Below, one piece after another: positions 1 through 64,000 of a stretch of 64,000 nucleotides of DNA (position 1 is its first letter; every line of letters begins with the position of its first letter). Source of the DNA: Micromonospora sp. NBC_01740 (GTDB lineage Bacteria > Actinomycetota > Actinomycetes > Mycobacteriales > Micromonosporaceae); NCBI RefSeq assembly GCF_035920365.1, contig NZ_CP109150.1, positions 4,898,001 through 4,962,000 on the forward strand. The letters run 5' to 3'. Made by a program: the position numbers and the translations under genes. The notes below the pieces were generated by a model. It did not search any database and was not told where the DNA came from. It saw only the letters and a list, made by a program, of their open reading frames with translations.

Positions 1-109
1 GCACTGGGCCGGCACGGAGACCGCCACCCGGTGGGCGGGTTACCTGGACGGGGCGATCGAGGCCGGCGAGCGGGCGGCTGCGGAGATCCTGGCGCGGACG
101 GGCGGCTGA
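1..109 (+). CDS. Flavin monoamine oxidase family protein, C-terminal end (5' truncated by window)
   Basis: Only the last 35 residues are present, read from base 2 to the TGA at 107-109. They contain [26 protein letters not shown] sequence, the conserved C-terminal FAD-contacting segment of the amine oxidase/monoamine oxidase family, where the Gly-Thr-Glu-Thr and the following Trp-x-Gly-Tyr are hallmarks. The family oxidises amines with FAD and releases hydrogen peroxide. The substrate cannot be inferred from this piece. The next gene is co-directional after 158 bp. Confidence 0.8.
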
Positions 110-267
110 CCCGCCCGGACACCCCGCGAACCTGCTCGAAGGTGGCCGATGTCTGTGCGACGATCGTCGGACGTCGTGCCGTCCGGTCCGCCCCGCCGGT
201 CCACCCACACACCGATCTCTGGCAGGCATGCGGGAAGGCCCCCACCTCGTACCCCTTGGAGAGCACG

Positions 268-1644
<1,377 letters not shown>

Positions 1645-1769
1645 CCGCGCCGTCCGCCGCCCCGACCGCCCGCGTCCGGGGCGGGGCTGCGCGTCCGGCC
1701 GGGGTTCCTTCGGCGAGTACGGGGTGGCCGCTGGGCGGTTCATCGGATGGGCTCGGCCGTGTCGGTCAC

Positions 1770-1775
1770 TATGGT
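1770..1775 (+). promoter_or_regulatory. -10 element TATGGT of a leaderless AraC gene
   Basis: The hexamer TATGGT ends 6 bases before the ATG at 1782 and no ribosome site precedes that ATG. This spacing places transcription start at the initiation codon, the usual arrangement of leaderless actinobacterial genes. No convincing -35 hexamer is seen. Confidence 0.45.
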
Positions 1776-1781
1776 TGGTCG

Positions 1782-2762
1782 ATGGACGTTGTCAGCACTG
1801 CCGACGTCTCGCCGGGTGACCGGTTCGCCTTCTGGCGCGAGGTCAGCGCGAAGCTCTGGGTGCCGTACGAGCTGGCCCGGCAACGGCAGGCGGAGACCGG
1901 CTTCGAGGCGCGGGTCGGCATCAGTGAGTTCGGCCCGGTGCAGGCGACCCTGATGACGACGATGGCGCACTCGGTGCGCCGCACGCCCCGGCTGATCCGG
2001 CAGGCCGACCCGGAAGTGTTCAAGGTGAGCTGCATGGTCAGTGGCAGCGGCACGCTGACGCAGGACGGCAGACGCGCCGATTTCGGCGCCGGAGATCTCG
2101 TGCTCTACGACACCTCGCGTCCGTACGTGGCCGAACTCCGGCCGGACGATTCGACGAGCCGGATGCTGCTCCTGCGTTTCCCACGGGCGCTGCTGCCGTT
2201 TCCTCCCCGGGAACTGCGTGAACTGAGCGCCGTCCGCATTCCCGGCGCCCGTGGCGTCGGCGCGCTGTCGTCGCGTTTCCTGCTACAGCTCGCCGACCAG
2301 ATGGACGAGCTGACCCCGGCCGAGACCGCGCGGCTGGCCACCCTGACGCTCGACGTGCTGATCGCGGCGTTGGCCGACGCGCTGGACACCCGGAGGATCG
2401 TCCCCGCGGACACGTGCCGGCGGGCGCTGACCGCCCGCATCCGCGCCTTCATCCAGGACCATCTCGGCGACCCGGACCTGACCCCGGACATGATCGCCGC
2501 AGCGCACCACATCTCCGTGCGCTACCTGCACAAGCTGTTCCAGCGGGAGGAGCACACCGTCGCCGGCTGGATCCGCGAACAGCGCCTCGAACGGTGCCGA
2601 CGCGACCTCGCCGAACCCCGGCTCGCCGCCCGTACGATCAACGCGATCGCCGCCCGGTGGGGTTTCACCAGCGCCGCGCACTTCAGTCAGGCGTTCCGCG
2701 CCCGTTACGGCCGATCGCCCACCGAGTTCCGCCAGCGGTTCCGCACCGTGCACGGAGACTAA
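1782..2762 (+). CDS. AraC-family transcriptional regulator
   Basis: This 326-residue regulator has an N-terminal cupin-like sensing domain (residues about 1-200) resembling the AraC-binding-like domain found in NphR-type regulators. An AraC/XylS DNA-binding domain at about 213-320 has two helix-turn-helix units; the second includes the typical AARWGFTSAAHFSQAFRARY stretch ending in GRSPTEFR. It probably activates a catabolic or secondary-metabolic gene set, but the inducer is unknown. The ATG at 1782 was chosen because the conserved domain begins right after it and a TATGGT -10 element lies 6 bases upstream. The frame stays open far upstream without coding character. The adjacent oxidoreductase is a plausible target. 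Confidence 0.88.
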   Translation: MDVVSTADVSPGDRFAFWREVSAKLWVPYELARQRQAETGFEARVGISEFGPVQATLMTTMAHSVRRTPRLIRQADPEVFKVSCMVSGSGTLTQDGRRADFGAGDLVLYDTSRPYVAELRPDDSTSRMLLLRFPRALLPFPPRELRELSAVRIPGARGVGALSSRFLLQLADQMDELTPAETARLATLTLDVLIAALADALDTRRIVPADTCRRALTARIRAFIQDHLGDPDLTPDMIAAAHHISVRYLHKLFQREEHTVAGWIREQRLERCRRDLAEPRLAARTINAIAARWGFTSAAHFSQAFRARYGRSPTEFRQRFRTVHGD

Positions 2763-2862
2763 ACACCTGTGCGCCCAGCCACAGCGACATGAGTGGATGC
2801 GGCGGGCAGTCTCGTCTCAGGTAGTCGGCTCATCCGAAGCGACAGCACTGAGAAGGGAAATC

Positions 2863-3297
2863 ATGCGCTTGTGGGCAAGGAAACTTTGCCGGGTCACCGC
2901 CGTGGTCCTGGCCCTCGCCATGCTGCCGGTCGTGTCCGGCACGGCGCAGGCCGCCGACGTGGCCTACAACCAGAAGAACCAACGCCTGGAAGCCAGGCCG
3001 AACAGCGGGATGCCGATCGCATCGGTCAGCCGCGAGATCACGTTGCGGGACGGCACCTACGGCTGGTGGACGTTCCCCACATCGGCACCGTGCCAGACCT
3101 ACACCGGCCGCATCCTGCCCGGCACGTACACCTGGACGGACCAGCTCTGGCCCGGCGTTCCCAGCGTCGGAACCTACCGGCACCACAGCTATCTCACGGA
3201 GGAGGACGGCGGCTGGTCGTACCACATCCAATGTGACTTCCAACTGTCCGCCACCGGTTCGTACACCTGGGGTAGCGGTCTCGATCCCCACTTCTGA
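2863..3297 (+). CDS. Small secreted protein of unknown function
   Basis: The product has 144 residues. It starts with a basic n-region (MRLWARKLCR), a hydrophobic core and an AQA-AD signal peptidase I site near residue 29, so a mature protein of about 115 residues is exported. The mature part has two cysteines (in APCQTY and IQCDF) that could form one disulfide, and it is rich in Thr, Gly, Trp and Tyr, which suggests a small beta-sandwich. I do not recognise a family. The start at 2863 follows an AGAAGGGA ribosome site. The next gene, 55 bp downstream, encodes another small secreted cysteine-containing protein, and the two are probably co-transcribed. Confidence 0.7.
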   Translation: MRLWARKLCRVTAVVLALAMLPVVSGTAQAADVAYNQKNQRLEARPNSGMPIASVSREITLRDGTYGWWTFPTSAPCQTYTGRILPGTYTWTDQLWPGVPSVGTYRHHSYLTEEDGGWSYHIQCDFQLSATGSYTWGSGLDPHF

Positions 3298-3352
3298 TCC
3301 CGCATCCACCGGCGGAGCTGACAGTTCCGTCACGTCGTCAAGGGAGATCCGC

Positions 3353-3700
3353 ATGAGACTCGTACGCATCTCGATCGCCGCCGTCATGCTGGGCAGCGCC
3401 GCCGTGCTGGCGGTGGCCGCTCCGGCCCAAGCGTCCTGCCCGCAGGGGATCGCCAGCTTCGAGCCGCAGGTCAACGGCACGTTCGCCGGGACCGGCATCA
3501 ACATCCGCACCGGGCCCGGCTCCGACTGCACCTCGCGCGGCCAGGGTCAGCCCGGCCAGACCGCGACGTTCCGCTGCTGGCGGACCGGGCACGACGGCGC
3601 CCGCTGGACCTACCTGCACAACCGCGCGACCGGCGTGTCGGGCTGGTCCCGAAGCGATCTGCTCTCCGGTGGGGGTGCCAGGGTCTCGTGCGGCATCTGA
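3353..3700 (+). CDS. Small secreted SH3-like domain protein
   Basis: The product has 115 residues. A signal peptide (MRLVRISIAAVMLGSAAVLA, cleavage after AQA near residue 25) precedes an 85-residue mature protein with four cysteines, probably two disulfides. Its core reads like a bacterial SH3 domain: the INIRTGPGSDC stretch near residues 45-55 resembles the N-x-R-x-G-P-x motif of SH3 type 3 domains, and the tail has WTYLHNRATGVSGWSRSDLL. Such domains bind peptidoglycan or mediate protein contacts outside the cell; the exact role is unknown. An AGGGAG ribosome site precedes the ATG at 3353. A strong hairpin follows the stop codon. Confidence 0.72.
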   Translation: MRLVRISIAAVMLGSAAVLAVAAPAQASCPQGIASFEPQVNGTFAGTGINIRTGPGSDCTSRGQGQPGQTATFRCWRTGHDGARWTYLHNRATGVSGWSRSDLLSGGGARVSCGI

Positions 3701-3711
3701 TCCGCAGCGCG

Positions 3712-3745
3712 GGGCCTCCCGAGGTGACATCGTCTCGGGAGGCCC
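3712..3745 (+). terminator. Factor-independent-type hairpin
   Basis: A perfect 12-bp GC-rich stem (GGGCCTCCCGAG pairing with CTCGGGAGGCCC) with a 10-nt loop lies 11 bases after the stop codon at 3700. There is no strong U tract, as is common in actinobacteria. Confidence 0.7.
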
Positions 3746-3841
3746 TCGCCTCGTTCAGTCCGCGCACCACCGCCGATTCACGGTCGTCCGAGACTCGGCG
3801 CCTCCTGCCCCGGACCCGCTACGTAGGAATTCGAGCCACCC

Positions 3842-5362
3842 TCACAGGGTGGTTTCGCCGTTGAGGCCGAAGAAGTCGTGCCATTTGGTGCTGGGGTTGA
3901 AGGTGGTGCCGGTGGAGAGTCCTACGTAGACGTCGTTGGTGGTGCCTTTGGTGAAGACGATGATGTCGTCTTTGTTGTCGCCGTTGACGTCGGCGAGGTA
4001 GGGGAATTCGCCGGTGAGGCAGAAGAAGTCGTGCCATTTGACGGTGGTGCCGGTGAAGGTGGTGCCGGTGGAGGTGGCGGCGTAGACGTCGGCGTTGGTG
4101 TTGCAGGTGAAGGTGACGATGTCGTCGCGTCCGTCGCCGTTGATGTCGCCGACGCGGGGTTGTTCGGTGCCGACGGCGAAGAGGTCGTGCCATTTTTGGG
4201 GTGGGCCGAAGGTGGTGCCGGTGGAGAGGGCGACGATGACGTCGGAGGCGGTGTTGGGGCCTTGGGTGAAGGTGATGATGTCGTCTTTGCCGTCGCCGTT
4301 GACGTCGCCGATGGCGGGGTGTTCGCCGGGGATGGAGAAGTATTCGTGCCATTTGATGGCGGTGCCGGTGAATGAGGTGCCGGTGGAGAGGGCGACGTAG
4401 ACGTCGGCGTTGGTGTCGTGGGTGAAGGTGATGATGTCGTCTTTGCCGTCGCCGTTGACGTCGCCGACTGCGGCGACTTCGTTGTGGGGGGCGAACCAGT
4501 CGTGCCATTTGGTGCTGGGGCTGAAGGTGGTGCCGGTGGAGAGTGAGACGTGGACGTCGGCGAGGGTGCCGTGGGTGAAGGCGACGATGTCGTCGCGGTT
4601 GTCGCCGTTGAAGTCTCCGGTGAGCAGGGTTTCGCCGTTGAGGCCGAAGAAGTCGTTCCATTTGTTGGAGGTGCCGGCGAAGTTGGTGCCGGTGGAGGTG
4701 GAGACGTAGACGTCGTTGAGGGTGCCCTGGGTGAAGGTGACGATGTCGTCGCGTCCGTCGCCGGTGAAGTCGGTGGGCGAACCCGCCAGATACCGGCCAC
4801 CCGTCGGCGACGTACCGCAGTTGTCGCTGACCAGGTACTTCTGGTGGTACTGGCCGGGGTAGGGCGCCAGCGATGTTCCGTTGATCACGATCGTCTGCCC
4901 CACGCCGTTGTAGAGCTGTTCGTAGTGGATGTGCGGCCCCGACGAGTTGCCGGTGCTGCCCGTGGTGCCGATCTGCTGGCCCTGCTGCACGTACGCCCCG
5001 TCCGGCACGGAGTAGGTGCTGAGGTGGAAGTAGTAGGTGGTCCAACCGCCGCCGTGGTCGATGACGATGTAGTTGCCGGCGCCGCTGGGCTGCGAGTACC
5101 GCCGGGCGACGCCCGCCGCGGAGGCGACCTGCGGCGTGCCCGCGGTGGCACCTCCGTCGGCCCGCACGAAGTCCAGGGCCTGCCGGACCTCGGCGCTGTG
5201 GTGGTCGTAGGTCCACCGCTGCCCGCACGGGAACGGGGCCTTGAAGTTCGGCGCGGCGAGCGCGGGGGACGATGTCGCCACCGCGCCGGTCAGGACGCCC
5301 ACCGCCAGGGTGAGCAGGGCGGCCAGGACGCGACGCGCCCCGGTCCTCGGAGGCCGTGACAT
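3842..5362 (-). CDS. Secreted M23-family metallopeptidase with VCBS/FG-GAP repeat tail
   Basis: The product has 506 residues. A signal peptide (residues about 1-40, ending PALAAP) is followed by a lysostaphin-type M23 peptidase domain (about 45-185), then seven VCBS/FG-GAP repeats (about 195-506). The peptidase shows the QALDFV segment, the central IDHGGGWTTYYFHL strand and the zinc-binding HIH at 144-146. M23 enzymes cut peptide cross-links of peptidoglycan. Each repeat carries a DVNGDGKDD-like calcium-binding loop. The ATG at 5362 has a GGGAG ribosome site. The tail is almost identical in DNA to that of the amidase upstream, which points to recent duplication or gene conversion. The gene is last in a minus-strand series but is separated from the esterase gene by a hairpin. 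Confidence 0.9.
   Translation of the reverse strand: MSRPPRTGARRVLAALLTLAVGVLTGAVATSSPALAAPNFKAPFPCGQRWTYDHHSAEVRQALDFVRADGGATAGTPQVASAAGVARRYSQPSGAGNYIVIDHGGGWTTYYFHLSTYSVPDGAYVQQGQQIGTTGSTGNSSGPHIHYEQLYNGVGQTIVINGTSLAPYPGQYHQKYLVSDNCGTSPTGGRYLAGSPTDFTGDGRDDIVTFTQGTLNDVYVSTSTGTNFAGTSNKWNDFFGLNGETLLTGDFNGDNRDDIVAFTHGTLADVHVSLSTGTTFSPSTKWHDWFAPHNEVAAVGDVNGDGKDDIITFTHDTNADVYVALSTGTSFTGTAIKWHEYFSIPGEHPAIGDVNGDGKDDIITFTQGPNTASDVIVALSTGTTFGPPQKWHDLFAVGTEQPRVGDINGDGRDDIVTFTCNTNADVYAATSTGTTFTGTTVKWHDFFCLTGEFPYLADVNGDNKDDIIVFTKGTTNDVYVGLSTGTTFNPSTKWHDFFGLNGETTL
3846..4801 (-). repeat. 956-bp near-identical direct repeat, copy A
   Basis: This stretch encodes the VCBS tail of the M23 protein. It matches 6610-7565 in the same orientation (offset 2764) with only three differences: T4015/C6779, G4463/C7227 and C4596/A7360. 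Identity stops abruptly at 4801, exactly where the catalytic parts diverge. Confidence 0.95.
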
Positions 5363-5471
5363 GGGGTGACTCCCGTCAGGGAAGGCTCGGATGGGGTCGG
5401 GGGAGCGGGCACGCCGGTCGGCGTGGCGGATGCCACCCGGTGGGCGGGACGGTCGGGCCGCGGTGGGGCGC

Positions 5472-5530
5472 CGTCGACGACGCGCCGCCGGGCCGCGACG
5501 GATGTCTGCGGTGGCGGCGCGTCGTCGACG
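5472..5530 (-). terminator. Hairpin after the esterase gene
   Basis: A perfect 18-bp inverted repeat (5472-5489 and 5513-5530) with a 23-nt loop lies just past the stop of the esterase gene on the minus strand. It probably ends or weakens transcription before the M23 gene. Confidence 0.6.
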
Positions 5531-5534
5531 AGGC

Positions 5535-6530
5535 TCAGCCGGCGCGGCGCAGGCGGCCGAGCATCCCGTTGAGGTCCTGGACGAAGATGTCGTGCCGGAA
5601 GAAGTGGCCGCCGGGGAGCTCACGCCACTCGTGCGGGATGCCGGCCCGACCCAGGGCCGCCCGGAATTCGCGCTGACCGGCCAGCACCTGCGTCTCGTTG
5701 ACGTAGTCGAACCAGTTGATCGGGTCGGGCGAGGTGCCGGCGACCAGGAAGATGCGCTTGTTGCGGTAGCTCTCGATGCGCTGGACCGGGTTGTCGGCGG
5801 TGACCCGCGCCTCGTCCCACAGCGGCGCGCCGTAGACGGTGCCGCCGCCGAGGTCCATCGCGGCCGAGGTGGTGTTGGCCCAGTGCACGACGAGGCCGAA
5901 GTCGCGGCGCAGGCTGGCCGGCCCGGAGTGGGAACTGACCGAGCAGAAGTGGCCGTAGTACTTCGCGGTGTACTTCAGGGCGCCGAACCCGCCCATCGAG
6001 AAGCCGGCGACGGCGCGACCGTTGTACTCCGGGAAGGTGCGGAAGTTCGACTCGATCCAGGGCAGCAGCTGCGCGATGTGGAAGGTCTCCCAGTTGCGGG
6101 GACCGGTGTTGCTGTGGACCGGGTTCGAGTACCAGCCGGTGGAGGCGTCCGGCATGACGACGATGATCTCTCTGCCGGCGGTCAGGTTGATGATGTTGTC
6201 CTGCATGTGGAAGGTCCGGAAGTCGGCTGCCCCGCCGTGCAGCAGGTACAGCACCGGGTAACGCTTGCCGCTGGTGTGGTAGCCGTCGGGCAGCAGGACG
6301 TTGACCGCCGGGTCCCACTCGATGGCGTCGGTGGCGAACCGGTAGTACTGAAGGCGGCCACCGTTCTCGTTGCGGTCGACGATGCGCAGGCCGTGGCCGT
6401 CGCGGGCCGCGGACGCGGGCAGCGGTGCGGCGAGGGCGCCGGCGAACGTGCCGGCGGCGGCGACTCCCGCGGCGCCGGTCAGGAGCCGGCGGCGGCTGAC
6501 GGGCCGGCGGGCGGCAGGGGTGTTGTCCAT
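5535..6530 (-). CDS. Tat-exported alpha/beta-hydrolase, esterase D/antigen 85-like
   Basis: The product has 331 residues. The N-terminus has a twin-arginine signal (SRRRLLTG) and a hydrophobic stretch ending near ASAAR. The rest is an alpha/beta-hydrolase of the putative esterase (esterase D/Ag85) family: the oxyanion region YLLHGG, a nucleophile elbow GFSMGGFG, an aspartate in the GTSPDP segment and a catalytic histidine in LPGGHFF near the C-terminus. Relatives cleave or transfer acyl groups, including feruloyl esterases and mycolyltransferases. It lies between two peptidoglycan hydrolase genes, suggesting it removes acyl groups from a cell-wall or polysaccharide substrate; that is inference. 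Unlike its neighbours it lacks a VCBS tail. A GGAGG ribosome site supports the ATG at 6530. Confidence 0.85.
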   Translation of the reverse strand: MDNTPAARRPVSRRRLLTGAAGVAAAGTFAGALAAPLPASAARDGHGLRIVDRNENGGRLQYYRFATDAIEWDPAVNVLLPDGYHTSGKRYPVLYLLHGGAADFRTFHMQDNIINLTAGREIIVVMPDASTGWYSNPVHSNTGPRNWETFHIAQLLPWIESNFRTFPEYNGRAVAGFSMGGFGALKYTAKYYGHFCSVSSHSGPASLRRDFGLVVHWANTTSAAMDLGGGTVYGAPLWDEARVTADNPVQRIESYRNKRIFLVAGTSPDPINWFDYVNETQVLAGQREFRAALGRAGIPHEWRELPGGHFFRHDIFVQDLNGMLGRLRRAG

Positions 6531-6605
6531 GGATCCTCCATCGGGTGAAGCCGCGCCGGGCGGACGCGAACTGTGGCGCGGAGCGTGCTGTCTACGCGGG
6601 ACGGT

Positions 6606-8672
6606 TCAGAGGGTGGTTTCGCCGTTGAGGCCGAAGAAGTCGTGCCATTTGGTGCTGGGGTTGAAGGTGGTGCCGGTGGAGAGTCCTACGTAGACGTCGT
6701 TGGTGGTGCCTTTGGTGAAGACGATGATGTCGTCTTTGTTGTCGCCGTTGACGTCGGCGAGGTAGGGGAATTCGCCGGCGAGGCAGAAGAAGTCGTGCCA
6801 TTTGACGGTGGTGCCGGTGAAGGTGGTGCCGGTGGAGGTGGCGGCGTAGACGTCGGCGTTGGTGTTGCAGGTGAAGGTGACGATGTCGTCGCGTCCGTCG
6901 CCGTTGATGTCGCCGACGCGGGGTTGTTCGGTGCCGACGGCGAAGAGGTCGTGCCATTTTTGGGGTGGGCCGAAGGTGGTGCCGGTGGAGAGGGCGACGA
7001 TGACGTCGGAGGCGGTGTTGGGGCCTTGGGTGAAGGTGATGATGTCGTCTTTGCCGTCGCCGTTGACGTCGCCGATGGCGGGGTGTTCGCCGGGGATGGA
7101 GAAGTATTCGTGCCATTTGATGGCGGTGCCGGTGAATGAGGTGCCGGTGGAGAGGGCGACGTAGACGTCGGCGTTGGTGTCGTGGGTGAAGGTGATGATG
7201 TCGTCTTTGCCGTCGCCGTTGACGTCCCCGACTGCGGCGACTTCGTTGTGGGGGGCGAACCAGTCGTGCCATTTGGTGCTGGGGCTGAAGGTGGTGCCGG
7301 TGGAGAGTGAGACGTGGACGTCGGCGAGGGTGCCGTGGGTGAAGGCGACGATGTCGTCGAGGTTGTCGCCGTTGAAGTCTCCGGTGAGCAGGGTTTCGCC
7401 GTTGAGGCCGAAGAAGTCGTTCCATTTGTTGGAGGTGCCGGCGAAGTTGGTGCCGGTGGAGGTGGAGACGTAGACGTCGTTGAGGGTGCCCTGGGTGAAG
7501 GTGACGATGTCGTCGCGTCCGTCGCCGGTGAAGTCGGTGGGCGAACCCGCCAGATACCGGCCACCGGACCCGCCACCCGCGTTGACCAGGGAGATGTAGT
7601 GGTTCCAGTTCCAGTGCGGACCCGGGTCGGTGTGGTCGTTGCCCGGCAGTTCGTGGTGCCCCTTGATCGCGGTACGGTTCTTCGGCAGGCCGTACTTGTC
7701 GCAGAGATAGCGGGTCAGCGCGGCAGACGAGCGGTACATGGACTCGGTGAACCAGCTCGGGTTGTCGACGAAGCCCTCGTGTTCGATGCCCACCGAGTAC
7801 GGGTTGGCCGACCGCGCGTGGTAGGCGGTGTCGCCCTCGCGCACCATCTGGGTGATCTCGCCGTTGCTCGACTTCACCACGTAGTGGGCGCTCACTCCCG
7901 CCGACGGGTTCTGGAACCAGCTCACCGTGCCGGCGTACGAGCCCTGGGTCACGTGCACCACGACAGTGGTGATCCGCGAGGAGCGACCCGCCGCGTAGTT
8001 GCCGCCGTACGCCGAGATCCACCGGGCGGGCGCGTACTCCGGCACTGCCGCGGCGAGGGCACCCGGTGCCGCCACCCCGGCGGGGGCGACGCGGGCGTAC
8101 CGGCCGAGTTCCGGCTGCACCCGCTGGGGCGTGACCCGCGCGGAGGGCGCGGTGATGCCGGCCCGCAGGAGGTCGTAGACGTGGTCGGCGTACAGGCGGG
8201 CCGTTGCGTCGTCGGCGGCGTGCGCGTACCGCGCGACCACCGGGTACCAGGCGGAGATCCGGTCCCGGTCGGCGGCCGTGAGCCGCTCGGCGTCGGCGAT
8301 GTCCCGCAGGAGGGCCGCGCCGCCCCTGATGTTGGCCGAGGTCACCGACTTCAGGGCGGCCACCGGTTGCCCGGTCAGTGCGGCCGCCCGTTCCAGCGTG
8401 CGCTGGCGGGGGTTGCTGACCAGGTGCATGACGCCGTAGCCGTTGGCCTGGCTGGGCTGCCCCTCGTGTCCGTCGAGCCGGGTCTCGCCGTAGCCGACGG
8501 CGACCAGCAGGTCCCTGGGTACGTCGAACTCGCCGGCCGCTCGCGTGAAGGCCGTGTCGAGCGGACCGGCGGGCCTGGCCGGCGCGGCGGCGGCCGGCGC
8601 GACGGGGCTCAGCAGCGCCGCCGCGAGGACGACGGCGGCACCCCCGCGCCAGGAGAGTCTGTCGGGTCTCAT
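6606..8672 (-). CDS. Secreted N-acetylmuramoyl-L-alanine amidase with lysozyme-like N-domain and VCBS tail
   Basis: The product has 688 residues. A signal peptide (about 1-30) leads to a lysozyme/SLT-like region (about 40-165) containing the GETRLDGHEG segment. An amidase_2/PGRP domain (about 205-360) follows, with putative zinc ligands in VVVHVTQ and in HTDPGPHW. Seven VCBS/FG-GAP repeats complete the protein (about 370-688). The amidase would cleave the bond between MurNAc and L-Ala in peptidoglycan; the first domain may bind or cut glycan strands. The ATG at 8672 has a GGGAG ribosome site and lies only 20 bp after the preceding gene, so the two are co-transcribed. The frame stays open upstream through the preceding gene, but that stretch is a shadow of it. 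Confidence 0.9.
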   Translation of the reverse strand: MRPDRLSWRGGAAVVLAAALLSPVAPAAAAPARPAGPLDTAFTRAAGEFDVPRDLLVAVGYGETRLDGHEGQPSQANGYGVMHLVSNPRQRTLERAAALTGQPVAALKSVTSANIRGGAALLRDIADAERLTAADRDRISAWYPVVARYAHAADDATARLYADHVYDLLRAGITAPSARVTPQRVQPELGRYARVAPAGVAAPGALAAAVPEYAPARWISAYGGNYAAGRSSRITTVVVHVTQGSYAGTVSWFQNPSAGVSAHYVVKSSNGEITQMVREGDTAYHARSANPYSVGIEHEGFVDNPSWFTESMYRSSAALTRYLCDKYGLPKNRTAIKGHHELPGNDHTDPGPHWNWNHYISLVNAGGGSGGRYLAGSPTDFTGDGRDDIVTFTQGTLNDVYVSTSTGTNFAGTSNKWNDFFGLNGETLLTGDFNGDNLDDIVAFTHGTLADVHVSLSTGTTFSPSTKWHDWFAPHNEVAAVGDVNGDGKDDIITFTHDTNADVYVALSTGTSFTGTAIKWHEYFSIPGEHPAIGDVNGDGKDDIITFTQGPNTASDVIVALSTGTTFGPPQKWHDLFAVGTEQPRVGDINGDGRDDIVTFTCNTNADVYAATSTGTTFTGTTVKWHDFFCLAGEFPYLADVNGDNKDDIIVFTKGTTNDVYVGLSTGTTFNPSTKWHDFFGLNGETTL
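6610..7565 (-). repeat. 956-bp near-identical direct repeat, copy B
   Basis: This encodes the VCBS tail of the amidase and matches 3846-4801 with three substitutions. Both copies use less GC-biased codons (for example AAA before TGG) than the diverged tail at about 8697-9630, which uses AAG in the same places. That indicates a recent shared origin. Confidence 0.95.
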
Positions 8673-8692
8673 GGTGGTCTCCCGTCCGCGGT

Positions 8693-10144
8693 TCACAGGG
8701 TGGTCTCGCCGTTCAGGCCGAAGAAGTCGTGCCACTTGGCGCTGGCGCCGAAGGTGGTGCCGGTGGAGAGCGCGACGTGGACGTCGTTGGTGGTGCCCTT
8801 GGTGAAGACGACGATGTCGTCCTTGCCGTCGCCGTTGACGTCGGCGAGGTAGGGGAACTCGCCGGCGAGGCAGAAGAAGTCGTGCCACTTGACGGTGGTG
8901 CCGGCGAATGACGTGCCGGTGGAGGTGGCGGCGTAGACGTCGGCGTTGGTGTTGCAGGTGAAGGTGACGATGTCGTCGCGTCCGTCGCCGTTGATGTCGC
9001 CGACGCGGGGGAGTTCGGCGCCGACGGCGAAGAGGTCGTGCCACTTCTGGGGCGCGCCGAAGGCGCTGCCGGTGGAGAGGGCGACGATGACGTCGGAGGC
9101 GGTGGCGGGGCCCTGGGTGAAGGTGATGACGTCGTCGCGGCCGTCGCCGTTGACGTCGCCCAGGGCGGGGTACTCGCCGGCGATGGAGAAGTACTCGTGC
9201 CACTTCACGGCGGTGCCGGCGAACGATGATCCGGTGGACAGCGCCACGTAGACGTCGCCGGCCGCGTTGTGGGTGAAGGCGACGATGTCGGCGCGGCCGT
9301 CGCCGTTGACGTCGCCGACCGCGCCGATCTCCGCGCCGGGGGCGAACCACTCGTGCCACTTCTGGCCGCCGCCGAAGCTGGTGCCGTTCGACAACGCCAC
9401 GTACACGTCGCCGGTGTTGCCGTGCGCGAAGGTGACGACGTCGTCGCGTCCGTCGCCGTCGACGTCGCCGGTCGAGGCGGTCTCGCCGCCGATGGAGAAG
9501 AAGTCGTTCCACTTCACCGAGGTCCCGGCGAAGCCCGCGCCCGTGGAGGTGCTGACGTAGACGTCGGCGAGCGCGTTCTGGGTGAAGCTGACGATGTCGT
9601 CGCGTCCGTCGCCGCTGACGTCGGTGGCGGATCCGCCAGCGATGGCGTGGGTCCGTGCCGCCTCGTCGAGCAGGGTCCGCGCCTTCGTCGCCACCTGGTC
9701 GTAGCGGTCGGGGAAGCCGGAGCGCTGGACGCACTGGGCGACCTGGCCGGCGGTGTAGCGGGGGTTGTTGCGGTCGCAGACGATCGCGCGGGTGACGTAC
9801 TGCGTGCTGGCGTAGACCGGGTCCATGATCTGCTCCGGCGTGCCCCAGCCGTAGTCCCACCGTTGCTGGAACACCCCGAGCGAGGACTTGTCGCCGCACG
9901 GCAGGTTGTTCATGTGCGACTCGACCCAGCCGGCCTCGAACGCGGAGAGCATGACCTTGTCGTTGACGTTGTGGGCGCGGGCGACCCGGTAGACGATCAC
10001 GCTGATCGCGGGGTCGTGGTTGGCGGGGATCGAGGTACAGGCCAGCGTGCCGATCGGGGCGTCGGCCTGCGCCGGCGCGGTCGCCACGACCGACGCCAGC
10101 GCGGTGCAGAGGCCGACCAGCAGGGCGAGGGGAGTACGTCTCAC
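8693..10144 (-). CDS. Secreted lytic-transglycosylase-like protein with VCBS tail
   Basis: The product has 483 residues. A signal peptide (about 1-27, ending AQADAP) precedes a lysozyme-like domain (about 30-165). This has the pattern AGWVESHMNN then CGDKSSLGVFQQR and GWGTPEQIMDP, familiar from actinobacterial transglycosylase-like proteins; the Glu in WVES (near residue 70) is the likely catalytic acid. VCBS/FG-GAP repeats fill about 170-483. The start is GTG at 10144 with an AGGAG site 5 bases away. It is the first gene of the minus-strand wall-lytic operon; its promoter has a consensus TTGACA box and a LacI-type operator. The tail is homologous to the 956-bp repeat but more diverged and richer in GC. 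Confidence 0.86.
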   Translation of the reverse strand: MRRTPLALLVGLCTALASVVATAPAQADAPIGTLACTSIPANHDPAISVIVYRVARAHNVNDKVMLSAFEAGWVESHMNNLPCGDKSSLGVFQQRWDYGWGTPEQIMDPVYASTQYVTRAIVCDRNNPRYTAGQVAQCVQRSGFPDRYDQVATKARTLLDEAARTHAIAGGSATDVSGDGRDDIVSFTQNALADVYVSTSTGAGFAGTSVKWNDFFSIGGETASTGDVDGDGRDDVVTFAHGNTGDVYVALSNGTSFGGGQKWHEWFAPGAEIGAVGDVNGDGRADIVAFTHNAAGDVYVALSTGSSFAGTAVKWHEYFSIAGEYPALGDVNGDGRDDVITFTQGPATASDVIVALSTGSAFGAPQKWHDLFAVGAELPRVGDINGDGRDDIVTFTCNTNADVYAATSTGTSFAGTTVKWHDFFCLAGEFPYLADVNGDGKDDIVVFTKGTTNDVHVALSTGTTFGASAKWHDFFGLNGETTL

Positions 10145-10157
10145 GATGCTCCTCTGA

Positions 10158-13714
<3,557 letters not shown>

Positions 13715-13715
<1 letters not shown>

Positions 13716-15838
13716 TGCGCGCGCCCCGGATGCTCGCGGTGCTCCTGCTCGGCGCCGCCCTGCTGGCCGTCCCGGCCACGCCGGCCGCCGCCGAGGACGT
13801 GGTCCGGGCCGAGGCGGAGTCGCTGACGGTGCTCTCGTCGACCGCCCCGGTCGAGGCGCAGGCCAACTGCTGCGGGGTCGCCTGGTCGGCGGGCCGCCAG
13901 CTCTGGCTGCGTGCCGCCCGGGCGGGGGACTCGGTCACCGTGTCGCTGCCGCCGGTGCCGGCCGGGCAGTACGACATCGGCGCCGTGCTCACCCGCGCCG
14001 CCGACTACGGCACCCTGCGCTTCGCCGTCGACGGGGTGGCCGTCGGCCAGCTCTTCGACGGCTACGCCCCGACCGTGCGGCGCGTCGAGGCCGTACCGCT
14101 GGGATCGGCCTCGCTCGCCGCCGGCAGCCACCGGCTGACGGTGACGGTGACCGGCCGCTCCGCCTCCTCGACGGGGTTCTTCGCGGGCCTGGACACGCTC
14201 ACCCTGCGCCGCGTCGGCCCGCTGGCGGCGGTCACCACGACGGCGTACGAGACGGTGGCCGAGACGCCGGCACGGGGGCCGCTGACGCGGGTCTACGACC
14301 CGGGCGTGGGGGAGCCGACGGCGTGGTACTACAACGACCACACGATCGTGCGCGACCAGCGGACCGGGCTGTGGCACGCCTTCGCCATCGCCCACGCCGA
14401 GCCCGGCGCGCCGCAGGACGAGAAGAGCTTCGGCCACGCCACGGCGCCCACGCCCACCGGGCCGTGGACGAAGCGGCCACCGGCGCTGACGGCCGACCCG
14501 TCGAGGGGCGAACAGTGGATCTGGGCGCCCCACGTCGTCCACGACCAGGGCGTCTACTACATGTTCTACGCGGCCGGCAGCCCCGACTACGCGAACTACC
14601 GGATGCACCTGGCCACCTCGACCGACCTGTTCACCTGGACCCGCAGCCCCGCCAACCCGCTGTTCAGCGACGGCTGGGAGGCGCGTGACCCGATGGTGAC
14701 CCGGGTCGGTGACCGCTGGGTCATGTACTACACGGCGACCTCGAATCCGCAGGGCGGCAACCACGTGGTCGCGTACCGCACCAGCGCCGACCTGCGGACG
14801 TGGAGCGGGCGTGGTGTGGCGTACGCGTCGCCGCACACCGGCCGGGCCGCCGGTCAGACGGAGTCGCCGTTCGTGGTGCGCCGGGGGGACTGGTGGTACC
14901 TCTTCGTCTGCTGCGACGGCACCGACTACGGCGCGGCGTACCGGCGCACCGCCGTCTACCGCAGCCGCGACCCCCTGCGCTTCGAGGGGGCGGAGAAGGT
15001 GACCGTGCTCGACGCGCACGCCGCCGAGGTCGTGGTCGACGGGGAGAACTGGTACCTGAGCCACGCCGGCTGGGGCCAGGGCGGGCTGTGGCTCGCCCCG
15101 CTGACCTGGTCCACCCAGGTGGTCGCCCGCGGCTACCAGGTGAGCACCGGTTTCCTGCGCGCCGACGTGCGCACCTGGCCGCACACCCGGATCGCGTCCC
15201 TGGCGGTCGACCCGGCCGGCGCGGGGGCGTACCGGCCGGCGTTGGACTCGTCGCACCGGGGCACCGGTCCCTATCTGGCGGTCGGCCGCTTCGACGTCAC
15301 GGACCGGGCGGGCCCGCCGGCAAGGGTGGACGTCTCCGCCGACGGTTCCCGGATCAACCTGGTCGGCATGCGGATGGGCGACGAGCCGGTCACCGCCGAC
15401 TGGCTGCTGACCGTGGCGCCCCGCTGGACCGGGCCGGCGCTGCAGAGCGACGTCACCTGGTCGGTGACCGGCCAGACGACGGCGCCGGTGTGGGAGGTGG
15501 CGTTCAACGTCGACGGTGCCCTGCCGGCGGTCGGGGATCCCGCCGTGGCGGCCCGGCCGACGGGGGACGTGCCGGGGATGCCGACGTGGTCGATGACCTC
15601 CGGCGCGAATCTGTCCCTTGTGGCCGCCCACCGCTGGGCCTCGGCGTGGCGCGGCGACAACACCTGGTACGACGCCGGCCACGCGATGGCGTCCTGGCAG
15701 CCGCTGTGGCGCAACGGGGGCGCCGCGTGGCCGCCGGGGTCGTACCCGGGCGGGACGTGGCGGTTCGCCGCCAGCGGGGTGGGGCGGGACACCGCGTTCG
15801 CCGAGACCGTGCACGCGGCGGTCAACGCGGTGCCCTGA
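13715..15838 (+). CDS. Secreted five-bladed beta-propeller glycosidase (GH32/43/117-like) with N-terminal beta-sandwich
   Basis: The product has 707 residues. A signal peptide (about 1-25) precedes a carbohydrate-binding-like beta-sandwich (about 27-170). A five-bladed propeller (about 190-470) shows an Asp in YNDHTIVRD, the RDP motif at 324-326 and a QTESPFVV segment with Glu383. These are the three acidic signatures of the GH32/43/62/68/117/130 fold group. A further beta-rich region of unknown type fills about 490-707. It likely hydrolyses furanosides outside the cell, together with the GH172-like protein whose stop codon overlaps its ATG (TGATG, translational coupling). The exact family and substrate remain open. 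A hairpin after the stop ends this two-gene unit. Confidence 0.8.
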
Positions 15839-15845
15839 GGGGCCG

Positions 15846-15889
15846 CCGGTGCGGGTCGGGCGGCGGGGCGGCGGCCCGGCCCGCACCGG
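15846..15889 (+). terminator. Hairpin ending the glycosidase operon
   Basis: A 16-bp stem (15846-15861 with 15874-15889, one G-T pair) and a 12-nt loop lie 7 bases after the stop at 15838 and just upstream of the transporter promoter. Confidence 0.6.
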
Positions 15890-15894
15890 GGGCG

Positions 15895-15923
15895 TTGACA
15901 TCACTTCGACGCCCGTCTATGTT
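15895..15923 (+). promoter_or_regulatory. Sigma-70-type promoter of the sugar importer operon
   Basis: TTGACA (15895-15900), a 17-base spacer, then TATGTT (15918-15923): a near-consensus promoter. A perfect palindromic operator starts 4 bases downstream. Confidence 0.75.
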
Positions 15924-15927
15924 GCCA

Positions 15928-15939
15928 GAAATCGATTTC
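15928..15939 (+). promoter_or_regulatory. LacI-type operator O3 (importer operon), perfect palindrome
   Basis: GAAATCGATTTC is a perfect 12-bp palindrome sitting where transcription should start. It has the central CG typical of LacI-family operators and matches O1, O2 and O4. Confidence 0.75.
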
Positions 15940-15959
15940 CGATCTACCCGGAGGCCCGC

Positions 15960-17512
15960 GTGAGCGACCAGGTGACCGTCGCCATGTCGGGCATCACCAA
16001 GCGCTTCGGCGGCGTCCACGCCCTGCGCGGCGTGGACCTCACCCTGCGCGCCGGCGAGGTCCACGCCCTGCTGGGGGAGAACGGGGCCGGGAAGTCGACC
16101 CTGATCAACATCCTGTCCGGCGTCGTCACCGACCACGGCGGGGAGATCTCGATCGGCGGCCAGCCCGTGCGCTTCGCCGGCCCGGCAGCCGCCCAGGCCG
16201 CCGGCATCGCCACGATCCACCAGGAACTCGACCTGGTGCCGGCGCTCTCCGTGGCCGAGAACCTGGTGCTCGGCCGGGAACCGCGCACCAGGCTGCGGAC
16301 GCTCGACCGGCGGGCGATGGCCCGCGCCGCCCAGGACTGGCTGGGCCCGCTCGGCGCCCGGATCGATCCGCGCCGGCCCGTCGGTTCGCTGCGCGTCGGC
16401 GAGCAGCAGCTCGTCGAGATCGCCAAGGCGCTCTCCCTCGACGCCCGCGTCCTCGTCATGGACGAACCGACCGCCGCGCTCGCCGACGCCGAGGTGCGGC
16501 GGCTGATGTCCACCATCCGCGCGCTGCGCGAGCGCGGCGTGGCCGTCGTCTACATCTCCCACCGCCTCGAGGAGATCGAGCACATCGCCGACCGGGCCAC
16601 CGTCCTGCGCAACGGCGAGGTGGCCGGCACGCTGCGCCCGGACCGCGCCGACCGGCAGCGGATCATCACGCTGATGGTCGGCCGCCCCGCCGAGGCGCTG
16701 TTCAGCGCGGGATCCGCCGGGCCCGCCCGCCCCGCGGGGCGGGCGGTGCTGGAGGTCGACGACCTCGCCGTACGGCCCCGGGGCACCCGGCCCGGACGCT
16801 GCGAACCCGCCGGCGTCAGCCTGACCGTGCGCGCCGGGGAGATCGTCGGCCTGGCCGGCCTGATGGGGGCGGGCCGCACCGAACTGCTGGAGACCCTGTA
16901 CGGCGCCGGCCCGCCCGGTCGCCGCAGCGGCCAGATCCGGCTGGCCGGCCGCCCGTACGCCCCGCGCGGCCCCCGCGCCGCCCTGCGCGCCGGCGTCGGC
17001 TTCGTGCCGGAGGACCGCCGCCGCTCCGCCCTGGTGCTCGAGCACCCCGTCGGCCGCAGCATCGTCCTGGCCGCCCTGCGCCGGGTCAGCACCGCCGGGG
17101 TCGTCCGCGCCGGACGCGAGCGGGACGCGGTACGCCAGCAGGTCGCCGCCCTGGCGATCAAGACGTCGTCCGCGGCCGCGCCGGTCGGCTCGCTCTCCGG
17201 CGGCAACCAGCAGAAGGTCGTCTTCGCCCGGCACCTGCTCACCCGCCCCCGCCTGCTGCTGCTCGACGAGCCGACCCGGGGCGTCGACGTCGGCGCCAAG
17301 GCGGAGATCTACCGGCTGCTGCGCCGGCTCGCCGACGACGGGATGGGCATCCTGCTCGCCTCGTCGGAGCTGCCCGAGCTGACCGGCGTCTGCGACCGGA
17401 TCGTGGTCCTGCGGCGCGGACGGGCCGTCGCGGAACTCGCGGCCGACGGGTGCACCGGCGAGGACATCCTGACCGCGGCCATGGGCGGCACGGCCGCCGG
17501 AGGGGACGACCG

Positions 17513-17516
<4 letters not shown>
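15960..17516 (+). CDS. Sugar ABC transporter ATP-binding protein (RbsA/XylG-like, double ATPase)
   Basis: The product has 518 residues, the usual length for the duplicated ATPases of ribose/xylose-type importers. Domain 1 (about 8-245) has Walker A GENGAGKST near 39-47, a signature-like RVGEQQLVEIAKAL and Walker B VLVMDEPTAAL. Domain 2 (about 260-500) has the degenerate GLMGAGRTE loop typical of RbsA, LSGGNQQKV and LLLDEPTRGVD. It powers uptake of a monosaccharide, probably a pentose, with the permease and lipoprotein that follow. The GTG at 15960 has a GGAGG site 5 bases away. Its promoter carries a LacI-type operator. The stop overlaps the permease start (ATGA). Confidence 0.92.
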
Positions 17517-18595
<1,079 letters not shown>

Positions 18596-18621
18596 ACCGC
18601 CACCGAACAAGGAGCGTCATC

Positions 18622-19623
18622 ATGCGCACCCGTACCGTCCTTCTCGCGCTGCTGTGCACCGGCGCGCTCGTCACCTCCACCGCGTGCAGCGTGGAGAAGC
18701 CGTCCGACGGCGGCGACGCCACGGCCGCGAAGTGCGGCGCCGGCAAGGACTTCCTCATCGGCATGTCACAGGCCAACAACGCCGAGCCCTACCGGCAGGT
18801 CATGAACAACGACGTGCAGACGGCGGCGAAGTCCGTCCCCGGGTTCACCGTGGTGGTCGCCGACGCGGCGCAGGACAACAGCAAGCAGGTCGCCGACGTG
18901 GAGAACTTCCTCACCCAGAAGATCGACCTGCTGGTCATCTCGCCTAACGAGGCCAAGCCGCTGACCGCGGTGGTGCGCAAGGCGTACGACCGGGGGGTCC
19001 CGGTGATCGTGCTCGACCGCAAGGTGGAGGGCGAGGCGTACACCGCCTTCATCGGCGGGGACAACGTCGCCATCGGCAGGGCCGCCGGCGAGTTCTACGC
19101 CACCACGCTGCTGCCCGCCGGCGGCAAGGTCATCGAGATTGCCGGGCTGCCCGGCTCCACGCCGGCGGCCGAACGCGCCCAGGGCTTCCGGGAGGGCATC
19201 GCGGCCAACCCGAAGATCGAGGTCGTTGCCTCCCAGCCGGGGGACTGGCTGCGGGAGAAGGGCCAGTCGGTGGCTGACGCGCTGCTCAAGGCCCACCCCG
19301 ACGCCGCCGCCGTGTACGCCCACAACGACCCGATGGCCGAGGGCGCGTACCTGGCCGCGAAGGCGGCCGGGCTGCACACGAAGGTGAAGTTCACCGGCAT
19401 CGACGCCCTGCCGGTGCCGTCGGGCGGGATCAAGGCCGTCGAGCAGGGCCGGCTGGCGGCGACCTTCCAGTACGCCACGGGTGGCCGGGAGGCCGTCGAC
19501 CTGGCCCGCCGGATCCTGGTCGACTGCGCCGAGGACGTTCCGCGTACCACCACCCTCGACACGATGCGCGTCACGAAGGAGAACGCCGCCGAGACGTACG
19601 CGAAGCTCGGTGGCGTCGCCTGA
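18622..19623 (+). CDS. Sugar-binding lipoprotein of the ABC importer (RbsB-like)
   Basis: The product has 333 residues. The signal peptide ends in a lipobox (TSTAC, Cys near residue 22), so the protein is lipid-anchored on the outside of the membrane. The mature part is a periplasmic-binding-protein type 1 domain of the ribose/galactose group: FLIGMSQANNAEPYRQVM at the start, the LVISPNEAKPLTAVVRKAYDRGVPVIVLDRK region, and the hinge stretch KFTGIDALPVPSGGIKAVEQGRLAATFQY. It captures the imported sugar. An AAGGAG site precedes the ATG. A GC-rich hairpin directly after the stop may give this gene more mRNA than the catabolic genes downstream. Confidence 0.92.
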   Translation: MRTRTVLLALLCTGALVTSTACSVEKPSDGGDATAAKCGAGKDFLIGMSQANNAEPYRQVMNNDVQTAAKSVPGFTVVVADAAQDNSKQVADVENFLTQKIDLLVISPNEAKPLTAVVRKAYDRGVPVIVLDRKVEGEAYTAFIGGDNVAIGRAAGEFYATTLLPAGGKVIEIAGLPGSTPAAERAQGFREGIAANPKIEVVASQPGDWLREKGQSVADALLKAHPDAAAVYAHNDPMAEGAYLAAKAAGLHTKVKFTGIDALPVPSGGIKAVEQGRLAATFQYATGGREAVDLARRILVDCAEDVPRTTTLDTMRVTKENAAETYAKLGGVA

Positions 19624-19648
19624 CCGCCGGGCCGGCGCGGCCCGGCGG
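19624..19648 (+). terminator. Intra-operon hairpin after the binding-protein gene
   Basis: A perfect 11-bp stem (CCGCCGGGCCG with CGGCCCGGCGG) and a 3-nt loop abut the stop codon. In importer operons such elements partially terminate transcription or stabilise the upstream mRNA. Confidence 0.5.
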
Positions 19649-19686
19649 GCCACGACCCGGACCTGGAAGAGCGGAGGAGACCTGGC

Positions 19687-21219
19687 ATGACGGTGGCCGC
19701 GGTGCTCGGGGTCGACATCGGCACGTCCAGCAGCAAGGGCGTCCTCGTCGACCTGGCTGGGCGCGTGCTGCGCTCCCGCGTCCGGGAACACCGGGTGGAC
19801 CGGCCACGACCCGGCTGGGTGGAGATGGACGGCCGCGTCTGGTGGGACGAGTTCGTCGCCCTCACCCGTGAGCTGTTGGCCCCCGGCGACGCCCACGTGG
19901 TGTCGGTCGGGGTCAGCGGGATGGGGCCGTGCGTGCTGCTCACCGACGCCGCCGGCACGCCCCTGCGCCCGGCCGTCCTCTACGGCGTCGACACCCGGTC
20001 CACGCCGCAGATCGCCCGGCTGACCGAGCGCTTCGGCGCGGACGAGATCCTGCGCCGGTGCGGCTCGACGCTGTCGACCCAGGCGGCGGGGGCGAAGGTC
20101 GCCTGGGTCGCCGACGCCGAGCCGGAGCTGTTCGCCCGGGCCCGGCGGCTGTTCATGCCGAGCTCCTGGCTGGTCTGGCAGCTGACCGGCCGGTACCTGC
20201 TCGACCAGCACTCGGCCAGCCAGTGCACGCCGCTGTACGACAGCGCGGCGCAGACCTGGTACCGGCCCTGGGCCGACGAGATCGCCCCGGGGCTGGAGCT
20301 GCCCGAGCTGCGGTGGCCCGGCGACGTGGCGGGTGCGGTCACCGCCGGGGCCGCCGCGACCACCGGGCTGCCGCCGGGCACCCCGGTCGTGACCGGGACG
20401 ATCGACGCCTGGTCGGAGGCGGTCAGCGTGGGCGCCCAGGGCGTCGGCGACCTGATGCTCATGTACGGCACCACGATGTTCCTCGTGCACACGGTGCCGC
20501 ACCCGCTGACCAGCCCGGCGCTGTGGGGCACGGTCGGCGCGCTGCCGGGCACCCGCAACCTGGCCGGCGGCATGGCGACCTCCGGGGCGATCACGGGGTG
20601 GCTGCGGGAGCTGTTCGACGCCGCCGACTACCCCGAGCTGCTGCGCCTGGCCGAGCGCTCCGGGCCGGGCGCGCGTGGCCTGCTCATGCTGCCGTTCTTC
20701 GCCGGCGAGCGGACCCCCATCCTCGATCCCGACGCCCGGGGCGTCATTGCCGGCCTGACGCTCTCCCACGGGCGCGGCGACATCTACCGGGCGGCGCTGG
20801 AGGCGACCGGGCTGGCCGTGCGCCACAACATCGAGACCATCGAGGCGGCCGGCGGCGACATCCGCCGCGTCGTGGCGGTGGGCGGCGGCACCCGGGGCGA
20901 CCTCTGGACGCAGATCGTCTCGGACGTCACCGGCCGGGCACAGCACATCCCGTCGGTCACCATCGGCGCGAGCTACGGCGCCGCGTTCCTCGCCGCCGGC
21001 GCGGTGCAGCGGGTCGACATCCACCGGTGGAACCCGATCCGGGAGGTCCGGGAGCCGCGCCCGGCGCTCGCCGCCGACTACGCGGAGCTGTACGGGCTCT
21101 ACCGGCAGCTCTACGCCGGCTCGAAATCCGTCGCCCACGTGTTGGCCGCCCGGCAGACGCGCCTCGCGACCCCGCCCCAGCCAGGTACCGACGAGCCAGT
21201 GGAGGAAGTCAACCCGTGA
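19687..21219 (+). CDS. FGGY-family carbohydrate kinase
   Basis: The product has 510 residues, standard for FGGY kinases. The N-terminal ATPase fold starts with [15 protein letters not shown], and the C-terminal domain has the conserved [13 protein letters not shown] and [22 protein letters not shown] motifs. The family phosphorylates ketoses or polyols such as xylulose, ribulose, fuculose and glycerol. It is followed by an isomerase of the fucose/arabinose type with overlapping stop and start (GTGA), so it most likely phosphorylates the ketose that this isomerase makes. D-ribulose from D-arabinose is one option and would give D-ribulose 5-phosphate. A GGAGGAG site precedes the ATG. Confidence 0.9.
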
Positions 21220-22850
21220 GCAACTACACCATGCCGGTGCTGGTCGACCCGCCGGCCGCCGCCCCCCGGACGGTCTACACGGTCGCCAGCGGCGACCTGC
21301 GGCCGGCCGCGAACGTCACCGGTTGGCCGACCCAGCAACGCCTGGAGGCGGACCTCGCCGACGCGGTGACCGCCCTGGGCTGGCAGACCCGGCGGGCCCA
21401 TCCGGTGGACGCCGGCGCGGGCCACGGCTTCATCGACAGCCAGCGCGCCGGCATCGAGATCTTCCAGGGGATCCCGGTCGACGCCCCGCTCGTCGTCGTG
21501 GAGGCGGTGTGGCAGTACAGCCACCACGTGCTGGCCGGGCTGCGCGCCCACCGCGGCCCGATCCTGCTCGTGGCGAACTGGAGCGGGGAGTTCCCCGGCC
21601 TGGTCGGCCTGCTGAACCTCGCCGGCAGCCTCACCAAGGCGGGCGTGCGGTACTCGGCGCTGTGGAGCGAGGACTTCACCGACGAGTGGGCGCGCGACGG
21701 GCTGAAGGCCTGGCTGGAAACCGGCGAGGTGGTCCACGACGAGAGCCACGTGCGGGACCTGCCGCCGTTGCCGCCCGATCCCGAGGTCGCGCTCGGCGTG
21801 GCGCTGGCCCGTCAGCTGCGACGCCGGCCGGCCGTCGTCGGCGTCTTCGACGAGGGCTGCATGGGCATGTACAACGCGATCATCGACGACGAGCTGCTCA
21901 ACCCGCTCGGCATCTTCAAGGAGCGGCTGTCGCAGAGCGCGCTGGTGGCGGAGATGTCGCGGGTGTCCGACGCGGAGGCGCACGCGGTGCGGGCGTGGCT
22001 CGACGCCGCCGGGATGACCTTCCACACCGGCACGGACGAGGCCACCGAACTGACCGACGCCCAACTGCACAGCCAGTTCAAGATGTACGTCGCCGCGCTG
22101 CGCATCGCCGACGACTTCGGCCTGGACGCGGTCGGCATCCAGTACCAGCAGGGGCTCAAGGACACGGTGCCGGCGAGCGATCTGGCCGAGGGGCTGCTCA
22201 ACGACGTGTCCCGGCCGCCGGTCACCAGCCGGGACGGCACACGCGAGCTGTACGCGGGACAGGCCCTGCCGCACTTCAACGAGGTCGACGAGGGCGTCGC
22301 GGTGGACTCGCTGGTCACCAACCGGATCTGGACCGCGATGGGGATGGACCCGGCCACCACCCTGCACGACATCCGCTGGGGGGAGCCGTACGGGACGGAC
22401 TTCGTCTGGGTGTTCGAGATCTCCGGCTCGGTGCCCGCGTCCCACAACGGCGGCTACGACCGGTCGTACAGCATGCGGCAGCCGCCGATGTACTTCCCGC
22501 TGGGCGGCGGCACCCTCAGCGGCGTCTCCCGGCCGGGCGAGATCGTCTGGTCGCGGATCTTCATCATGGACGGGGTGCTGCACGCCGACCTGGGCCGGGG
22601 CACCGTGGTCGAGCTGCCGGCCGCCGAGACGCAGCGTCGGCTGCGGGCCACCACCCCGCAGTGGCCGATCATGCACGCCGTGCTGCACGGCGTGGGTCGC
22701 GACCAGCTGATGGCCCGGCACAAGGCCAACCACGTCAACGTGGTCTACGCCGACGACGCCGACGCCGCCGACCGTGCCCTGCGGGTCAAGGCCGCGATGC
22801 TCGACGCGTTGGGGGTGCGGGTGCACCTGTGCGGCGACGTGGCGCTGTGA
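21216..22850 (+). CDS. L-fucose/arabinose isomerase-like protein
   Basis: The product has 544 residues and reads as a fucose/arabinose isomerase-family aldose-ketose isomerase. An N-terminal substrate-entry region (ESHHV-like [24 protein letters not shown]) precedes a central region [14 protein letters not shown] with acidic residues expected to bind Mn2+. A C-terminal [13 protein letters not shown] contains the histidine expected near the metal. FucI-type enzymes interconvert L-fucose and L-fuculose and also D-arabinose and D-ribulose. The GTG start at 21216 overlaps the kinase stop by 4 bases, and GGAGG lies upstream. Together kinase and isomerase complete intracellular catabolism of the imported sugar. 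Which sugar is used is not decided by the sequence. Confidence 0.82.
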
Positions 22851-22875
22851 CCCGTCCGGGTGGCCCGCCGCCGGC

Positions 22876-23928
22876 TCACCGGGCCCGGGCGGGCCCACCC
22901 GCGCCGGCGGCGGGCTGTCCGTCGGGCGGGGGCAGGGACCGGACCGAACTCTCGCGGACCCGCAGGGTCGTCCGCAGGGTGACGGTCGAGGACGCCTTCG
23001 CGGGGTTGGCGATCCGCTCGGTGAGCAGCGACGCCGCGGCCCGCCCCAGGTCGTACGTGGGCTGCGCGACGGTGCTCAGCGAGGGCCGCACCAGGTGGGC
23101 CCAGGGGATGTCGTCGAACCCGACCACGCCGCACCGGGTGGGCACGGCGACACCCCTGTCGACCAGGCACTCCACCGCGCCCACCGTCATCAGGTTGTTG
23201 GTGACGAAGACCGCGTCCGGCGGCTCGGCGGCGTTCAGCAGGGACGCCATGGCCCGGTAGCCGCCGTCCTCCCGGAAGTCGGCGTACCGGACCAGGTCCT
23301 CCGGCACGCTCCGGCCGGCCGCGCGAAGGGCCTGCTGGTATCCGCGTAACCGCTGGACGGCGGTGGAGATCCGCCGCGGTCCCGTGACGCAGGCGATCCG
23401 GCGGTAGCCGCTGTCGATCAGGTGGGCGGTGGCCGTCTCGGCGCCGTGGACGTTGTCCACGAGCACGGTGTCCACGGCCACCCCGTGCGGCTGCCGGTCG
23501 ATGGCCACGACCGGCATCCCGGCCTCGGTGAGCCGGTTGATCAGGGCCGGTCGTCCCGACGGCGAGATGATCACGCCGGCCATCCGCTCGGCCAGGGCCG
23601 CCGTCACGTAGCGGGTCTCCTTCTCGGGATCCTCGTCGCCGTTGCACAGGACCACGGAGAAGCCCGCCTCCTGCGCCACGTCCTCGATGCCGCGCACCAG
23701 CGAGGTGAAGAACGGGTTGCCGATGTCGGAGATGATCACCGCCCAGAGACTGGTGCGTTGCCGGCGCAGGCTGCGGGCCACCGCGTTGGGTCGGTAGTCC
23801 AGGTCGAGCACCACCTGGCGTACCCGCGCGGCCAGGTCCGGATCCACCGACGAGTGCCCGTTGAGCACCCGGGACACCGTCGACGCCGAGACCTCGGCCA
23901 CCCGGGCCACGTCGTAGATGGTCGTCAT
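22876..23928 (-). CDS. LacI-family transcriptional repressor, proposed local regulon regulator
   Basis: The product has 350 residues. The LacI helix-turn-helix is at the extreme N-terminus (TIYDVARVAEVSASTVSRVLNG), followed by the hinge YRPNAVARSLR and a periplasmic-binding-like effector domain (about 60-330) with VVGFDDIPWAHLVRPSLSTV. It probably represses the flanking hydrolase, glycosidase and importer operons and is released by a sugar. Four matching palindromes (10266, 10394, 15928, 24056) support this, the last one upstream of its own gene. The ATG at 23928 fits the fold start. The gene converges on the isomerase gene with 25 bp between the stops. Confidence 0.9.
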   Translation of the reverse strand: MTTIYDVARVAEVSASTVSRVLNGHSSVDPDLAARVRQVVLDLDYRPNAVARSLRRQRTSLWAVIISDIGNPFFTSLVRGIEDVAQEAGFSVVLCNGDEDPEKETRYVTAALAERMAGVIISPSGRPALINRLTEAGMPVVAIDRQPHGVAVDTVLVDNVHGAETATAHLIDSGYRRIACVTGPRRISTAVQRLRGYQQALRAAGRSVPEDLVRYADFREDGGYRAMASLLNAAEPPDAVFVTNNLMTVGAVECLVDRGVAVPTRCGVVGFDDIPWAHLVRPSLSTVAQPTYDLGRAAASLLTERIANPAKASSTVTLRTTLRVRESSVRSLPPPDGQPAAGAGGPARAR

Positions 23929-24247
23929 GCGGTCGTCCCCTGTCGGTGTCTCGCGCCCGGTCCCGCACCGGACCCCCGGATGCGACCGCACGAGCACCAC
24001 CGTCCGTTGCGGCCCGCCGCCCGAGAGTGGTCGGCCCTGAGATCCTATATGGCAGGGAATCGATTTCTTCTGCGCGTCGTGGCCGCGCCCCGCGACGCAG
24101 CGTCGTCCGCCTGCCGCGTACGGCGCTGCGCCACACCGGCCGGCGGCACGCGTACCGCCGGCCGGTCCGGTCGCCGGGGGCGGGAAGCCACCCGGTGACC
24201 GGACCTGGACGCGGCGGTGTGTCGACGCCGCCTCGGCGGTGTCGGCG
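23929..24247. other. 319-bp intergenic region between lacI start and DUF4127 gene end
   Basis: It contains the operator at 24056 and probably the lacI promoter on the minus strand. Apart from that I see only GC-rich sequence without a credible gene. Confidence 0.6.
24056..24067 (-). promoter_or_regulatory. LacI-type operator O4 (autoregulatory)
   Basis: The plus strand reads GGAATCGATTTC. It sits 128 bp upstream of the lacI start, next to a possible -10 (TATAGG on the minus strand at about 24048-24043), so the operator would lie in the spacer of a weak lacI promoter. Confidence 0.6.
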
Positions 24248-26710
24248 TCAGCCGCAGGAGGCGGCGCGGCAGGTCACCTCGATCTCGTAGAGCCGGGCCT
24301 GCCGGTCCCGGCTGGCGAGGACGTCGAGGCGCACGGCGGTCGCGCGGACCGGCGTGAAGGTGTGCGTGGTGACCTGGGTCGTGTTCCCAGTGACCTCGTC
24401 GAGCACCCGCCAGGTGCCGTCGACCAGGCCGGAGATCCGGTACGACGTCAGCTCGTACCCGCCGTACTGGTGCAGCCGCACGGTGTCGACCAGTTCCGCA
24501 CCGACGAAGTCGATCCGCAGCCAGTGGCTGTCGGCCGGGTCGGTGATCCAGCGGCTACCGGAGCTGACCCGGTTGCCGTCGATCACGTGCGCCGGCATGT
24601 ACTGCCGCCACCAGCCCGACGCGCTGGCCTTCGCGCCCTCGGCGGCCAGTGCCACGTTGCGCCACACCGCACCGACGGTCGTGGTGGCGCTCGCGGTGAA
24701 CTGTCGGGGCTGGTCCGGCAACACCCCGTGCGCGGCGTCGACCCTGACGGTGGCGCTCTGCTCGGCCGCGAGCCCGCGTACCCCCACGGTCAACGGAACC
24801 TCCACCACCGCGAACGGCGCGAGGCGCACCTCGGTCGGCGCCGGGGCCACCCACCCCTCAGGTACGACGGCGCTGAGCTGTGCCGTCACCGGCGTGCCGA
24901 CGTCGTTGCGGAGCACCGCGGTGATCCGGGTGTCCACGTCCGAGTCCGGCCGGACCGTGGTGCGCAGGGGCAGGGCCGAGACGGTGAGCAGCGCACCGCG
25001 ATCGGTGGGGGCCGTGCTCAGGGCGAGCGTGGGGAAGGCCTCCAGCTCCTGGTAGCGCGACCAGGCCAGCGTCATCTGCCAGGACGTCAGCCGGTGCACG
25101 ACCGCCGTCACCTCGTGCCGGCCGTCGTTGCCGGCGCGGAGGGGAGTGCCGGCGAACTCGTCGGCGAAGAGCTGGTCGGCCAGCGCCCTGGTCCGCTGCA
25201 CCGCGAGCTGGTTGGCGCCCTCGAACACCTTCGTCATGTACTGCGGATCGTCGCCGTTGTCCCGGGCGTACGCCTGGACCTGGCTGAGCACCTGGTTGCG
25301 GTAGACGTCGGTGTGGGCCAGCTCCTGCAGCGTCAACTCGACGTGCGCGGTGGCGGCGTTCAGCAGGATGGCCTGGCGCGCCTGCTGGAAGGGGATCCCC
25401 TTCGACCTGCCCGGGAAATTGGGCAGGCGTCCGGTCCGGCTCGCCTGCAACAGCGCCGCGCGGACCACCGACTGGGAGATCGACAGACCGATGTTCCAGC
25501 CGGACCAGCCGGCGAGCTCCCCGAACCGGATCCGGGGGGCGAGCAGCGACCGCAGCTCGGCGTCCACCTTGCCGGCCAGCGCGTCGTCGCCGACCGCGAC
25601 GAGCCGGCCCCGGGCCACCGCGTCGTGGATCCGGTCGGCGAAGGGCTCCAGGTCTCCGCCCCCGGCGGTGTTCGCCATCAGCAGGATGTCGGCGTCGGGA
25701 CCGTCCGAGGATCGGGCGCCGAGGGTACGCACGTACTCGTCGACCAGGGTGGCGTAGGGGACGTCCTGGTAGGGCGCCACCCACTGTTCGCCCGGGGTGC
25801 GGGACCACTCGACGTCGACCGTCGGGGCGGCGCCGAGCCGTTCGGTGACGTGCTTGGCGACCAGCAGCGCGCCGAGGATGTCGGCGCCCGGGTAGATCCT
25901 GACCCGGTCCTGGACCCCGAGCTGGGCCGTGAGCGCGGCCAGGCCCGCCTTTTCCAGGCGGTGCGGGCCGTGCTCGGTGGCGTCGTCCTGGCCGAGGATC
26001 AGGTAGTCGATGGTGCCCTTGGCGACCCGTTCGATCATGTCCCGGTTGATCTGGTGGTCCCGGGCCCGGGCACAGAGGAAGTCCGCCTTGATCTCCTCGG
26101 GGATCTCGCTGGCGACCTGCTCGTACTCGGCCCGGCGCTCCTCCTGCCCGAGGTTCTCCACCTGGTCCATCAGGACGGCCCAGCGGCGGATGGGACCGGA
26201 GTGGATGCCCGGGTAGCTGCTGGTCGGCTCGATGGTGAGGCGCATGATCACGTCGAACGCGTACAGCGGCTTGTCGGGGTTGCTCCGCTTCACCTCGTCC
26301 AGCACGGCGAGCCGCCGCCGGGCGTCGGCCAGGCTGGTCTGGCAGGTCCGGGAGGCGACCAGGCCGCCGTAGGCGAGCATCGGGGCCGCGACGACCGAGC
26401 CGTCCGCGTCGGCGGCGGCCTTGCGCCACCAGGCGCCGACCGCGTCGGCCTGGCCGTAGGTGAAGTACTCGCCGAGCAGGTCCTTCGGGGGTGTGAGCGC
26501 CTCGTGTCCGCCGGCCTCGGCGACCGCGACGGGCGTGTGCGCGGTGAACGGCCGGTCGTCCAGCGGTACGACGGCGAGCCGGCCCAGGTTGGCCGGCGGC
26601 GCGGCGGCTGCGGCCGGGGTCCCCGCCGGGGCGACCGCGAAGGTGAGGGCCACCGCGGCGGCGGCGATCACGCTGAGGGTTCGAGGTGTCAGTCGTCTGG
26701 TGCGACGCAT
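24248..26710 (-). CDS. Secreted DUF4127 protein with C-terminal discoidin-like domain
   Basis: The product has 820 residues. A Sec-type signal peptide (about 1-38, ending AAAAAP) precedes a DUF4127 domain (about 45-540). Motifs shared with its paralogue at 28353 include VPLDDRPF, MLAYGGLVASR, YAFDVIMRLT, LGQDDATEHGPHR, YPGAD and LLMANTAGG. Then comes a beta-sandwich linker and a F5/8-type-C-like carbohydrate-binding domain (about 675-815) with WRQYMPAHVIDGN and DSHWLRIDF. The biochemical function of DUF4127 is unknown to me; the conserved Asp/His-rich motifs suggest a hydrolase. It is last in a three-gene operon, 53 bp after the preceding gene. The ATG at 26710 has only a weak ribosome site. 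Confidence 0.8.
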   Translation of the reverse strand: MRRTRRLTPRTLSVIAAAAVALTFAVAPAGTPAAAAAPPANLGRLAVVPLDDRPFTAHTPVAVAEAGGHEALTPPKDLLGEYFTYGQADAVGAWWRKAAADADGSVVAAPMLAYGGLVASRTCQTSLADARRRLAVLDEVKRSNPDKPLYAFDVIMRLTIEPTSSYPGIHSGPIRRWAVLMDQVENLGQEERRAEYEQVASEIPEEIKADFLCARARDHQINRDMIERVAKGTIDYLILGQDDATEHGPHRLEKAGLAALTAQLGVQDRVRIYPGADILGALLVAKHVTERLGAAPTVDVEWSRTPGEQWVAPYQDVPYATLVDEYVRTLGARSSDGPDADILLMANTAGGGDLEPFADRIHDAVARGRLVAVGDDALAGKVDAELRSLLAPRIRFGELAGWSGWNIGLSISQSVVRAALLQASRTGRLPNFPGRSKGIPFQQARQAILLNAATAHVELTLQELAHTDVYRNQVLSQVQAYARDNGDDPQYMTKVFEGANQLAVQRTRALADQLFADEFAGTPLRAGNDGRHEVTAVVHRLTSWQMTLAWSRYQELEAFPTLALSTAPTDRGALLTVSALPLRTTVRPDSDVDTRITAVLRNDVGTPVTAQLSAVVPEGWVAPAPTEVRLAPFAVVEVPLTVGVRGLAAEQSATVRVDAAHGVLPDQPRQFTASATTTVGAVWRNVALAAEGAKASASGWWRQYMPAHVIDGNRVSSGSRWITDPADSHWLRIDFVGAELVDTVRLHQYGGYELTSYRISGLVDGTWRVLDEVTGNTTQVTTHTFTPVRATAVRLDVLASRDRQARLYEIEVTCRAASCG

Positions 26711-26763
26711 CGGTTCACTTTCGTCATGGTGGTGGACGAGGTCATCGGGGATCGGTGGCGCGG

Positions 26764-28356
26764 TCACCGGGTGGCGGCGTACCCGACGGCCTTGAGGATG
26801 CCGAGGCCGTTGTGGGCGACCGGGAGGGTGCCCCGGGTGCCCTTGCACAGGTGTTCGGTCGTGTCGCTGTCACCGTCGAGGTCGTCGGCGTCGCGGGTGG
26901 GCAGGAACATCGCGGCCAGCGAACGGTCGAGCAGGGCGTAGAGCGCGTCCTGCCGGTCGGCCTGCTGCAACCGTTGGTAGCCGGCGGCGAACTTGGCCGG
27001 CACCAGCTCCTCGCGCAGCTCGGCGAGGATGCCGAAGCCGACGATGTCGTAGTACTTCGCCTCGGCGTTCTCGTTGGGCGGGGTGAGGCGGAAGAAGCCA
27101 CCGAAGGACAGGTGCGGGTCGTAGTCGCGGGCGTCACCCGTCGGCGTCGCACCCTGGTTGTCCGGTGGGTAGTACGGGTCCACGGCCCCGGACGCGGTGT
27201 CGTCGACGCAGTCGAGCGGGTCGCTGGCCGAGGCGGTGTGCCAGCCCGGGAGGCTGGTGTACGTGGTGTAGAGGGTCGTCACGGCGGCAGCCGCGGAACT
27301 GGCGCCGTTGAGCTGGCGTTCGTGGTCGTAGAGTCCGGCCAGCCCGTACTCGATCATGTCGGTGCCCAGGGTCCCGCCGGCGATCCGGCCGTCGGTGTAG
27401 GTGCAGGAGCCCTTGCGGTGCCACCGGTTGTCGCGGCAGTCCGCGCGGTACGCGCTTTGCGCCACCACGCGGTTCTGGCTGGTGGCGGGGGAGTCGAAGT
27501 CGAAGGTGTACCAGTCCGCGCCGAGCTGTAGTCCCGTGGTGAGGAACTGCCGGGCGGTGGCGGCCGACTGGCCGTACCGGTTGTCCGGCGGCGCGACGGC
27601 CGTCTGCAACCGCTGCATGAACGCGATCGCGGTGAGGTTCCAGGTGGAGATCGTCGAGTAGAGGTTGCTCCAGCTGGAGATCTGGTCGACATAGCCGCCC
27701 GGCGGGGTGGTGGGCTGGCCGAGTGCGTCGACGAACGGATGCACGCCATGGGTCAGGTAGTAGGCGCGTGGGTCCTGCATCCGGAGCAGGAACTCGCCGA
27801 TGCCGACGGCCGCGTCGAGGTACCCGGCGGTGCCGGTCGCCTGGTGGGCGGCCAGCAGCGCCTCTCCGCACGCCGCGTTGCCGAACGAGGTGAAGTAGCG
27901 GAGCTGGCCGTCCGGGGTGCTCGCCACCGCGTCGTCGAAGATCTTCGGCGCGTTCGGGTCCTTGGCGAGCCGGTGGGCGAGCACCGCGCCGGCGAACTCG
28001 TCGACGAGCGCGGTCTCCACGCTCGACAGGGACCGCTGCTCGTACGCCGCCCGCTGGTCGAGGTAGACCGAGATGAACTGGAGCGAGGTGCAGGCGGCGG
28101 TGCTCTGCCGCGGCCCGCCGATCGTGCACGGGCTCGCCGTGGTGCAGGTCTTGCCGGCGATCGCCAGCTGGTCGCCGTGGACGTGTTCGATGTCCCGGCG
28201 CAACCCGTTGCGGACCCCGTCGTGTGAGGCCACCAGCCAGTCGAAGTAGCTGTCGACGAGCGGGACCGGGGTGGCGGCGACGGCCGGGGCGGTCGGGACC
28301 GGCGTCGCGGCGGCGACGACGAGCGCGGCCAGCAGCGCGGCCGCCCGCGCCCTCAC
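26764..28356 (-). CDS. Secreted protein of unknown function within the DUF4127 operon
   Basis: The product has 530 residues with a signal peptide (about 1-28, ending AVAATP). I do not recognise its family. The mature protein is rich in aromatic and helical segments (for example ISSWSNLYSTISTWNLTAIAFMQRL), has several cysteine pairs (KTCTTASPCTI, ADCRDNRW and GSCTYTD) and ends with NGLGILKAVGY. The helical repeats are compatible with an alpha/alpha-barrel of glycosidase or lyase type, but this is only a guess. The GTG start at 28356 overlaps the stop of the upstream DUF4127 gene (GTGA), so translation is coupled. The two products are therefore probably needed together. Confidence 0.65.
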   Translation of the reverse strand: MRARAAALLAALVVAAATPVPTAPAVAATPVPLVDSYFDWLVASHDGVRNGLRRDIEHVHGDQLAIAGKTCTTASPCTIGGPRQSTAACTSLQFISVYLDQRAAYEQRSLSSVETALVDEFAGAVLAHRLAKDPNAPKIFDDAVASTPDGQLRYFTSFGNAACGEALLAAHQATGTAGYLDAAVGIGEFLLRMQDPRAYYLTHGVHPFVDALGQPTTPPGGYVDQISSWSNLYSTISTWNLTAIAFMQRLQTAVAPPDNRYGQSAATARQFLTTGLQLGADWYTFDFDSPATSQNRVVAQSAYRADCRDNRWHRKGSCTYTDGRIAGGTLGTDMIEYGLAGLYDHERQLNGASSAAAAVTTLYTTYTSLPGWHTASASDPLDCVDDTASGAVDPYYPPDNQGATPTGDARDYDPHLSFGGFFRLTPPNENAEAKYYDIVGFGILAELREELVPAKFAAGYQRLQQADRQDALYALLDRSLAAMFLPTRDADDLDGDSDTTEHLCKGTRGTLPVAHNGLGILKAVGYAATR

Positions 28357-30059
28357 CGTCGTCCCCGATCCGGGGTCAGGACGATCCGGGGCTCGGCGGC
28401 GATCTCGCCGGTGCGGTTCCAGGGCAGGTAGAGGTGCCAGGCGTCGAGCCGGTCCACGCGGGCGGTCACCGGCGCCCGTCCGTCGCTGCCGAGGGCGAGC
28501 GTGGCCCCGGCGAACTCGTCGGCGAACAGCTTCTCCGCGTGCGGGACGGTGTTGTCGACCGCATAGGCGTTGATCTCGGCGAAGTGGGTGGCGATGTTCT
28601 GCGGGTCCGGCTCACCCAGCGCGGACGCGTAGGCGGTGGTGGCGGTGCGGACGTTCGAGGCGCGGTACGAGTCGGTCTGCACCAGTTCCGAGATGGACAA
28701 CTCGATGGTGGCTCGGGCCGCGTCGTGCAGGAGTGCCCGCCGGGCGGCCAGGACCGGCTCACCGACGGTGCGGGGCGCGCCGGGCGGCAGGTCACCGCGG
28801 AGCGAGCGTTGCCGCAGAGCCCAGCGGGACGTCGCCTGGGCGAGGCTGATGCCGATGTTCCAGCCGGAGTAGCCGGCCAGCTCGACGTACCGGATCCGGC
28901 CGTTGAGCAGGGACAGCAGCCGCCGGTCGGAGTGCCCGGCGATGGCGTCGTCGCCGAGGGCCACGAGGCGTCCGGCCCGGACGTGGGCCACCAGGCGGTC
29001 GGCGAACGGCGCCACCGACGCGGAACTGCCGCCCGTGTTGGCCATCAGGACCAGGTCGGCCTGCTCCGGCCGGTCCGCGACCGTCCCGCCGAGGATGTCG
29101 ACGTAGCCCTTGACGAGCTGGGCGTACGGGATGTTCTGGTAGGGCGCGGTCCACTCCTCGCCGGGCACCCGGGAGTACTCGACGCTGACCCGGGGGCGCA
29201 CGTCGGCGTCCCTGACGGTGATCTTGGCAATGAGCAGGGCGGCCACCACGTCGGCGCCCGGGTAGATCACCACCCGGTCGCCGACGCCGAGTTCGGCGAT
29301 GCGGGCGGCGAGTGCCTGGGACTCGGGTCGATGCAGGCCGTGGCCGGTGGCGTCGTCCTGGCCCACCACGAGGAAGTCGAAGATCCCGTCGGCCGCCCAT
29401 TCGATCATCGTCAGGTTGATCCGGTGGTTGCGCGCCCGGGTGGCCAGGTAGTCGTCGCGCACGTCGGCCGGGATCTGGGACTCCAGCGCGTCGAGCTGCG
29501 GGCGCTTCTCCACCATCCCGAGGTTGTCGACCTCGTCCTTCACCGTGGCCCAGGCCCGCAGCTCGTTGCGCCACGGCCCCTCGGGGGTGAGCCGCATGAT
29601 GGTGTCGAAGGCGTAGAGCCGCCGGTGTGGGCGGCGCTGTCGGACGGTCCGTACCGCCGCCAGCCGGGCGAACGCCTCGGCCTCCGGCACGGAGCTGTTG
29701 CGGGAGTTGAGCAGTCCACCGTAGGCGAGCATCGGTAGGGCGACGACCAGCGCGTCCGCCTGCGTGGTGGACGAGGTGAGCCACTGGCCGACGGCGCGGC
29801 CGTCGCCGGGGGTGAAGTGCCGCCCCAGGGTCTCCCGAAGCGGCAGGAGGGTGTCGTAGCCGGCGCCGGTGGCGATCTGTTGCGGGGCGTACCAGGTGTA
29901 GGGCCGGTCGTCGAGCGGGACCAGGGCGATCGTGCCGAGCCGTGGGGTCTTCTGCCGGGCGTGCGCCGGCGGACCGAGGGCGGTGAGGCCGGTGCCGGCG
30001 AGGCCGGTGAGGCCGGCGGCCCGGAGAAGGCCACGGCGGGACAGGGCGTGATCAGGCAT
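28353..30059 (-). CDS. Tat-exported DUF4127 family protein
   Basis: The product has 568 residues. A twin-arginine signal (LSRRGLLRAAG, cleavage near residue 32 after AHA) is followed by one DUF4127 domain covering the rest. It shares with the paralogue at 24248 the segments VPLDDRPY, MLAYGGLLNSR, YAFDTIMRLT, VGQDDATGHGLHR, YPGAD, LMANTGG and VALGDDAIAGH. It lacks the extra C-terminal binding domain. The ATG at 30059 has a GAGGAG site. It is the first gene of the operon and faces a lacI-family gene across 187 bp that contain a perfect palindrome. Its substrate is unknown; a glycan is plausible given the LacI control. Confidence 0.78.
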   Translation of the reverse strand: MPDHALSRRGLLRAAGLTGLAGTGLTALGPPAHARQKTPRLGTIALVPLDDRPYTWYAPQQIATGAGYDTLLPLRETLGRHFTPGDGRAVGQWLTSSTTQADALVVALPMLAYGGLLNSRNSSVPEAEAFARLAAVRTVRQRRPHRRLYAFDTIMRLTPEGPWRNELRAWATVKDEVDNLGMVEKRPQLDALESQIPADVRDDYLATRARNHRINLTMIEWAADGIFDFLVVGQDDATGHGLHRPESQALAARIAELGVGDRVVIYPGADVVAALLIAKITVRDADVRPRVSVEYSRVPGEEWTAPYQNIPYAQLVKGYVDILGGTVADRPEQADLVLMANTGGSSASVAPFADRLVAHVRAGRLVALGDDAIAGHSDRRLLSLLNGRIRYVELAGYSGWNIGISLAQATSRWALRQRSLRGDLPPGAPRTVGEPVLAARRALLHDAARATIELSISELVQTDSYRASNVRTATTAYASALGEPDPQNIATHFAEINAYAVDNTVPHAEKLFADEFAGATLALGSDGRAPVTARVDRLDAWHLYLPWNRTGEIAAEPRIVLTPDRGRR

Positions 30060-30091
30060 GTCGGCTCCTCGCGTTGCCGGGGGATGCGCTG

Positions 30092-30121
30092 AGTCTTGGA
30101 TCAGCGAGAGGCCCGGGTCAA
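30092..30121 (-). promoter_or_regulatory. Probable promoter of the DUF4127 operon
   Basis: On the minus strand TTGACC (30121-30116) is followed after 17 bases by CAAGAC, or after 18 by AAGACT. It would give a leader of about 27 bases before the ATG at 30059. Confidence 0.4.
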
Positions 30122-30135
30122 TACCGCCGGAGGCC

Positions 30136-30149
30136 GTAATACGTATTAC
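30136..30149. promoter_or_regulatory. Perfect 14-bp palindrome, probable LacI-family operator
   Basis: GTAATACGTATTAC is perfectly symmetric around a central CG, the usual format for LacI-type sites. It lies between the divergent promoters of the DUF4127 operon and the lacI-family gene, about 14 bp from each -35 box. It differs from the GAAATCGATTTC operators of the neighbouring locus. Confidence 0.65.
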
Positions 30150-30164
30150 TGCGTCCGTCGGCCC

Positions 30165-30194
30165 TTGACACCGGTTCTGCGGGCCGGGCAGCAT
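30165..30194 (+). promoter_or_regulatory. Probable promoter of the second lacI-family gene
   Basis: TTGACA at 30165-30170, then CAGCAT at 30189-30194 (18-base spacer). The -10 is weak. Confidence 0.4.
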
Positions 30195-30246
30195 CCTCCG
30201 CGACAACCATCGGCGATACGTGATGCTGAGAAGGTGGCCGATATCC

Positions 30247-31305
30247 GTGTCCGCAGGGCGGGGCAGGCTGACGCAGCACGAGATCGCGCGGATGGCCGGA
30301 GTGAGTCAGACGACGGTGTCGCTCGTGCTCAACGACCGGACCGAGGCGGCCTGGCGGATCGCCCCGGAGACCCGGGAACGGGTGCTGCGCGTCATCCGCG
30401 AGACGGGCTACGTCGCCGACCCGCTCGCCCGGCGGCTGCTGCAACAGCACAACCAGATCCTGGGCGTGTTCACCTACGAGTCGGTGTTCCCGAGCACCAG
30501 CGCGAACTTCTACCACCCGTTCATGTCCGGCATCGAGGCGTGCGCGGAGAGCATCGGGTGCGACCTGCTGCTGTTCACCAGCGCCCCCGTGAGCGGCGGC
30601 AGCCGCCGGATCTTCCACGACAACAACCGCATCCGGCTCGCCGACGGTTGCGTGCTGCTCGGTCGGGAGATCCCCCGCGACGAGCTGGCCCGGATGGTCG
30701 CCGGGGACATGCCCTTCGTGTCCGTCGGTCGACGCGACGACGCCCACCTGCCGTCCGGGGCGGGCGGTCCGGTGCCCTACGTCGGCGCGGACTACGCCCG
30801 GGCCACCGCCACCCTCGTCCATCGCGCCGTCGGCCTCGGGCACCGGGCGCTGGCGTACGTGGGCGCCGGCGCCGGGGCCGAGTCCGCCACCGACCGGCTC
30901 GCCGGCTTCACCGCCGCGGTCCGGGAGACCGGTGTGGACGGCCGGCACGAGCCGGTCGGCGACAGGACCACGGCGGAGCTGCTCGACGCACTGCGCGCGG
31001 CCCGGGTCACCGCCGTCCTCTGCGAGGAACTGGTCGAGGCGGTGGCGGTGGCCGAGGCGGCGCGGGCCCGGGGCATGTCCGTGCCCGGCGACCTGTCCCT
31101 GGTGGCCCTCGGCGATCCCACCCGGCAGGCCGAGACCGACCTCGACTTCACGGGCTTCCACATCGCCCGCAGGGAGATGGGCTGGCAGGCCATCGAGGTG
31201 CTCGACGACATCCTGCACGGCCGCGACAGCGACCACCAGCGGCTGCTGCCCTGCACCCTGGTCGAGGGCGAGACCCTCGGGCCCCCGGTGACCGGCCGGG
31301 CGTGA
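30247..31305 (+). CDS. LacI-family transcriptional regulator (DUF4127 locus)
   Basis: The product has 352 residues from the GTG at 30247, which has an AAGGTGG site about 9 bases away. An upstream GTG-ATG pair at 30220-30225 is possible but lacks a ribosome site. The helix-turn-helix reads LTQHEIARMAGVSQTTVSLVLND, followed by a sugar-binding-like effector domain ending in LVALGDPTRQAETDLDFTGFHIARREMG. It is divergent from the DUF4127 operon, with a perfect palindrome between them, so it very likely represses that operon in response to a ligand derived from its substrate. It is clearly distinct from the LacI protein at 22876. Confidence 0.88.
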   Translation: MSAGRGRLTQHEIARMAGVSQTTVSLVLNDRTEAAWRIAPETRERVLRVIRETGYVADPLARRLLQQHNQILGVFTYESVFPSTSANFYHPFMSGIEACAESIGCDLLLFTSAPVSGGSRRIFHDNNRIRLADGCVLLGREIPRDELARMVAGDMPFVSVGRRDDAHLPSGAGGPVPYVGADYARATATLVHRAVGLGHRALAYVGAGAGAESATDRLAGFTAAVRETGVDGRHEPVGDRTTAELLDALRAARVTAVLCEELVEAVAVAEAARARGMSVPGDLSLVALGDPTRQAETDLDFTGFHIARREMGWQAIEVLDDILHGRDSDHQRLLPCTLVEGETLGPPVTGRA

Positions 31306-31324
31306 CCGACCACCGGAGGGCGCC

Positions 31325-31621
31325 GTGGGCGGGGCGCGGGACGTGACGCCGGGCGGCGCGGACGACCTCGCGGGGGACACCGCTCGGACCATCGGGCTGG
31401 CGAGCCGGATCCTGCTCGCCTACTTCGACGACGACATGGGCCAGGTCGCCGCCCTGGTCAACCCCCGGCCGCAGGAGGCGGTCGAGGCGCTGATCATCCT
31501 GGCCCAGTCGGCGATGGTGCAGGCCACCGGCGGGCCCGCCGAGGCGATCACCAGGCTGCGCGAGTTCGCCGTACGGGCCGAGATCGAACTGGGTGAGAAC
31601 TACCCGGATCGACGGCGCTGA
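31325..31621 (+). CDS. Small protein of unknown function
   Basis: The product has 98 residues, is predicted cytoplasmic and mostly helical, with no signal peptide or recognisable domain. It starts at GTG 31325, 19 bp after the lacI-family stop, behind a strong GGAGGG site, so it is likely co-transcribed with that regulator. It has an Ala/Val-rich helix (QEAVEALIILAQSAMVQATGG) followed by a charged C-terminus. I cannot assign a function. Confidence 0.6.
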   Translation: MGGARDVTPGGADDLAGDTARTIGLASRILLAYFDDDMGQVAALVNPRPQEAVEALIILAQSAMVQATGGPAEAITRLREFAVRAEIELGENYPDRRR

Positions 31622-31636
31622 CCCGGCAGCGTACGG

Positions 31637-32902
31637 TCAGGCGCGGGTGATGCGTACCGCGTCGGCGACCACGTAGCCGCTGCCGCTGGTCCAGCGGCTC
31701 ACCCCGACCTTGTTGCCGTCGCCGGCCGCGAGCGTGAAGACGCCGATCGACACCCACCGTCCACCGTTGACGCGCTGGTCGACCGTCACCGACCGGTTGC
31801 CCGAGGCGGTGGCGACGACGTACGGCGTCTGGGCGTTGTATCCGGGGTCGGCGGGGTACCAGACCGAGATCTCGTAGGTCCCCGTCTCGGGGACGTTCGC
31901 CCGGTACCAGGCGACGTCGCTGGCCGAGGTCGGGTTCGCGAACCGGTAGTCGGTGCCGAAGCGCTGCCCGGAGTACGACGACGTGCTCCAGTTGGCGCCC
32001 GCCGTGAACCGGCCGGACGTGGTGTTGTCGATAGTGGTGGTCCACTGCTGCGGGGGCGGCTGCTGCGACGTGCTCACGTCCAGGTAGTTGCGGTCGATCT
32101 TCATCGTCACGCCGCCCCAGGTCTCCGTCACGTCCCCGGCGTACTGGTGCAGCCGCTGGTGGTTCGCGTAGTAGGCGTCGGAGCAGTAGCTCCCGGCGTC
32201 GGTGTCGGCCACGCCGTTCCACCAGGCGATCCAGATCTGGTCCAGCCTGGTGTAGCTCGCGTTGTTGTACTCCAGGCAGACGTCCTTGATGCCCGAGGAT
32301 CCGCTGGAGTACATGCCGGCCAGGTAGCCCTTGGTGTGCAACCGCTCGACCCAGCCGGACAGGAACGACAGCACCGCGGCGCGGCACGACGCGGTCGTCG
32401 GGTAGTGCTCGATGTCGTTGTAGATGGTGCTGCCGGCGCCGATGCCCAGCGCCTGCGCGGCGCTGGCGGCGCTGTCGGCGGCGGTGCGGCCCTGCGAGCG
32501 CGCGGTGGCGGGGTCGGCGGACATCTTCGGCGCGCGGGTGCCGCAGGGGGCCTGGTAGCCGAGTTCGATGGGGATCAGCCGCCAGCCGTTGGCGACCTGG
32601 TTGGCGACCCAGGTCGCCGTCAGGTTGGGCTGCGCGCAGGTCCGGCTGGCCCCGCTGATGTAGATGCCCACCGCGCGGTACGGCGAGCTGGCCCGCCAGG
32701 CGTTCATCGCCGACTGCGACGGGGCGGTGCAGGTGTCGAAGCCCTTGCCGACGAAGGTGCCGGGCTGCGGACCGACGGCGGACACCGCCACGGACTGCGG
32801 CTGCGGGGCCGGCGCCGACTCGGCCACGGCCGCAGAGCCGAGCGTGACGGTGAGCCCCGCCGCGGTGGCGAGGCCCAGCAGCCAGGTGGTGGTCCTTCTC
32901 AT
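31637..32902 (-). CDS. Secreted DUF1906 glycoside-hydrolase-like protein with golvesin-like C-domain
   Basis: The product has 421 residues. The signal peptide covers about 1-28. Residues about 45-275 form a DUF1906/Rv2525c-like TIM-barrel domain that starts with GKGFDTCTAPSQSAMNAW and contains YNDIEHY and the WIAWWNG strand. The C-terminal region (about 285-421) resembles the golvesin/xanthan-lyase binding module: FTAGANWSTSSYSGQRFGTDYRFANP and YEISVWYPADPGYN. The domain is thought to act on cell-wall glycans, but no clear activity is established. It is a single gene with a GGGAG site before the ATG at 32902 and a possible TTGCCA/TAAAAG promoter at 32980-32953 on the minus strand. It is convergent with 31325-31621, leaving only 15 bp between the stops. 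Confidence 0.82.
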   Translation of the reverse strand: MRRTTTWLLGLATAAGLTVTLGSAAVAESAPAPQPQSVAVSAVGPQPGTFVGKGFDTCTAPSQSAMNAWRASSPYRAVGIYISGASRTCAQPNLTATWVANQVANGWRLIPIELGYQAPCGTRAPKMSADPATARSQGRTAADSAASAAQALGIGAGSTIYNDIEHYPTTASCRAAVLSFLSGWVERLHTKGYLAGMYSSGSSGIKDVCLEYNNASYTRLDQIWIAWWNGVADTDAGSYCSDAYYANHQRLHQYAGDVTETWGGVTMKIDRNYLDVSTSQQPPPQQWTTTIDNTTSGRFTAGANWSTSSYSGQRFGTDYRFANPTSASDVAWYRANVPETGTYEISVWYPADPGYNAQTPYVVATASGNRSVTVDQRVNGGRWVSIGVFTLAAGDGNKVGVSRWTSGSGYVVADAVRITRA

Positions 32903-32952
32903 CCCGGTCTCCCTCGAAGGTTTTCTTGCACGAGGTTGAAGTCAGTGAAGAA

Positions 32953-32980
32953 CTTTTACACACCCATCGAAGGTTGGCAA
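32953..32980 (-). promoter_or_regulatory. Possible promoter of the DUF1906 gene
   Basis: On the minus strand TTGCCA (32980-32975) is followed after 16 bases by TAAAAG (32958-32953), about 50 bp upstream of the start, in a locally AT-richer stretch. Confidence 0.4.
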
Positions 32981-33005
32981 TAGTGTCAGATTGGTGACGC
33001 GTCGG

Positions 33006-34466
33006 TTACCAGTCGCAGGGTGCGTAGTCCTTGAGGAAGCAGCCGTACAGGTCCTCGCCCTGCTCGCCGCGGACGATCGGGTCGTACACCCGGGCCGCGC
33101 CGTCGACCAGGTCCAGCGGGGCGTGGAAGCCGGCATCCGCCAGCCGCATCTTCGTCGGGTGGGGCCGCTCGTCGGTGATCCAGCCGGTGTCCACGCTGGT
33201 CATCAGGATGCCGTCGGTCAGCATCTCCTGGGCGCTGGTGCGCGTCAGCATGTTCAGCGCCGCCTTGGCCATGTTGGTGTGCGGGTGCCCCGGCCCCTTG
33301 TAGCCGCGGCCGAACTGGCCCTCCATCGCCGACACGTTCACCACGTACTTGCGGCGGGCCTTCGCCGCGGCCATCGTCGTCCGCAGCCGACTGACCAGTA
33401 CGAACGGCGCCGTCACGTTGCACAGTTGCACTTCCAGCAGCTCGACCGGGTCGACCTCCTGCACCCGCTGCACCCAGCTGTTGACCGGGTCGAGGTCCGG
33501 CACCAGGCCGCCGGCGTCGATGGCGGTGGCCGCCGCGATCCGTTCCGGCGAGGCGGAGCCGCTGGTCAGCGCGAGGGCGGTGAGCGCGTGCGGGGTGAGC
33601 GGGGTCGACTGCGGCGAGGCGGTCAGGCCGCCCGCCGTCTCGCCTCGCCCGGCCGGCTTGGCGAACGTGACGATCTCCGGCAGGGGGCCCTCGGGCAGGG
33701 CCGCCGCCTCCGCGGCGACGAGCTGCGCGTACGCCCCGGGGCTGCGCCGCACGGTCTGCGCCGCGTTGTTGATCAGGATGTCGAGGGGGCCCTGGTCGCT
33801 GACCGAGTCGGCGAGCGCGATCACCTGGGCGGGGTCGCGCAGGTCGATCCCGACGATCCGCAGGCGGTGCAGCCACTCCCCGCTGTCGGGCATCGCCGCG
33901 AACCGGCGCACCGCGTCGTGCGGGAACCGCGTGGTCACCGTGGTGTGCGCGCCGTCGCGCAGCAGCCGCAACGCGATGTACATGCCGATCTTCGCCCGGC
34001 CGCCGGTGAGCAGCGCACGCCGGCCGGTCAGGTCGGTACGGGCGTCGCGGCGCTCCCGGTTCAGCGCCGCGCAGGACGGGCAGAGCTGGTGGTAGAAGGC
34101 GTCCACCTCGCGGTAGCGCTGCTTGCAGACATAGCAGCCGCGCGGGTTGTGCAGGAAGCCCGCAGTGGTGCCCTCGGTGGGGGAGGCGAGCGGGATCCCC
34201 TGGGTCTCGTCGTCGATCCGGCCCGGCGCGCCGGTGGCGGTGGCCGCCGTCACCGCGCGGTCGGCCGCCGCGAGCGCGTCCCGCCGCTCCTCGCGCCGGC
34301 GCTGCTTGATCACCTTGTAGAGCCGCGCGGTGGCCCGCTGTACGCGCACCACGTCGGGGTGATCGGGGGGCAGGTCCTCCAACGCCTCGAAGACGCTGAG
34401 GCAGGTCTCCAGTTGGCTCCGGTCGATGCCGTCGTGGCCGGTTTCGGTGATGTTGTCCGCCGTCAT
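33006..34466 (-). CDS. SDR-family oxidoreductase with N-terminal zinc-ribbon-like region
   Basis: The product has 486 residues. Residues about 1-110 are helical and charged. Next comes a four-cysteine segment, CYVCKQRYREVDAFYHQLCPSC (about 109-130), typical of a zinc ribbon. The rest (about 145-480) is a short-chain dehydrogenase: nucleotide-binding RRALLTGGRAKIGMYIA, ILINNAAQT, and a serine in NVSAMEGQFGRG followed by a degenerate catalytic region (YKGPGHPHTNMAKAA keeps Tyr/Lys-like residues at unusual spacing). A Pro/Ala-rich insert sits near 265-310. Function is unknown. The C-terminus ends with LYGCFLKDYAPCDW. Start at ATG 34466. Confidence 0.78.
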   Translation of the reverse strand: MTADNITETGHDGIDRSQLETCLSVFEALEDLPPDHPDVVRVQRATARLYKVIKQRRREERRDALAAADRAVTAATATGAPGRIDDETQGIPLASPTEGTTAGFLHNPRGCYVCKQRYREVDAFYHQLCPSCAALNRERRDARTDLTGRRALLTGGRAKIGMYIALRLLRDGAHTTVTTRFPHDAVRRFAAMPDSGEWLHRLRIVGIDLRDPAQVIALADSVSDQGPLDILINNAAQTVRRSPGAYAQLVAAEAAALPEGPLPEIVTFAKPAGRGETAGGLTASPQSTPLTPHALTALALTSGSASPERIAAATAIDAGGLVPDLDPVNSWVQRVQEVDPVELLEVQLCNVTAPFVLVSRLRTTMAAAKARRKYVVNVSAMEGQFGRGYKGPGHPHTNMAKAALNMLTRTSAQEMLTDGILMTSVDTGWITDERPHPTKMRLADAGFHAPLDLVDGAARVYDPIVRGEQGEDLYGCFLKDYAPCDW

Positions 34467-34784
34467 GCCGTCGCTGTCTCGTCCCGTTTCCGCGCCGTGT
34501 CTTCCCGGCCCACGCCAAGTCCGACCCGGAACTGTACGTCACCGCCCGGCTGTCGGCGCATCCCGCGCCCGCCGACCGGCCGGGGGCCCACGCTCGGGCG
34601 GACGATCCGCGCGGCCCCGGCCCGCGCCTGCCCACGGGTGAACGACGACGGCCGTACGGCGAACGCCTCCGCCCTCACCCGCGCCGACGGGACGGGCGCT
34701 CGTGTTCGATGCCGGCGGGCGCGCCGCCTGGTCACGCCGGGCCGGCGCCGTGCCGGCTCGGGCGTGGGGCGGCGCTCCCCGTCC

Positions 34785-35033
34785 TCACCGCGTCGCGGCC
34801 GCCGGCGACGCCGTCCGCTTGTCCCGGGCAGCCGCGCCGCCGGGGACCGGCACCCCGCCGGTGCCCGCATCGGCGAACGCGCTTTCCCCGAGGCCCGGAA
34901 CACCAGCGACCGCCGCGTTGTTCGCGGCGCGGCGGCGGCGGGCCCGTACGACGGCTGCCGCCGCCACCATCGCCGCCAGGGACATCGCTGCCGCCTGTAG
35001 CAGCGGCACCCTCCTGCTGCGTCGACGCCTCAT
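34785..35033 (-). CDS. Possible small membrane protein, doubtful
   Basis: This open frame would encode 82 residues: an Arg-rich start (MRRRRSRR), one hydrophobic stretch (VPLLQAAAMSLAAMVAAAAVV) and an Arg/Ala-rich tail. A GAGAGGGG sequence about 10 bases before the ATG could serve as ribosome site. The charge-flanked single membrane helix makes it more gene-like than the overlapping frames, but there is no recognisable family. Confidence 0.35.
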   Translation of the reverse strand: MRRRRSRRVPLLQAAAMSLAAMVAAAAVVRARRRRAANNAAVAGVPGLGESAFADAGTGGVPVPGGAAARDKRTASPAAATR

Positions 35034-35254
35034 CGCGCACTACCCCTCTCAGTTCCGAGTCCGACCTTGTTCACATCGTGGGGACACCGCAGCGGCGGCG
35101 AGGGACGATTCGCCGCAATCGACACAATCGGGTCATGCTGTCGCCCTCGCTGTGGACCGGTCTGTGCCCCGCCGCCGTGCCGGGACATGGAAACCCGCCA
35201 GCGGGTCCCCGACCGCTGCGGCTTCCTCGCTCTGATCGTGCTCACGGGCGCCTG

Positions 35255-35284
35255 GTTACTTTACCGTCCGGAAGGTAAAGTAAC
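35255..35284. promoter_or_regulatory. TetR-type operator overlapping the tetR promoter
   Basis: A perfect 11-bp inverted repeat, GTTACTTTACC and GGTAAAGTAAC, is separated by 8 bases. The right arm contains TAAAGT (35276-35281), a -10 element exactly 6 bases before the GTG start at 35288. The regulator would therefore block its own leaderless transcript and the efflux genes behind it. Confidence 0.75.
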
Positions 35285-35287
35285 GGG

Positions 35288-35836
35288 GTGCGACCGAGCC
35301 AGCGAACCGCCGTTCTCGACGCGGCCATGACCCTGATCTCCGCCGAGGAGGGCGCGAACATCACCCTCGACGCCGTCGCCCGGCAGGCGGGGATGACCAA
35401 GCCGGGACTGATGTACCACTTCCCGACCCGCGACGCCCTCCTGCTGGCGATCGTCGAGCACGCCGCGCGACGGGTCGAGGACGCGATGCTCGCCACGCTC
35501 GCGGTGCCCTTCGACCAGGCGACCCCCGCCGCGCGGATCCGGGCCTACGCCCGCGTGGCGTACGGCGGCGACGCCAGCCGCGCGGAGTACGCGGTCGCCG
35601 CGGAAGCCGCCTACCGGCCGGCGCTGTCGGGGCCCTGGGTCGGGCGGCTCGCCAAGTGGTTCGACCTGCCACCGGACCTGCCACCGACCACGCGCGCCCG
35701 GCTCACCCTGGCCCGGCTGGCCGCCGACGGCCTCTGGAGCGCGTTCGCCACCGGCCTGTTCCCACCCGAACCGCAGGACCGCGACGCCCTCGTCGCGCTC
35801 ATCGAAGACCTGACCGCGGAAGGCGACGTTTCGTGA
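35288..35836 (+). CDS. TetR-family repressor of the SMR efflux operon
   Basis: The product has 182 residues. The N-terminal TetR helix-turn-helix (about 5-55) reads RTAVLDAAMTLISAEEGANITLDAVARQAGMTKPGLMYHFPTRDALL. The C-terminal ligand domain (about 60-180) is of the common drug-sensing type. Start GTG 35288 has no ribosome site but a TAAAGT -10 element 6 bases upstream, so the mRNA is probably leaderless. The operator overlaps this -10. The stop overlaps the first SMR gene (GTGA), so regulator and pump form one operon, like QacR/EbrAB-type arrangements. Confidence 0.9.
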   Translation: MRPSQRTAVLDAAMTLISAEEGANITLDAVARQAGMTKPGLMYHFPTRDALLLAIVEHAARRVEDAMLATLAVPFDQATPAARIRAYARVAYGGDASRAEYAVAAEAAYRPALSGPWVGRLAKWFDLPPDLPPTTRARLTLARLAADGLWSAFATGLFPPEPQDRDALVALIEDLTAEGDVS

Positions 35837-36210
35837 AGCAGTGGCTGTACCTCGCCGGAGCCATCGGCCTGGAAGTGAGCGGGACCCTCGCGTTGCGGGC
35901 GGCCAACGACCACCCCGCGTGGATCGCGCTGGTCGTCGTCGGCTACACCCTCTCCTTCGTCCTCCTCTCGCTGGTCCTGCGCGCGGGCATGCCGATCGGC
36001 GTCGCGTACGGCATCTGGGCCGCCAGCGGGGTCACCCTCACCGCGCTGCTGGCCGCGCTGCTGTTCGGCGACGCCCTGACCTGGGTGATGGGGCTCGGCT
36101 TCGCCGTCATCGTCGCCGGGGTCCTGCTCGTCGAACTCGGCTCCCACCAGGCGGAATCGGGGCACACCGCGCCGCACGACGTCCACCACGAGCCAGAGGG
36201 GGCGCGATGA
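35833..36210 (+). CDS. Small multidrug resistance (SMR) efflux protein, subunit 1
   Basis: The product has 125 residues and four membrane helices. The essential membrane-embedded glutamate is Glu14 in helix 1 (LAGAIGLEVSGTLALRA), and the conserved GVAYGIWAASGV stretch marks helix 3. A hydrophilic tail (SHQAESGHTAPHDVHHEPEGAR) extends beyond the usual 105-110 residues, as often seen in one partner of paired SMR pumps. It starts with GTG overlapping the tetR stop, and its stop overlaps the second SMR gene. The pair probably acts as a heterodimeric proton-coupled exporter of cationic compounds. Confidence 0.9.
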   Translation: MKQWLYLAGAIGLEVSGTLALRAANDHPAWIALVVVGYTLSFVLLSLVLRAGMPIGVAYGIWAASGVTLTALLAALLFGDALTWVMGLGFAVIVAGVLLVELGSHQAESGHTAPHDVHHEPEGAR

Positions 36211-36536
36211 GCTGGGTCTTCCTGGCCGCCGCGATCGCCTTCGAGGTCACCGCCACCATGGCACTGCGCGCCTCCGAGGGGCTGCGCAGGAAGGCATGGG
36301 CGCCCGTCGTCGTCGGCGGCTACGTGACGTGCTTCGTCTTCCTCAGCCTGGCCCTCCGCGCCGGCATGGCCGTCGGCGTCGCCTACGGCGTCTGGGCGGC
36401 GGCCGGCATCGCCCTGACCGCGATCATCGCGCGGTTCGCCTTCAACGACCCGCTCACCAAGGTCATGATGCTCGGCATCGGTCTCATCGCCGGCGGTGTG
36501 CTCCTCGTCGAACTCGGCGCCACGTCGGCGCACTGA
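36207..36536 (+). CDS. Small multidrug resistance (SMR) efflux protein, subunit 2
   Basis: The product has 109 residues, the standard SMR length, with four membrane helices. Glu13 lies in helix 1 (AAAIAFEVTATMALRAS), and the helix 3 signature is GVAYGVWAAAGIALTAI. The ATG overlaps the stop of the first SMR gene (ATGA), consistent with balanced synthesis of the two subunits. It lacks the hydrophilic C-terminal tail of its partner. It is the last gene of the TetR-controlled operon. Confidence 0.92.
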   Translation: MSWVFLAAAIAFEVTATMALRASEGLRRKAWAPVVVGGYVTCFVFLSLALRAGMAVGVAYGVWAAAGIALTAIIARFAFNDPLTKVMMLGIGLIAGGVLLVELGATSAH

Positions 36537-36680
36537 GCCGGCACCTCGGCCCTTCGGCGTCATCCGCCGGGCGAGGCCGGTCACGCTCGTCCTCGCCCCC
36601 CGCCGGGGGGCGTGCGTGGCGGCACGCGCGTTGGCACAATGGCCGGGCTGTCGACCCGGATGGGGGAGTGGGTGCCGACG

Positions 36681-37424
36681 ATGACCGAGAACCACGTCCA
36701 GCCGAACGAGACCACGGTGCCGCTGCTGCACTGCGTGTCGGCGGAGGAGACCCTGGCGTTCTGGCGTGCGCTCGATTTCGAGGTCACGTACGAGCAGACG
36801 AAGCCGTACGTCTACCTGGCGTTCCGGTGGAGCGGGTTCGAGCTGCACTACGGCGGCGCGCCGAGGGGCGTGGACCCGTCGGCCGAGAACACCGGCGGTT
36901 GCCTGGTGATGGTCGACGAGGTCGCGCCCTACCACGCGGCGTTCAGCGAGGGGATGCGCCGCACCTACGGCAAGGTGCTCGCCAAGGGACGCCCCCGGAT
37001 GACCCGCTACCGTGCCGGTGCGTCGCGGTTCAGCGTCGTCGATCCGTCGGGGAACACCATCATCTTCATCCGACGCGACGAGCCGGCGGAGCTGGAGTAC
37101 GGCGGTTCGAAGCGGTTGCAGGGGCTGGCCCGGGTCCTCGACAACGCGCGGATCCTGCGCGAGTTCAAGACCGACGACCTGGCCGCCTTCCGGGCGCTCA
37201 ACTCGGGGCTGCGTCGGCACGGCGGGGCAGCCCCGGCCGTCGAACAGGCGTTGGCGCTGGCCGGGTTGATCGAGCTGTCGCTCGCGCTGGGGAAGCCGGA
37301 GCTGGTGCCCGACTGGGGCGGCCGGCTCGCGACCCTCCCGTTGACCGCACCGGAACGTGCCAAGGTACGCCAGGCGGTCGCCGATCCCGCCGCGCTCGGG
37401 CCGTGGTTGCCGGACCCGGACTGA
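36681..37424 (+). CDS. Glyoxalase/bleomycin-resistance-fold protein
   Basis: The product has 247 residues. Residues about 8-135 form a VOC (vicinal oxygen chelate) domain: VPLLHCVSAEETLAFWRALDFEVTYEQ, a central LVMVDEVAPYHAAF and the closing SRFSVVDPSGNTIIFI. The C-terminal 110 residues are helical and of unknown type. VOC proteins bind metals, toxins or small substrates; a resistance role is possible but unproven. The start could also be the GTG at 36672, which is closer to the GGGAG stretch; the difference is three residues. No operon partner is evident. Confidence 0.75.
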   Translation: MTENHVQPNETTVPLLHCVSAEETLAFWRALDFEVTYEQTKPYVYLAFRWSGFELHYGGAPRGVDPSAENTGGCLVMVDEVAPYHAAFSEGMRRTYGKVLAKGRPRMTRYRAGASRFSVVDPSGNTIIFIRRDEPAELEYGGSKRLQGLARVLDNARILREFKTDDLAAFRALNSGLRRHGGAAPAVEQALALAGLIELSLALGKPELVPDWGGRLATLPLTAPERAKVRQAVADPAALGPWLPDPD

Positions 37425-37467
37425 CGGTCCGGGGCCGGATGATCGTCGCCTCTGCGAAGGTGGGGGC

Positions 37468-38568
37468 ATGGCCGCGCTGTTCCGCACCCGTCTGACCGAC
37501 TGGACCGTCGTCACGCCGCTGCTGGCGATCCTGGTGTTGATCCTGACCTGGGGGCGCGACCTGTCCGGCCCCGTCGTGGTCGTGGTGGCCGTGTTGCTGG
37601 CGGGCGCGGTGCTGGCCGCCGTGCACCACGCCGAGGTGGTGGCCCACCGGGTGGGGGAGCCGTACGGCTCGCTCGTGCTCGCCGTGGCCGTCACCGTCAT
37701 CGAGGTCGCCCTGATCGTCACGCTCATGATCAGCGGTGGCGAGAAGACGCAGTCCCTGGCGCGCGACACCGTCTTCGCCGCCGTCATGATCACCTGCAAC
37801 GGCATCCTCGGGCTGTCGTTGTTCATCGGGGCGCTGCGCCGCCGGGTGGCGGTGTTCAACTCCGAGGGCACCGGCGGGGCGCTGGCCACCGTGGCGACCC
37901 TCGCCGCGCTGAGCCTCGTGGTGCCGACCTTCACCACCGGCCAGCCGGGCCCGCAGTTCACCTCTGCGCAGCTCGCCTTCGCCGCCGTGGTCTCGCTCGC
38001 CCTCTACGGCCTGTTCGTCATGGTGCAGACCGGCCGCCACCGCGACTACTTCCTGCCCGTCAACAGCCAGGGCCGGGTGCTCGACGCGGAGGGACACGCC
38101 GAGCCGCCGTCGGACCGGGCCGCCCTGCTCAGCCTCGGCCTGCTGCTGGTGGCACTGGTCGCCGTGGTGGGCGACGCCAAGTCGGTGTCCCCGGCGATCG
38201 AGTCCGCCGTCGCCGGGGCGAACCTGCCCCCGTCGTTCGTCGGCGTGATCATCGCGCTGCTGGTGCTGTTGCCCGAGACGATCGCCGCCGCGCGGGCCGC
38301 CCGCCGCGACCGCGTGCAGATCAGCCTGAACCTGGCCCTGGGCTCGGCCATGGCCAGCATCGGGCTGACCATCCCCGCGATAGCGATCGCGTCGATCTGG
38401 TTGGAGGGCCCGCTGCTGCTCGGCCTCGGCGGCACCCAGGTGACCCTGCTCGCCCTCACCGTCGTCACCGGCGTGCTGACCGTGGTGCCGGGGCGGGCCA
38501 CCGTGCTCCAGGGCGGCGTGCACCTGGTGTTGCTCGCCGCCTTCGTCTTCCTCGCCGCCAGCCCCTGA
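37468..38568 (+). CDS. Calcium/proton antiporter (ChaA/CAX family)
   Basis: The product has 366 residues with about eleven predicted membrane helices. The two inverted alpha-repeats each carry an acidic motif: HHAEVVAHRVGEPYGSLVLAVAVTVIEVALIV in the first half and LPETIAAARAARRDRVQISLNLALGSAMASIGLT in the second. This matches the ChaA-like branch of the Ca2+/cation antiporters, which export Ca2+ (or Na+/K+) in exchange for protons across the cytoplasmic membrane. The ATG at 37468 follows a GGTGGGGG stretch. It appears to be a single-gene unit. Confidence 0.9.
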   Translation: MAALFRTRLTDWTVVTPLLAILVLILTWGRDLSGPVVVVVAVLLAGAVLAAVHHAEVVAHRVGEPYGSLVLAVAVTVIEVALIVTLMISGGEKTQSLARDTVFAAVMITCNGILGLSLFIGALRRRVAVFNSEGTGGALATVATLAALSLVVPTFTTGQPGPQFTSAQLAFAAVVSLALYGLFVMVQTGRHRDYFLPVNSQGRVLDAEGHAEPPSDRAALLSLGLLLVALVAVVGDAKSVSPAIESAVAGANLPPSFVGVIIALLVLLPETIAAARAARRDRVQISLNLALGSAMASIGLTIPAIAIASIWLEGPLLLGLGGTQVTLLALTVVTGVLTVVPGRATVLQGGVHLVLLAAFVFLAASP

Positions 38569-39126
38569 CCGTCGCCGCGACCATCCGCCCGACCCACGCG
38601 CCGCCGAGCCCGCCGCCTGACCCACGCGCCTGGGCGACACGGAGAATTGCGGCGGGGGTGTTCGACGGCCTTGGCCGGACGGATCTCGCCGAGGGCGGGC
38701 ACCACCGCGCGGTCGGGAACTTCGAACGGTCGCTGCGGTATTTCCGCGACAGCGCCAGCCGACGCGGCCCCGACGGCCCGTTTCTGCACGGCCCCGACGG
38801 CGAAGGCGGCCCGTAACCGATCGACACGAGCCGGTCAATTTCTTGATGCCGCCTGCTGAAGAAGTGCCTGGCCGTGTCCACAAAGGTCAAATCAGCGCGT
38901 CCGAGCAGCGCGTTCGGAACTGTTCCGAACGGCGCAGACCCTTTTCCGCATCACCGACCGCCGGTGACACTTTCAGCAGATCTGGCCACACGGGACGACC
39001 TTTCGCACTCGGAGCCGAATGGCGGAGTGAAGGCAGACGGCGAATGTCCGCCCGAAGCGAGAAGTACCGGCGCCCCTGGCACGTCGCCCGGCCAGTCCGA
39101 CACTGATCCACAGGAACAGGGGAGAC
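38569..39126. other. 558-bp intergenic region with an orphan palindrome
   Basis: No convincing gene is seen on either strand. The right half is locally less GC-rich and holds the perfect inverted repeat at 38911-38931. It presumably carries the promoter of the nuclease gene at 39127. Confidence 0.55.
38911..38931. promoter_or_regulatory. Perfect inverted repeat, possible operator
   Basis: Arms CGTTCGGAA and TTCCGAACG are separated by CTG. The site lies 196 bp upstream of the nuclease gene. No regulator gene is adjacent, so its protein partner is unknown. Confidence 0.45.
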
Positions 39127-40026
39127 ATGAGCAGGTCGAGCAGCACAAGACGCGCAGCATGGCGCATCGCGAGGGTATGGCTGGCCGGGTCGGTGGCGGC
39201 GGTGGCGGGGCTCGTGGCGCCCGCGTACGCCGGCCCTGCCCACGCCGCCGAGGAGGCCCTCAAGCCGATCCCCAACCGGTTCATGACGTGGAACACGAAC
39301 GGTCAGAAACTCGGCACGCCGAAGTCGGTCGCGGATCAGATCAAGCGTTTCCGGCCGCAGGTGGCCGCGTTGCAGGAATCCTGCCTGAACGAGGTACGCG
39401 AGGCCGTCCGGCAGCTCAACGAAGCGGGCTTCAAGTACGAGTACCGGACCGGAACGGCCGCGCAGAACATCGGATGTCCAGGTCGGCTCGGCACCGCGAT
39501 CGTCTACGCCAAGGGCACCACGGTCAGGGCCCACAACAAGAAGGGCTACAGCGTGGACGAGGGGTGGTGGGAGGCGCGCGGCATGCAGTCGTTCACCACG
39601 AAGGTCGACGGCCAGTGGGTCCGGGTGTTCAACACGCAGCTCAGTGAGCCGACGAGGGAACGCGAAGAGATGAGGCAGAAGCAGGTCGGCGAGTTGGTGA
39701 GCGCCACGCGGGCGTACCCTCGCGCACTCGTTCTTGGTGACCTCAACACCCGGCCGTACGTCACGAAGGTCATGGGCCCGATCTGGCAGGCCGGGTTCAG
39801 GGACGTCGACCCGTTCTGCGGGCCAGCCGAGGACACCCGCTGCGTCAAGACCCTCCCGCACACCGGGCCCGGGTTTCCCACCGCTGCGGCGAAGTTCGAC
39901 TACCTGCTCGGCCGAGGCGTGAACTTCCGTAGCTGCAGGCTGCACACGCCCACCACCGACCACCGGATCGTGATCGGCGATCTCACGATGGCCGAGGGTC
40001 CCCGGCCGATGTGCAACGTGACCTGA
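39127..40026 (+). CDS. Secreted endonuclease/exonuclease/phosphatase (DNase I-like) family protein
   Basis: The product has 299 residues. A signal peptide (about 1-40, ending AHAAEE) precedes an EEP-fold domain with all main motifs in order: MTWNTNG, ALQES (the metal-binding Glu), FNTQLSEP, VLGDLNTRP, FDYLL and the terminal TDHRIV with the catalytic His. The fold includes DNase I-like nucleases and phosphodiesterases; an extracellular nuclease that scavenges phosphate or nucleotides is most likely. Four or five cysteines in the mature part could form disulfides. A GGGGAG site precedes the ATG. Confidence 0.85.
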   Translation: MSRSSSTRRAAWRIARVWLAGSVAAVAGLVAPAYAGPAHAAEEALKPIPNRFMTWNTNGQKLGTPKSVADQIKRFRPQVAALQESCLNEVREAVRQLNEAGFKYEYRTGTAAQNIGCPGRLGTAIVYAKGTTVRAHNKKGYSVDEGWWEARGMQSFTTKVDGQWVRVFNTQLSEPTREREEMRQKQVGELVSATRAYPRALVLGDLNTRPYVTKVMGPIWQAGFRDVDPFCGPAEDTRCVKTLPHTGPGFPTAAAKFDYLLGRGVNFRSCRLHTPTTDHRIVIGDLTMAEGPRPMCNVT

Positions 40027-40219
40027 CGGAGGCCGAGAGTCAGGGCGGGCGGGTCTCCCGTCCGCTCTGCCCCGTCGACCGGGCAGTCAGGCCGGCGGTG
40101 CTGCACGGCCGGACCGGTGAACCGTCGCCGTCCGCGGCGTCGCCCACCTCCCTGCCCCGGTATGGCGGGCCCGCCGCGGGGGTACTGGACGTCGTGACGC
40201 CGACGCTGGGGAGGGCACT

Positions 40220-40966
40220 GTGACGACGCGTGTGCAGGGCCGGTCGCGAAGCGCGCTGGCCGGCCTGCTGGTGGCCCTCGTCGCGGCGGCCGGGTGCGTG
40301 GTCGGCGGGGTGTCCGAGTCCGACGGACAGCCCGCTCCGGGGCGCCCGGGCGGCCCGGCCTCGCCCGGCGCCGAGCAGACCCGGGCCGACGGCACCACCA
40401 GCGTCGCGGAGTTCCGGCAGGACGTCGCCGACGCGCAGAGCATCGCCGAGCGGTACTGGGCCGCCCAGTTCCGTGCCTCGGGGCAGCGCTTCCGCCCGAT
40501 CAGCCGGATCGTGCCGTACCAGCGCGCCGGGGAGGTCTCCTGCGGAGGGCAGCCGCTACCGCGCAACAACGCCGTCTACTGCTCGGCCGGCGACTTCATC
40601 GCCTACGACGTGAGATGGTCGGTGGGCGCGTTCCGACAGGTCGGCGACGCGTTCGTGTTCTACCTGCTCGGCCACGAGTACGCGCACGGCATCCAGGCCC
40701 GGCTCGGCATCCGCCACTCCTACACCATCCAGCAGGAGTTGCAGGCCGACTGCATGGCCGGGGCGTACCTCGGCGACTCGGTGCGCTCGAAGGCACTGCG
40801 GCTCGCCGACGGCGACCTGGAGGAGTTCCGCGAGGGGCTGCTGGCCGTCGGCGACGCACCCGACCAGCCCTGGTTCGCCGAGGGCGCGCACGGCACCGCC
40901 GAGCAGCGCACCGAGTCGTTCTTCCGCGGCTACGAACGGTCCCTGGCCGCCTGCGGCCTCACCTGA
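40220..40966 (+). CDS. Lipoprotein neutral zinc metallopeptidase
   Basis: The product has 248 residues. The signal peptide ends in a lipobox-like VAAAGC (Cys near residue 26), so it is probably lipid-anchored outside the membrane. The catalytic motif HEYAH is at 152-156 (LGHEYAHGIQARLG) and the third zinc ligand is likely the Glu in QQELQADCMAGAYLG. This is the putative neutral zinc metallopeptidase family (YpfJ-like). The N-terminal linker is Pro/Gly-rich. The GTG start at 40220 follows GGGGAGGG. Substrate proteins are unknown. It converges on the lectin-like gene with only 9 bp between stops. Confidence 0.85.
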   Translation: MTTRVQGRSRSALAGLLVALVAAAGCVVGGVSESDGQPAPGRPGGPASPGAEQTRADGTTSVAEFRQDVADAQSIAERYWAAQFRASGQRFRPISRIVPYQRAGEVSCGGQPLPRNNAVYCSAGDFIAYDVRWSVGAFRQVGDAFVFYLLGHEYAHGIQARLGIRHSYTIQQELQADCMAGAYLGDSVRSKALRLADGDLEEFREGLLAVGDAPDQPWFAEGAHGTAEQRTESFFRGYERSLAACGLT

Positions 40967-40975
40967 GCGGGCCGG

Positions 40976-41530
40976 TCAGAACTCGCCCCACCACTGCCGC
41001 ACCCACACCGAGGCCCCGCCGCCGTTGTCGCCGAGGTTCGGGTCGTTGAAGGAGAAGACCAGCCGCGACGGCGCACCGGCGTTGTAGTAGAGCATGCAGC
41101 CGCTGCCGGCGCCGACCGGGAACCACCGGCCCGAGCCGTAGAACAGCCCGGTGCTGAGCACCAGCATGGAACCGGAGGTCACCTTCGCGATCAGGGCGTA
41201 CCGGGGAGCGTCCGGCGCGGGCCAGCCGCTGCCGGCCAGCGGCAGCTCGCCGGCGATCGACTTCTGGGTGCCCCAGTGGTCGATGCGGACCTTGCCCAGG
41301 GCGGACACCCGGAACACGTCCCGGTCGACCATGCCCACCGGGGAGGGCCACGTGGTGTGCACGTTGCCCGGGGCGAACCAGTCCCGCTCATCCTCGTGCT
41401 GGGGGGTCTCCAGGCCGTAGCACCGCTCCAGCGGCAGGCTCGCGGCGGCGGCCGGCCCGGCCGGCCAGATCGCGGCGGCGGCGGCCAGCAGGATCACGGT
41501 GCACCGGGAGACCAGGGATCGGACGCGCAT
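40976..41530 (-). CDS. Secreted LecA/PA-IL-like lectin-fold protein
   Basis: The product has 184 residues with a signal peptide (about 1-30). The C-terminal half resembles the galactose-binding LecA (PA-IL) beta-sandwich: VRIDHWG, YALIAKVTSGSMLVLSTGLFYG, then LVFSFNDPNLGDNGGGASVWV. In LecA the equivalent FNDxxGxxxNxG region supplies calcium and sugar ligands, and Asn/Asp residues are retained here. A galactoside-binding role is inferred from this resemblance only. Two cysteines (RCYG and GCMLYY) may form a disulfide. A GGAGG site precedes the ATG at 41530. Confidence 0.65.
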   Translation of the reverse strand: MRVRSLVSRCTVILLAAAAAIWPAGPAAAASLPLERCYGLETPQHEDERDWFAPGNVHTTWPSPVGMVDRDVFRVSALGKVRIDHWGTQKSIAGELPLAGSGWPAPDAPRYALIAKVTSGSMLVLSTGLFYGSGRWFPVGAGSGCMLYYNAGAPSRLVFSFNDPNLGDNGGGASVWVRQWWGEF

Positions 41531-41690
41531 GGCGACCTCCGGGCGAGGGACCGCCGTGGCTGGCGGCCGGTTGTCCCGAGTCTCGCGCCCGCGCGCAACC
41601 CGTCGGCCAGGTCACCCCGCGACACCTGGGCGCGCGCCGGGGGCGTGGGGGCTGAGAGGATCCCGGGGTACGCACCCGAGGGAGGACCCG

Positions 41691-42368
41691 CTGAACAGCC
41701 ACCACCCCGCCGCCGTGCTCTTCGACATGGACGGCACCCTGGTCGACAGTGAGAAGCTGTGGGACGTCGCGCTGCACGAGCTGGCGGCGGAGTACGGCGG
41801 CACCCTCTCCGATCCGGCCCGCAAGGCGATGATCGGCTCCAGCATGGCCGCGTCGATGCGCCTCCTGCACGACGACCTGGGCCAGCCGGGGCGCGACCCG
41901 CAGGCCAGCGCGGCGTGGATCAACGCCCGGATCCTGGAGCTGTTCCGCACCGGGCTGCGCTGGCGCCCCGGCGCGCTGAACCTGCTGCGGGCCGTCCGGG
42001 CGGCGGGCATCCCGACGGCGCTGGTGACCTCCAGCGGCCGGCCCCTGGTGGAGGTGGCGCTGGACACCCTCGGCCGCGACAGCTTCGACGCGGTCGTCTG
42101 CGGCGACGAGGTCGAGGCGGCCAAGCCGCACCCGGAGCCGTACCTGACCGCCGCCCGGCTGCTCGGCGTGCCGATCGCCCGCTGCGTGGCGATCGAGGAC
42201 TCACCCACGGGGGTGGCCAGCGCGCTCGCCGCCGGCGCGGCGGTGCTGGCCGTACCGGCGGAGGTGCCGATCGCGCCGCTGGACGGCGTACACCAGCTGG
42301 AGAGCCTGACCGGCGCGGACCTGGAGCTGCTGGCCGCCCTGCTCGGCGCGCCGCCGCCGGGCGCCTGA
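41691..42368 (+). CDS. HAD-superfamily hydrolase (phosphatase/phosphoglucomutase-like)
   Basis: The product has about 225 residues. Motif I FDMDGTLVDS lies near the N-terminus, with a cap domain of subclass IA, then motif II TALVTSSGRP, the motif III lysine in EAAKPHPEPY and motif IV AIEDSPTGVASALAAG. It belongs to the beta-phosphoglucomutase/phosphoglycolate-phosphatase group and acts on a small phosphorylated metabolite in the cytoplasm. There is no ATG, GTG or TTG between the GGGAGG site (about 41679-41684) and motif I. The CTG at 41691, at the right distance, is the best start. A strong hairpin follows the stop. Confidence 0.82.
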   Translation: MNSHHPAAVLFDMDGTLVDSEKLWDVALHELAAEYGGTLSDPARKAMIGSSMAASMRLLHDDLGQPGRDPQASAAWINARILELFRTGLRWRPGALNLLRAVRAAGIPTALVTSSGRPLVEVALDTLGRDSFDAVVCGDEVEAAKPHPEPYLTAARLLGVPIARCVAIEDSPTGVASALAAGAAVLAVPAEVPIAPLDGVHQLESLTGADLELLAALLGAPPPGA

Positions 42369-42400
42369 CGGACGAGGGGCGCCGCCGCCCGGCGCCTGAG

Positions 42401-42438
42401 ACGACGAGGGCCCCGCCGACCGGCGGGGCCCTCGTCGT
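42401..42438. terminator. Bidirectional hairpin between convergent genes
   Basis: An 18-bp perfect inverted repeat (42401-42418 with 42421-42438) with a 2-base centre lies between the HAD gene (plus) and the ABC permease gene (minus). It probably terminates both. Confidence 0.8.
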
Positions 42439-42447
42439 GCGGTGGGA

Positions 42448-44997
42448 TCAGTCGTGGGCGATGGCGCCGAGCACGTTGATCCGGGCGGCCCGGACCGCAG
42501 GCAGCGCCGCGGCGACCACCCCGACGATCGCGGCGAGGCCGAGGAAGATCCCCATCTGGGTCCAGGGCAGCACCAGGTCGGTGATGCCCTCGTCGCGCAG
42601 CGCCTCGACCACGGCCGCGCCCAGGCCGGCGCCGACGACGACGCCGAGCAGCGCGCCGAACACCGAGATCACCACCGCCTCCACGGTGATCATCCGCATG
42701 GTCTGCGCCCGGCGCAGGCCGATGGCCCGCAGCAGCCCCAGCTCCCGGGTGCGCTCCAGCACCGACAGCGCCAGGGTGTTGATGATGCCGAGCACGGCGA
42801 TCACGATGGCCAGCGCCAGCAGGATCTGGATCATCATGAGCAGCCCGTCGAGCTGACCGGTCTGCTGCTCGATGAACGCCTCCCGGTCGGCCACCGACAC
42901 CTCGGGGGAGTCGGCCAGCAGCGCCTCGATCTGCGGCTGCACGTCGGCCACCCGGGTGCCCGGCGCCAGCTGGATGAATCCCTGGATGGGCTGCGGGATG
43001 GCGAAGCCGCTCGCCGCCTCCGCCGGCAGCACCACCGGGTTGGTCAGCTGGGAACTGGCGTAGATGCCGGTCACGGTGTACGTCCGCGCCTCGCCCCGGG
43101 ACGTCTGCACCGGCACCTTCGACCCCACGGAGAGGCCGCGCGCCGTCGCGGTGTCGGAGCTGACCAGCATCCCGTCCGGCGCCAACCGGTCGATGTCGCC
43201 GGCGGTCGGCTCGGCCCCGAAGATCAGCCGCAGCGCGGCGACGTCACTGCTCGCCGCCACCCAGGTGCGCTCGCCGCCGACCATCGCCAGGTCGCCGTAC
43301 TCGCCGTCGGCCAGGCGCACCCCCGGGATCGCGGCGGCCTTTTCCAGCACGGCCGGGTCGAAGCTCGGCGGCCGGGGGCCGCTCTGCGCCCCGGCGATCA
43401 CCAGCTCGGCCTTCAGGCTGTCCTGGGCGAGCCCGCCGATGCTGCTCTTCGCGGAGTCCAGGATCACCGTCACGCCGGTGACCAGCGCGATGCCGACCAT
43501 CAGCGCGGCGGCGGTGATGGCGGTGCGGCGCGGGTTGCGCCCCGAGTTGAGCCGGCCCAGCTTGCCCGGCACCGACCAGGCGAAGAGCGCGCCGAGCAGG
43601 CTCACCACCGGCCGGCTGATCAGCGGCGTCAGCAGGGCCACGCCGATGAAGGCGAACAGCACCCCGCCGAGGATGGTGGCGAGGGTGTTGCCCCCGGCGT
43701 TGCCGGTGAGCCCCAGCGCCAGCAGCGCCCCGCCCACGGCCGTGACGATCGCGCCGGCCACGGTGACCTTGGTCAGCGGACGGTCGGGGGTGGCCACGTC
43801 CTGCATCGCCGCGATGGGCGGGATCCGCGACGCCCGCAGCGCCGGCAGCAGCGCCGCCACCACGGTGATCACGAGACCGACGGAGAACGCGCCGACCACG
43901 GCGGAGAGCGGCACGCCGATCCCGGCCAGGGTCAGCCCGCCGGCGAACGTGCTGAACAGGTACGCCAGCAGCGCGCCGATGCCGATGCCCGCGCCGAGGC
44001 CGAGCACCGAGGCGACCAGCCCCACCGCGATGGCCTCCAGCACCACCGAGCCGATGATCTGCCGGCCGCTGGCCCCCACGGCTCGCATCAGCGCCAGTTC
44101 GCGGGTGCGCTGCGCCACGATGATCGAGAAGGTGTTGAGGATCAGGAAGGTGCCCACCAGCAGCGCCACCGCGGCGAAGCCGAGCAGGATCCGGTTGAAG
44201 AAGGACAGCGCCTCCTTCATGCCGGCCGCCGCGTCCTCGGACAGCTGCGTACCGGTCTTGACCTCGAAGTCGGCGCCCACCGCGGCGGCCACGGCGTCGC
44301 GCAGCGCCTCGTCGGACACCCCGTCGGCGGCGGTGACCGAGAGGTTGCTGAAGGTGTCCGGCGCGCCGAGCATCAGCTTCTGCGCCACCGGCGTGGTGAA
44401 CATGATCTCGTTGGCGCCACCGATGGAGTCCCGGCCGCCGCTGTAGCCGAACACGCCGACGATGGTGAACTCCTGCTTCGGCTGGAGGGTCAGCACGCCG
44501 ACCCGGTCGCCGACCTTCACCTTGCCGGCCGTCGCGAGCGCCTTGTTGATGACGATCTCGTCGTCGGCCTGCGGGGCCCGCCCCTCGCGCAACTGCACCA
44601 GGTCGCTCTCGCCGGTCCAGTTCTCGCCGAGCTGCGGCGGGCCGAACGAGGCGACCACCTTGCCGTTGCCACCGATCAGCCGCGCCCCGTCGACGCCGAC
44701 CACGCCGGTGGCCTCGGCGACGCCGGGCACCGCCCGGACCTTGTCGAGGGTGGCCGCCGGCACCGGCGCCGCCACCGGCATGCCCTCCGTCTCGCCGATG
44801 TCGATCTTCGGCTTGGCGGCGACGTTGACGTCCACGCCCTCGTACGCGTCGGCGAAGATCGCGTCGAACGAGCGGCCGAGGGTGTCGGTGAGCACGAACG
44901 CGCCGGAGACGAACATGACGCCCAGCACCACGGCCAGGCCGGAGAGGATCAGCCGGACCTTGCGGGCCAGCAGGCTCTTCAGGGTCGCGCGGAACAT
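42448..44997 (-). CDS. MacB/FtsX-type ABC transporter permease
   Basis: The product has 849 residues, the large two-module form. One membrane helix at about 15-35 precedes an extracellular MacB-like periplasmic domain (about 40-250) and an FtsX core (about 270-400). Extra helices follow (about 420-500), then a second extracellular domain and a C-terminal FtsX core (about 725-845). FtsX signatures IVAQRTRELALMRAVGASGRQI and LSVLERTRELGLLRAIGLRRAQ appear once each. With the adjacent ATPase it forms a mechanotransmission-type exporter or lipoprotein/antibiotic-resistance pump; the substrate is unknown. Its ATG overlaps the ATPase stop (TGATG). Confidence 0.92.
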   Translation of the reverse strand: MFRATLKSLLARKVRLILSGLAVVLGVMFVSGAFVLTDTLGRSFDAIFADAYEGVDVNVAAKPKIDIGETEGMPVAAPVPAATLDKVRAVPGVAEATGVVGVDGARLIGGNGKVVASFGPPQLGENWTGESDLVQLREGRAPQADDEIVINKALATAGKVKVGDRVGVLTLQPKQEFTIVGVFGYSGGRDSIGGANEIMFTTPVAQKLMLGAPDTFSNLSVTAADGVSDEALRDAVAAAVGADFEVKTGTQLSEDAAAGMKEALSFFNRILLGFAAVALLVGTFLILNTFSIIVAQRTRELALMRAVGASGRQIIGSVVLEAIAVGLVASVLGLGAGIGIGALLAYLFSTFAGGLTLAGIGVPLSAVVGAFSVGLVITVVAALLPALRASRIPPIAAMQDVATPDRPLTKVTVAGAIVTAVGGALLALGLTGNAGGNTLATILGGVLFAFIGVALLTPLISRPVVSLLGALFAWSVPGKLGRLNSGRNPRRTAITAAALMVGIALVTGVTVILDSAKSSIGGLAQDSLKAELVIAGAQSGPRPPSFDPAVLEKAAAIPGVRLADGEYGDLAMVGGERTWVAASSDVAALRLIFGAEPTAGDIDRLAPDGMLVSSDTATARGLSVGSKVPVQTSRGEARTYTVTGIYASSQLTNPVVLPAEAASGFAIPQPIQGFIQLAPGTRVADVQPQIEALLADSPEVSVADREAFIEQQTGQLDGLLMMIQILLALAIVIAVLGIINTLALSVLERTRELGLLRAIGLRRAQTMRMITVEAVVISVFGALLGVVVGAGLGAAVVEALRDEGITDLVLPWTQMGIFLGLAAIVGVVAAALPAVRAARINVLGAIAHD

Positions 44998-45764
44998 CAG
45001 CGCGCCACCTCGGCGGGGGTGTCCAGCTTCTTCATGGTGTCCAGCACCGTGTCGGCGGTCGGCTCGATCAGCTCGGAGACGATCTGCCCGTCGGCGAGGA
45101 AGACCACCCGGTCGGCGTACGCGGCGGCGGTCGGGTCGTGGGTGACCATCACGATGGTCTGCCCGTGCTCGCGCACCGAGTTGCGCAGGAAGTTCAGCAC
45201 CTCCGCGCCGGCCCGCGAGTCCAGGTTGCCGGTCGGCTCGTCGGCGAAGATCACCTCGGGCCGGGCGACCAGCGCCCGGGCGCACGCCACCCGCTGCTGC
45301 TGGCCGCCGGAGAGCTGCGCCGGCCGGTGGTCCAGCCGGTCCCGCAGCCCGACCGTGGCGATCACCGTGTCGTACCAGGCCGGATCCGGCTTGCGTCCGG
45401 CGATCGACAGGGGCAGCAGGATGTTCTCCTTCGCCGTCAACGTCGGCAGCAGGTTGAACTGCTGGAAGATGAAGCCGACCTTGTCGCGGCGCAGCTTCGT
45501 CAGGCCCGCGTCGCCCAGGCCGGTGACCTTCGTGTCGCCGATCGACACCGTGCCCCGGGTCACCGAGTCCAGGCCCGCGAGGCAGTGCATCAACGTCGAC
45601 TTGCCCGAGCCCGACGGCCCCATGATCGCCGTGAACCGGCCCCGCTCGAACTCCGCGCTGACCCCCCGCAGCGCGATGACCTGCGCCTCGCCGCTGCCGT
45701 ACACCTTCCACACGTCGTTCGCCCGGGCCGCGGCCTGCGCCTGCTGGCCTACCGTCGCGGTCAC
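44997..45764 (-). CDS. ABC transporter ATP-binding protein (MacB/LolD-type)
   Basis: The product has 255 residues. It has Walker A GPSGSGKST, the Q-loop FIFQQFNLLPTLTAKENILLP, signature LSGGQQQRVACARAL, Walker B EVIFADEPTGNLDS and H-loop VMVTHDP. This is the LolD/MacB class that pairs with the FtsX-like permease encoded immediately downstream with overlapping stop and start. GTG 45764 was chosen for its AGAGG site. The divergent-looking space upstream holds a palindrome at 45913 that could bind the response regulator encoded at 46104. Confidence 0.92.
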   Translation of the reverse strand: MTATVGQQAQAAARANDVWKVYGSGEAQVIALRGVSAEFERGRFTAIMGPSGSGKSTLMHCLAGLDSVTRGTVSIGDTKVTGLGDAGLTKLRRDKVGFIFQQFNLLPTLTAKENILLPLSIAGRKPDPAWYDTVIATVGLRDRLDHRPAQLSGGQQQRVACARALVARPEVIFADEPTGNLDSRAGAEVLNFLRNSVREHGQTIVMVTHDPTAAAYADRVVFLADGQIVSELIEPTADTVLDTMKKLDTPAEVAR

Positions 45765-46103
45765 GTCATCTACCTCTTCCGTCTGTCTTCGGTCCGCGCC
45801 GCCCCCGCTGGTCCGGCACGGCAGTCCCATCATCTGCGCTCGCCAGCCCCGATCCCTCCGACTCCGGTCGGAGCCGTGGCGGATTTCGCGCTGCGGGTGC
45901 CCCCCAATGCCGACTCAGGGTTGCCCCTGAGTGGGCGGCCGGGCGAGGGCGTTCCGCCGGCCGGGACCGATCCTGCACAGTGACGCCGCGTCAGGGTCAA
46001 CCGCGCGGCGACGTCTCCGGTCACGGTAGGTGACGGCGGCAACCGCGCCGCGTGCCGTGGCGAATCCCCGGGTACGCGGCCCGCGCCGGCCGGCGACGAG
46101 GCG
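45765..46103. other. 339-bp intergenic region upstream of the ABC operon
   Basis: It contains the 20-bp inverted repeat at 45913-45932 and presumably the ABC operon promoter on the minus strand. I see no gene in it. Confidence 0.55.
45913..45932. promoter_or_regulatory. Inverted repeat, candidate response-regulator site
   Basis: ACTCAGGGTTGCCCCTGAGT has 8-bp perfect arms around TTGC. It lies 149 bp upstream of the ABC ATPase start and next to the NarL-type regulator gene. Confidence 0.5.
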
Positions 46104-46790
46104 CTACGCCCGTGGGCGGACCAGACCCGACTCGTACGCCAGCACCACGGCCTGCACCCGGTCGCGCAGCCCCAGCTTCGTCAGCACGTGCCCGACGTGG
46201 GTCTTGATGGTGGTCTCGCTGACCGACAACGCCCGGGCGATCTCGGCGTTGGACAGGCCCCGGGCCACGTGCACGAGCACCTCCCGCTCCCGCTCGGTCA
46301 GCGCGCTCAGCGTGCGGGGCGGCGCGGCCGCGGGGTCGGGCAGCGCGTCGGCGAAGCGGTCCAGCAGGCGCCGCAGGATGCGCGGCGCGACGACCGCGTC
46401 CCCGGCGGCCACCGTGCGGATCGCCGCCACCAGGTCGTCGGCCGGCACGTCCTTGGCCAGGAAGCCGCTCGCCCCGGCCCGCAGCGCCCCCACCACGTAC
46501 TCGTCCAGGTCGAAGGTGGTCAGGATCAGCACCCGCACCGGCAGCCGGGCGTCGACGATCGCCCGGGTCGCGGCGACCCCGTCCATCCGCGGCATCCGGA
46601 TGTCCATCAGCACCACGTCGGGCAGCAGCCGGCGGGACAGCTCCACCGCCTCCAGACCGTCGGCGGCCTCGGCGACGATGTCCAGGTCGTCCTCCGTGCC
46701 CAGCACCATCCGGAAGCCGGTACGCAGCAGCGGCTGGTCGTCGGCGAGCAGGATGCGTACCGGCCGTGCCGGCACCGTCGCATCGGTCAC
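46104..46790 (-). CDS. NarL/LuxR-type response regulator
   Basis: The product has 228 residues. The receiver domain (about 10-130) has the acidic pair at Asp17-Asp18, phosphoacceptor Asp63 in LMDIRMPRMDG, the Thr in ILTTFD and the Lys in FLAKD. The C-terminal LuxR helix-turn-helix (about 160-225) reads LTEREREVLVHVARGLSNAEIARALSVSETTIKTHVGHVLTKLG. It is encoded 25 bp downstream of its sensor kinase and next to a MacB-type ABC operon, a pairing usually seen when the system controls the exporter. GTG 46790 is the start that matches the fold. Confidence 0.93.
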   Translation of the reverse strand: MTDATVPARPVRILLADDQPLLRTGFRMVLGTEDDLDIVAEAADGLEAVELSRRLLPDVVLMDIRMPRMDGVAATRAIVDARLPVRVLILTTFDLDEYVVGALRAGASGFLAKDVPADDLVAAIRTVAAGDAVVAPRILRRLLDRFADALPDPAAAPPRTLSALTEREREVLVHVARGLSNAEIARALSVSETTIKTHVGHVLTKLGLRDRVQAVVLAYESGLVRPRA

Positions 46791-46815
46791 CTGATTCCCC
46801 CGTCCCGATCCCCGG

Positions 46816-48012
46816 TCACGCCGCCGCGCCCCGGGGTTCCACCGGGATCCTCGCCGACACCCGGAAGCCCCCGCCCGGCCGCGCCCCGGTACGCAGGACA
46901 CCACCGTAGAGGGCGACCCGCTCCCGCATCCCGACGAGGCCGTGCCCGATCCGGTCGCCGTCGGGCCCGGGGCCGCGCCCGGTGTCGGCGATCTCCACGT
47001 CGACCGTGTCCCCGTCGAAGCTCAGCAGCACCTGGGCGGTGGCCGCGCCGGCGTGCTTGAGCGCGTTGGTCAGCGCCTCCTGGGTGATCCGGTAGAGGGT
47101 CAACGCCACCCCCTCCTCCAGCGTCGCCGGGGTGCCCTCGACCCGCAGGGTCACCGGCAGGCCGGCGTCGCGCACCTGCTCCACCAGCGCCTCGATGCCG
47201 GCGAGCCCCGGCTGCGGAGCCAGCTCGGCGGCCGGCTCGGCGTCGGTACGCAGCACGTCGAGCAGCCGGCGCATCTCCCGCAGCGTCGCCCGGCTGGTCT
47301 CCTCGATGGTGGCGATCGCCCCGTCGGCCGCGTCCGGGTCCTTCGGCAGCACGCGACGGGCCCCCGTGGCCAGCACCCCCATCACGCTGACGTGGTGCGC
47401 GACCACGTCGTGCAGCTCGCGGGCGATGCGGCGGCGTTCGTCGGCGACCGCCCGCTCGGCCAGCGAACGCTGGTTCTCCTCGGCCGCCCGGGCCCGCTCC
47501 CGCAGCGCCTCCGTGGAGGCCCGACGGGCGTGCACCGCGCGTCCCACCGAGTACGCCACCGCCCCCACCAGCAGGTTGTTCAGCACCAGGTAGGCGGGAC
47601 TGACGTTCGCCAGCAGCTCGTCGGGCGGCGGCGCGAGGGCGCTGGTGGTGGCGACCGGTATCCACAGCACCAGCGCCGCCACGACCGCCGTACGCGGTGG
47701 CCCGGCGGCGGCCGCCGTGTAGGTGAGCACCATGAAGGTCATGCCCTGCGTGGTCGGCGCGGGGCCGAGCAGCAGGGGCACCGCCAGCGTCGCCACCGCC
47801 AGCGCGACCGCCGCCCACGGCGCCACCCGCCGCCACGCCACCGGGGCGGCGCAGACCACGCTCCAGCCCAGCGCCGCCAGCAGGCGCCCCGGCCAGTACT
47901 CGCGGGGGGTCAACGCGGTGAGCACCACCTCCGCCACGACGAGCCCGCCGGCGAGGAGCACGTCCGCGGCGAGGGGGTGCTGGCGCAGCCATGCCCGGGG
48001 GCCCGAAGTCAT
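46816..48012 (-). CDS. Sensor histidine kinase (HisKA_3/NarL-partner type)
   Basis: The product has 398 residues. Four or five membrane helices fill about 15-165, with little outside the membrane, as in cell-envelope-stress sensors. A short coiled coil is followed by the HisKA_3 dimerisation helix with phospho-accepting His201 (RRRIARELHDVVAHHVSVMG) and an ATPase domain with YRITQEALTNALKHA, DTGRGPGPDGDRIGHGLVGMRERV and GGGFRV. It phosphorylates the response regulator encoded immediately downstream. The ATG at 48012 has no ribosome site, but TAGCGT sits 6 bases upstream, so the mRNA is probably leaderless. Confidence 0.92.
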   Translation of the reverse strand: MTSGPRAWLRQHPLAADVLLAGGLVVAEVVLTALTPREYWPGRLLAALGWSVVCAAPVAWRRVAPWAAVALAVATLAVPLLLGPAPTTQGMTFMVLTYTAAAAGPPRTAVVAALVLWIPVATTSALAPPPDELLANVSPAYLVLNNLLVGAVAYSVGRAVHARRASTEALRERARAAEENQRSLAERAVADERRRIARELHDVVAHHVSVMGVLATGARRVLPKDPDAADGAIATIEETSRATLREMRRLLDVLRTDAEPAAELAPQPGLAGIEALVEQVRDAGLPVTLRVEGTPATLEEGVALTLYRITQEALTNALKHAGAATAQVLLSFDGDTVDVEIADTGRGPGPDGDRIGHGLVGMRERVALYGGVLRTGARPGGGFRVSARIPVEPRGAAA

Positions 48013-48018
48013 ACCGCG

Positions 48019-48024
48019 ACGCTA
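48019..48024 (-). promoter_or_regulatory. -10 element TAGCGT of the leaderless kinase gene
   Basis: On the minus strand TAGCGT ends 6 bases before the ATG at 48012. Confidence 0.45.
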
Positions 48025-48224
48025 TCCGCCGTCGCGGCCGATTGATCGTCGCCGGCGGTGAGCCCGGCCTCATCCCTCAGGAGGAGAGCAGCTCGTCCCC
48101 GTCGGGGCGGCCGACGAGGGTGTCACCCGCCGCGTGAGCGCCAGACGACCGGCCGTGCGGCGGCTTCGAACCCGTTGCCGAGTGGCGGAGGACCTCACCG
48201 GATGGTGGTGCGCCGGTCAGCCGG

Positions 48225-49133
48225 TCACTCGTCGGCGCCGGGAGGCGTCGGGCGGGACCGGGCGTCGCGCAGCGGATCCGGCGCCGCCTGCGTCGGGAAC
48301 GGCGGCGGGGTGCCCCCGAAGGTCGGGCAGAGCGCCTGGTGGCTGCACCAGTCGCAGAGCCGGCTCGGGCGGGGACGGAAATCCTGCTGGGCGGTCGCCT
48401 GCTCGATCGCCCGCCACAACGCCACCACGGTGCGCTCGAAGCGCAGCAACTCGTCGGCGTCCGGGGCGTAGTCGCAGACCTCCGAGTCCTTGAGGTAGAG
48501 CAGCCGCAGCACCCGGGGGACCACGCCCCGGGTGCGCCAGAGCACCAGCGCGTAGAACTTGAGCTGGAACAACGCCCGGGCCTCGAACGCCTCGCGCGGC
48601 GCGCCGCCGGTCTTGTAGTCGACCACCCGCAGCGCCCCGTCGGGCGCCACGTCGAGCCGGTCGACGTAGCCCCGGATCAGCAGCTCCTCGTCGACCACCG
48701 CCGAGATCAGGCTCTCCCGCTCGGCCGGCTCCAGCCGGCGCGGGTCCTCCACCGCGAAGTAGCCCTCCAGCAGCCCGGCGGCGGAGCGGAGGAACTCGGT
48801 CGCCGCCGGGTCGCCGTCGGCGAACAGCGCCGCCAGCTCGGGCTGCTCGGTGACGAGCCGGTCCCACTGCGGGGCCACCAGGTCGCCGGCGGCCGTCGGG
48901 GTGCGCCCGGCGGCCGGCAGGTCGAACAGCCGCTCCAGCACCGCGTGCACGAGCGTGCCCCGGGCCTGCTCGACGGTCGGCCGCTCGGGCAGCCGGTCGA
49001 TGCTGCGGAACCGGTAGAGCAGCGGGCAGGTCTTGAAATCCGCCGCCCGCGACGGCGACAGCGAGGCCCGCACCGTCGCCGGGACATCGGCCGAGGTCGG
49101 GGAATGCTGCGTGGTCACCGGTTCCGCCGTCAT
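48225..49133 (-). CDS. PD-(D/E)XK nuclease, RecB/Cas4-like with probable Fe-S cluster
   Basis: The product has 302 residues. The RecB-family nuclease core is visible as ARGTLVHAVLERLF (catalytic-site His), GYVDRLDVAPDG and RVVDYKTGG (the D...D/E-X-K triad), with a following QLKFYAL helix. One cysteine before the core (KTCPLLYRFR) and three after it (LCDWCSHQALCP) match the four-Cys iron-sulfur pattern of Cas4/AddB proteins. It probably acts in DNA repair or processing; no CRISPR locus is nearby. The ATG at 49133 has TAACCT 7 bases upstream and no ribosome site, so it is likely leaderless. It is divergent from the M50 protease gene. Confidence 0.85.
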   Translation of the reverse strand: MTAEPVTTQHSPTSADVPATVRASLSPSRAADFKTCPLLYRFRSIDRLPERPTVEQARGTLVHAVLERLFDLPAAGRTPTAAGDLVAPQWDRLVTEQPELAALFADGDPAATEFLRSAAGLLEGYFAVEDPRRLEPAERESLISAVVDEELLIRGYVDRLDVAPDGALRVVDYKTGGAPREAFEARALFQLKFYALVLWRTRGVVPRVLRLLYLKDSEVCDYAPDADELLRFERTVVALWRAIEQATAQQDFRPRPSRLCDWCSHQALCPTFGGTPPPFPTQAAPDPLRDARSRPTPPGADE

Positions 49134-49140
49134 GCCCGGA

Positions 49141-49146
49141 AGGTTA
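49141..49146 (-). promoter_or_regulatory. -10 element TAACCT of the RecB-like gene
   Basis: On the minus strand TAACCT ends 7 bases before the ATG at 49133. Confidence 0.4.
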
Positions 49147-49272
49147 GGGCACCGGTGTGACACCACCGCCGTCGCCGCACCGGTGCATGATCGCGTGGCA
49201 GGACGGTGCACCAGCGCGTCGCCGCGCCGGCGCCCGGTCCCGTCACCACGCCGGCGCATGATCTCCGCCGCG

Positions 49273-51444
<2,172 letters not shown>

Positions 51445-51525
51445 CGGTGCAGCGGGGCGACGAGGAGTGAACGGACGGATCCCGCCCGTCGGCGCGTGCC
51501 GGCGGGCCGGGCACGGGGAGGTGTC

Positions 51526-52098
51526 ATGAGCCGGCCCGGCTTCGGCGGGGGTGACCTGCCGGCGGTGTTCCCGGACTGGTCGCCCTACCAGGACCTCGAA
51601 TCGGCGGCCCGGGCGTACCTGCGGGACCCCGACGTCGCGCTCGAGGCGCTCGGTGGGGTGCTGCGCGGCGCTTCGGTGCTCGGCTTCACCCTGGAACGCT
51701 TCGTCAACGAGGTCAACGGGGTGTGGCAGGAGGTCGTGGTCTGCGACGGCAGCAGCCTCGTCCTCTGGCACGGCGAGGACGTGCCGCCGGAGGAGGGGCC
51801 ACCGGGCTCGATGACCTCGTCGTTGCGGGTGGTGCCGGTCTCCACGGTGACCGAGGTCGGCTGCCGGCGCCGGCTCACTCGCGCCGAGGACGGCGGGATC
51901 CGGGTGGACAGCATCGACGTCTACCTACTGCTCACCTCGCTGGACGAGGCGCCGCCCAGCGACGAGGCGGTGGGCGCGCCCCGGCACGACGCGCTGCGCT
52001 TCGGCAAGACCCTCGACGACGGCGGCGCCGGACAGATCGCCCGCCTGGAGGAGTTCGCCCGCCTGGTCGCCTCGGTGGTCGGCCGACCGATGCTCTGA
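51526..52098 (+). CDS. Conserved hypothetical protein near trmI
   Basis: The product has 190 residues, predicted soluble and cytoplasmic, without a motif I can name. It is acidic, with a helical start ([26 protein letters not shown]) and a beta-rich middle ([22 protein letters not shown]). It follows trmI after 81 bp behind a GGGGAGG site and converges on the ferredoxin gene across a hairpin. The location between trmI and the ATPase gene suggests co-inheritance with the cluster but does not show a function. Confidence 0.72.
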
Positions 52099-52147
52099 GG
52101 CGTACGCCCGGGTGGTCCGCGCAGGCGGGGTTCCCGGACGTCTCGAT

Positions 52148-52171
52148 CCTCCCGCGCGCTCGCGCGGGAGG
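52148..52171. terminator. Hairpin between convergent genes
   Basis: CCTCCCGCGCG and CGCGCGGGAGG form an 11-bp perfect stem around CT, between the stop at 52098 and the ferredoxin stop at 52181. Confidence 0.65.
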
Positions 52172-52180
52172 GCCGGGCCG

Positions 52181-52477
52181 TCAGTCCTCCTCGGCCTCCG
52201 GGCCGGCCACCTCGACGCCGTCGCTGCCGCGCACCACGTGGATGCACTCGCCCGGGCACTCCTTCGCCGAGTCGATCACCTCGAGGCGCAGGTGCTCCGG
52301 CACGTCGACCCGGCTGCCCGGCGCCATCCGCAGCTCGCCGTCGGGGCCCTTGACGTACGCCAGCCCGTCGACGTCGAACTCGAAGACCTCGGGCGCGTAC
52401 TGCACGCAGAGCCCGTCGCCCGTGCAGAGATCCTGGTCAACCCAGACCTGCAACTCGTCCGTCACGACCTGCGCCAC
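52181..52477 (-). CDS. Ferredoxin
   Basis: The product has 98 residues. The cluster ligands are in [18 protein letters not shown] and [10 protein letters not shown], the single-cluster ferredoxin arrangement typical of 3Fe-4S proteins that feed cytochromes P450 or other oxidoreductases. An insert between the two halves and an acidic tail (AGPEAEED) are present. GTG 52477 has a GGGGGG site 6 bases upstream. It lies divergently from the proteasome ATPase gene. The redox partner is not encoded here. Confidence 0.9.
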
Positions 52478-52654
52478 GGCGCACCCCCCATGTTCTCCCG
52501 TCCCACGCCTCGACGGTACCCGAACGCCCGTACCGGCCCCCCGGGCCACCCTTCGCGATCAAGGTTCGGTGACGAGCGCGTTGCGTGGGACCGAATCGGC
52601 CTCATAGCGGCTAGTGTTAGGGCAGAACGTTCAAGCCCCCCGGGGAGGTGGGAC

Positions 52655-54436
52655 GTGGCACGCAGCGACGACGCGGACTCGCGCGCCGCACGGTGGGAGA
52701 AGGAGGCCCACGATCTCTCCACGCAGGTCGCGTTCCTTCAAGAGGAACTCGCTCTGGTGCGGCGCAAGTTGACCGAAAGCCCCCGACACGTCCGGCAGCT
52801 CGAAGAGCGGCTGGCGGCCACCCAGGCACAGTTGGCGCGGCTGACCGAGAACAACGACCGGCTCGTGAGCACCCTCAAGGAGGCTCGCGCGCAGATCGTG
52901 ACGCTCAAGGAGGAGATCGACCGCCTCGCGCAACCGCCGAGTGGTTACGGCGTCTTCCTTGCACGGCACGACGACGGCACGGTGGACGTCTTCACCGGCG
53001 GACGCAAGCTCCGTGTCGCCGTCTCGCCCTCGCTGGACGTCGCCGAGCTGCGGCGCGGCCAGGAGGTCCTGCTCAACGACGCGCTCAACATCGTCGACGC
53101 GTTCGGTTTCGAGCGGGTCGGCGAGGTGGCGATGCTCAAGGAGATCCTCGCGGGTCCCGACGGCAGCCCGGGCGACCGGGCCCTGGTGGTCTCGCACTCC
53201 GACGAGGAGCGCATCGTGCACCTCGCCGACACCCTGATCGGTTCGCCGATCCGGGCCGGCGACTCGCTCATGATCGAGCCCCGCTCGGCGTACGCGTACG
53301 AGCGGATCCCGAAGAGCGAGGTCGAGGAACTGGTCCTGGAGGAGGTGCCCGACGTCGACTACACCGACATCGGTGGCCTTCACTCGCAGATCGAGCAGAT
53401 CCGCGACGCGGTGGAACTGCCCTTCCTGCACGCCGACCTGTTCCGCGAGCACCAGCTCCGCCCGCCGAAGGGCATCCTGCTCTACGGTCCGCCCGGCTGC
53501 GGCAAGACGCTGATCGCCAAGGCGGTGGCCAACTCGCTCGCGAAGAAGATCGCCGAGCGGGAGGGCAAGGAGAAGCACACCAGCTTCTTCCTCAACATCA
53601 AGGGCCCGGAGCTGCTCAACAAGTACGTCGGCGAGACCGAGCGGCACATCCGGCTGATCTTCCAGCGGGCCCGCGAGAAGGCCGGCGAGGGCACACCGGT
53701 CATCGTGTTCTTCGACGAGATGGACTCGATCTTCCGGACCCGGGGCTCCGGTGTCTCCTCCGACGTGGAGAACACCATCGTCCCGCAGCTGCTCAGCGAG
53801 ATCGACGGCGTGGAGGGGCTGGAGAACGTCATCGTCATCGGCGCCTCCAACCGGGAAGACATGATCGACCCGGCGATTCTGCGACCCGGCCGACTCGACG
53901 TGAAGATCAAGATCGAGCGGCCGGACGCCGAGGCGGCCAAGGACATCTTCACCAAGTACATCCTCGCCGGGCTGCCGCTGCACCCGGACGACCTGGCCGA
54001 GCACGGCGGCGACCCCCAGGCCACCGTCGCGGCGATGATCGACGCGGTCGTGCTGCGGATGTACTCGGAGACCGAGGAGAACCGCTTCCTCGAGGTCACC
54101 TACGCCAACGGCGACAAGGAAGTCCTCTACTTCAAGGACTTCAACTCCGGCGCGATGATCCAGAACATCGTCGACCGGGGCAAGAAGATGGCCATCAAGG
54201 AGTTCCTCACCTCCGGACGCAAGGGTCTGCGCCTGCAGCACCTCCTCGACGCCTGCGTCGACGAGTTCCGGGAGAACGAGGACCTGCCCAACACCACCAA
54301 CCCCGACGACTGGGCCCGGATCTCCGGCAAGAAGGGCGAGCGGATCGTCTACATCCGCACGCTCGTCTCCGGCGGCAAGGGCGCGGAGGCCGGCCGGTCC
54401 ATCGAGACCGCCAGCAACACCGGCCAGTACCTCTGA
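52655..54436 (+). CDS. mpa: Proteasome-associated AAA+ ATPase (ARC/Mpa)
   Basis: The product has 593 residues. An N-terminal coiled coil (about 15-85) binds Pup, followed by OB-fold interdomains (about 90-240). The AAA+ module has Walker A GPPGCGKT, Walker [10 protein letters not shown] and arginine-rich sensor segments. The C-terminus is GQYL, the short tail with a penultimate Tyr that docks into the 20S core and opens its gate. It unfolds pupylated proteins for degradation. GTG 52655 follows a GGGGAGG site; a possible -10 TAGTGT lies at 52612-52617. The gene heads the proteasome cluster. Confidence 0.96.
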
Positions 54437-54447
54437 CGGACACCCGC

Positions 54448-54482
54448 ACGGGGCCCGTGGCGCGACGCGCCACGGGCCCCGT
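54448..54482 (+). terminator. Hairpin between mpa and dop
   Basis: A 17-bp perfect stem (54448-54464 with 54466-54482) lies 12 bases after the mpa stop. In hairpin form the loop must open a few base pairs. Confidence 0.7.
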
Positions 54483-54551
54483 CCCGTCCGTGCCCGCCTC
54501 TCCGCCCCCGCCGCCCCGGTCCGCCGCGCCCCCATCCGCCGCGCGGCCGAC

Positions 54552-54557
54552 TACGCT
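54552..54557 (+). promoter_or_regulatory. Possible -10 element TACGCT upstream of dop
   Basis: TACGCT lies downstream of the mpa terminator and would give dop its own transcript with a leader of about 40 bases. Confidence 0.35.
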
Positions 54558-54602
54558 CGACGTGACGGGGGACCGGGTCGGGCGAGCGAAGCGGGTAGGT
54601 CG

Positions 54603-56120
54603 ATGAGCGTAAGACGGATCATGGGCACCGAGGTCGAGTACGGCATCTCCGTTCCCGGCCAGGCCGGGGCCAACCCCATGGTCACCTCCTCCCAGGTGGT
54701 CAACGCCTACGGGGCGCGCCCGGAACTCAACCGGGGCGGCCGCGCCCGCTGGGACTACGAGGAGGAGTCGCCGCTGCGGGACGCGCGCGGCTTCACCTAC
54801 TCCGGTGCCGCGTACGACCCGGCCGAGGCGCTCGCCGACGAGGACCTCGGGCTGGCCAACGTGATACTCACCAACGGCGCACGGCTCTACGTCGACCACG
54901 CCCACCCGGAGTACTCCACACCAGAGGTGACCAACCCGCTGGACGTGGTGCGCTGGGACAAGGCGGGGGAGCGGGTGATGGCCGAGGCGGCCCGGCGCGC
55001 CGCCACGATCCCCGGCACCCAGCCGATCCACCTCTACAAGAACAACACCGACAACAAGGGCGCCAGCTACGGCTCGCACGAGAACTACCTGATGCGCCGG
55101 CAGACGCCGTTCGCCGACATCGTCGCGTACCTGACGCCGTTCTTCGTGACCCGGCAGATCGTCTGCGGCGCCGGCCGGGTCGGCATCGGCCAGGACGGCG
55201 GGCAGAGCGGCTTCCAGATCTCCCAGCGTGCGGACTTCTTCGAGGTCGAGGTCGGCCTGGAGACCACCCTCAAGCGGCCGATCATCAACACCCGCGACGA
55301 GCCGCACGCCGACGCCGACAAGTACCGCCGGCTGCACGTCATCATCGGCGACGCGAACCTGTCGGAGATCTCCACCTACCTGAAGGTCGGCACCACGGCG
55401 CTGATCCTCACGATGATCGAGGAGAAGGCGCTCGGCCCCGACCTCGGCATCGCCGACCCGGTCAGCGAGCTGCGTGCGGTCAGCCACGACCCGTCCCTGA
55501 CGCACCGGATGCGGCTGCGCGACGGGCGGCGGCTGACCGCCCTGGACCTCCAGTGGGCCTACTACGAGCGGGTCCGGTCCTTCGTGGACGACCGCTACGG
55601 CACCGACGCCGACGAGCAGACCCTCGACGTGCTCGCCCGCTGGGAGCGCGTGCTGGACAGGCTGGGCCGCGACGTCATGCTCTGCGCCGACGAGCTGGAC
55701 TGGGTGGCCAAGCTGCGGCTGCTGGAGGGCTACCGGGAGCGCGAGCAGCTCGGCTGGGGCTCGCACAAGCTGCAACTGGTCGACCTCCAGTACTCCGACG
55801 TCCGCCCGGAGAAGGGCCTCTACCACCGGCTGGTCTCCCGGGGCGCGATGAAGACGCTGCTCGACGACGAGCAGACGCGTACGGCGATGACCGAACCGCC
55901 GGAGGACACCCGGGCCTACTTCCGCGGCCGCTGCCTGGCCCAGTACGCCTCCGAGGTCGTTGCGGCCAGCTGGGACTCGGTCATCTTCGACGTCGGCCGG
56001 GAGTCGCTGGTGCGGGTGCCGATGATGGAGCCGGAGCGCGGCACCCGCAAGCACGTGGGGGCGCTCTTCGACCGCTGTGCGAGCGCCAAGGATCTGCTGG
56101 AGACCCTCACCGGCGGCTGA
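54603..56120 (+). CDS. dop: Pup deamidase/depupylase
   Basis: The product has 505 residues, the Dop length (PafA is about 450). The carboxylate-amine-ligase-like fold starts with [13 protein letters not shown], where the Glu residues bind Mg-ATP. It has the Dop-specific insertion at about 40-75 ([22 protein letters not shown]), followed by [28 protein letters not shown] and [19 protein letters not shown]. Dop converts Pup-Gln to Pup-Glu and removes Pup from proteins. The Pup encoded just downstream already ends in Glu, so depupylation should be its main job here. Confidence 0.95.
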
Positions 56121-56224
56121 CCGGGTCGACGATTGCCCGTCGGGTGCCGAACGCGGCGCGCGGCGGGCTTTTCGTCGCCTCCGCGAGGTAAGTTGATCGC
56201 AGGGCGATCGTGGAGGAGGCAGCA

Positions 56225-56440
56225 ATGGCCACTCGTGACAGCGGCGGGCAGTCGCAGTCGGGCAAGTCGCGTCAGGGCGAGGAGATCGAGGACGTCACCA
56301 CGGAGGCGAACCCGGAGGTTGCCGAGCGGCACGCCGAGATCACCGAGGACGTCGACGACCTGCTCGACGAGATCGACTCCGTCCTCGAGGAGAACGCCGA
56401 GGAGTTCGTCAGGGGATACGTCCAGAAGGGCGGGGAATAG
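56225..56440 (+). CDS. pup: Prokaryotic ubiquitin-like protein Pup
   Basis: The product has 71 residues. It is acidic and largely disordered, with the helical Mpa-binding segment [26 protein letters not shown] and the C-terminus GYVQKGGE. The terminal residue is Glu rather than Gln, so it can be ligated to lysines by PafA without prior deamidation. The ATG at 56225 has GGAGGAGG upstream. It lies 104 bp after dop and 5 bp before the remnant endonuclease gene. Confidence 0.96.
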
Positions 56441-56445
56441 CACTT

Positions 56446-56944
56446 ATGTCCGATTTGCCTCCGGCATCGGACAAGGTGTGCCCCCAGTGCAGCCGCTTGC
56501 TGCCCGTCGCCGAGTGTCATCGCAGTCGGCGACGGGCTGACGGGCTTGCCTAGGGCACAGCTACTGCAAGCCCCGTCGCCATGCCCGGGGCAAGGAGACG
56601 GCTCAGCGGCTCCATGGCGGTACCGCGAGTACCACCTGCGGCGGCGCTACGGCATCGGCGAGAAGGAGTTCCAGGAGCTCCTGGCCGAGCAGGGCGGGGT
56701 GTGCGCGATCTGTGGCACACCGGATCCCCAACATCTCGACCACGATCATCGCACCGGGTGGGTGCGCGGGATATTGTGCTTCAACTGCAACGGTGGCCTT
56801 GGCCAGTTCCGTGACGATCGGTCGCGGCTGGCCGGGGCGATCACATATCTGAGAGGAACCACGTGGCAGCGGGTTTTGATCCATCCGGGCGTCTACCAGA
56901 TGTGTTCACCAACGCGGGGACGTCCTCCTTCACCTCGTTCCTGA
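56446..56944 (+). pseudogene. Endonuclease VII-like HNH gene, broken by two frameshifts
   Basis: Three pieces of one protein lie in successive frames. Frame 1 runs from the ATG at 56446 (MSDLPPASDKVCPQCSRLLP to RADGLA, TAG at 56551). Frame 2 is near 56556-56613 (HSYCKPRRHARGKETAQRLHGG). Frame 3 runs from about 56614 to 56944 (REYHLRRRYGIGEKEF, then CAICGTPDPQHLDHDHRTGWVRGILCFNCN). Each junction equals a single-base deletion. The zinc pair also changed: CPQC is intact, but the partner reads CKPR where CxxC is expected. The last 82 bases overlap prcB in another frame. Active relatives are HNH endonucleases of the recombination endonuclease VII type; this copy should be inactive unless the shifts are sequencing errors. 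Confidence 0.75.
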
Positions 56945-57702
56945 GCAAGGTGGCCCCCGAGATGCTGCCCGGCCGCCGGCCGCTGCCGCCGGGTATGGCC
57001 GCCGACATGGCGCCGCACGCGACCACCATCGTGGCCATCTCGGCCGCCGGCGGTGTCGTGATGGCCGGCGACCGGCGGGCCACCATGGGCAACCTGATCG
57101 CCCAGCGCGACATCGAGAAGGTCCACCCGGCCGACGCGTACTCCCTGGTCGGCATCGCCGGCACGGCGGGGATCGGCATCGAGCTGATGCGACTGTTCCA
57201 GGTGGAGCTGGAGCACTACGAGAAGATCGAGGGCGCGATGCTCTCGCTCGACGGCAAGGCCAACCGGCTCGCCTCCATGATCCGTGGCAACCTGGGCGCC
57301 GCGATGCAGGGTCTCGCGGTGATCCCGCTCTTCGCCGGCTACGACCTGGCCGCGAAGGACCCGGCGCGGGCCGGCCGCATCTTCAGCTTCGACGTCACCG
57401 GCGGCCCCTACGAGGAGACCGGCTACGACGCGATCGGCTCCGGCTCGCTCTTCGCCCGGTCGGCGCTGAAGAAGCGCTTCCAGCCGGGACTCTCCATCGA
57501 CGAGGCGGTCCGGCTCGCGGTCGAGGCGCTCTACGACGCGGCCGACGACGACACCGCGACCGGCGGCCCGGACCTGATCCGGCGGATCTACCCGGTGGTG
57601 ATGACGGCGACGGCGGAGGGCACCCACCGGCTCACCGACGAGGAGATGTCGGCGATCGCCGAGAGCGTGGTCTCCGGCCGGATGGAGAACCCGGGCGGTT
57701 GA
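56863..57702 (+). CDS. prcB: 20S proteasome beta subunit
   Basis: The product has 279 residues with a propeptide of about 53. Processing would expose the catalytic Thr54 ([24 protein letters not shown]). The NTN-hydrolase fold continues with [11 protein letters not shown] and [18 protein letters not shown]. It forms the inner rings of the core particle and cleaves proteins delivered by Mpa. GTG 56863 has a GAGAGG site 6 bases upstream; the start region overlaps the end of the broken endonuclease gene in another frame. Confidence 0.96.
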
Positions 57703-57763
57703 TCCGCTCCCGCCCGTACCAGTCAGCAGCCGTCAGCACAGCGCCCTAAGGAGAACCGCCGCC

Positions 57764-58585
57764 GTGGCCATGCAGTTCTACGCCTCGCCCGAGCAGATCA
57801 TGCGCGACCGCTCCGAGCTGGCCCGCAAGGGCATCGCCCGGGGCCGCAGCGCGGTGGTCCTGAGCTACGAGGGCGGGGTGCTCTTCGTCGCCGAGAACCT
57901 CTCCAGCGCCCTGCACAAGGTCAGTGAGATCTACGACCGGATCGGCTTCGCCGCCGTCGGCCGCTACAACGAGTTCGAGAACCTGCGCCGCGCCGGCGTG
58001 CGGATGGCCGACCTGAACGGCCTCAGCTACGACCGGCGTGACGTCACCGGCCGGGCCCTGGCGAATGCCTTCGCGCAGACCCTGGGTGCCATCTTCACCG
58101 AGCAGTCGAAGCCGTTCGAGGTGGAGATCTGCGTGGCCGAGGTCGGCACCACCGCCGAGGACGACGAGCTCTACCGGCTCACCTACGACGGATCCGTCAA
58201 CGACGAGCCGGGCCGGATGGCGATGGGCGGGCAGGCCGAGGCGATCACCGGCGTGCTGAAGTCCCACCACCGTCCGGACATGTCGCTGGGCGAGGCGGTG
58301 AAGGTCGCGATGCAGGCGCTGAGCAGCGTCGGGGGAGAGGGCGGCGCCGCCCGGACCATCGCCGCCAACCAGTTGGAGGTGGCGGTCCTGGACCGTCGCC
58401 GGGTGGGGCGGACGTTCCGCCGGATCACCGGGGCCGCGTTGACCGCGCTGCTCGACGGCGACAAGGCCGAGGAGCCGGTGTCGGCCCGCCCGGAGACGCC
58501 GACCTCGCCGACCGAGGAGGCGAAGAAGCCCACCACGTCCGCCGGCTCGGCGGACCTGGAGGGCCGGGACACCCCCGAGGCGTAG
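57764..58585 (+). CDS. prcA: 20S proteasome alpha subunit
   Basis: The product has 273 residues. The start [27 protein letters not shown] is the alpha-subunit gate and H0 helix, followed by [17 protein letters not shown] and the NTN fold. The C-terminus (about 240-273) is a Glu/Pro/Ser/Thr-rich tail not present in the fold. It forms the outer rings that dock Mpa. GTG 57764 is 61 bp after prcB behind AAGGAG; an ATG two codons later is an alternative start. Confidence 0.95.
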
Positions 58586-58596
58586 CGGGGCACGTC

Positions 58597-58640
58597 CCGG
58601 GTGGCCGGTCGGGCGTGGACACGCCCGACCGGCCACCCGG
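58597..58640 (+). terminator. Strong hairpin after prcA
   Basis: A 21-bp perfect stem (58597-58617 with 58620-58640) starts 11 bases after the prcA stop. It separates the prcBA transcript from pafA. Confidence 0.85.
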
Positions 58641-59030
58641 TGTGGCGCGCGGGTCGAGCGCGGCCCGCGCGCCGTCGTGCAACCCCACCGCGCCCGCCGC
58701 CCGCTGTTCCCGGCCGTCTCACGGGTCGCCCGCCGTTCCCGCGCGTTCAAGGGTCACCCCGCGCCGTGCCGGCCGGCTCAGGGGCCCTCCGACGCCGCCG
58801 TCCGGGACCCGCCCGCCCGTCGCGGCTCCGCAGCCCGGAGCGTCCAACCGGGACGCCCGGGCGGAAGGGCGGCGGCAGCGACGCACCGCACCCCGCCGGC
58901 GGCGTACGGACGAGCGGCCGTGGCCGCCGTGCGCCCGCCGGGACCGGCGCTGGGGTGCCCGGGGTCGACCGTCACCGATCCCGTGTGAGACCGGCACGGT
59001 GTGCGCTGCCCATCTGGGGCCTCGGGCGGC

Positions 59031-59036
59031 TAATGT
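59031..59036 (+). promoter_or_regulatory. -10 element TAATGT of leaderless pafA
   Basis: TAATGT ends 6 bases before the ATG at 59043; no ribosome site is present. Confidence 0.5.
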
Positions 59037-59042
59037 CTCATC

Positions 59043-60401
59043 ATGGAGCGGCGAATCTTCGGCCTCGAGACCGAGTACGGCGTCACCTGCACCTATCGCG
59101 GGCAGCGGCGGCTGTCCCCTGACGAGGTCGCCCGGTACCTCTTCCGCCGGGTGGTGTCGTGGGGCCGGTCGAGCAACGTTTTCCTGCGCAACGGCGCCCG
59201 GCTCTACCTGGACGTCGGCTCGCACCCGGAGTACGCCACCCCGGAGTGCGACTCGGTGGTGGACCTGGTCGCGCACGACCGGGCCGGCGAGCGGATCCTG
59301 GAGGGTCTGCTCGTCGACGCGGAGAAGCGGCTGCACGACGAGGGCATCGCGGGCGAGATCTACCTGTTCAAGAACAACACCGACTCGGCCGGCAACTCGT
59401 ACGGCTGCCACGAGAACTACCTGGTGTCGCGGCACGGGGAGTTCGGCCGGCTGGCCGACGTGCTGATCCCGTTCCTGGTCACCCGGCAGTTGATCTGCGG
59501 GGCGGGCAAGGTGCTGCAGACGCCGCGTGGGGCGGTCTACTGCCTCTCGCAGCGGGCCGAGCACATCTGGGAGGGCGTCTCGTCGGCGACGACCCGGAGC
59601 CGGCCGATCATCAACACCCGCGACGAGCCGCACGCGGACGCGGAGCGCTACCGGCGGCTGCACGTCATCGTCGGCGACTCGAACATGAACGAGGTCACCA
59701 CGCTGCTGAAGGTCGGCACCGCCGACATCGTGCTGCGGATGATCGAGGCCGGGGTGGTGATGCGTGACCTGACGCTGGAGAACCCGATCCGGGCGATCCG
59801 CGAGGTGTCGCACGACATCACCGGCCGCCGCAAGGTCCGGCTCTCCTCCGGCAAGGAGGTCAGCGCGCTGGAGATCCAGCAGGAATACCTGGCCAAGGCG
59901 ACCGAGTTCGTGGAGCGGCGCGGCGGCGACCAGACCGCCAAGCGGGTGGTGGAGCTGTGGGGCCGGGTGCTCAGCGCGGTGGAGACCGGCGACCTGGAAC
60001 CGGTGTCGCGGGAGATCGACTGGGTGACCAAGCTGCGGCTCATCGAGCGCTACCAGCGCAAGCACGACCTGCCGCTGTCGCACCCACGGGTGGCCCAGAT
60101 GGATCTGGCCTACCACGACCTGCGCCGGGGCCGTGGCCTCTACGGGCTGCTGGAGCGGCGCGGCGAGGTGGACCGGGTGGCGACCGATCCGGAGATCTTC
60201 GAGGCCAAGGAGACCCCGCCGCAGACGACCCGGGCCCGGCTGCGCGGGGAGTTCATCCGGCACGCCCAGGAGAAGCGGCGCGACTTCACCGTCGACTGGG
60301 TGCACCTCAAGCTCAATGACCAGGCGCAGCGCACGGTGCTCTGCAAGGACCCGTTCCGGGCGTACGACGAGCGGGTGGAACGGCTGATCGCCAGCATGTG
60401 A
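59043..60401 (+). CDS. pafA: Pup-protein ligase
   Basis: The product has 452 residues, the PafA length, lacking the Dop-specific insertion. It starts [17 protein letters not shown] (Mg-ATP-binding Glu residues) and shares [30 protein letters not shown] and [19 protein letters not shown] with Dop. The C-terminal domain ends [21 protein letters not shown]. It uses ATP to join the C-terminal Glu of Pup to substrate lysines. The start has no ribosome site but a TAATGT box 6 bases away. Confidence 0.96.
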
Positions 60402-60471
60402 CGGCGGCGGGCCGGCCCGGTGCGGTGGCGATCACCGTCCGGGCCGGCCGGGCCGGTAGGCTGACCGCGCC

Positions 60472-60657
60472 ATGACGACTTCCGAACCCCCCGAGCGCGG
60501 CCAGCAGCGACAAAACTGGGCCGAGCGCCGCCGCGAGAAGATCCGCGCCGAGATCGAGCGCAACCGGCGCGGCGAGTACACGGTGCCCACCTGGGTGCTG
60601 GCGCTCGCGCTGGTGCTGATCGTGGGCGCCTGGCTCGCCCTCATCTTCCTGGTCTGA
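60472..60657 (+). CDS. Small single-pass membrane protein downstream of pafA
   Basis: The product has 61 residues. A charged N-terminal half (RQNWAERRREKIRAEIERNRRGEYT) precedes one membrane helix (VPTWVLALALVLIVGAWLALIFLV). Similar small proteins are common beside pafA in actinobacteria. Function is unknown. TAGGCT at 60457-60462 lies 9 bases before the ATG, again without a ribosome site. Confidence 0.75.
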   Translation: MTTSEPPERGQQRQNWAERRREKIRAEIERNRRGEYTVPTWVLALALVLIVGAWLALIFLV

Positions 60658-60903
60658 CCCCGGCCGACGGCGCGGACGGGCGCCATGGGCCGGGTCGGCT
60701 TCCACGCTGGACGCCGAACCAGGTCTCCCCGGCGGCCGCGAAGTGGGGCGCCAGGCCGCCGGTCCGACACGGCCACCCCGGCCGGGGCGACGCCGCATTC
60801 TGGAAGTTGTGCCGTCCCGGCTGAGCTGGAACCGTCGTGCCCGTTCGGCATTGTCGGTGACGGGCCACGCGCGCTGCGTGGTCGCGGCAGGGAGGGTGAC
60901 CGT

Positions 60904-61452
60904 ATGGCACACATCGACCTCGGCCTCGACGAGCGGGAGCATCCGGGCATCAACGGCCCGCTGCGGTTCCGTCCCGAGACGGCCAAGCCGCTCGGCGAGC
61001 TGGCGGAGGCGCTGCTGCGTGCCCCGCATCCCACGCTGACGGCGGGGGAGCGGGAGCTGATCGCGGCGTACGTGTCGGGGCTCAACGACTGCAACTTCTG
61101 CTGTGCCTCGCACTCGGCGTTCGCGGCGGCGCAGCTGCCCTCGGGCATGCGGCTGGTGGAGCAGGTCCGTGCCGATCCGGCGGCCGCCGAGGTCAGCGAG
61201 AAGCTGCGGGCGTTGCTGGACATCGCCGGTGCCGTGCAGCGCAGTGGCCGGGAGGTGACGGCGGACCTGGTCAAGGTCGCCCGGGGCGCTGGCGCGACGG
61301 ATCTGGAGATCCACGACACGGTCCTGATCGCGGCGGCGTTCTGCATGTTCAACCGGTACGTGGACGGGCTGGGCACGCTGGCCCCGGAGGACCCGGCGGT
61401 GTACGAGATGGCCGCCGAGCGCATCGTGCGGTACGGCTACGGGGCGAGCTGA
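60904..61452 (+). CDS. AhpD-like carboxymuconolactone decarboxylase family protein
   Basis: The product has 182 residues. The all-helical AhpD fold shows the redox motif NDCNFCCASHSAFA, with the CxxC pair and downstream His of alkylhydroperoxidase-like proteins. Members reduce peroxides or are peroxidase-like proteins of unknown substrate. The ATG at 60904 has AGGGAGG upstream. It converges on the DUF3866 gene across a long hairpin. It is probably cytoplasmic. Confidence 0.88.
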   Translation: MAHIDLGLDEREHPGINGPLRFRPETAKPLGELAEALLRAPHPTLTAGERELIAAYVSGLNDCNFCCASHSAFAAAQLPSGMRLVEQVRADPAAAEVSEKLRALLDIAGAVQRSGREVTADLVKVARGAGATDLEIHDTVLIAAAFCMFNRYVDGLGTLAPEDPAVYEMAAERIVRYGYGAS

Positions 61453-61458
61453 CCGATC

Positions 61459-61530
61459 ACCACCGGGTCCCGGCACCTGCCGCTCGGGGGCGGGCGACCG
61501 CCGCACCCGCAGGCACCGGGGCCCGGTGGT
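61459..61530. terminator. Long imperfect hairpin between convergent genes
   Basis: Arms 61459-61480 and 61509-61530 pair over 22 positions with three mismatches (some G-U compatible). It likely terminates both the AhpD-like and DUF3866 genes. Confidence 0.6.
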
Positions 61531-61539
61531 GGCCGCGGG

Positions 61540-62625
61540 TCAGGACAGCAGGCGCGCGGCGTGCCGGCCGGCTGCGGCGGCGGCCAGGAAGTAGGCGTGG
61601 TCGGCGTCGAGGCCGCGACCCATGGTGGACAGCGTCACCGGGGTGTCCCGCAGCGCGGCGTCCAGCCCGTCGGTCGGGACCCGGACGACGGTGTGCCGCG
61701 CCGTGAGGGGCGCCAGCGCCGCGTCGACCTCGCCGGCCAGCGCCGGGGCCAGTCCGTCGGGCACGACCAGTTCGGCGGGGGCGAGGGCCACCCGGCCGTA
61801 CGCGGTCAGGCTGTGGTGCGACACGCCCCGGTGGCGGGGCCGGGGGTCGGCGTCGGAGATCCGCAGCGACCCGATCGGACGCCCGCCCAGCGTGGCGACG
61901 GCGTTGACGGCCTCCCCGACGGCCACCCCGGAGAAGCCCCACCGGGTGCCGGTGCCCAGGTTGCCCGGTCCCTGGGCGACGATCGCCACGTCGGCGCGCA
62001 GCACGTGCCGGGCGGCCAGCAACCCGCTGTGCACGGTGCTCGCCTCCAGGTCCCCGCCGAACGCCTGGCCGACGGTGACCGTGCCGACGAGGTGGTCGCC
62101 CAGCGCGGCGAGGGTGCGGGAGAACCAGGCCGGCAGCGCCCCGCCGTCGGTCAGCAGGTAGGCGACCCGGGCGGCGGGGGCGTCGGCGTGGATGCCGGCC
62201 AGGACGGCCGGCAGCGCGGAGTGCAGGTCGGCGGTGACGACGGGCAGGCCGGCCAGGTCGTCGGCGGCCTCCATGACCTCCCGGTGCGGGGACGCCTCCT
62301 CGTCGACACCGAGCAGGATCGGCTGCAGCGGGGTGTAGCGGGCCTTGACGAGGTGACCGGCGTCGCGGCTGTCGAGGGCCTGCGGCGGGTCCGGGGGCAG
62401 CCGGTCGGGCAGCGCCACGACCAGGGCGTATCCGCCGGTGCCGAGGCCCATCAGCAGCGCGCCGGCGTTGAGCAGCACCCGGTCGCCGGGCTCGGGCCGC
62501 CCGACGAGCGCGGGGTAGGCCAGGGCGCGTACGGTGCCGCCGTCGGGCAGCTCGACGTCCAGTTCCACCGCCCCGGTCCACTGCCGCCGCAGCGCCGTCA
62601 CCGTTCCTGACCGCCATCGCACCAT
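61540..62625 (-). CDS. DUF3866 family protein
   Basis: The product has 361 residues. It is the DUF3866 family that neighbours proteasome and pafBC genes in actinobacteria; the role is unknown. It shows a small N-terminal barrel (VRWRSGTVTALRRQWTGAVELDVEL) and a Gly-rich VAIVAQGPGNLGTGTRWGFSGVAVGEA segment. It ends TMGRGLDADHAYFLAAAAAGRHAARLLS. ATG 62625 was preferred because TAGCGT lies 7 bases upstream; a GTG nine bases earlier is possible. Confidence 0.82.
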   Translation of the reverse strand: MVRWRSGTVTALRRQWTGAVELDVELPDGGTVRALAYPALVGRPEPGDRVLLNAGALLMGLGTGGYALVVALPDRLPPDPPQALDSRDAGHLVKARYTPLQPILLGVDEEASPHREVMEAADDLAGLPVVTADLHSALPAVLAGIHADAPAARVAYLLTDGGALPAWFSRTLAALGDHLVGTVTVGQAFGGDLEASTVHSGLLAARHVLRADVAIVAQGPGNLGTGTRWGFSGVAVGEAVNAVATLGGRPIGSLRISDADPRPRHRGVSHHSLTAYGRVALAPAELVVPDGLAPALAGEVDAALAPLTARHTVVRVPTDGLDAALRDTPVTLSTMGRGLDADHAYFLAAAAAGRHAARLLS

Positions 62626-62632
62626 GCCCGGC

Positions 62633-62638
62633 ACGCTA
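62633..62638 (-). promoter_or_regulatory. -10 element TAGCGT of the DUF3866 gene
   Basis: On the minus strand TAGCGT ends 7 bases before the ATG at 62625. Confidence 0.45.
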
Positions 62639-62688
62639 GCGTCGCCACCCGCAGCGGGCGCGCCCGGGGCGGTGCGGCCGGTCGTCGG

Positions 62689-63645
62689 TCAGCCGCCGGG
62701 GCCGTCGGGCTCCGGGGCGTCGCCGGTGCGGGTGGGGTCGAGGAAGACGTACCGGATCTGTGGGTAACGGGCGGTGAGCCGCCGCTCGGCCTGGTCGGCG
62801 GCGTCCTCGATGGTGGCGCCGCTCGCGTCGTCGTCGAAGTCCACCTTCGCGGCGACCAGGACGTCGCTCGGGCCGAGCTGCATCGTCAGCAGCGTGTCGA
62901 TGCGCCGCACGGCGGGCAGGCCGGCCAGTTCCTCGGTGATCTCGCCGCGCAGTCGTTCCGGTACGGAGCGGCCGACCAGCAGCGAGATGTTGCTGTGCGC
63001 CAGGACGGCGGCCACCACGAGCAGCAGCACGCCGATCAGGATGGAGGCGGCGCCGTCCCAGAACTCGTCGCCGGTGAGCTGGGACAGGGCCACCCCGGCG
63101 GCGGCCAGCACCAGCCCGATCAGAGCGGCGCTGTCCTCCAGGAACACCGCCTTCAGGGGGGTGTCGGAGGTCAGGTGCAGGAACCGGCGCGGCGAGGTGC
63201 GCCAGCGCCGGGACTCGGCGCGGACCTGGTGCACGGCGCGGGCCAGCGAGACCGACTCGATGGCGAACGACACCGCCAGCACTATGTAGGTGACCAGGTA
63301 CTCGCCGCTGTGCTTGTGCACCAGGATGGTGGTGACGCCGTGGGTGATCGCGAATCCGGCGCCGGCGACGAACGTGAACAGCGCCGCGAGGAACGCCCAG
63401 ACGTAGCTCTCCTTGCCGTACCCGAAAGGGTGCCGGGCGTCGGCGGGCCGCGCCCCGCGGCGCAACGCGAGGTACAGCAGCACCTCGGTGGTGGTGTCGG
63501 CGACGGAGTGCACGGCCTCGGAGAGCATCGCCGCCGACCCGGAGATCACCCCGGCGATGAGCTTGGCCACCGCGATGGCGAGGTTGGCGGCCCCCGCCAC
63601 CACGACGGTGGCGACGCTCTCGGTCCTGACCTCCGGCTGGGCCAC
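62689..63645 (-). CDS. Cation diffusion facilitator family transporter
   Basis: The product has 318 residues. Six membrane helices are followed by a cytoplasmic domain. Helix 2 carries MLSEAVHSVADTTTE and later HPFGYGKES; the second metal-site helix reads FLEDSAALIGLVLAAAG. The C-terminal domain (about 225-310) has MQLGPSDVLVAAKVDFDDDASG. CDF proteins export Zn2+, Co2+, Fe2+ or Mn2+ in exchange for protons. Two GTG codons (63648 and 63645) compete; the second is 6 bases from the TACAGT box and fits a leaderless start. Confidence 0.88.
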   Translation of the reverse strand: MAQPEVRTESVATVVVAGAANLAIAVAKLIAGVISGSAAMLSEAVHSVADTTTEVLLYLALRRGARPADARHPFGYGKESYVWAFLAALFTFVAGAGFAITHGVTTILVHKHSGEYLVTYIVLAVSFAIESVSLARAVHQVRAESRRWRTSPRRFLHLTSDTPLKAVFLEDSAALIGLVLAAAGVALSQLTGDEFWDGAASILIGVLLLVVAAVLAHSNISLLVGRSVPERLRGEITEELAGLPAVRRIDTLLTMQLGPSDVLVAAKVDFDDDASGATIEDAADQAERRLTARYPQIRYVFLDPTRTGDAPEPDGPGG

Positions 63646-63651
63646 CACGTC

Positions 63652-63657
63652 ACTGTA
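63652..63657 (-). promoter_or_regulatory. -10 element TACAGT of the CDF gene
   Basis: On the minus strand TACAGT ends 6 bases before the GTG at 63645. Confidence 0.4.
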
Positions 63658-63758
63658 GGGTCGTCGGTGGCCGGCCGCCCGGCGACCGGTGAACCGGCCG
63701 GGCGCGACGCGGGGCACGTCCTGCCCGCGTGGGTGCACGGGCGCGGCGGGTGGGCTGC

Positions 63759-63764
63759 TAGCGT
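63759..63764 (+). promoter_or_regulatory. -10 element TAGCGT of the pafB-like gene
   Basis: TAGCGT ends 7 bases before the GTG at 63772; there is no ribosome site. Confidence 0.45.
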
Positions 63765-63771
63765 CTACCGC

Positions 63772-64000
63772 GTGTCGCGGACCCGCACCGAACGCCTGGT
63801 CAACCTGGTTATCTGCCTGCTGTCCACGCGGCGGTTCCTGACCGCCGCGCAGATCGCCGCGACCGTGCCCGGCTACGAGCACGATCCGGATGACGCGCGT
63901 GACCACGAGGCCTTCCAGCGCAAGTTCGAGCGGGACAAGGCCGAGCTGCGCGAGCTGGGCGTGCCGCTGGAGACCGGGACGGCGAGCGTCTTCGACGCGG
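63772..64000 (+). CDS. pafB: WYL-domain regulator, PafB-like (3' truncated by window)
   Basis: Only the first 76 residues are present: SRTRTERLVNLVICLLSTRR, then FLTAAQIAATVPGY, and later FERDKAELRELGVPLE. This is the winged-helix N-terminus of PafB/PafC-type WYL regulators, which activate the mycobacterial DNA-damage response and usually lie close to pafA. The GTG at 63772 lacks a ribosome site but has TAGCGT 7 bases upstream. The WYL domain lies beyond the window, so the assignment to PafB rests on the N-terminus and position. Confidence 0.85.
   Translation, partial: MSRTRTERLVNLVICLLSTRRFLTAAQIAATVPGYEHDPDDARDHEAFQRKFERDKAELRELGVPLETGTASVFDA

Follow-up and report, generated by a model that had tools for sequence, protein, structure and literature searches.

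A LacI-controlled Micromonospora locus predicted to digest D-arabinan-bearing bacterial walls and to use their pentose

Why should genes for secreted peptidoglycan hydrolases stand beside furanosidase genes and a pentose uptake and catabolic pathway in the genome of Micromonospora sp. NBC_01740? We analysed a 64,000-nucleotide stretch of this genome (the window). The secreted proteins encoded there are M23, esterase, amidase, muramidase-like, GH172 and GH43/32-like proteins, and alongside them are a ribose-type importer, an FGGY kinase, a FucI-like isomerase and LacI. All genes named in a previous sequence-only reading were found in place, and its list of enzymes stood but missed a C-terminal FG-GAP propeller common to the M23, amidase, muramidase-like and GH172 proteins.

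3842..5362, minus strand: secreted M23 metallopeptidase with a C-terminal FG-GAP propeller (about 3842-4777)
5535..6530, minus strand: putative esterase (PF00756, CE1-type), without FG domain
6606..8672, minus strand: Amidase_2 (N-acetylmuramoyl-L-alanine amidase) with a C-terminal FG-GAP propeller (6606-7577)
8693..10144, minus strand: muramidase-like protein with a C-terminal FG-GAP propeller (8693-9649)
10440..13715, plus strand: secreted GH172 (DUF2961), long form, with a C-terminal FG-GAP propeller (about 12765-13712)
13715..15838, plus strand: secreted CBM plus five-bladed GH43/GH32-like furanosidase
15960..17516, plus strand: sugar ABC importer ATPase, RbsA/XylG type
17510..18595, plus strand: sugar ABC permease, ribose type
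18622..19623, plus strand: sugar-binding lipoprotein, RbsB/YtfQ-like
19687..21219, plus strand: FGGY pentulose kinase, XylB-like, predicted D-ribulokinase
21216..22850, plus strand: FucI-superfamily isomerase, predicted D-arabinose isomerase
22876..23928, minus strand: LacI-family repressor (LacI E 1.9e-16, plus sugar-binding domain)

The muramidase-like gene heads the minus-strand hydrolase operon, and the GH43/32-like start codon overlaps the GH172 stop. A single operator, GNAATCGATTNC, is found 5' of the hydrolase operon, GH172, the importer and lacI. Four copies of AATCGATT were present in the window, compared to 0.09 expected, each upstream of locus genes, and four of the five places in the 7.3-Mb genome that match GAAATCGATTTC with at most one mismatch are at this locus, which bears out beyond chance the one operator family proposed previously.

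10266..10277: operator GAAATCGATTGC, promoter of the minus-strand hydrolase operon
10394..10405: operator GCAATCGATTTC, GH172 promoter
15928..15939: operator GAAATCGATTTC, importer promoter
24056..24067: operator GGAATCGATTTC, upstream of lacI

The hydrolase operon promoter, on the minus strand, exhibits TTGACA (10311-10306) and GATACT (10288-10283) separated by 17 nt, ahead of the operator. The same 17-nt spacing separates TTGACA (10359-10364) from GTTAAC (10382-10387) in the GH172 promoter and TTGACA (15895-15900) from TATGTT (15918-15923) in the importer promoter. The promoters under control carry palindromic operators, as in a LacI regulon, and lacI would be autoregulated. A first palindrome guess, AARCGNTT, was abandoned: among its eight listed matches, only one, the palindrome at 15999-16006 within the ATPase gene, falls in the locus.

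Operator counts were drawn from loci holding GH172, FG, GH183 or GH116 matches, and therefore describe those loci rather than whole genomes. The 80 loci include L141 of the source genome; the count per gene adds the window itself and excludes matches short of the N-terminus as well as genes starting within 450 bp of a locus edge. A -35-like box was present 30-40 nt upstream of 50 of 186 oriented operator sites, compared to 0.67% of 20,000 random positions. LacI homologues in family loci had an operator at most 450 bp upstream in 22 of 38 cases, and importer ATPase relatives of at least 65% identity were found in 14 loci, three with an operator. None of the amidase (0/29), esterase (0/10) or isomerase (0/21) genes of the family loci and window had an operator of its own, as expected because they lie inside operons. 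The 93 strict operator sites included 14 that were assigned to no tested gene.

We then considered the hydrolases. The M23 protein matched the Pfam M23 (E 8.9e-22) and FG-GAP (E 4.3e-26) models, and H50, D59, H139 and H141 (translated-piece numbering), which we take to be ligands, are invariant in 21/21 aligned sequences. In the same way, the amidase matched Amidase_2 (E 7.1e-32) and FG-GAP (E 4.8e-25), with H240, H347 and D349, to which we presume functional roles, invariant in 26/26 sequences; its N-terminal region looks lysozyme-like by eye. The gene previously called transglycosylase-like is present, but this label did not hold: the domain so named had no Pfam match at E 0.001, and its profile matched two chains of known structure, 8b2h (E 1.1e-7; 'SH3b domain-containing protein') and 8b2e (E 0.0048; 'Muramidase'), with E70 and E75 invariant in 20/20 sequences. 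The putative esterase belongs to PF00756 (Pfam E 3.2e-46), while the Ag85-like character proposed for it was not confirmed, its best solved relatives, 5vol ('putative esterase') and feruloyl-type esterases, ranking ahead of the mycolyltransferase Cmt1 (E 9e-8). Its leader appears by eye to be of the twin-arginine type.

The propeller shared by the four enzymes has six repeats and a lectin fold of the UmbA type, and would bind glycan as a lectin. The FG tag is exchanged among muramidase, amidase, M23, GH172, GH43 and GH183 proteins in several actinobacterial families, and GH183 in the relatives also carries a lectin-like FG domain. FG-GAP propellers are found on other secreted proteins as well: among the best 120 of 3016 matches, 23 were without the tested partner domains. 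In Streptomyces umbrella toxins, the beta-propeller lectin UmbA4 (9oee) targets a toxin particle, whereas the window propeller is fused to wall hydrolases; despite the common fold, the window proteins are not classed as umbrella toxins.

The literature used here (PMC10115798, PMC10509167, PMC13274773, PMC9905845) dates the description of D-arabinan-degrading loci to 2023 and presents GH183, GH172 and GH116 as a set demonstrated to degrade mycobacterial arabinan. The locus of Microbacterium arabinogalactanolyticum and PUL42 of Dysgonomonas gadei comprise GH183, GH172, GH116, isomerase and kinase. The Micromonospora locus resembles them in its GH172, FucI-like isomerase, kinase, ABC importer and predicted route to D-ribulose 5-phosphate, relatives adding GH183 and GH116. 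Unlike them as there described, it has a GH172 with a leader (read by eye) and propeller, hydrolases and an esterase in the regulon, and an Rbs monosaccharide-type importer; the Microbacterium exo-enzymes are described without signal sequences. Isomerase, kinase and importer of a canonical D-arabinan locus are present in the window, while GH183 and GH116 are absent from the window locus and GH116 (PF04685) from the source genome (G000). This genome has a DUF4185 gene about 62 kb from the locus, plus one match below cut-off; the gene was not counted as a member because of this distance and the lack of AATCGATT in the surrounding 18 kb. We found no report, by title or abstract in the open-licence literature searched, joining GH172 or GH183 with FG-GAP-tagged peptidoglycan hydrolases, and our best reading is that the window system is a previously undescribed variant of the known D-arabinan loci.

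The same operator as in the window was found in relatives' GH183/GH172/GH116 loci, beside orthologues of the kinase (67-69% identical) and isomerase (76-78%), each present in 6/8 of these loci and in L178. GH116 is present with GH183 in the loci of eight relatives; in one genome (G279) it stands in a locus of the window type. A DUF4185 (GH183-type) gene has tagged muramidase and amidase genes beside it in eight same-genus loci, and relatives of the esterase (82-90%) adjoin tagged hydrolases in four of these and in L071. Just one of the eight contains AATCGATT, so that co-regulation of the hydrolases with the arabinose genes is not constant. Outside the family, where annotation covered 29 of 80 loci, AATCGATT was absent from the fullest tandem sets (L206 and L269), and a tagged M23, amidase or muramidase was near an FG-tagged GH172 in 7/19 loci, the other 12 having none in the stretch examined. 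The survey of window-type or nearest GH172 forms comprised 26 genomes; set apart from it, eight loci of a second type (L062-L069, GH172 about 52-55%) showed no FG domain on GH172 and no tagged hydrolase within 20 kb. Plasmid records gave 70 matches, but every one fell under 60% identity and short of 80% query coverage, which makes them uninformative on plasmid origin. At the level of sequence comparison, the lectin-like domain common to hydrolases, GH172 and relatives' GH183, the operator with its neighbouring orthologues and the same-genus DUF4185 loci support the proposal that arabinogalactan-peptidoglycan may be stripped from other bacteria and its pentose used.

Could the target be another D-arabinofuranose or furanoside wall polymer, for instance of non-mycolic Pseudonocardiaceae, rather than specifically mycolyl-arabinogalactan, with the esterase acting on other acyl groups? 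The feruloyl-type and other esterases nearest to the window esterase, a locus in which no dedicated mycolyl enzyme was seen, and the resemblance of the FG propeller to lectins for other wall polymers would fit this. It is nevertheless unlikely, the mycobacterial arabinan-degrading set GH183/GH172/GH116 being tied to this very operator; Mycobacterium and Nocardia records themselves hold GH172 relatives at 49-54%.

Arabinose occurs in Micromonospora cell hydrolysates, and turnover of a bacterium's own wall commonly involves M23 peptidases and amidases, so the hydrolases might remodel the wall of the Micromonospora itself, with the sugar genes salvaging its arabinose. This we consider very improbable. 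Emb arabinosyltransferase, which represents one arabinosyltransferase route only, was detected in 0/30 genomes with a positive control, a result that also favours the stripping proposal. Any match to the window GH172 was present in 52/300 family genomes and the FG domain (E 1e-30) in 59/300; the set is therefore accessory, and control by a sugar repressor suits catabolism.

The GH172 protein matched DUF2961 (E 8.7e-62), and E420 and E441 (aligned-piece numbering), presumably the catalytic pair, are invariant in 16/16 sequences and aligned, by our count, with Glu 270 and 291 of alphaFFase1 (chain 7v1v), which places it in GH172. At the alphaFFase1 Gly299 position, 16/16 sequences have a tyrosine (Tyr449), ExoMA1 having Asn253 and DgGH172c (8ah3) a cysteine; no small residue is found there, as in the alpha-D-arabinofuranosidase subgroup. 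The window GH172, a long form for which no activity is known, is thus predicted to be an exo-alpha-D-arabinofuranosidase. The FucI-type assignment of the isomerase holds at superfamily level but is weak, with Fucose_iso_C at 29.8 bits for a cut-off of 29.3, Fucose_iso_N1 below cut-off and no match to PDB sequences at E 0.1; the kinase is closest to XylB, yet under that model's cut-off. The least probable reading, a fructan or difructose-anhydride locus with GH172 as alpha-fructofuranosidase and the GH32-like protein as levanase, would be allowed by the GH43/32-like protein alone (endo-levanases top its fold search, although the Z scores of GH32 levanases and GH43 arabinofuranosidases differ by no more than about 3 units), but was set aside as main reading in view of the pentose pathway, which the isomerase-kinase pair suits, and of the GH172 tyrosine, which replaces the glycine giving room to the fructose hydroxymethyl in alphaFFase1, peptidoglycan hydrolases and GH183 being moreover unsuited to fructan.

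Peptidoglycan cutters, a D-arabinan cutter and a pentose importer under sugar control, with a shared lectin-like domain, look built against mycobacterial-type walls: the LacI-controlled regulon probably digests the arabinogalactan-peptidoglycan wall of mycolata, or of other D-arabinan bearers, and feeds on the pentose. From the computed domains, operators, promoter geometry, shared domain with its fold, and GH172/GH183/DUF4185 linkage, we infer substrates, lectin binding, inducer and order of events as follows. The muramidase-like enzyme, amidase and M23 peptidase would open peptidoglycan while the secreted GH172 would take off alpha-D-arabinofuranosyl residues, the six-repeat propeller anchoring the four tagged enzymes to the wall under attack. 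Acyl groups and further furanosyl residues may be cleared by the CE1-type esterase and GH43/32-like furanosidase. Free D-arabinose would enter through the Rbs-type importer and be converted by the isomerase to D-ribulose and by the kinase to D-ribulose 5-phosphate, and the sugar or a pathway intermediate would free LacI from operators just downstream of the -10 box.

LysB is an esterase for mycolyl-arabinogalactan. The regulon recalls the LysA/LysB cassettes of mycobacteriophages in combining peptidoglycan hydrolases with a putative esterase, but is chromosomal, sugar-regulated and tied to sugar import; its esterase, a PF00756 member, is a candidate for a LysB-like role. The literature describes the lysin A/lysin B pair in mycobacteriophage lysis cassettes and DUF4185 in those of some actinobacteriophages. 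It also describes MycGH172 of Ca. Mycosynbacter amalyticus, an unrelated parasite preying on acid-fast bacteria, likened here by description only. A review table counts Micromonospora, pooled with five other genera, as a facultative epibiotic predator, M. smegmatis being among the pooled prey; its passages give no mechanism, and the locus may serve scavenging or predation.

More tentatively, the locus could be a prey-recognition circuit, in which D-arabinose, a typical mycolata wall sugar, acts as the cue and induces lytic enzymes sharing one lectin tag; these would attach to mycolata and lyse them, the freed D-arabinose being both inducer and food. If so, the tag exchange would be a free-enzyme analogue of the cellulosome for bacterial walls, its tag of the lectin type by which umbrella toxins find their targets. 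D-arabinose as the actinomycetes' signal of mycolic-acid bacteria and the ligand of the FG-GAP tag become testable. If the digestion of such walls is confirmed, a single regulon coupling D-arabinan loci to peptidoglycan hydrolases would provide a ready wall-dissolving enzyme set for mycobacterial cell biology and would show how soil actinobacteria dismantle the whole mycolata wall.

The genome around the window is a single contig of 7.3 Mb, and the locus is built as two divergent operons with their junction at about 10.2-10.4 kb of the window.

Minus strand: operon of a muramidase-like gene, an amidase, an esterase and an M23 peptidase
Plus strand: operon of GH172 and a GH43/32-like gene
Downstream of the GH172 and GH43/32-like genes: importer-kinase-isomerase operon, then lacI on the minus strand

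The closest relative of the GH43-like product among the matches listed was an M. echinospora protein (93%). The palindrome AATCGATT, read as a LacI operator, occurs at 4 sites in the 64-kb window versus 0.09 expected, and the form GAAATCGATTTC, with at most one mismatch, was found at 5 places in the whole genome, 4 of them in this locus. As read from the sequence, three promoters have one common layout of TTGACA, 17 nt, a -10-like hexamer, 4-6 nt and the operator. That of the minus-strand hydrolase operon is one of the three, and on this criterion, which also places GH172 and the importer in the regulon, the peptidoglycan hydrolases are members of it too. The region 24248-31305, devoid of AATCGATT, is a separate cluster, possibly related to sugars: it encodes two DUF4127 proteins, of which one has F5/8 type C domains, an unknown 530-aa protein whose start resembles a leader, and another LacI, the second, on a divergent gene.

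The operator was then surveyed in 1.34 Mb of fetched loci (L-numbers), 79 of the 80 loci being from relatives. AATCGATT gave 90 distinct sites, whereas the 11 alternative palindromes of equal composition had between 0 and 7 each, and the base two before its core was G (C after the core) in 179 of 180 positions. With the window included, 79 of 93 strict sites lay close to where a tested gene begins; the other 14 were away from the starts of query-set genes (e.g. L123:18898, L125:18169, L126:18099, L130:2172 and L131:2516), and the regulon therefore probably has further members.

Tested genes having an operator within 450 bp upstream
FGGY: 13/16
LacI homologues: 22/38
Long GH172: 23/34
Short GH172: 9/14
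M23: 12/23
Muramidase-like: 10/33
CobW: 4/4
ABC ATPase: 3/14
GH43: 1/21
DUF4185 type 2: 1/15

Within the same distance, no operator was found for amidase (0/29), esterase (0/10), isomerase (0/21), GH183 (0/7), GH116 (0/9), permease (0/17) or binding protein (0/17) genes. In all four cases tested, the operator is common to the CobW-type GTPase gene (L062:7122-8372), which has no evident part in sugar metabolism, and the second type of GH172 locus.

Among the 300 family genomes (G-numbers), the GH172 query matched in 52 (E 0.001) and the C-terminal FG-GAP propeller (FG) in 59 (E 1e-30). Of the 26 genomes, the window's own among them, that hold the window-type GH172 or its nearest forms, 23 had FG on it, and in 19 of these 23 an FG-tagged muramidase, amidase or M23 lay no more than 26 kb away; none of the 3 genomes with untagged GH172 had one within that distance. 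The four exceptions were G018 and G118, where GH172 is close to a contig end, G279, where tagged hydrolases are present but on a different contig, and G077. In the window, the FG-GAP DNA of M23 and amidase (3842-4801 and 6606-7565) is 99.6% identical over 960 bases (4 mismatches), a sign of recent gene conversion or duplication; the muramidase copy has about 85% DNA identity to them. In one Catellatospora genome, a 2670-aa SpvB/TcdB-mid/RHS (Tc-toxin B/C-like) protein adjoins GH172-FG (L050:226-8238), as do ORFs of similar length in two others (L051 and L053).

The search outside the family found 80 loci, 29 of which were annotated. GH172 carried FG in 21 of the 29. The stretch examined also contained a tagged muramidase, M23 or amidase in 8 of these 21 (7 of 19 leaving out the two Micromonospora loci), and a tagged hydrolase in none of the 8 loci with untagged GH172. 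Actinophytocola algeriensis has a tandem of GH172, M23, muramidase, amidase and GH43, every one FG-tagged, in which AATCGATT was not found; Nonomuraea has a muramidase-amidase-GH172 arrangement, and in Streptomyces lycii GH172-FG is adjoined by a GH183-FG frame (BLAST only). FG was absent from GH172 in 3/3 annotated Mycobacterium loci and 2/3 Nocardia-labelled loci, and present in the third (Nocardia sp. NRRL S-836). Long-GH172 relatives of 49-54% identity occur in many Mycobacterium and some Nocardia records (L229-L268), where they perhaps serve turnover of the host's own arabinan.

The same FG domain as on the window enzymes is fused to the endo-D-arabinanase GH183 in five Catellatospora genomes, as seen by Pfam in two (E about 1e-115) and by BLAST or matches in one open frame in the others. 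In eight same-genus loci (L172-L177, L185, L189), a DUF4185 gene is divergently oriented from tagged genes for muramidase and amidase; a tagged M23 is present in 5/8, the esterase in 4/8 and AATCGATT in 1/8. GH183, short GH172, GH116, LacI and AATCGATT are together in eight others (L123-L127, L129-L131), orthologues of the kinase (67-68%) and of the isomerase (76-78%) each being labelled in 6/8. L178 combines the operator with GH43-like, isomerase, kinase, LacI, short GH172, GH183 and tagged muramidase genes. In a second type of Micromonospora locus, GH172 (about 53%) is accompanied by GH43-like, importer, LacI, isomerase and kinase genes and in several cases by GH116, and the stretch examined contains no tagged peptidoglycan hydrolase. 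Catellatospora also has proteins of about 880-900 aa that carry FG at the C-terminus (L135:14461-17100, L074:2771-5410 and L140:4077-5999, cut) and adjoin LacI and operators. No Pfam match was found for their N-terminal part, and the whole-genome search gave weak DUF4185 matches in two, at 40.3 bits (G051, just above the cut-off) and 35.2 bits (G016); they are candidates for a divergent arabinan-active enzyme. In Dactylosporangium, a xylulose-5-phosphate/fructose-6-phosphate phosphoketolase gene (L049:16526-19168) close to the kinase gene is consistent with the product being a pentose phosphate.

The anatomy, operators, co-occurrence and fold of the window system are shown computationally. The system may serve to kill live mycolata or to feed on dead walls. 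The locus works in like manner to known D-arabinan loci, but the canonical one holds GH183 and GH116; neither was found in the window locus, which is for this reason not to be filed as canonical. It is best read as a D-arabinose-type regulon, whose substrates, binding partner, inducer and ecology we infer, with one wall-targeting domain common to its lytic enzymes.
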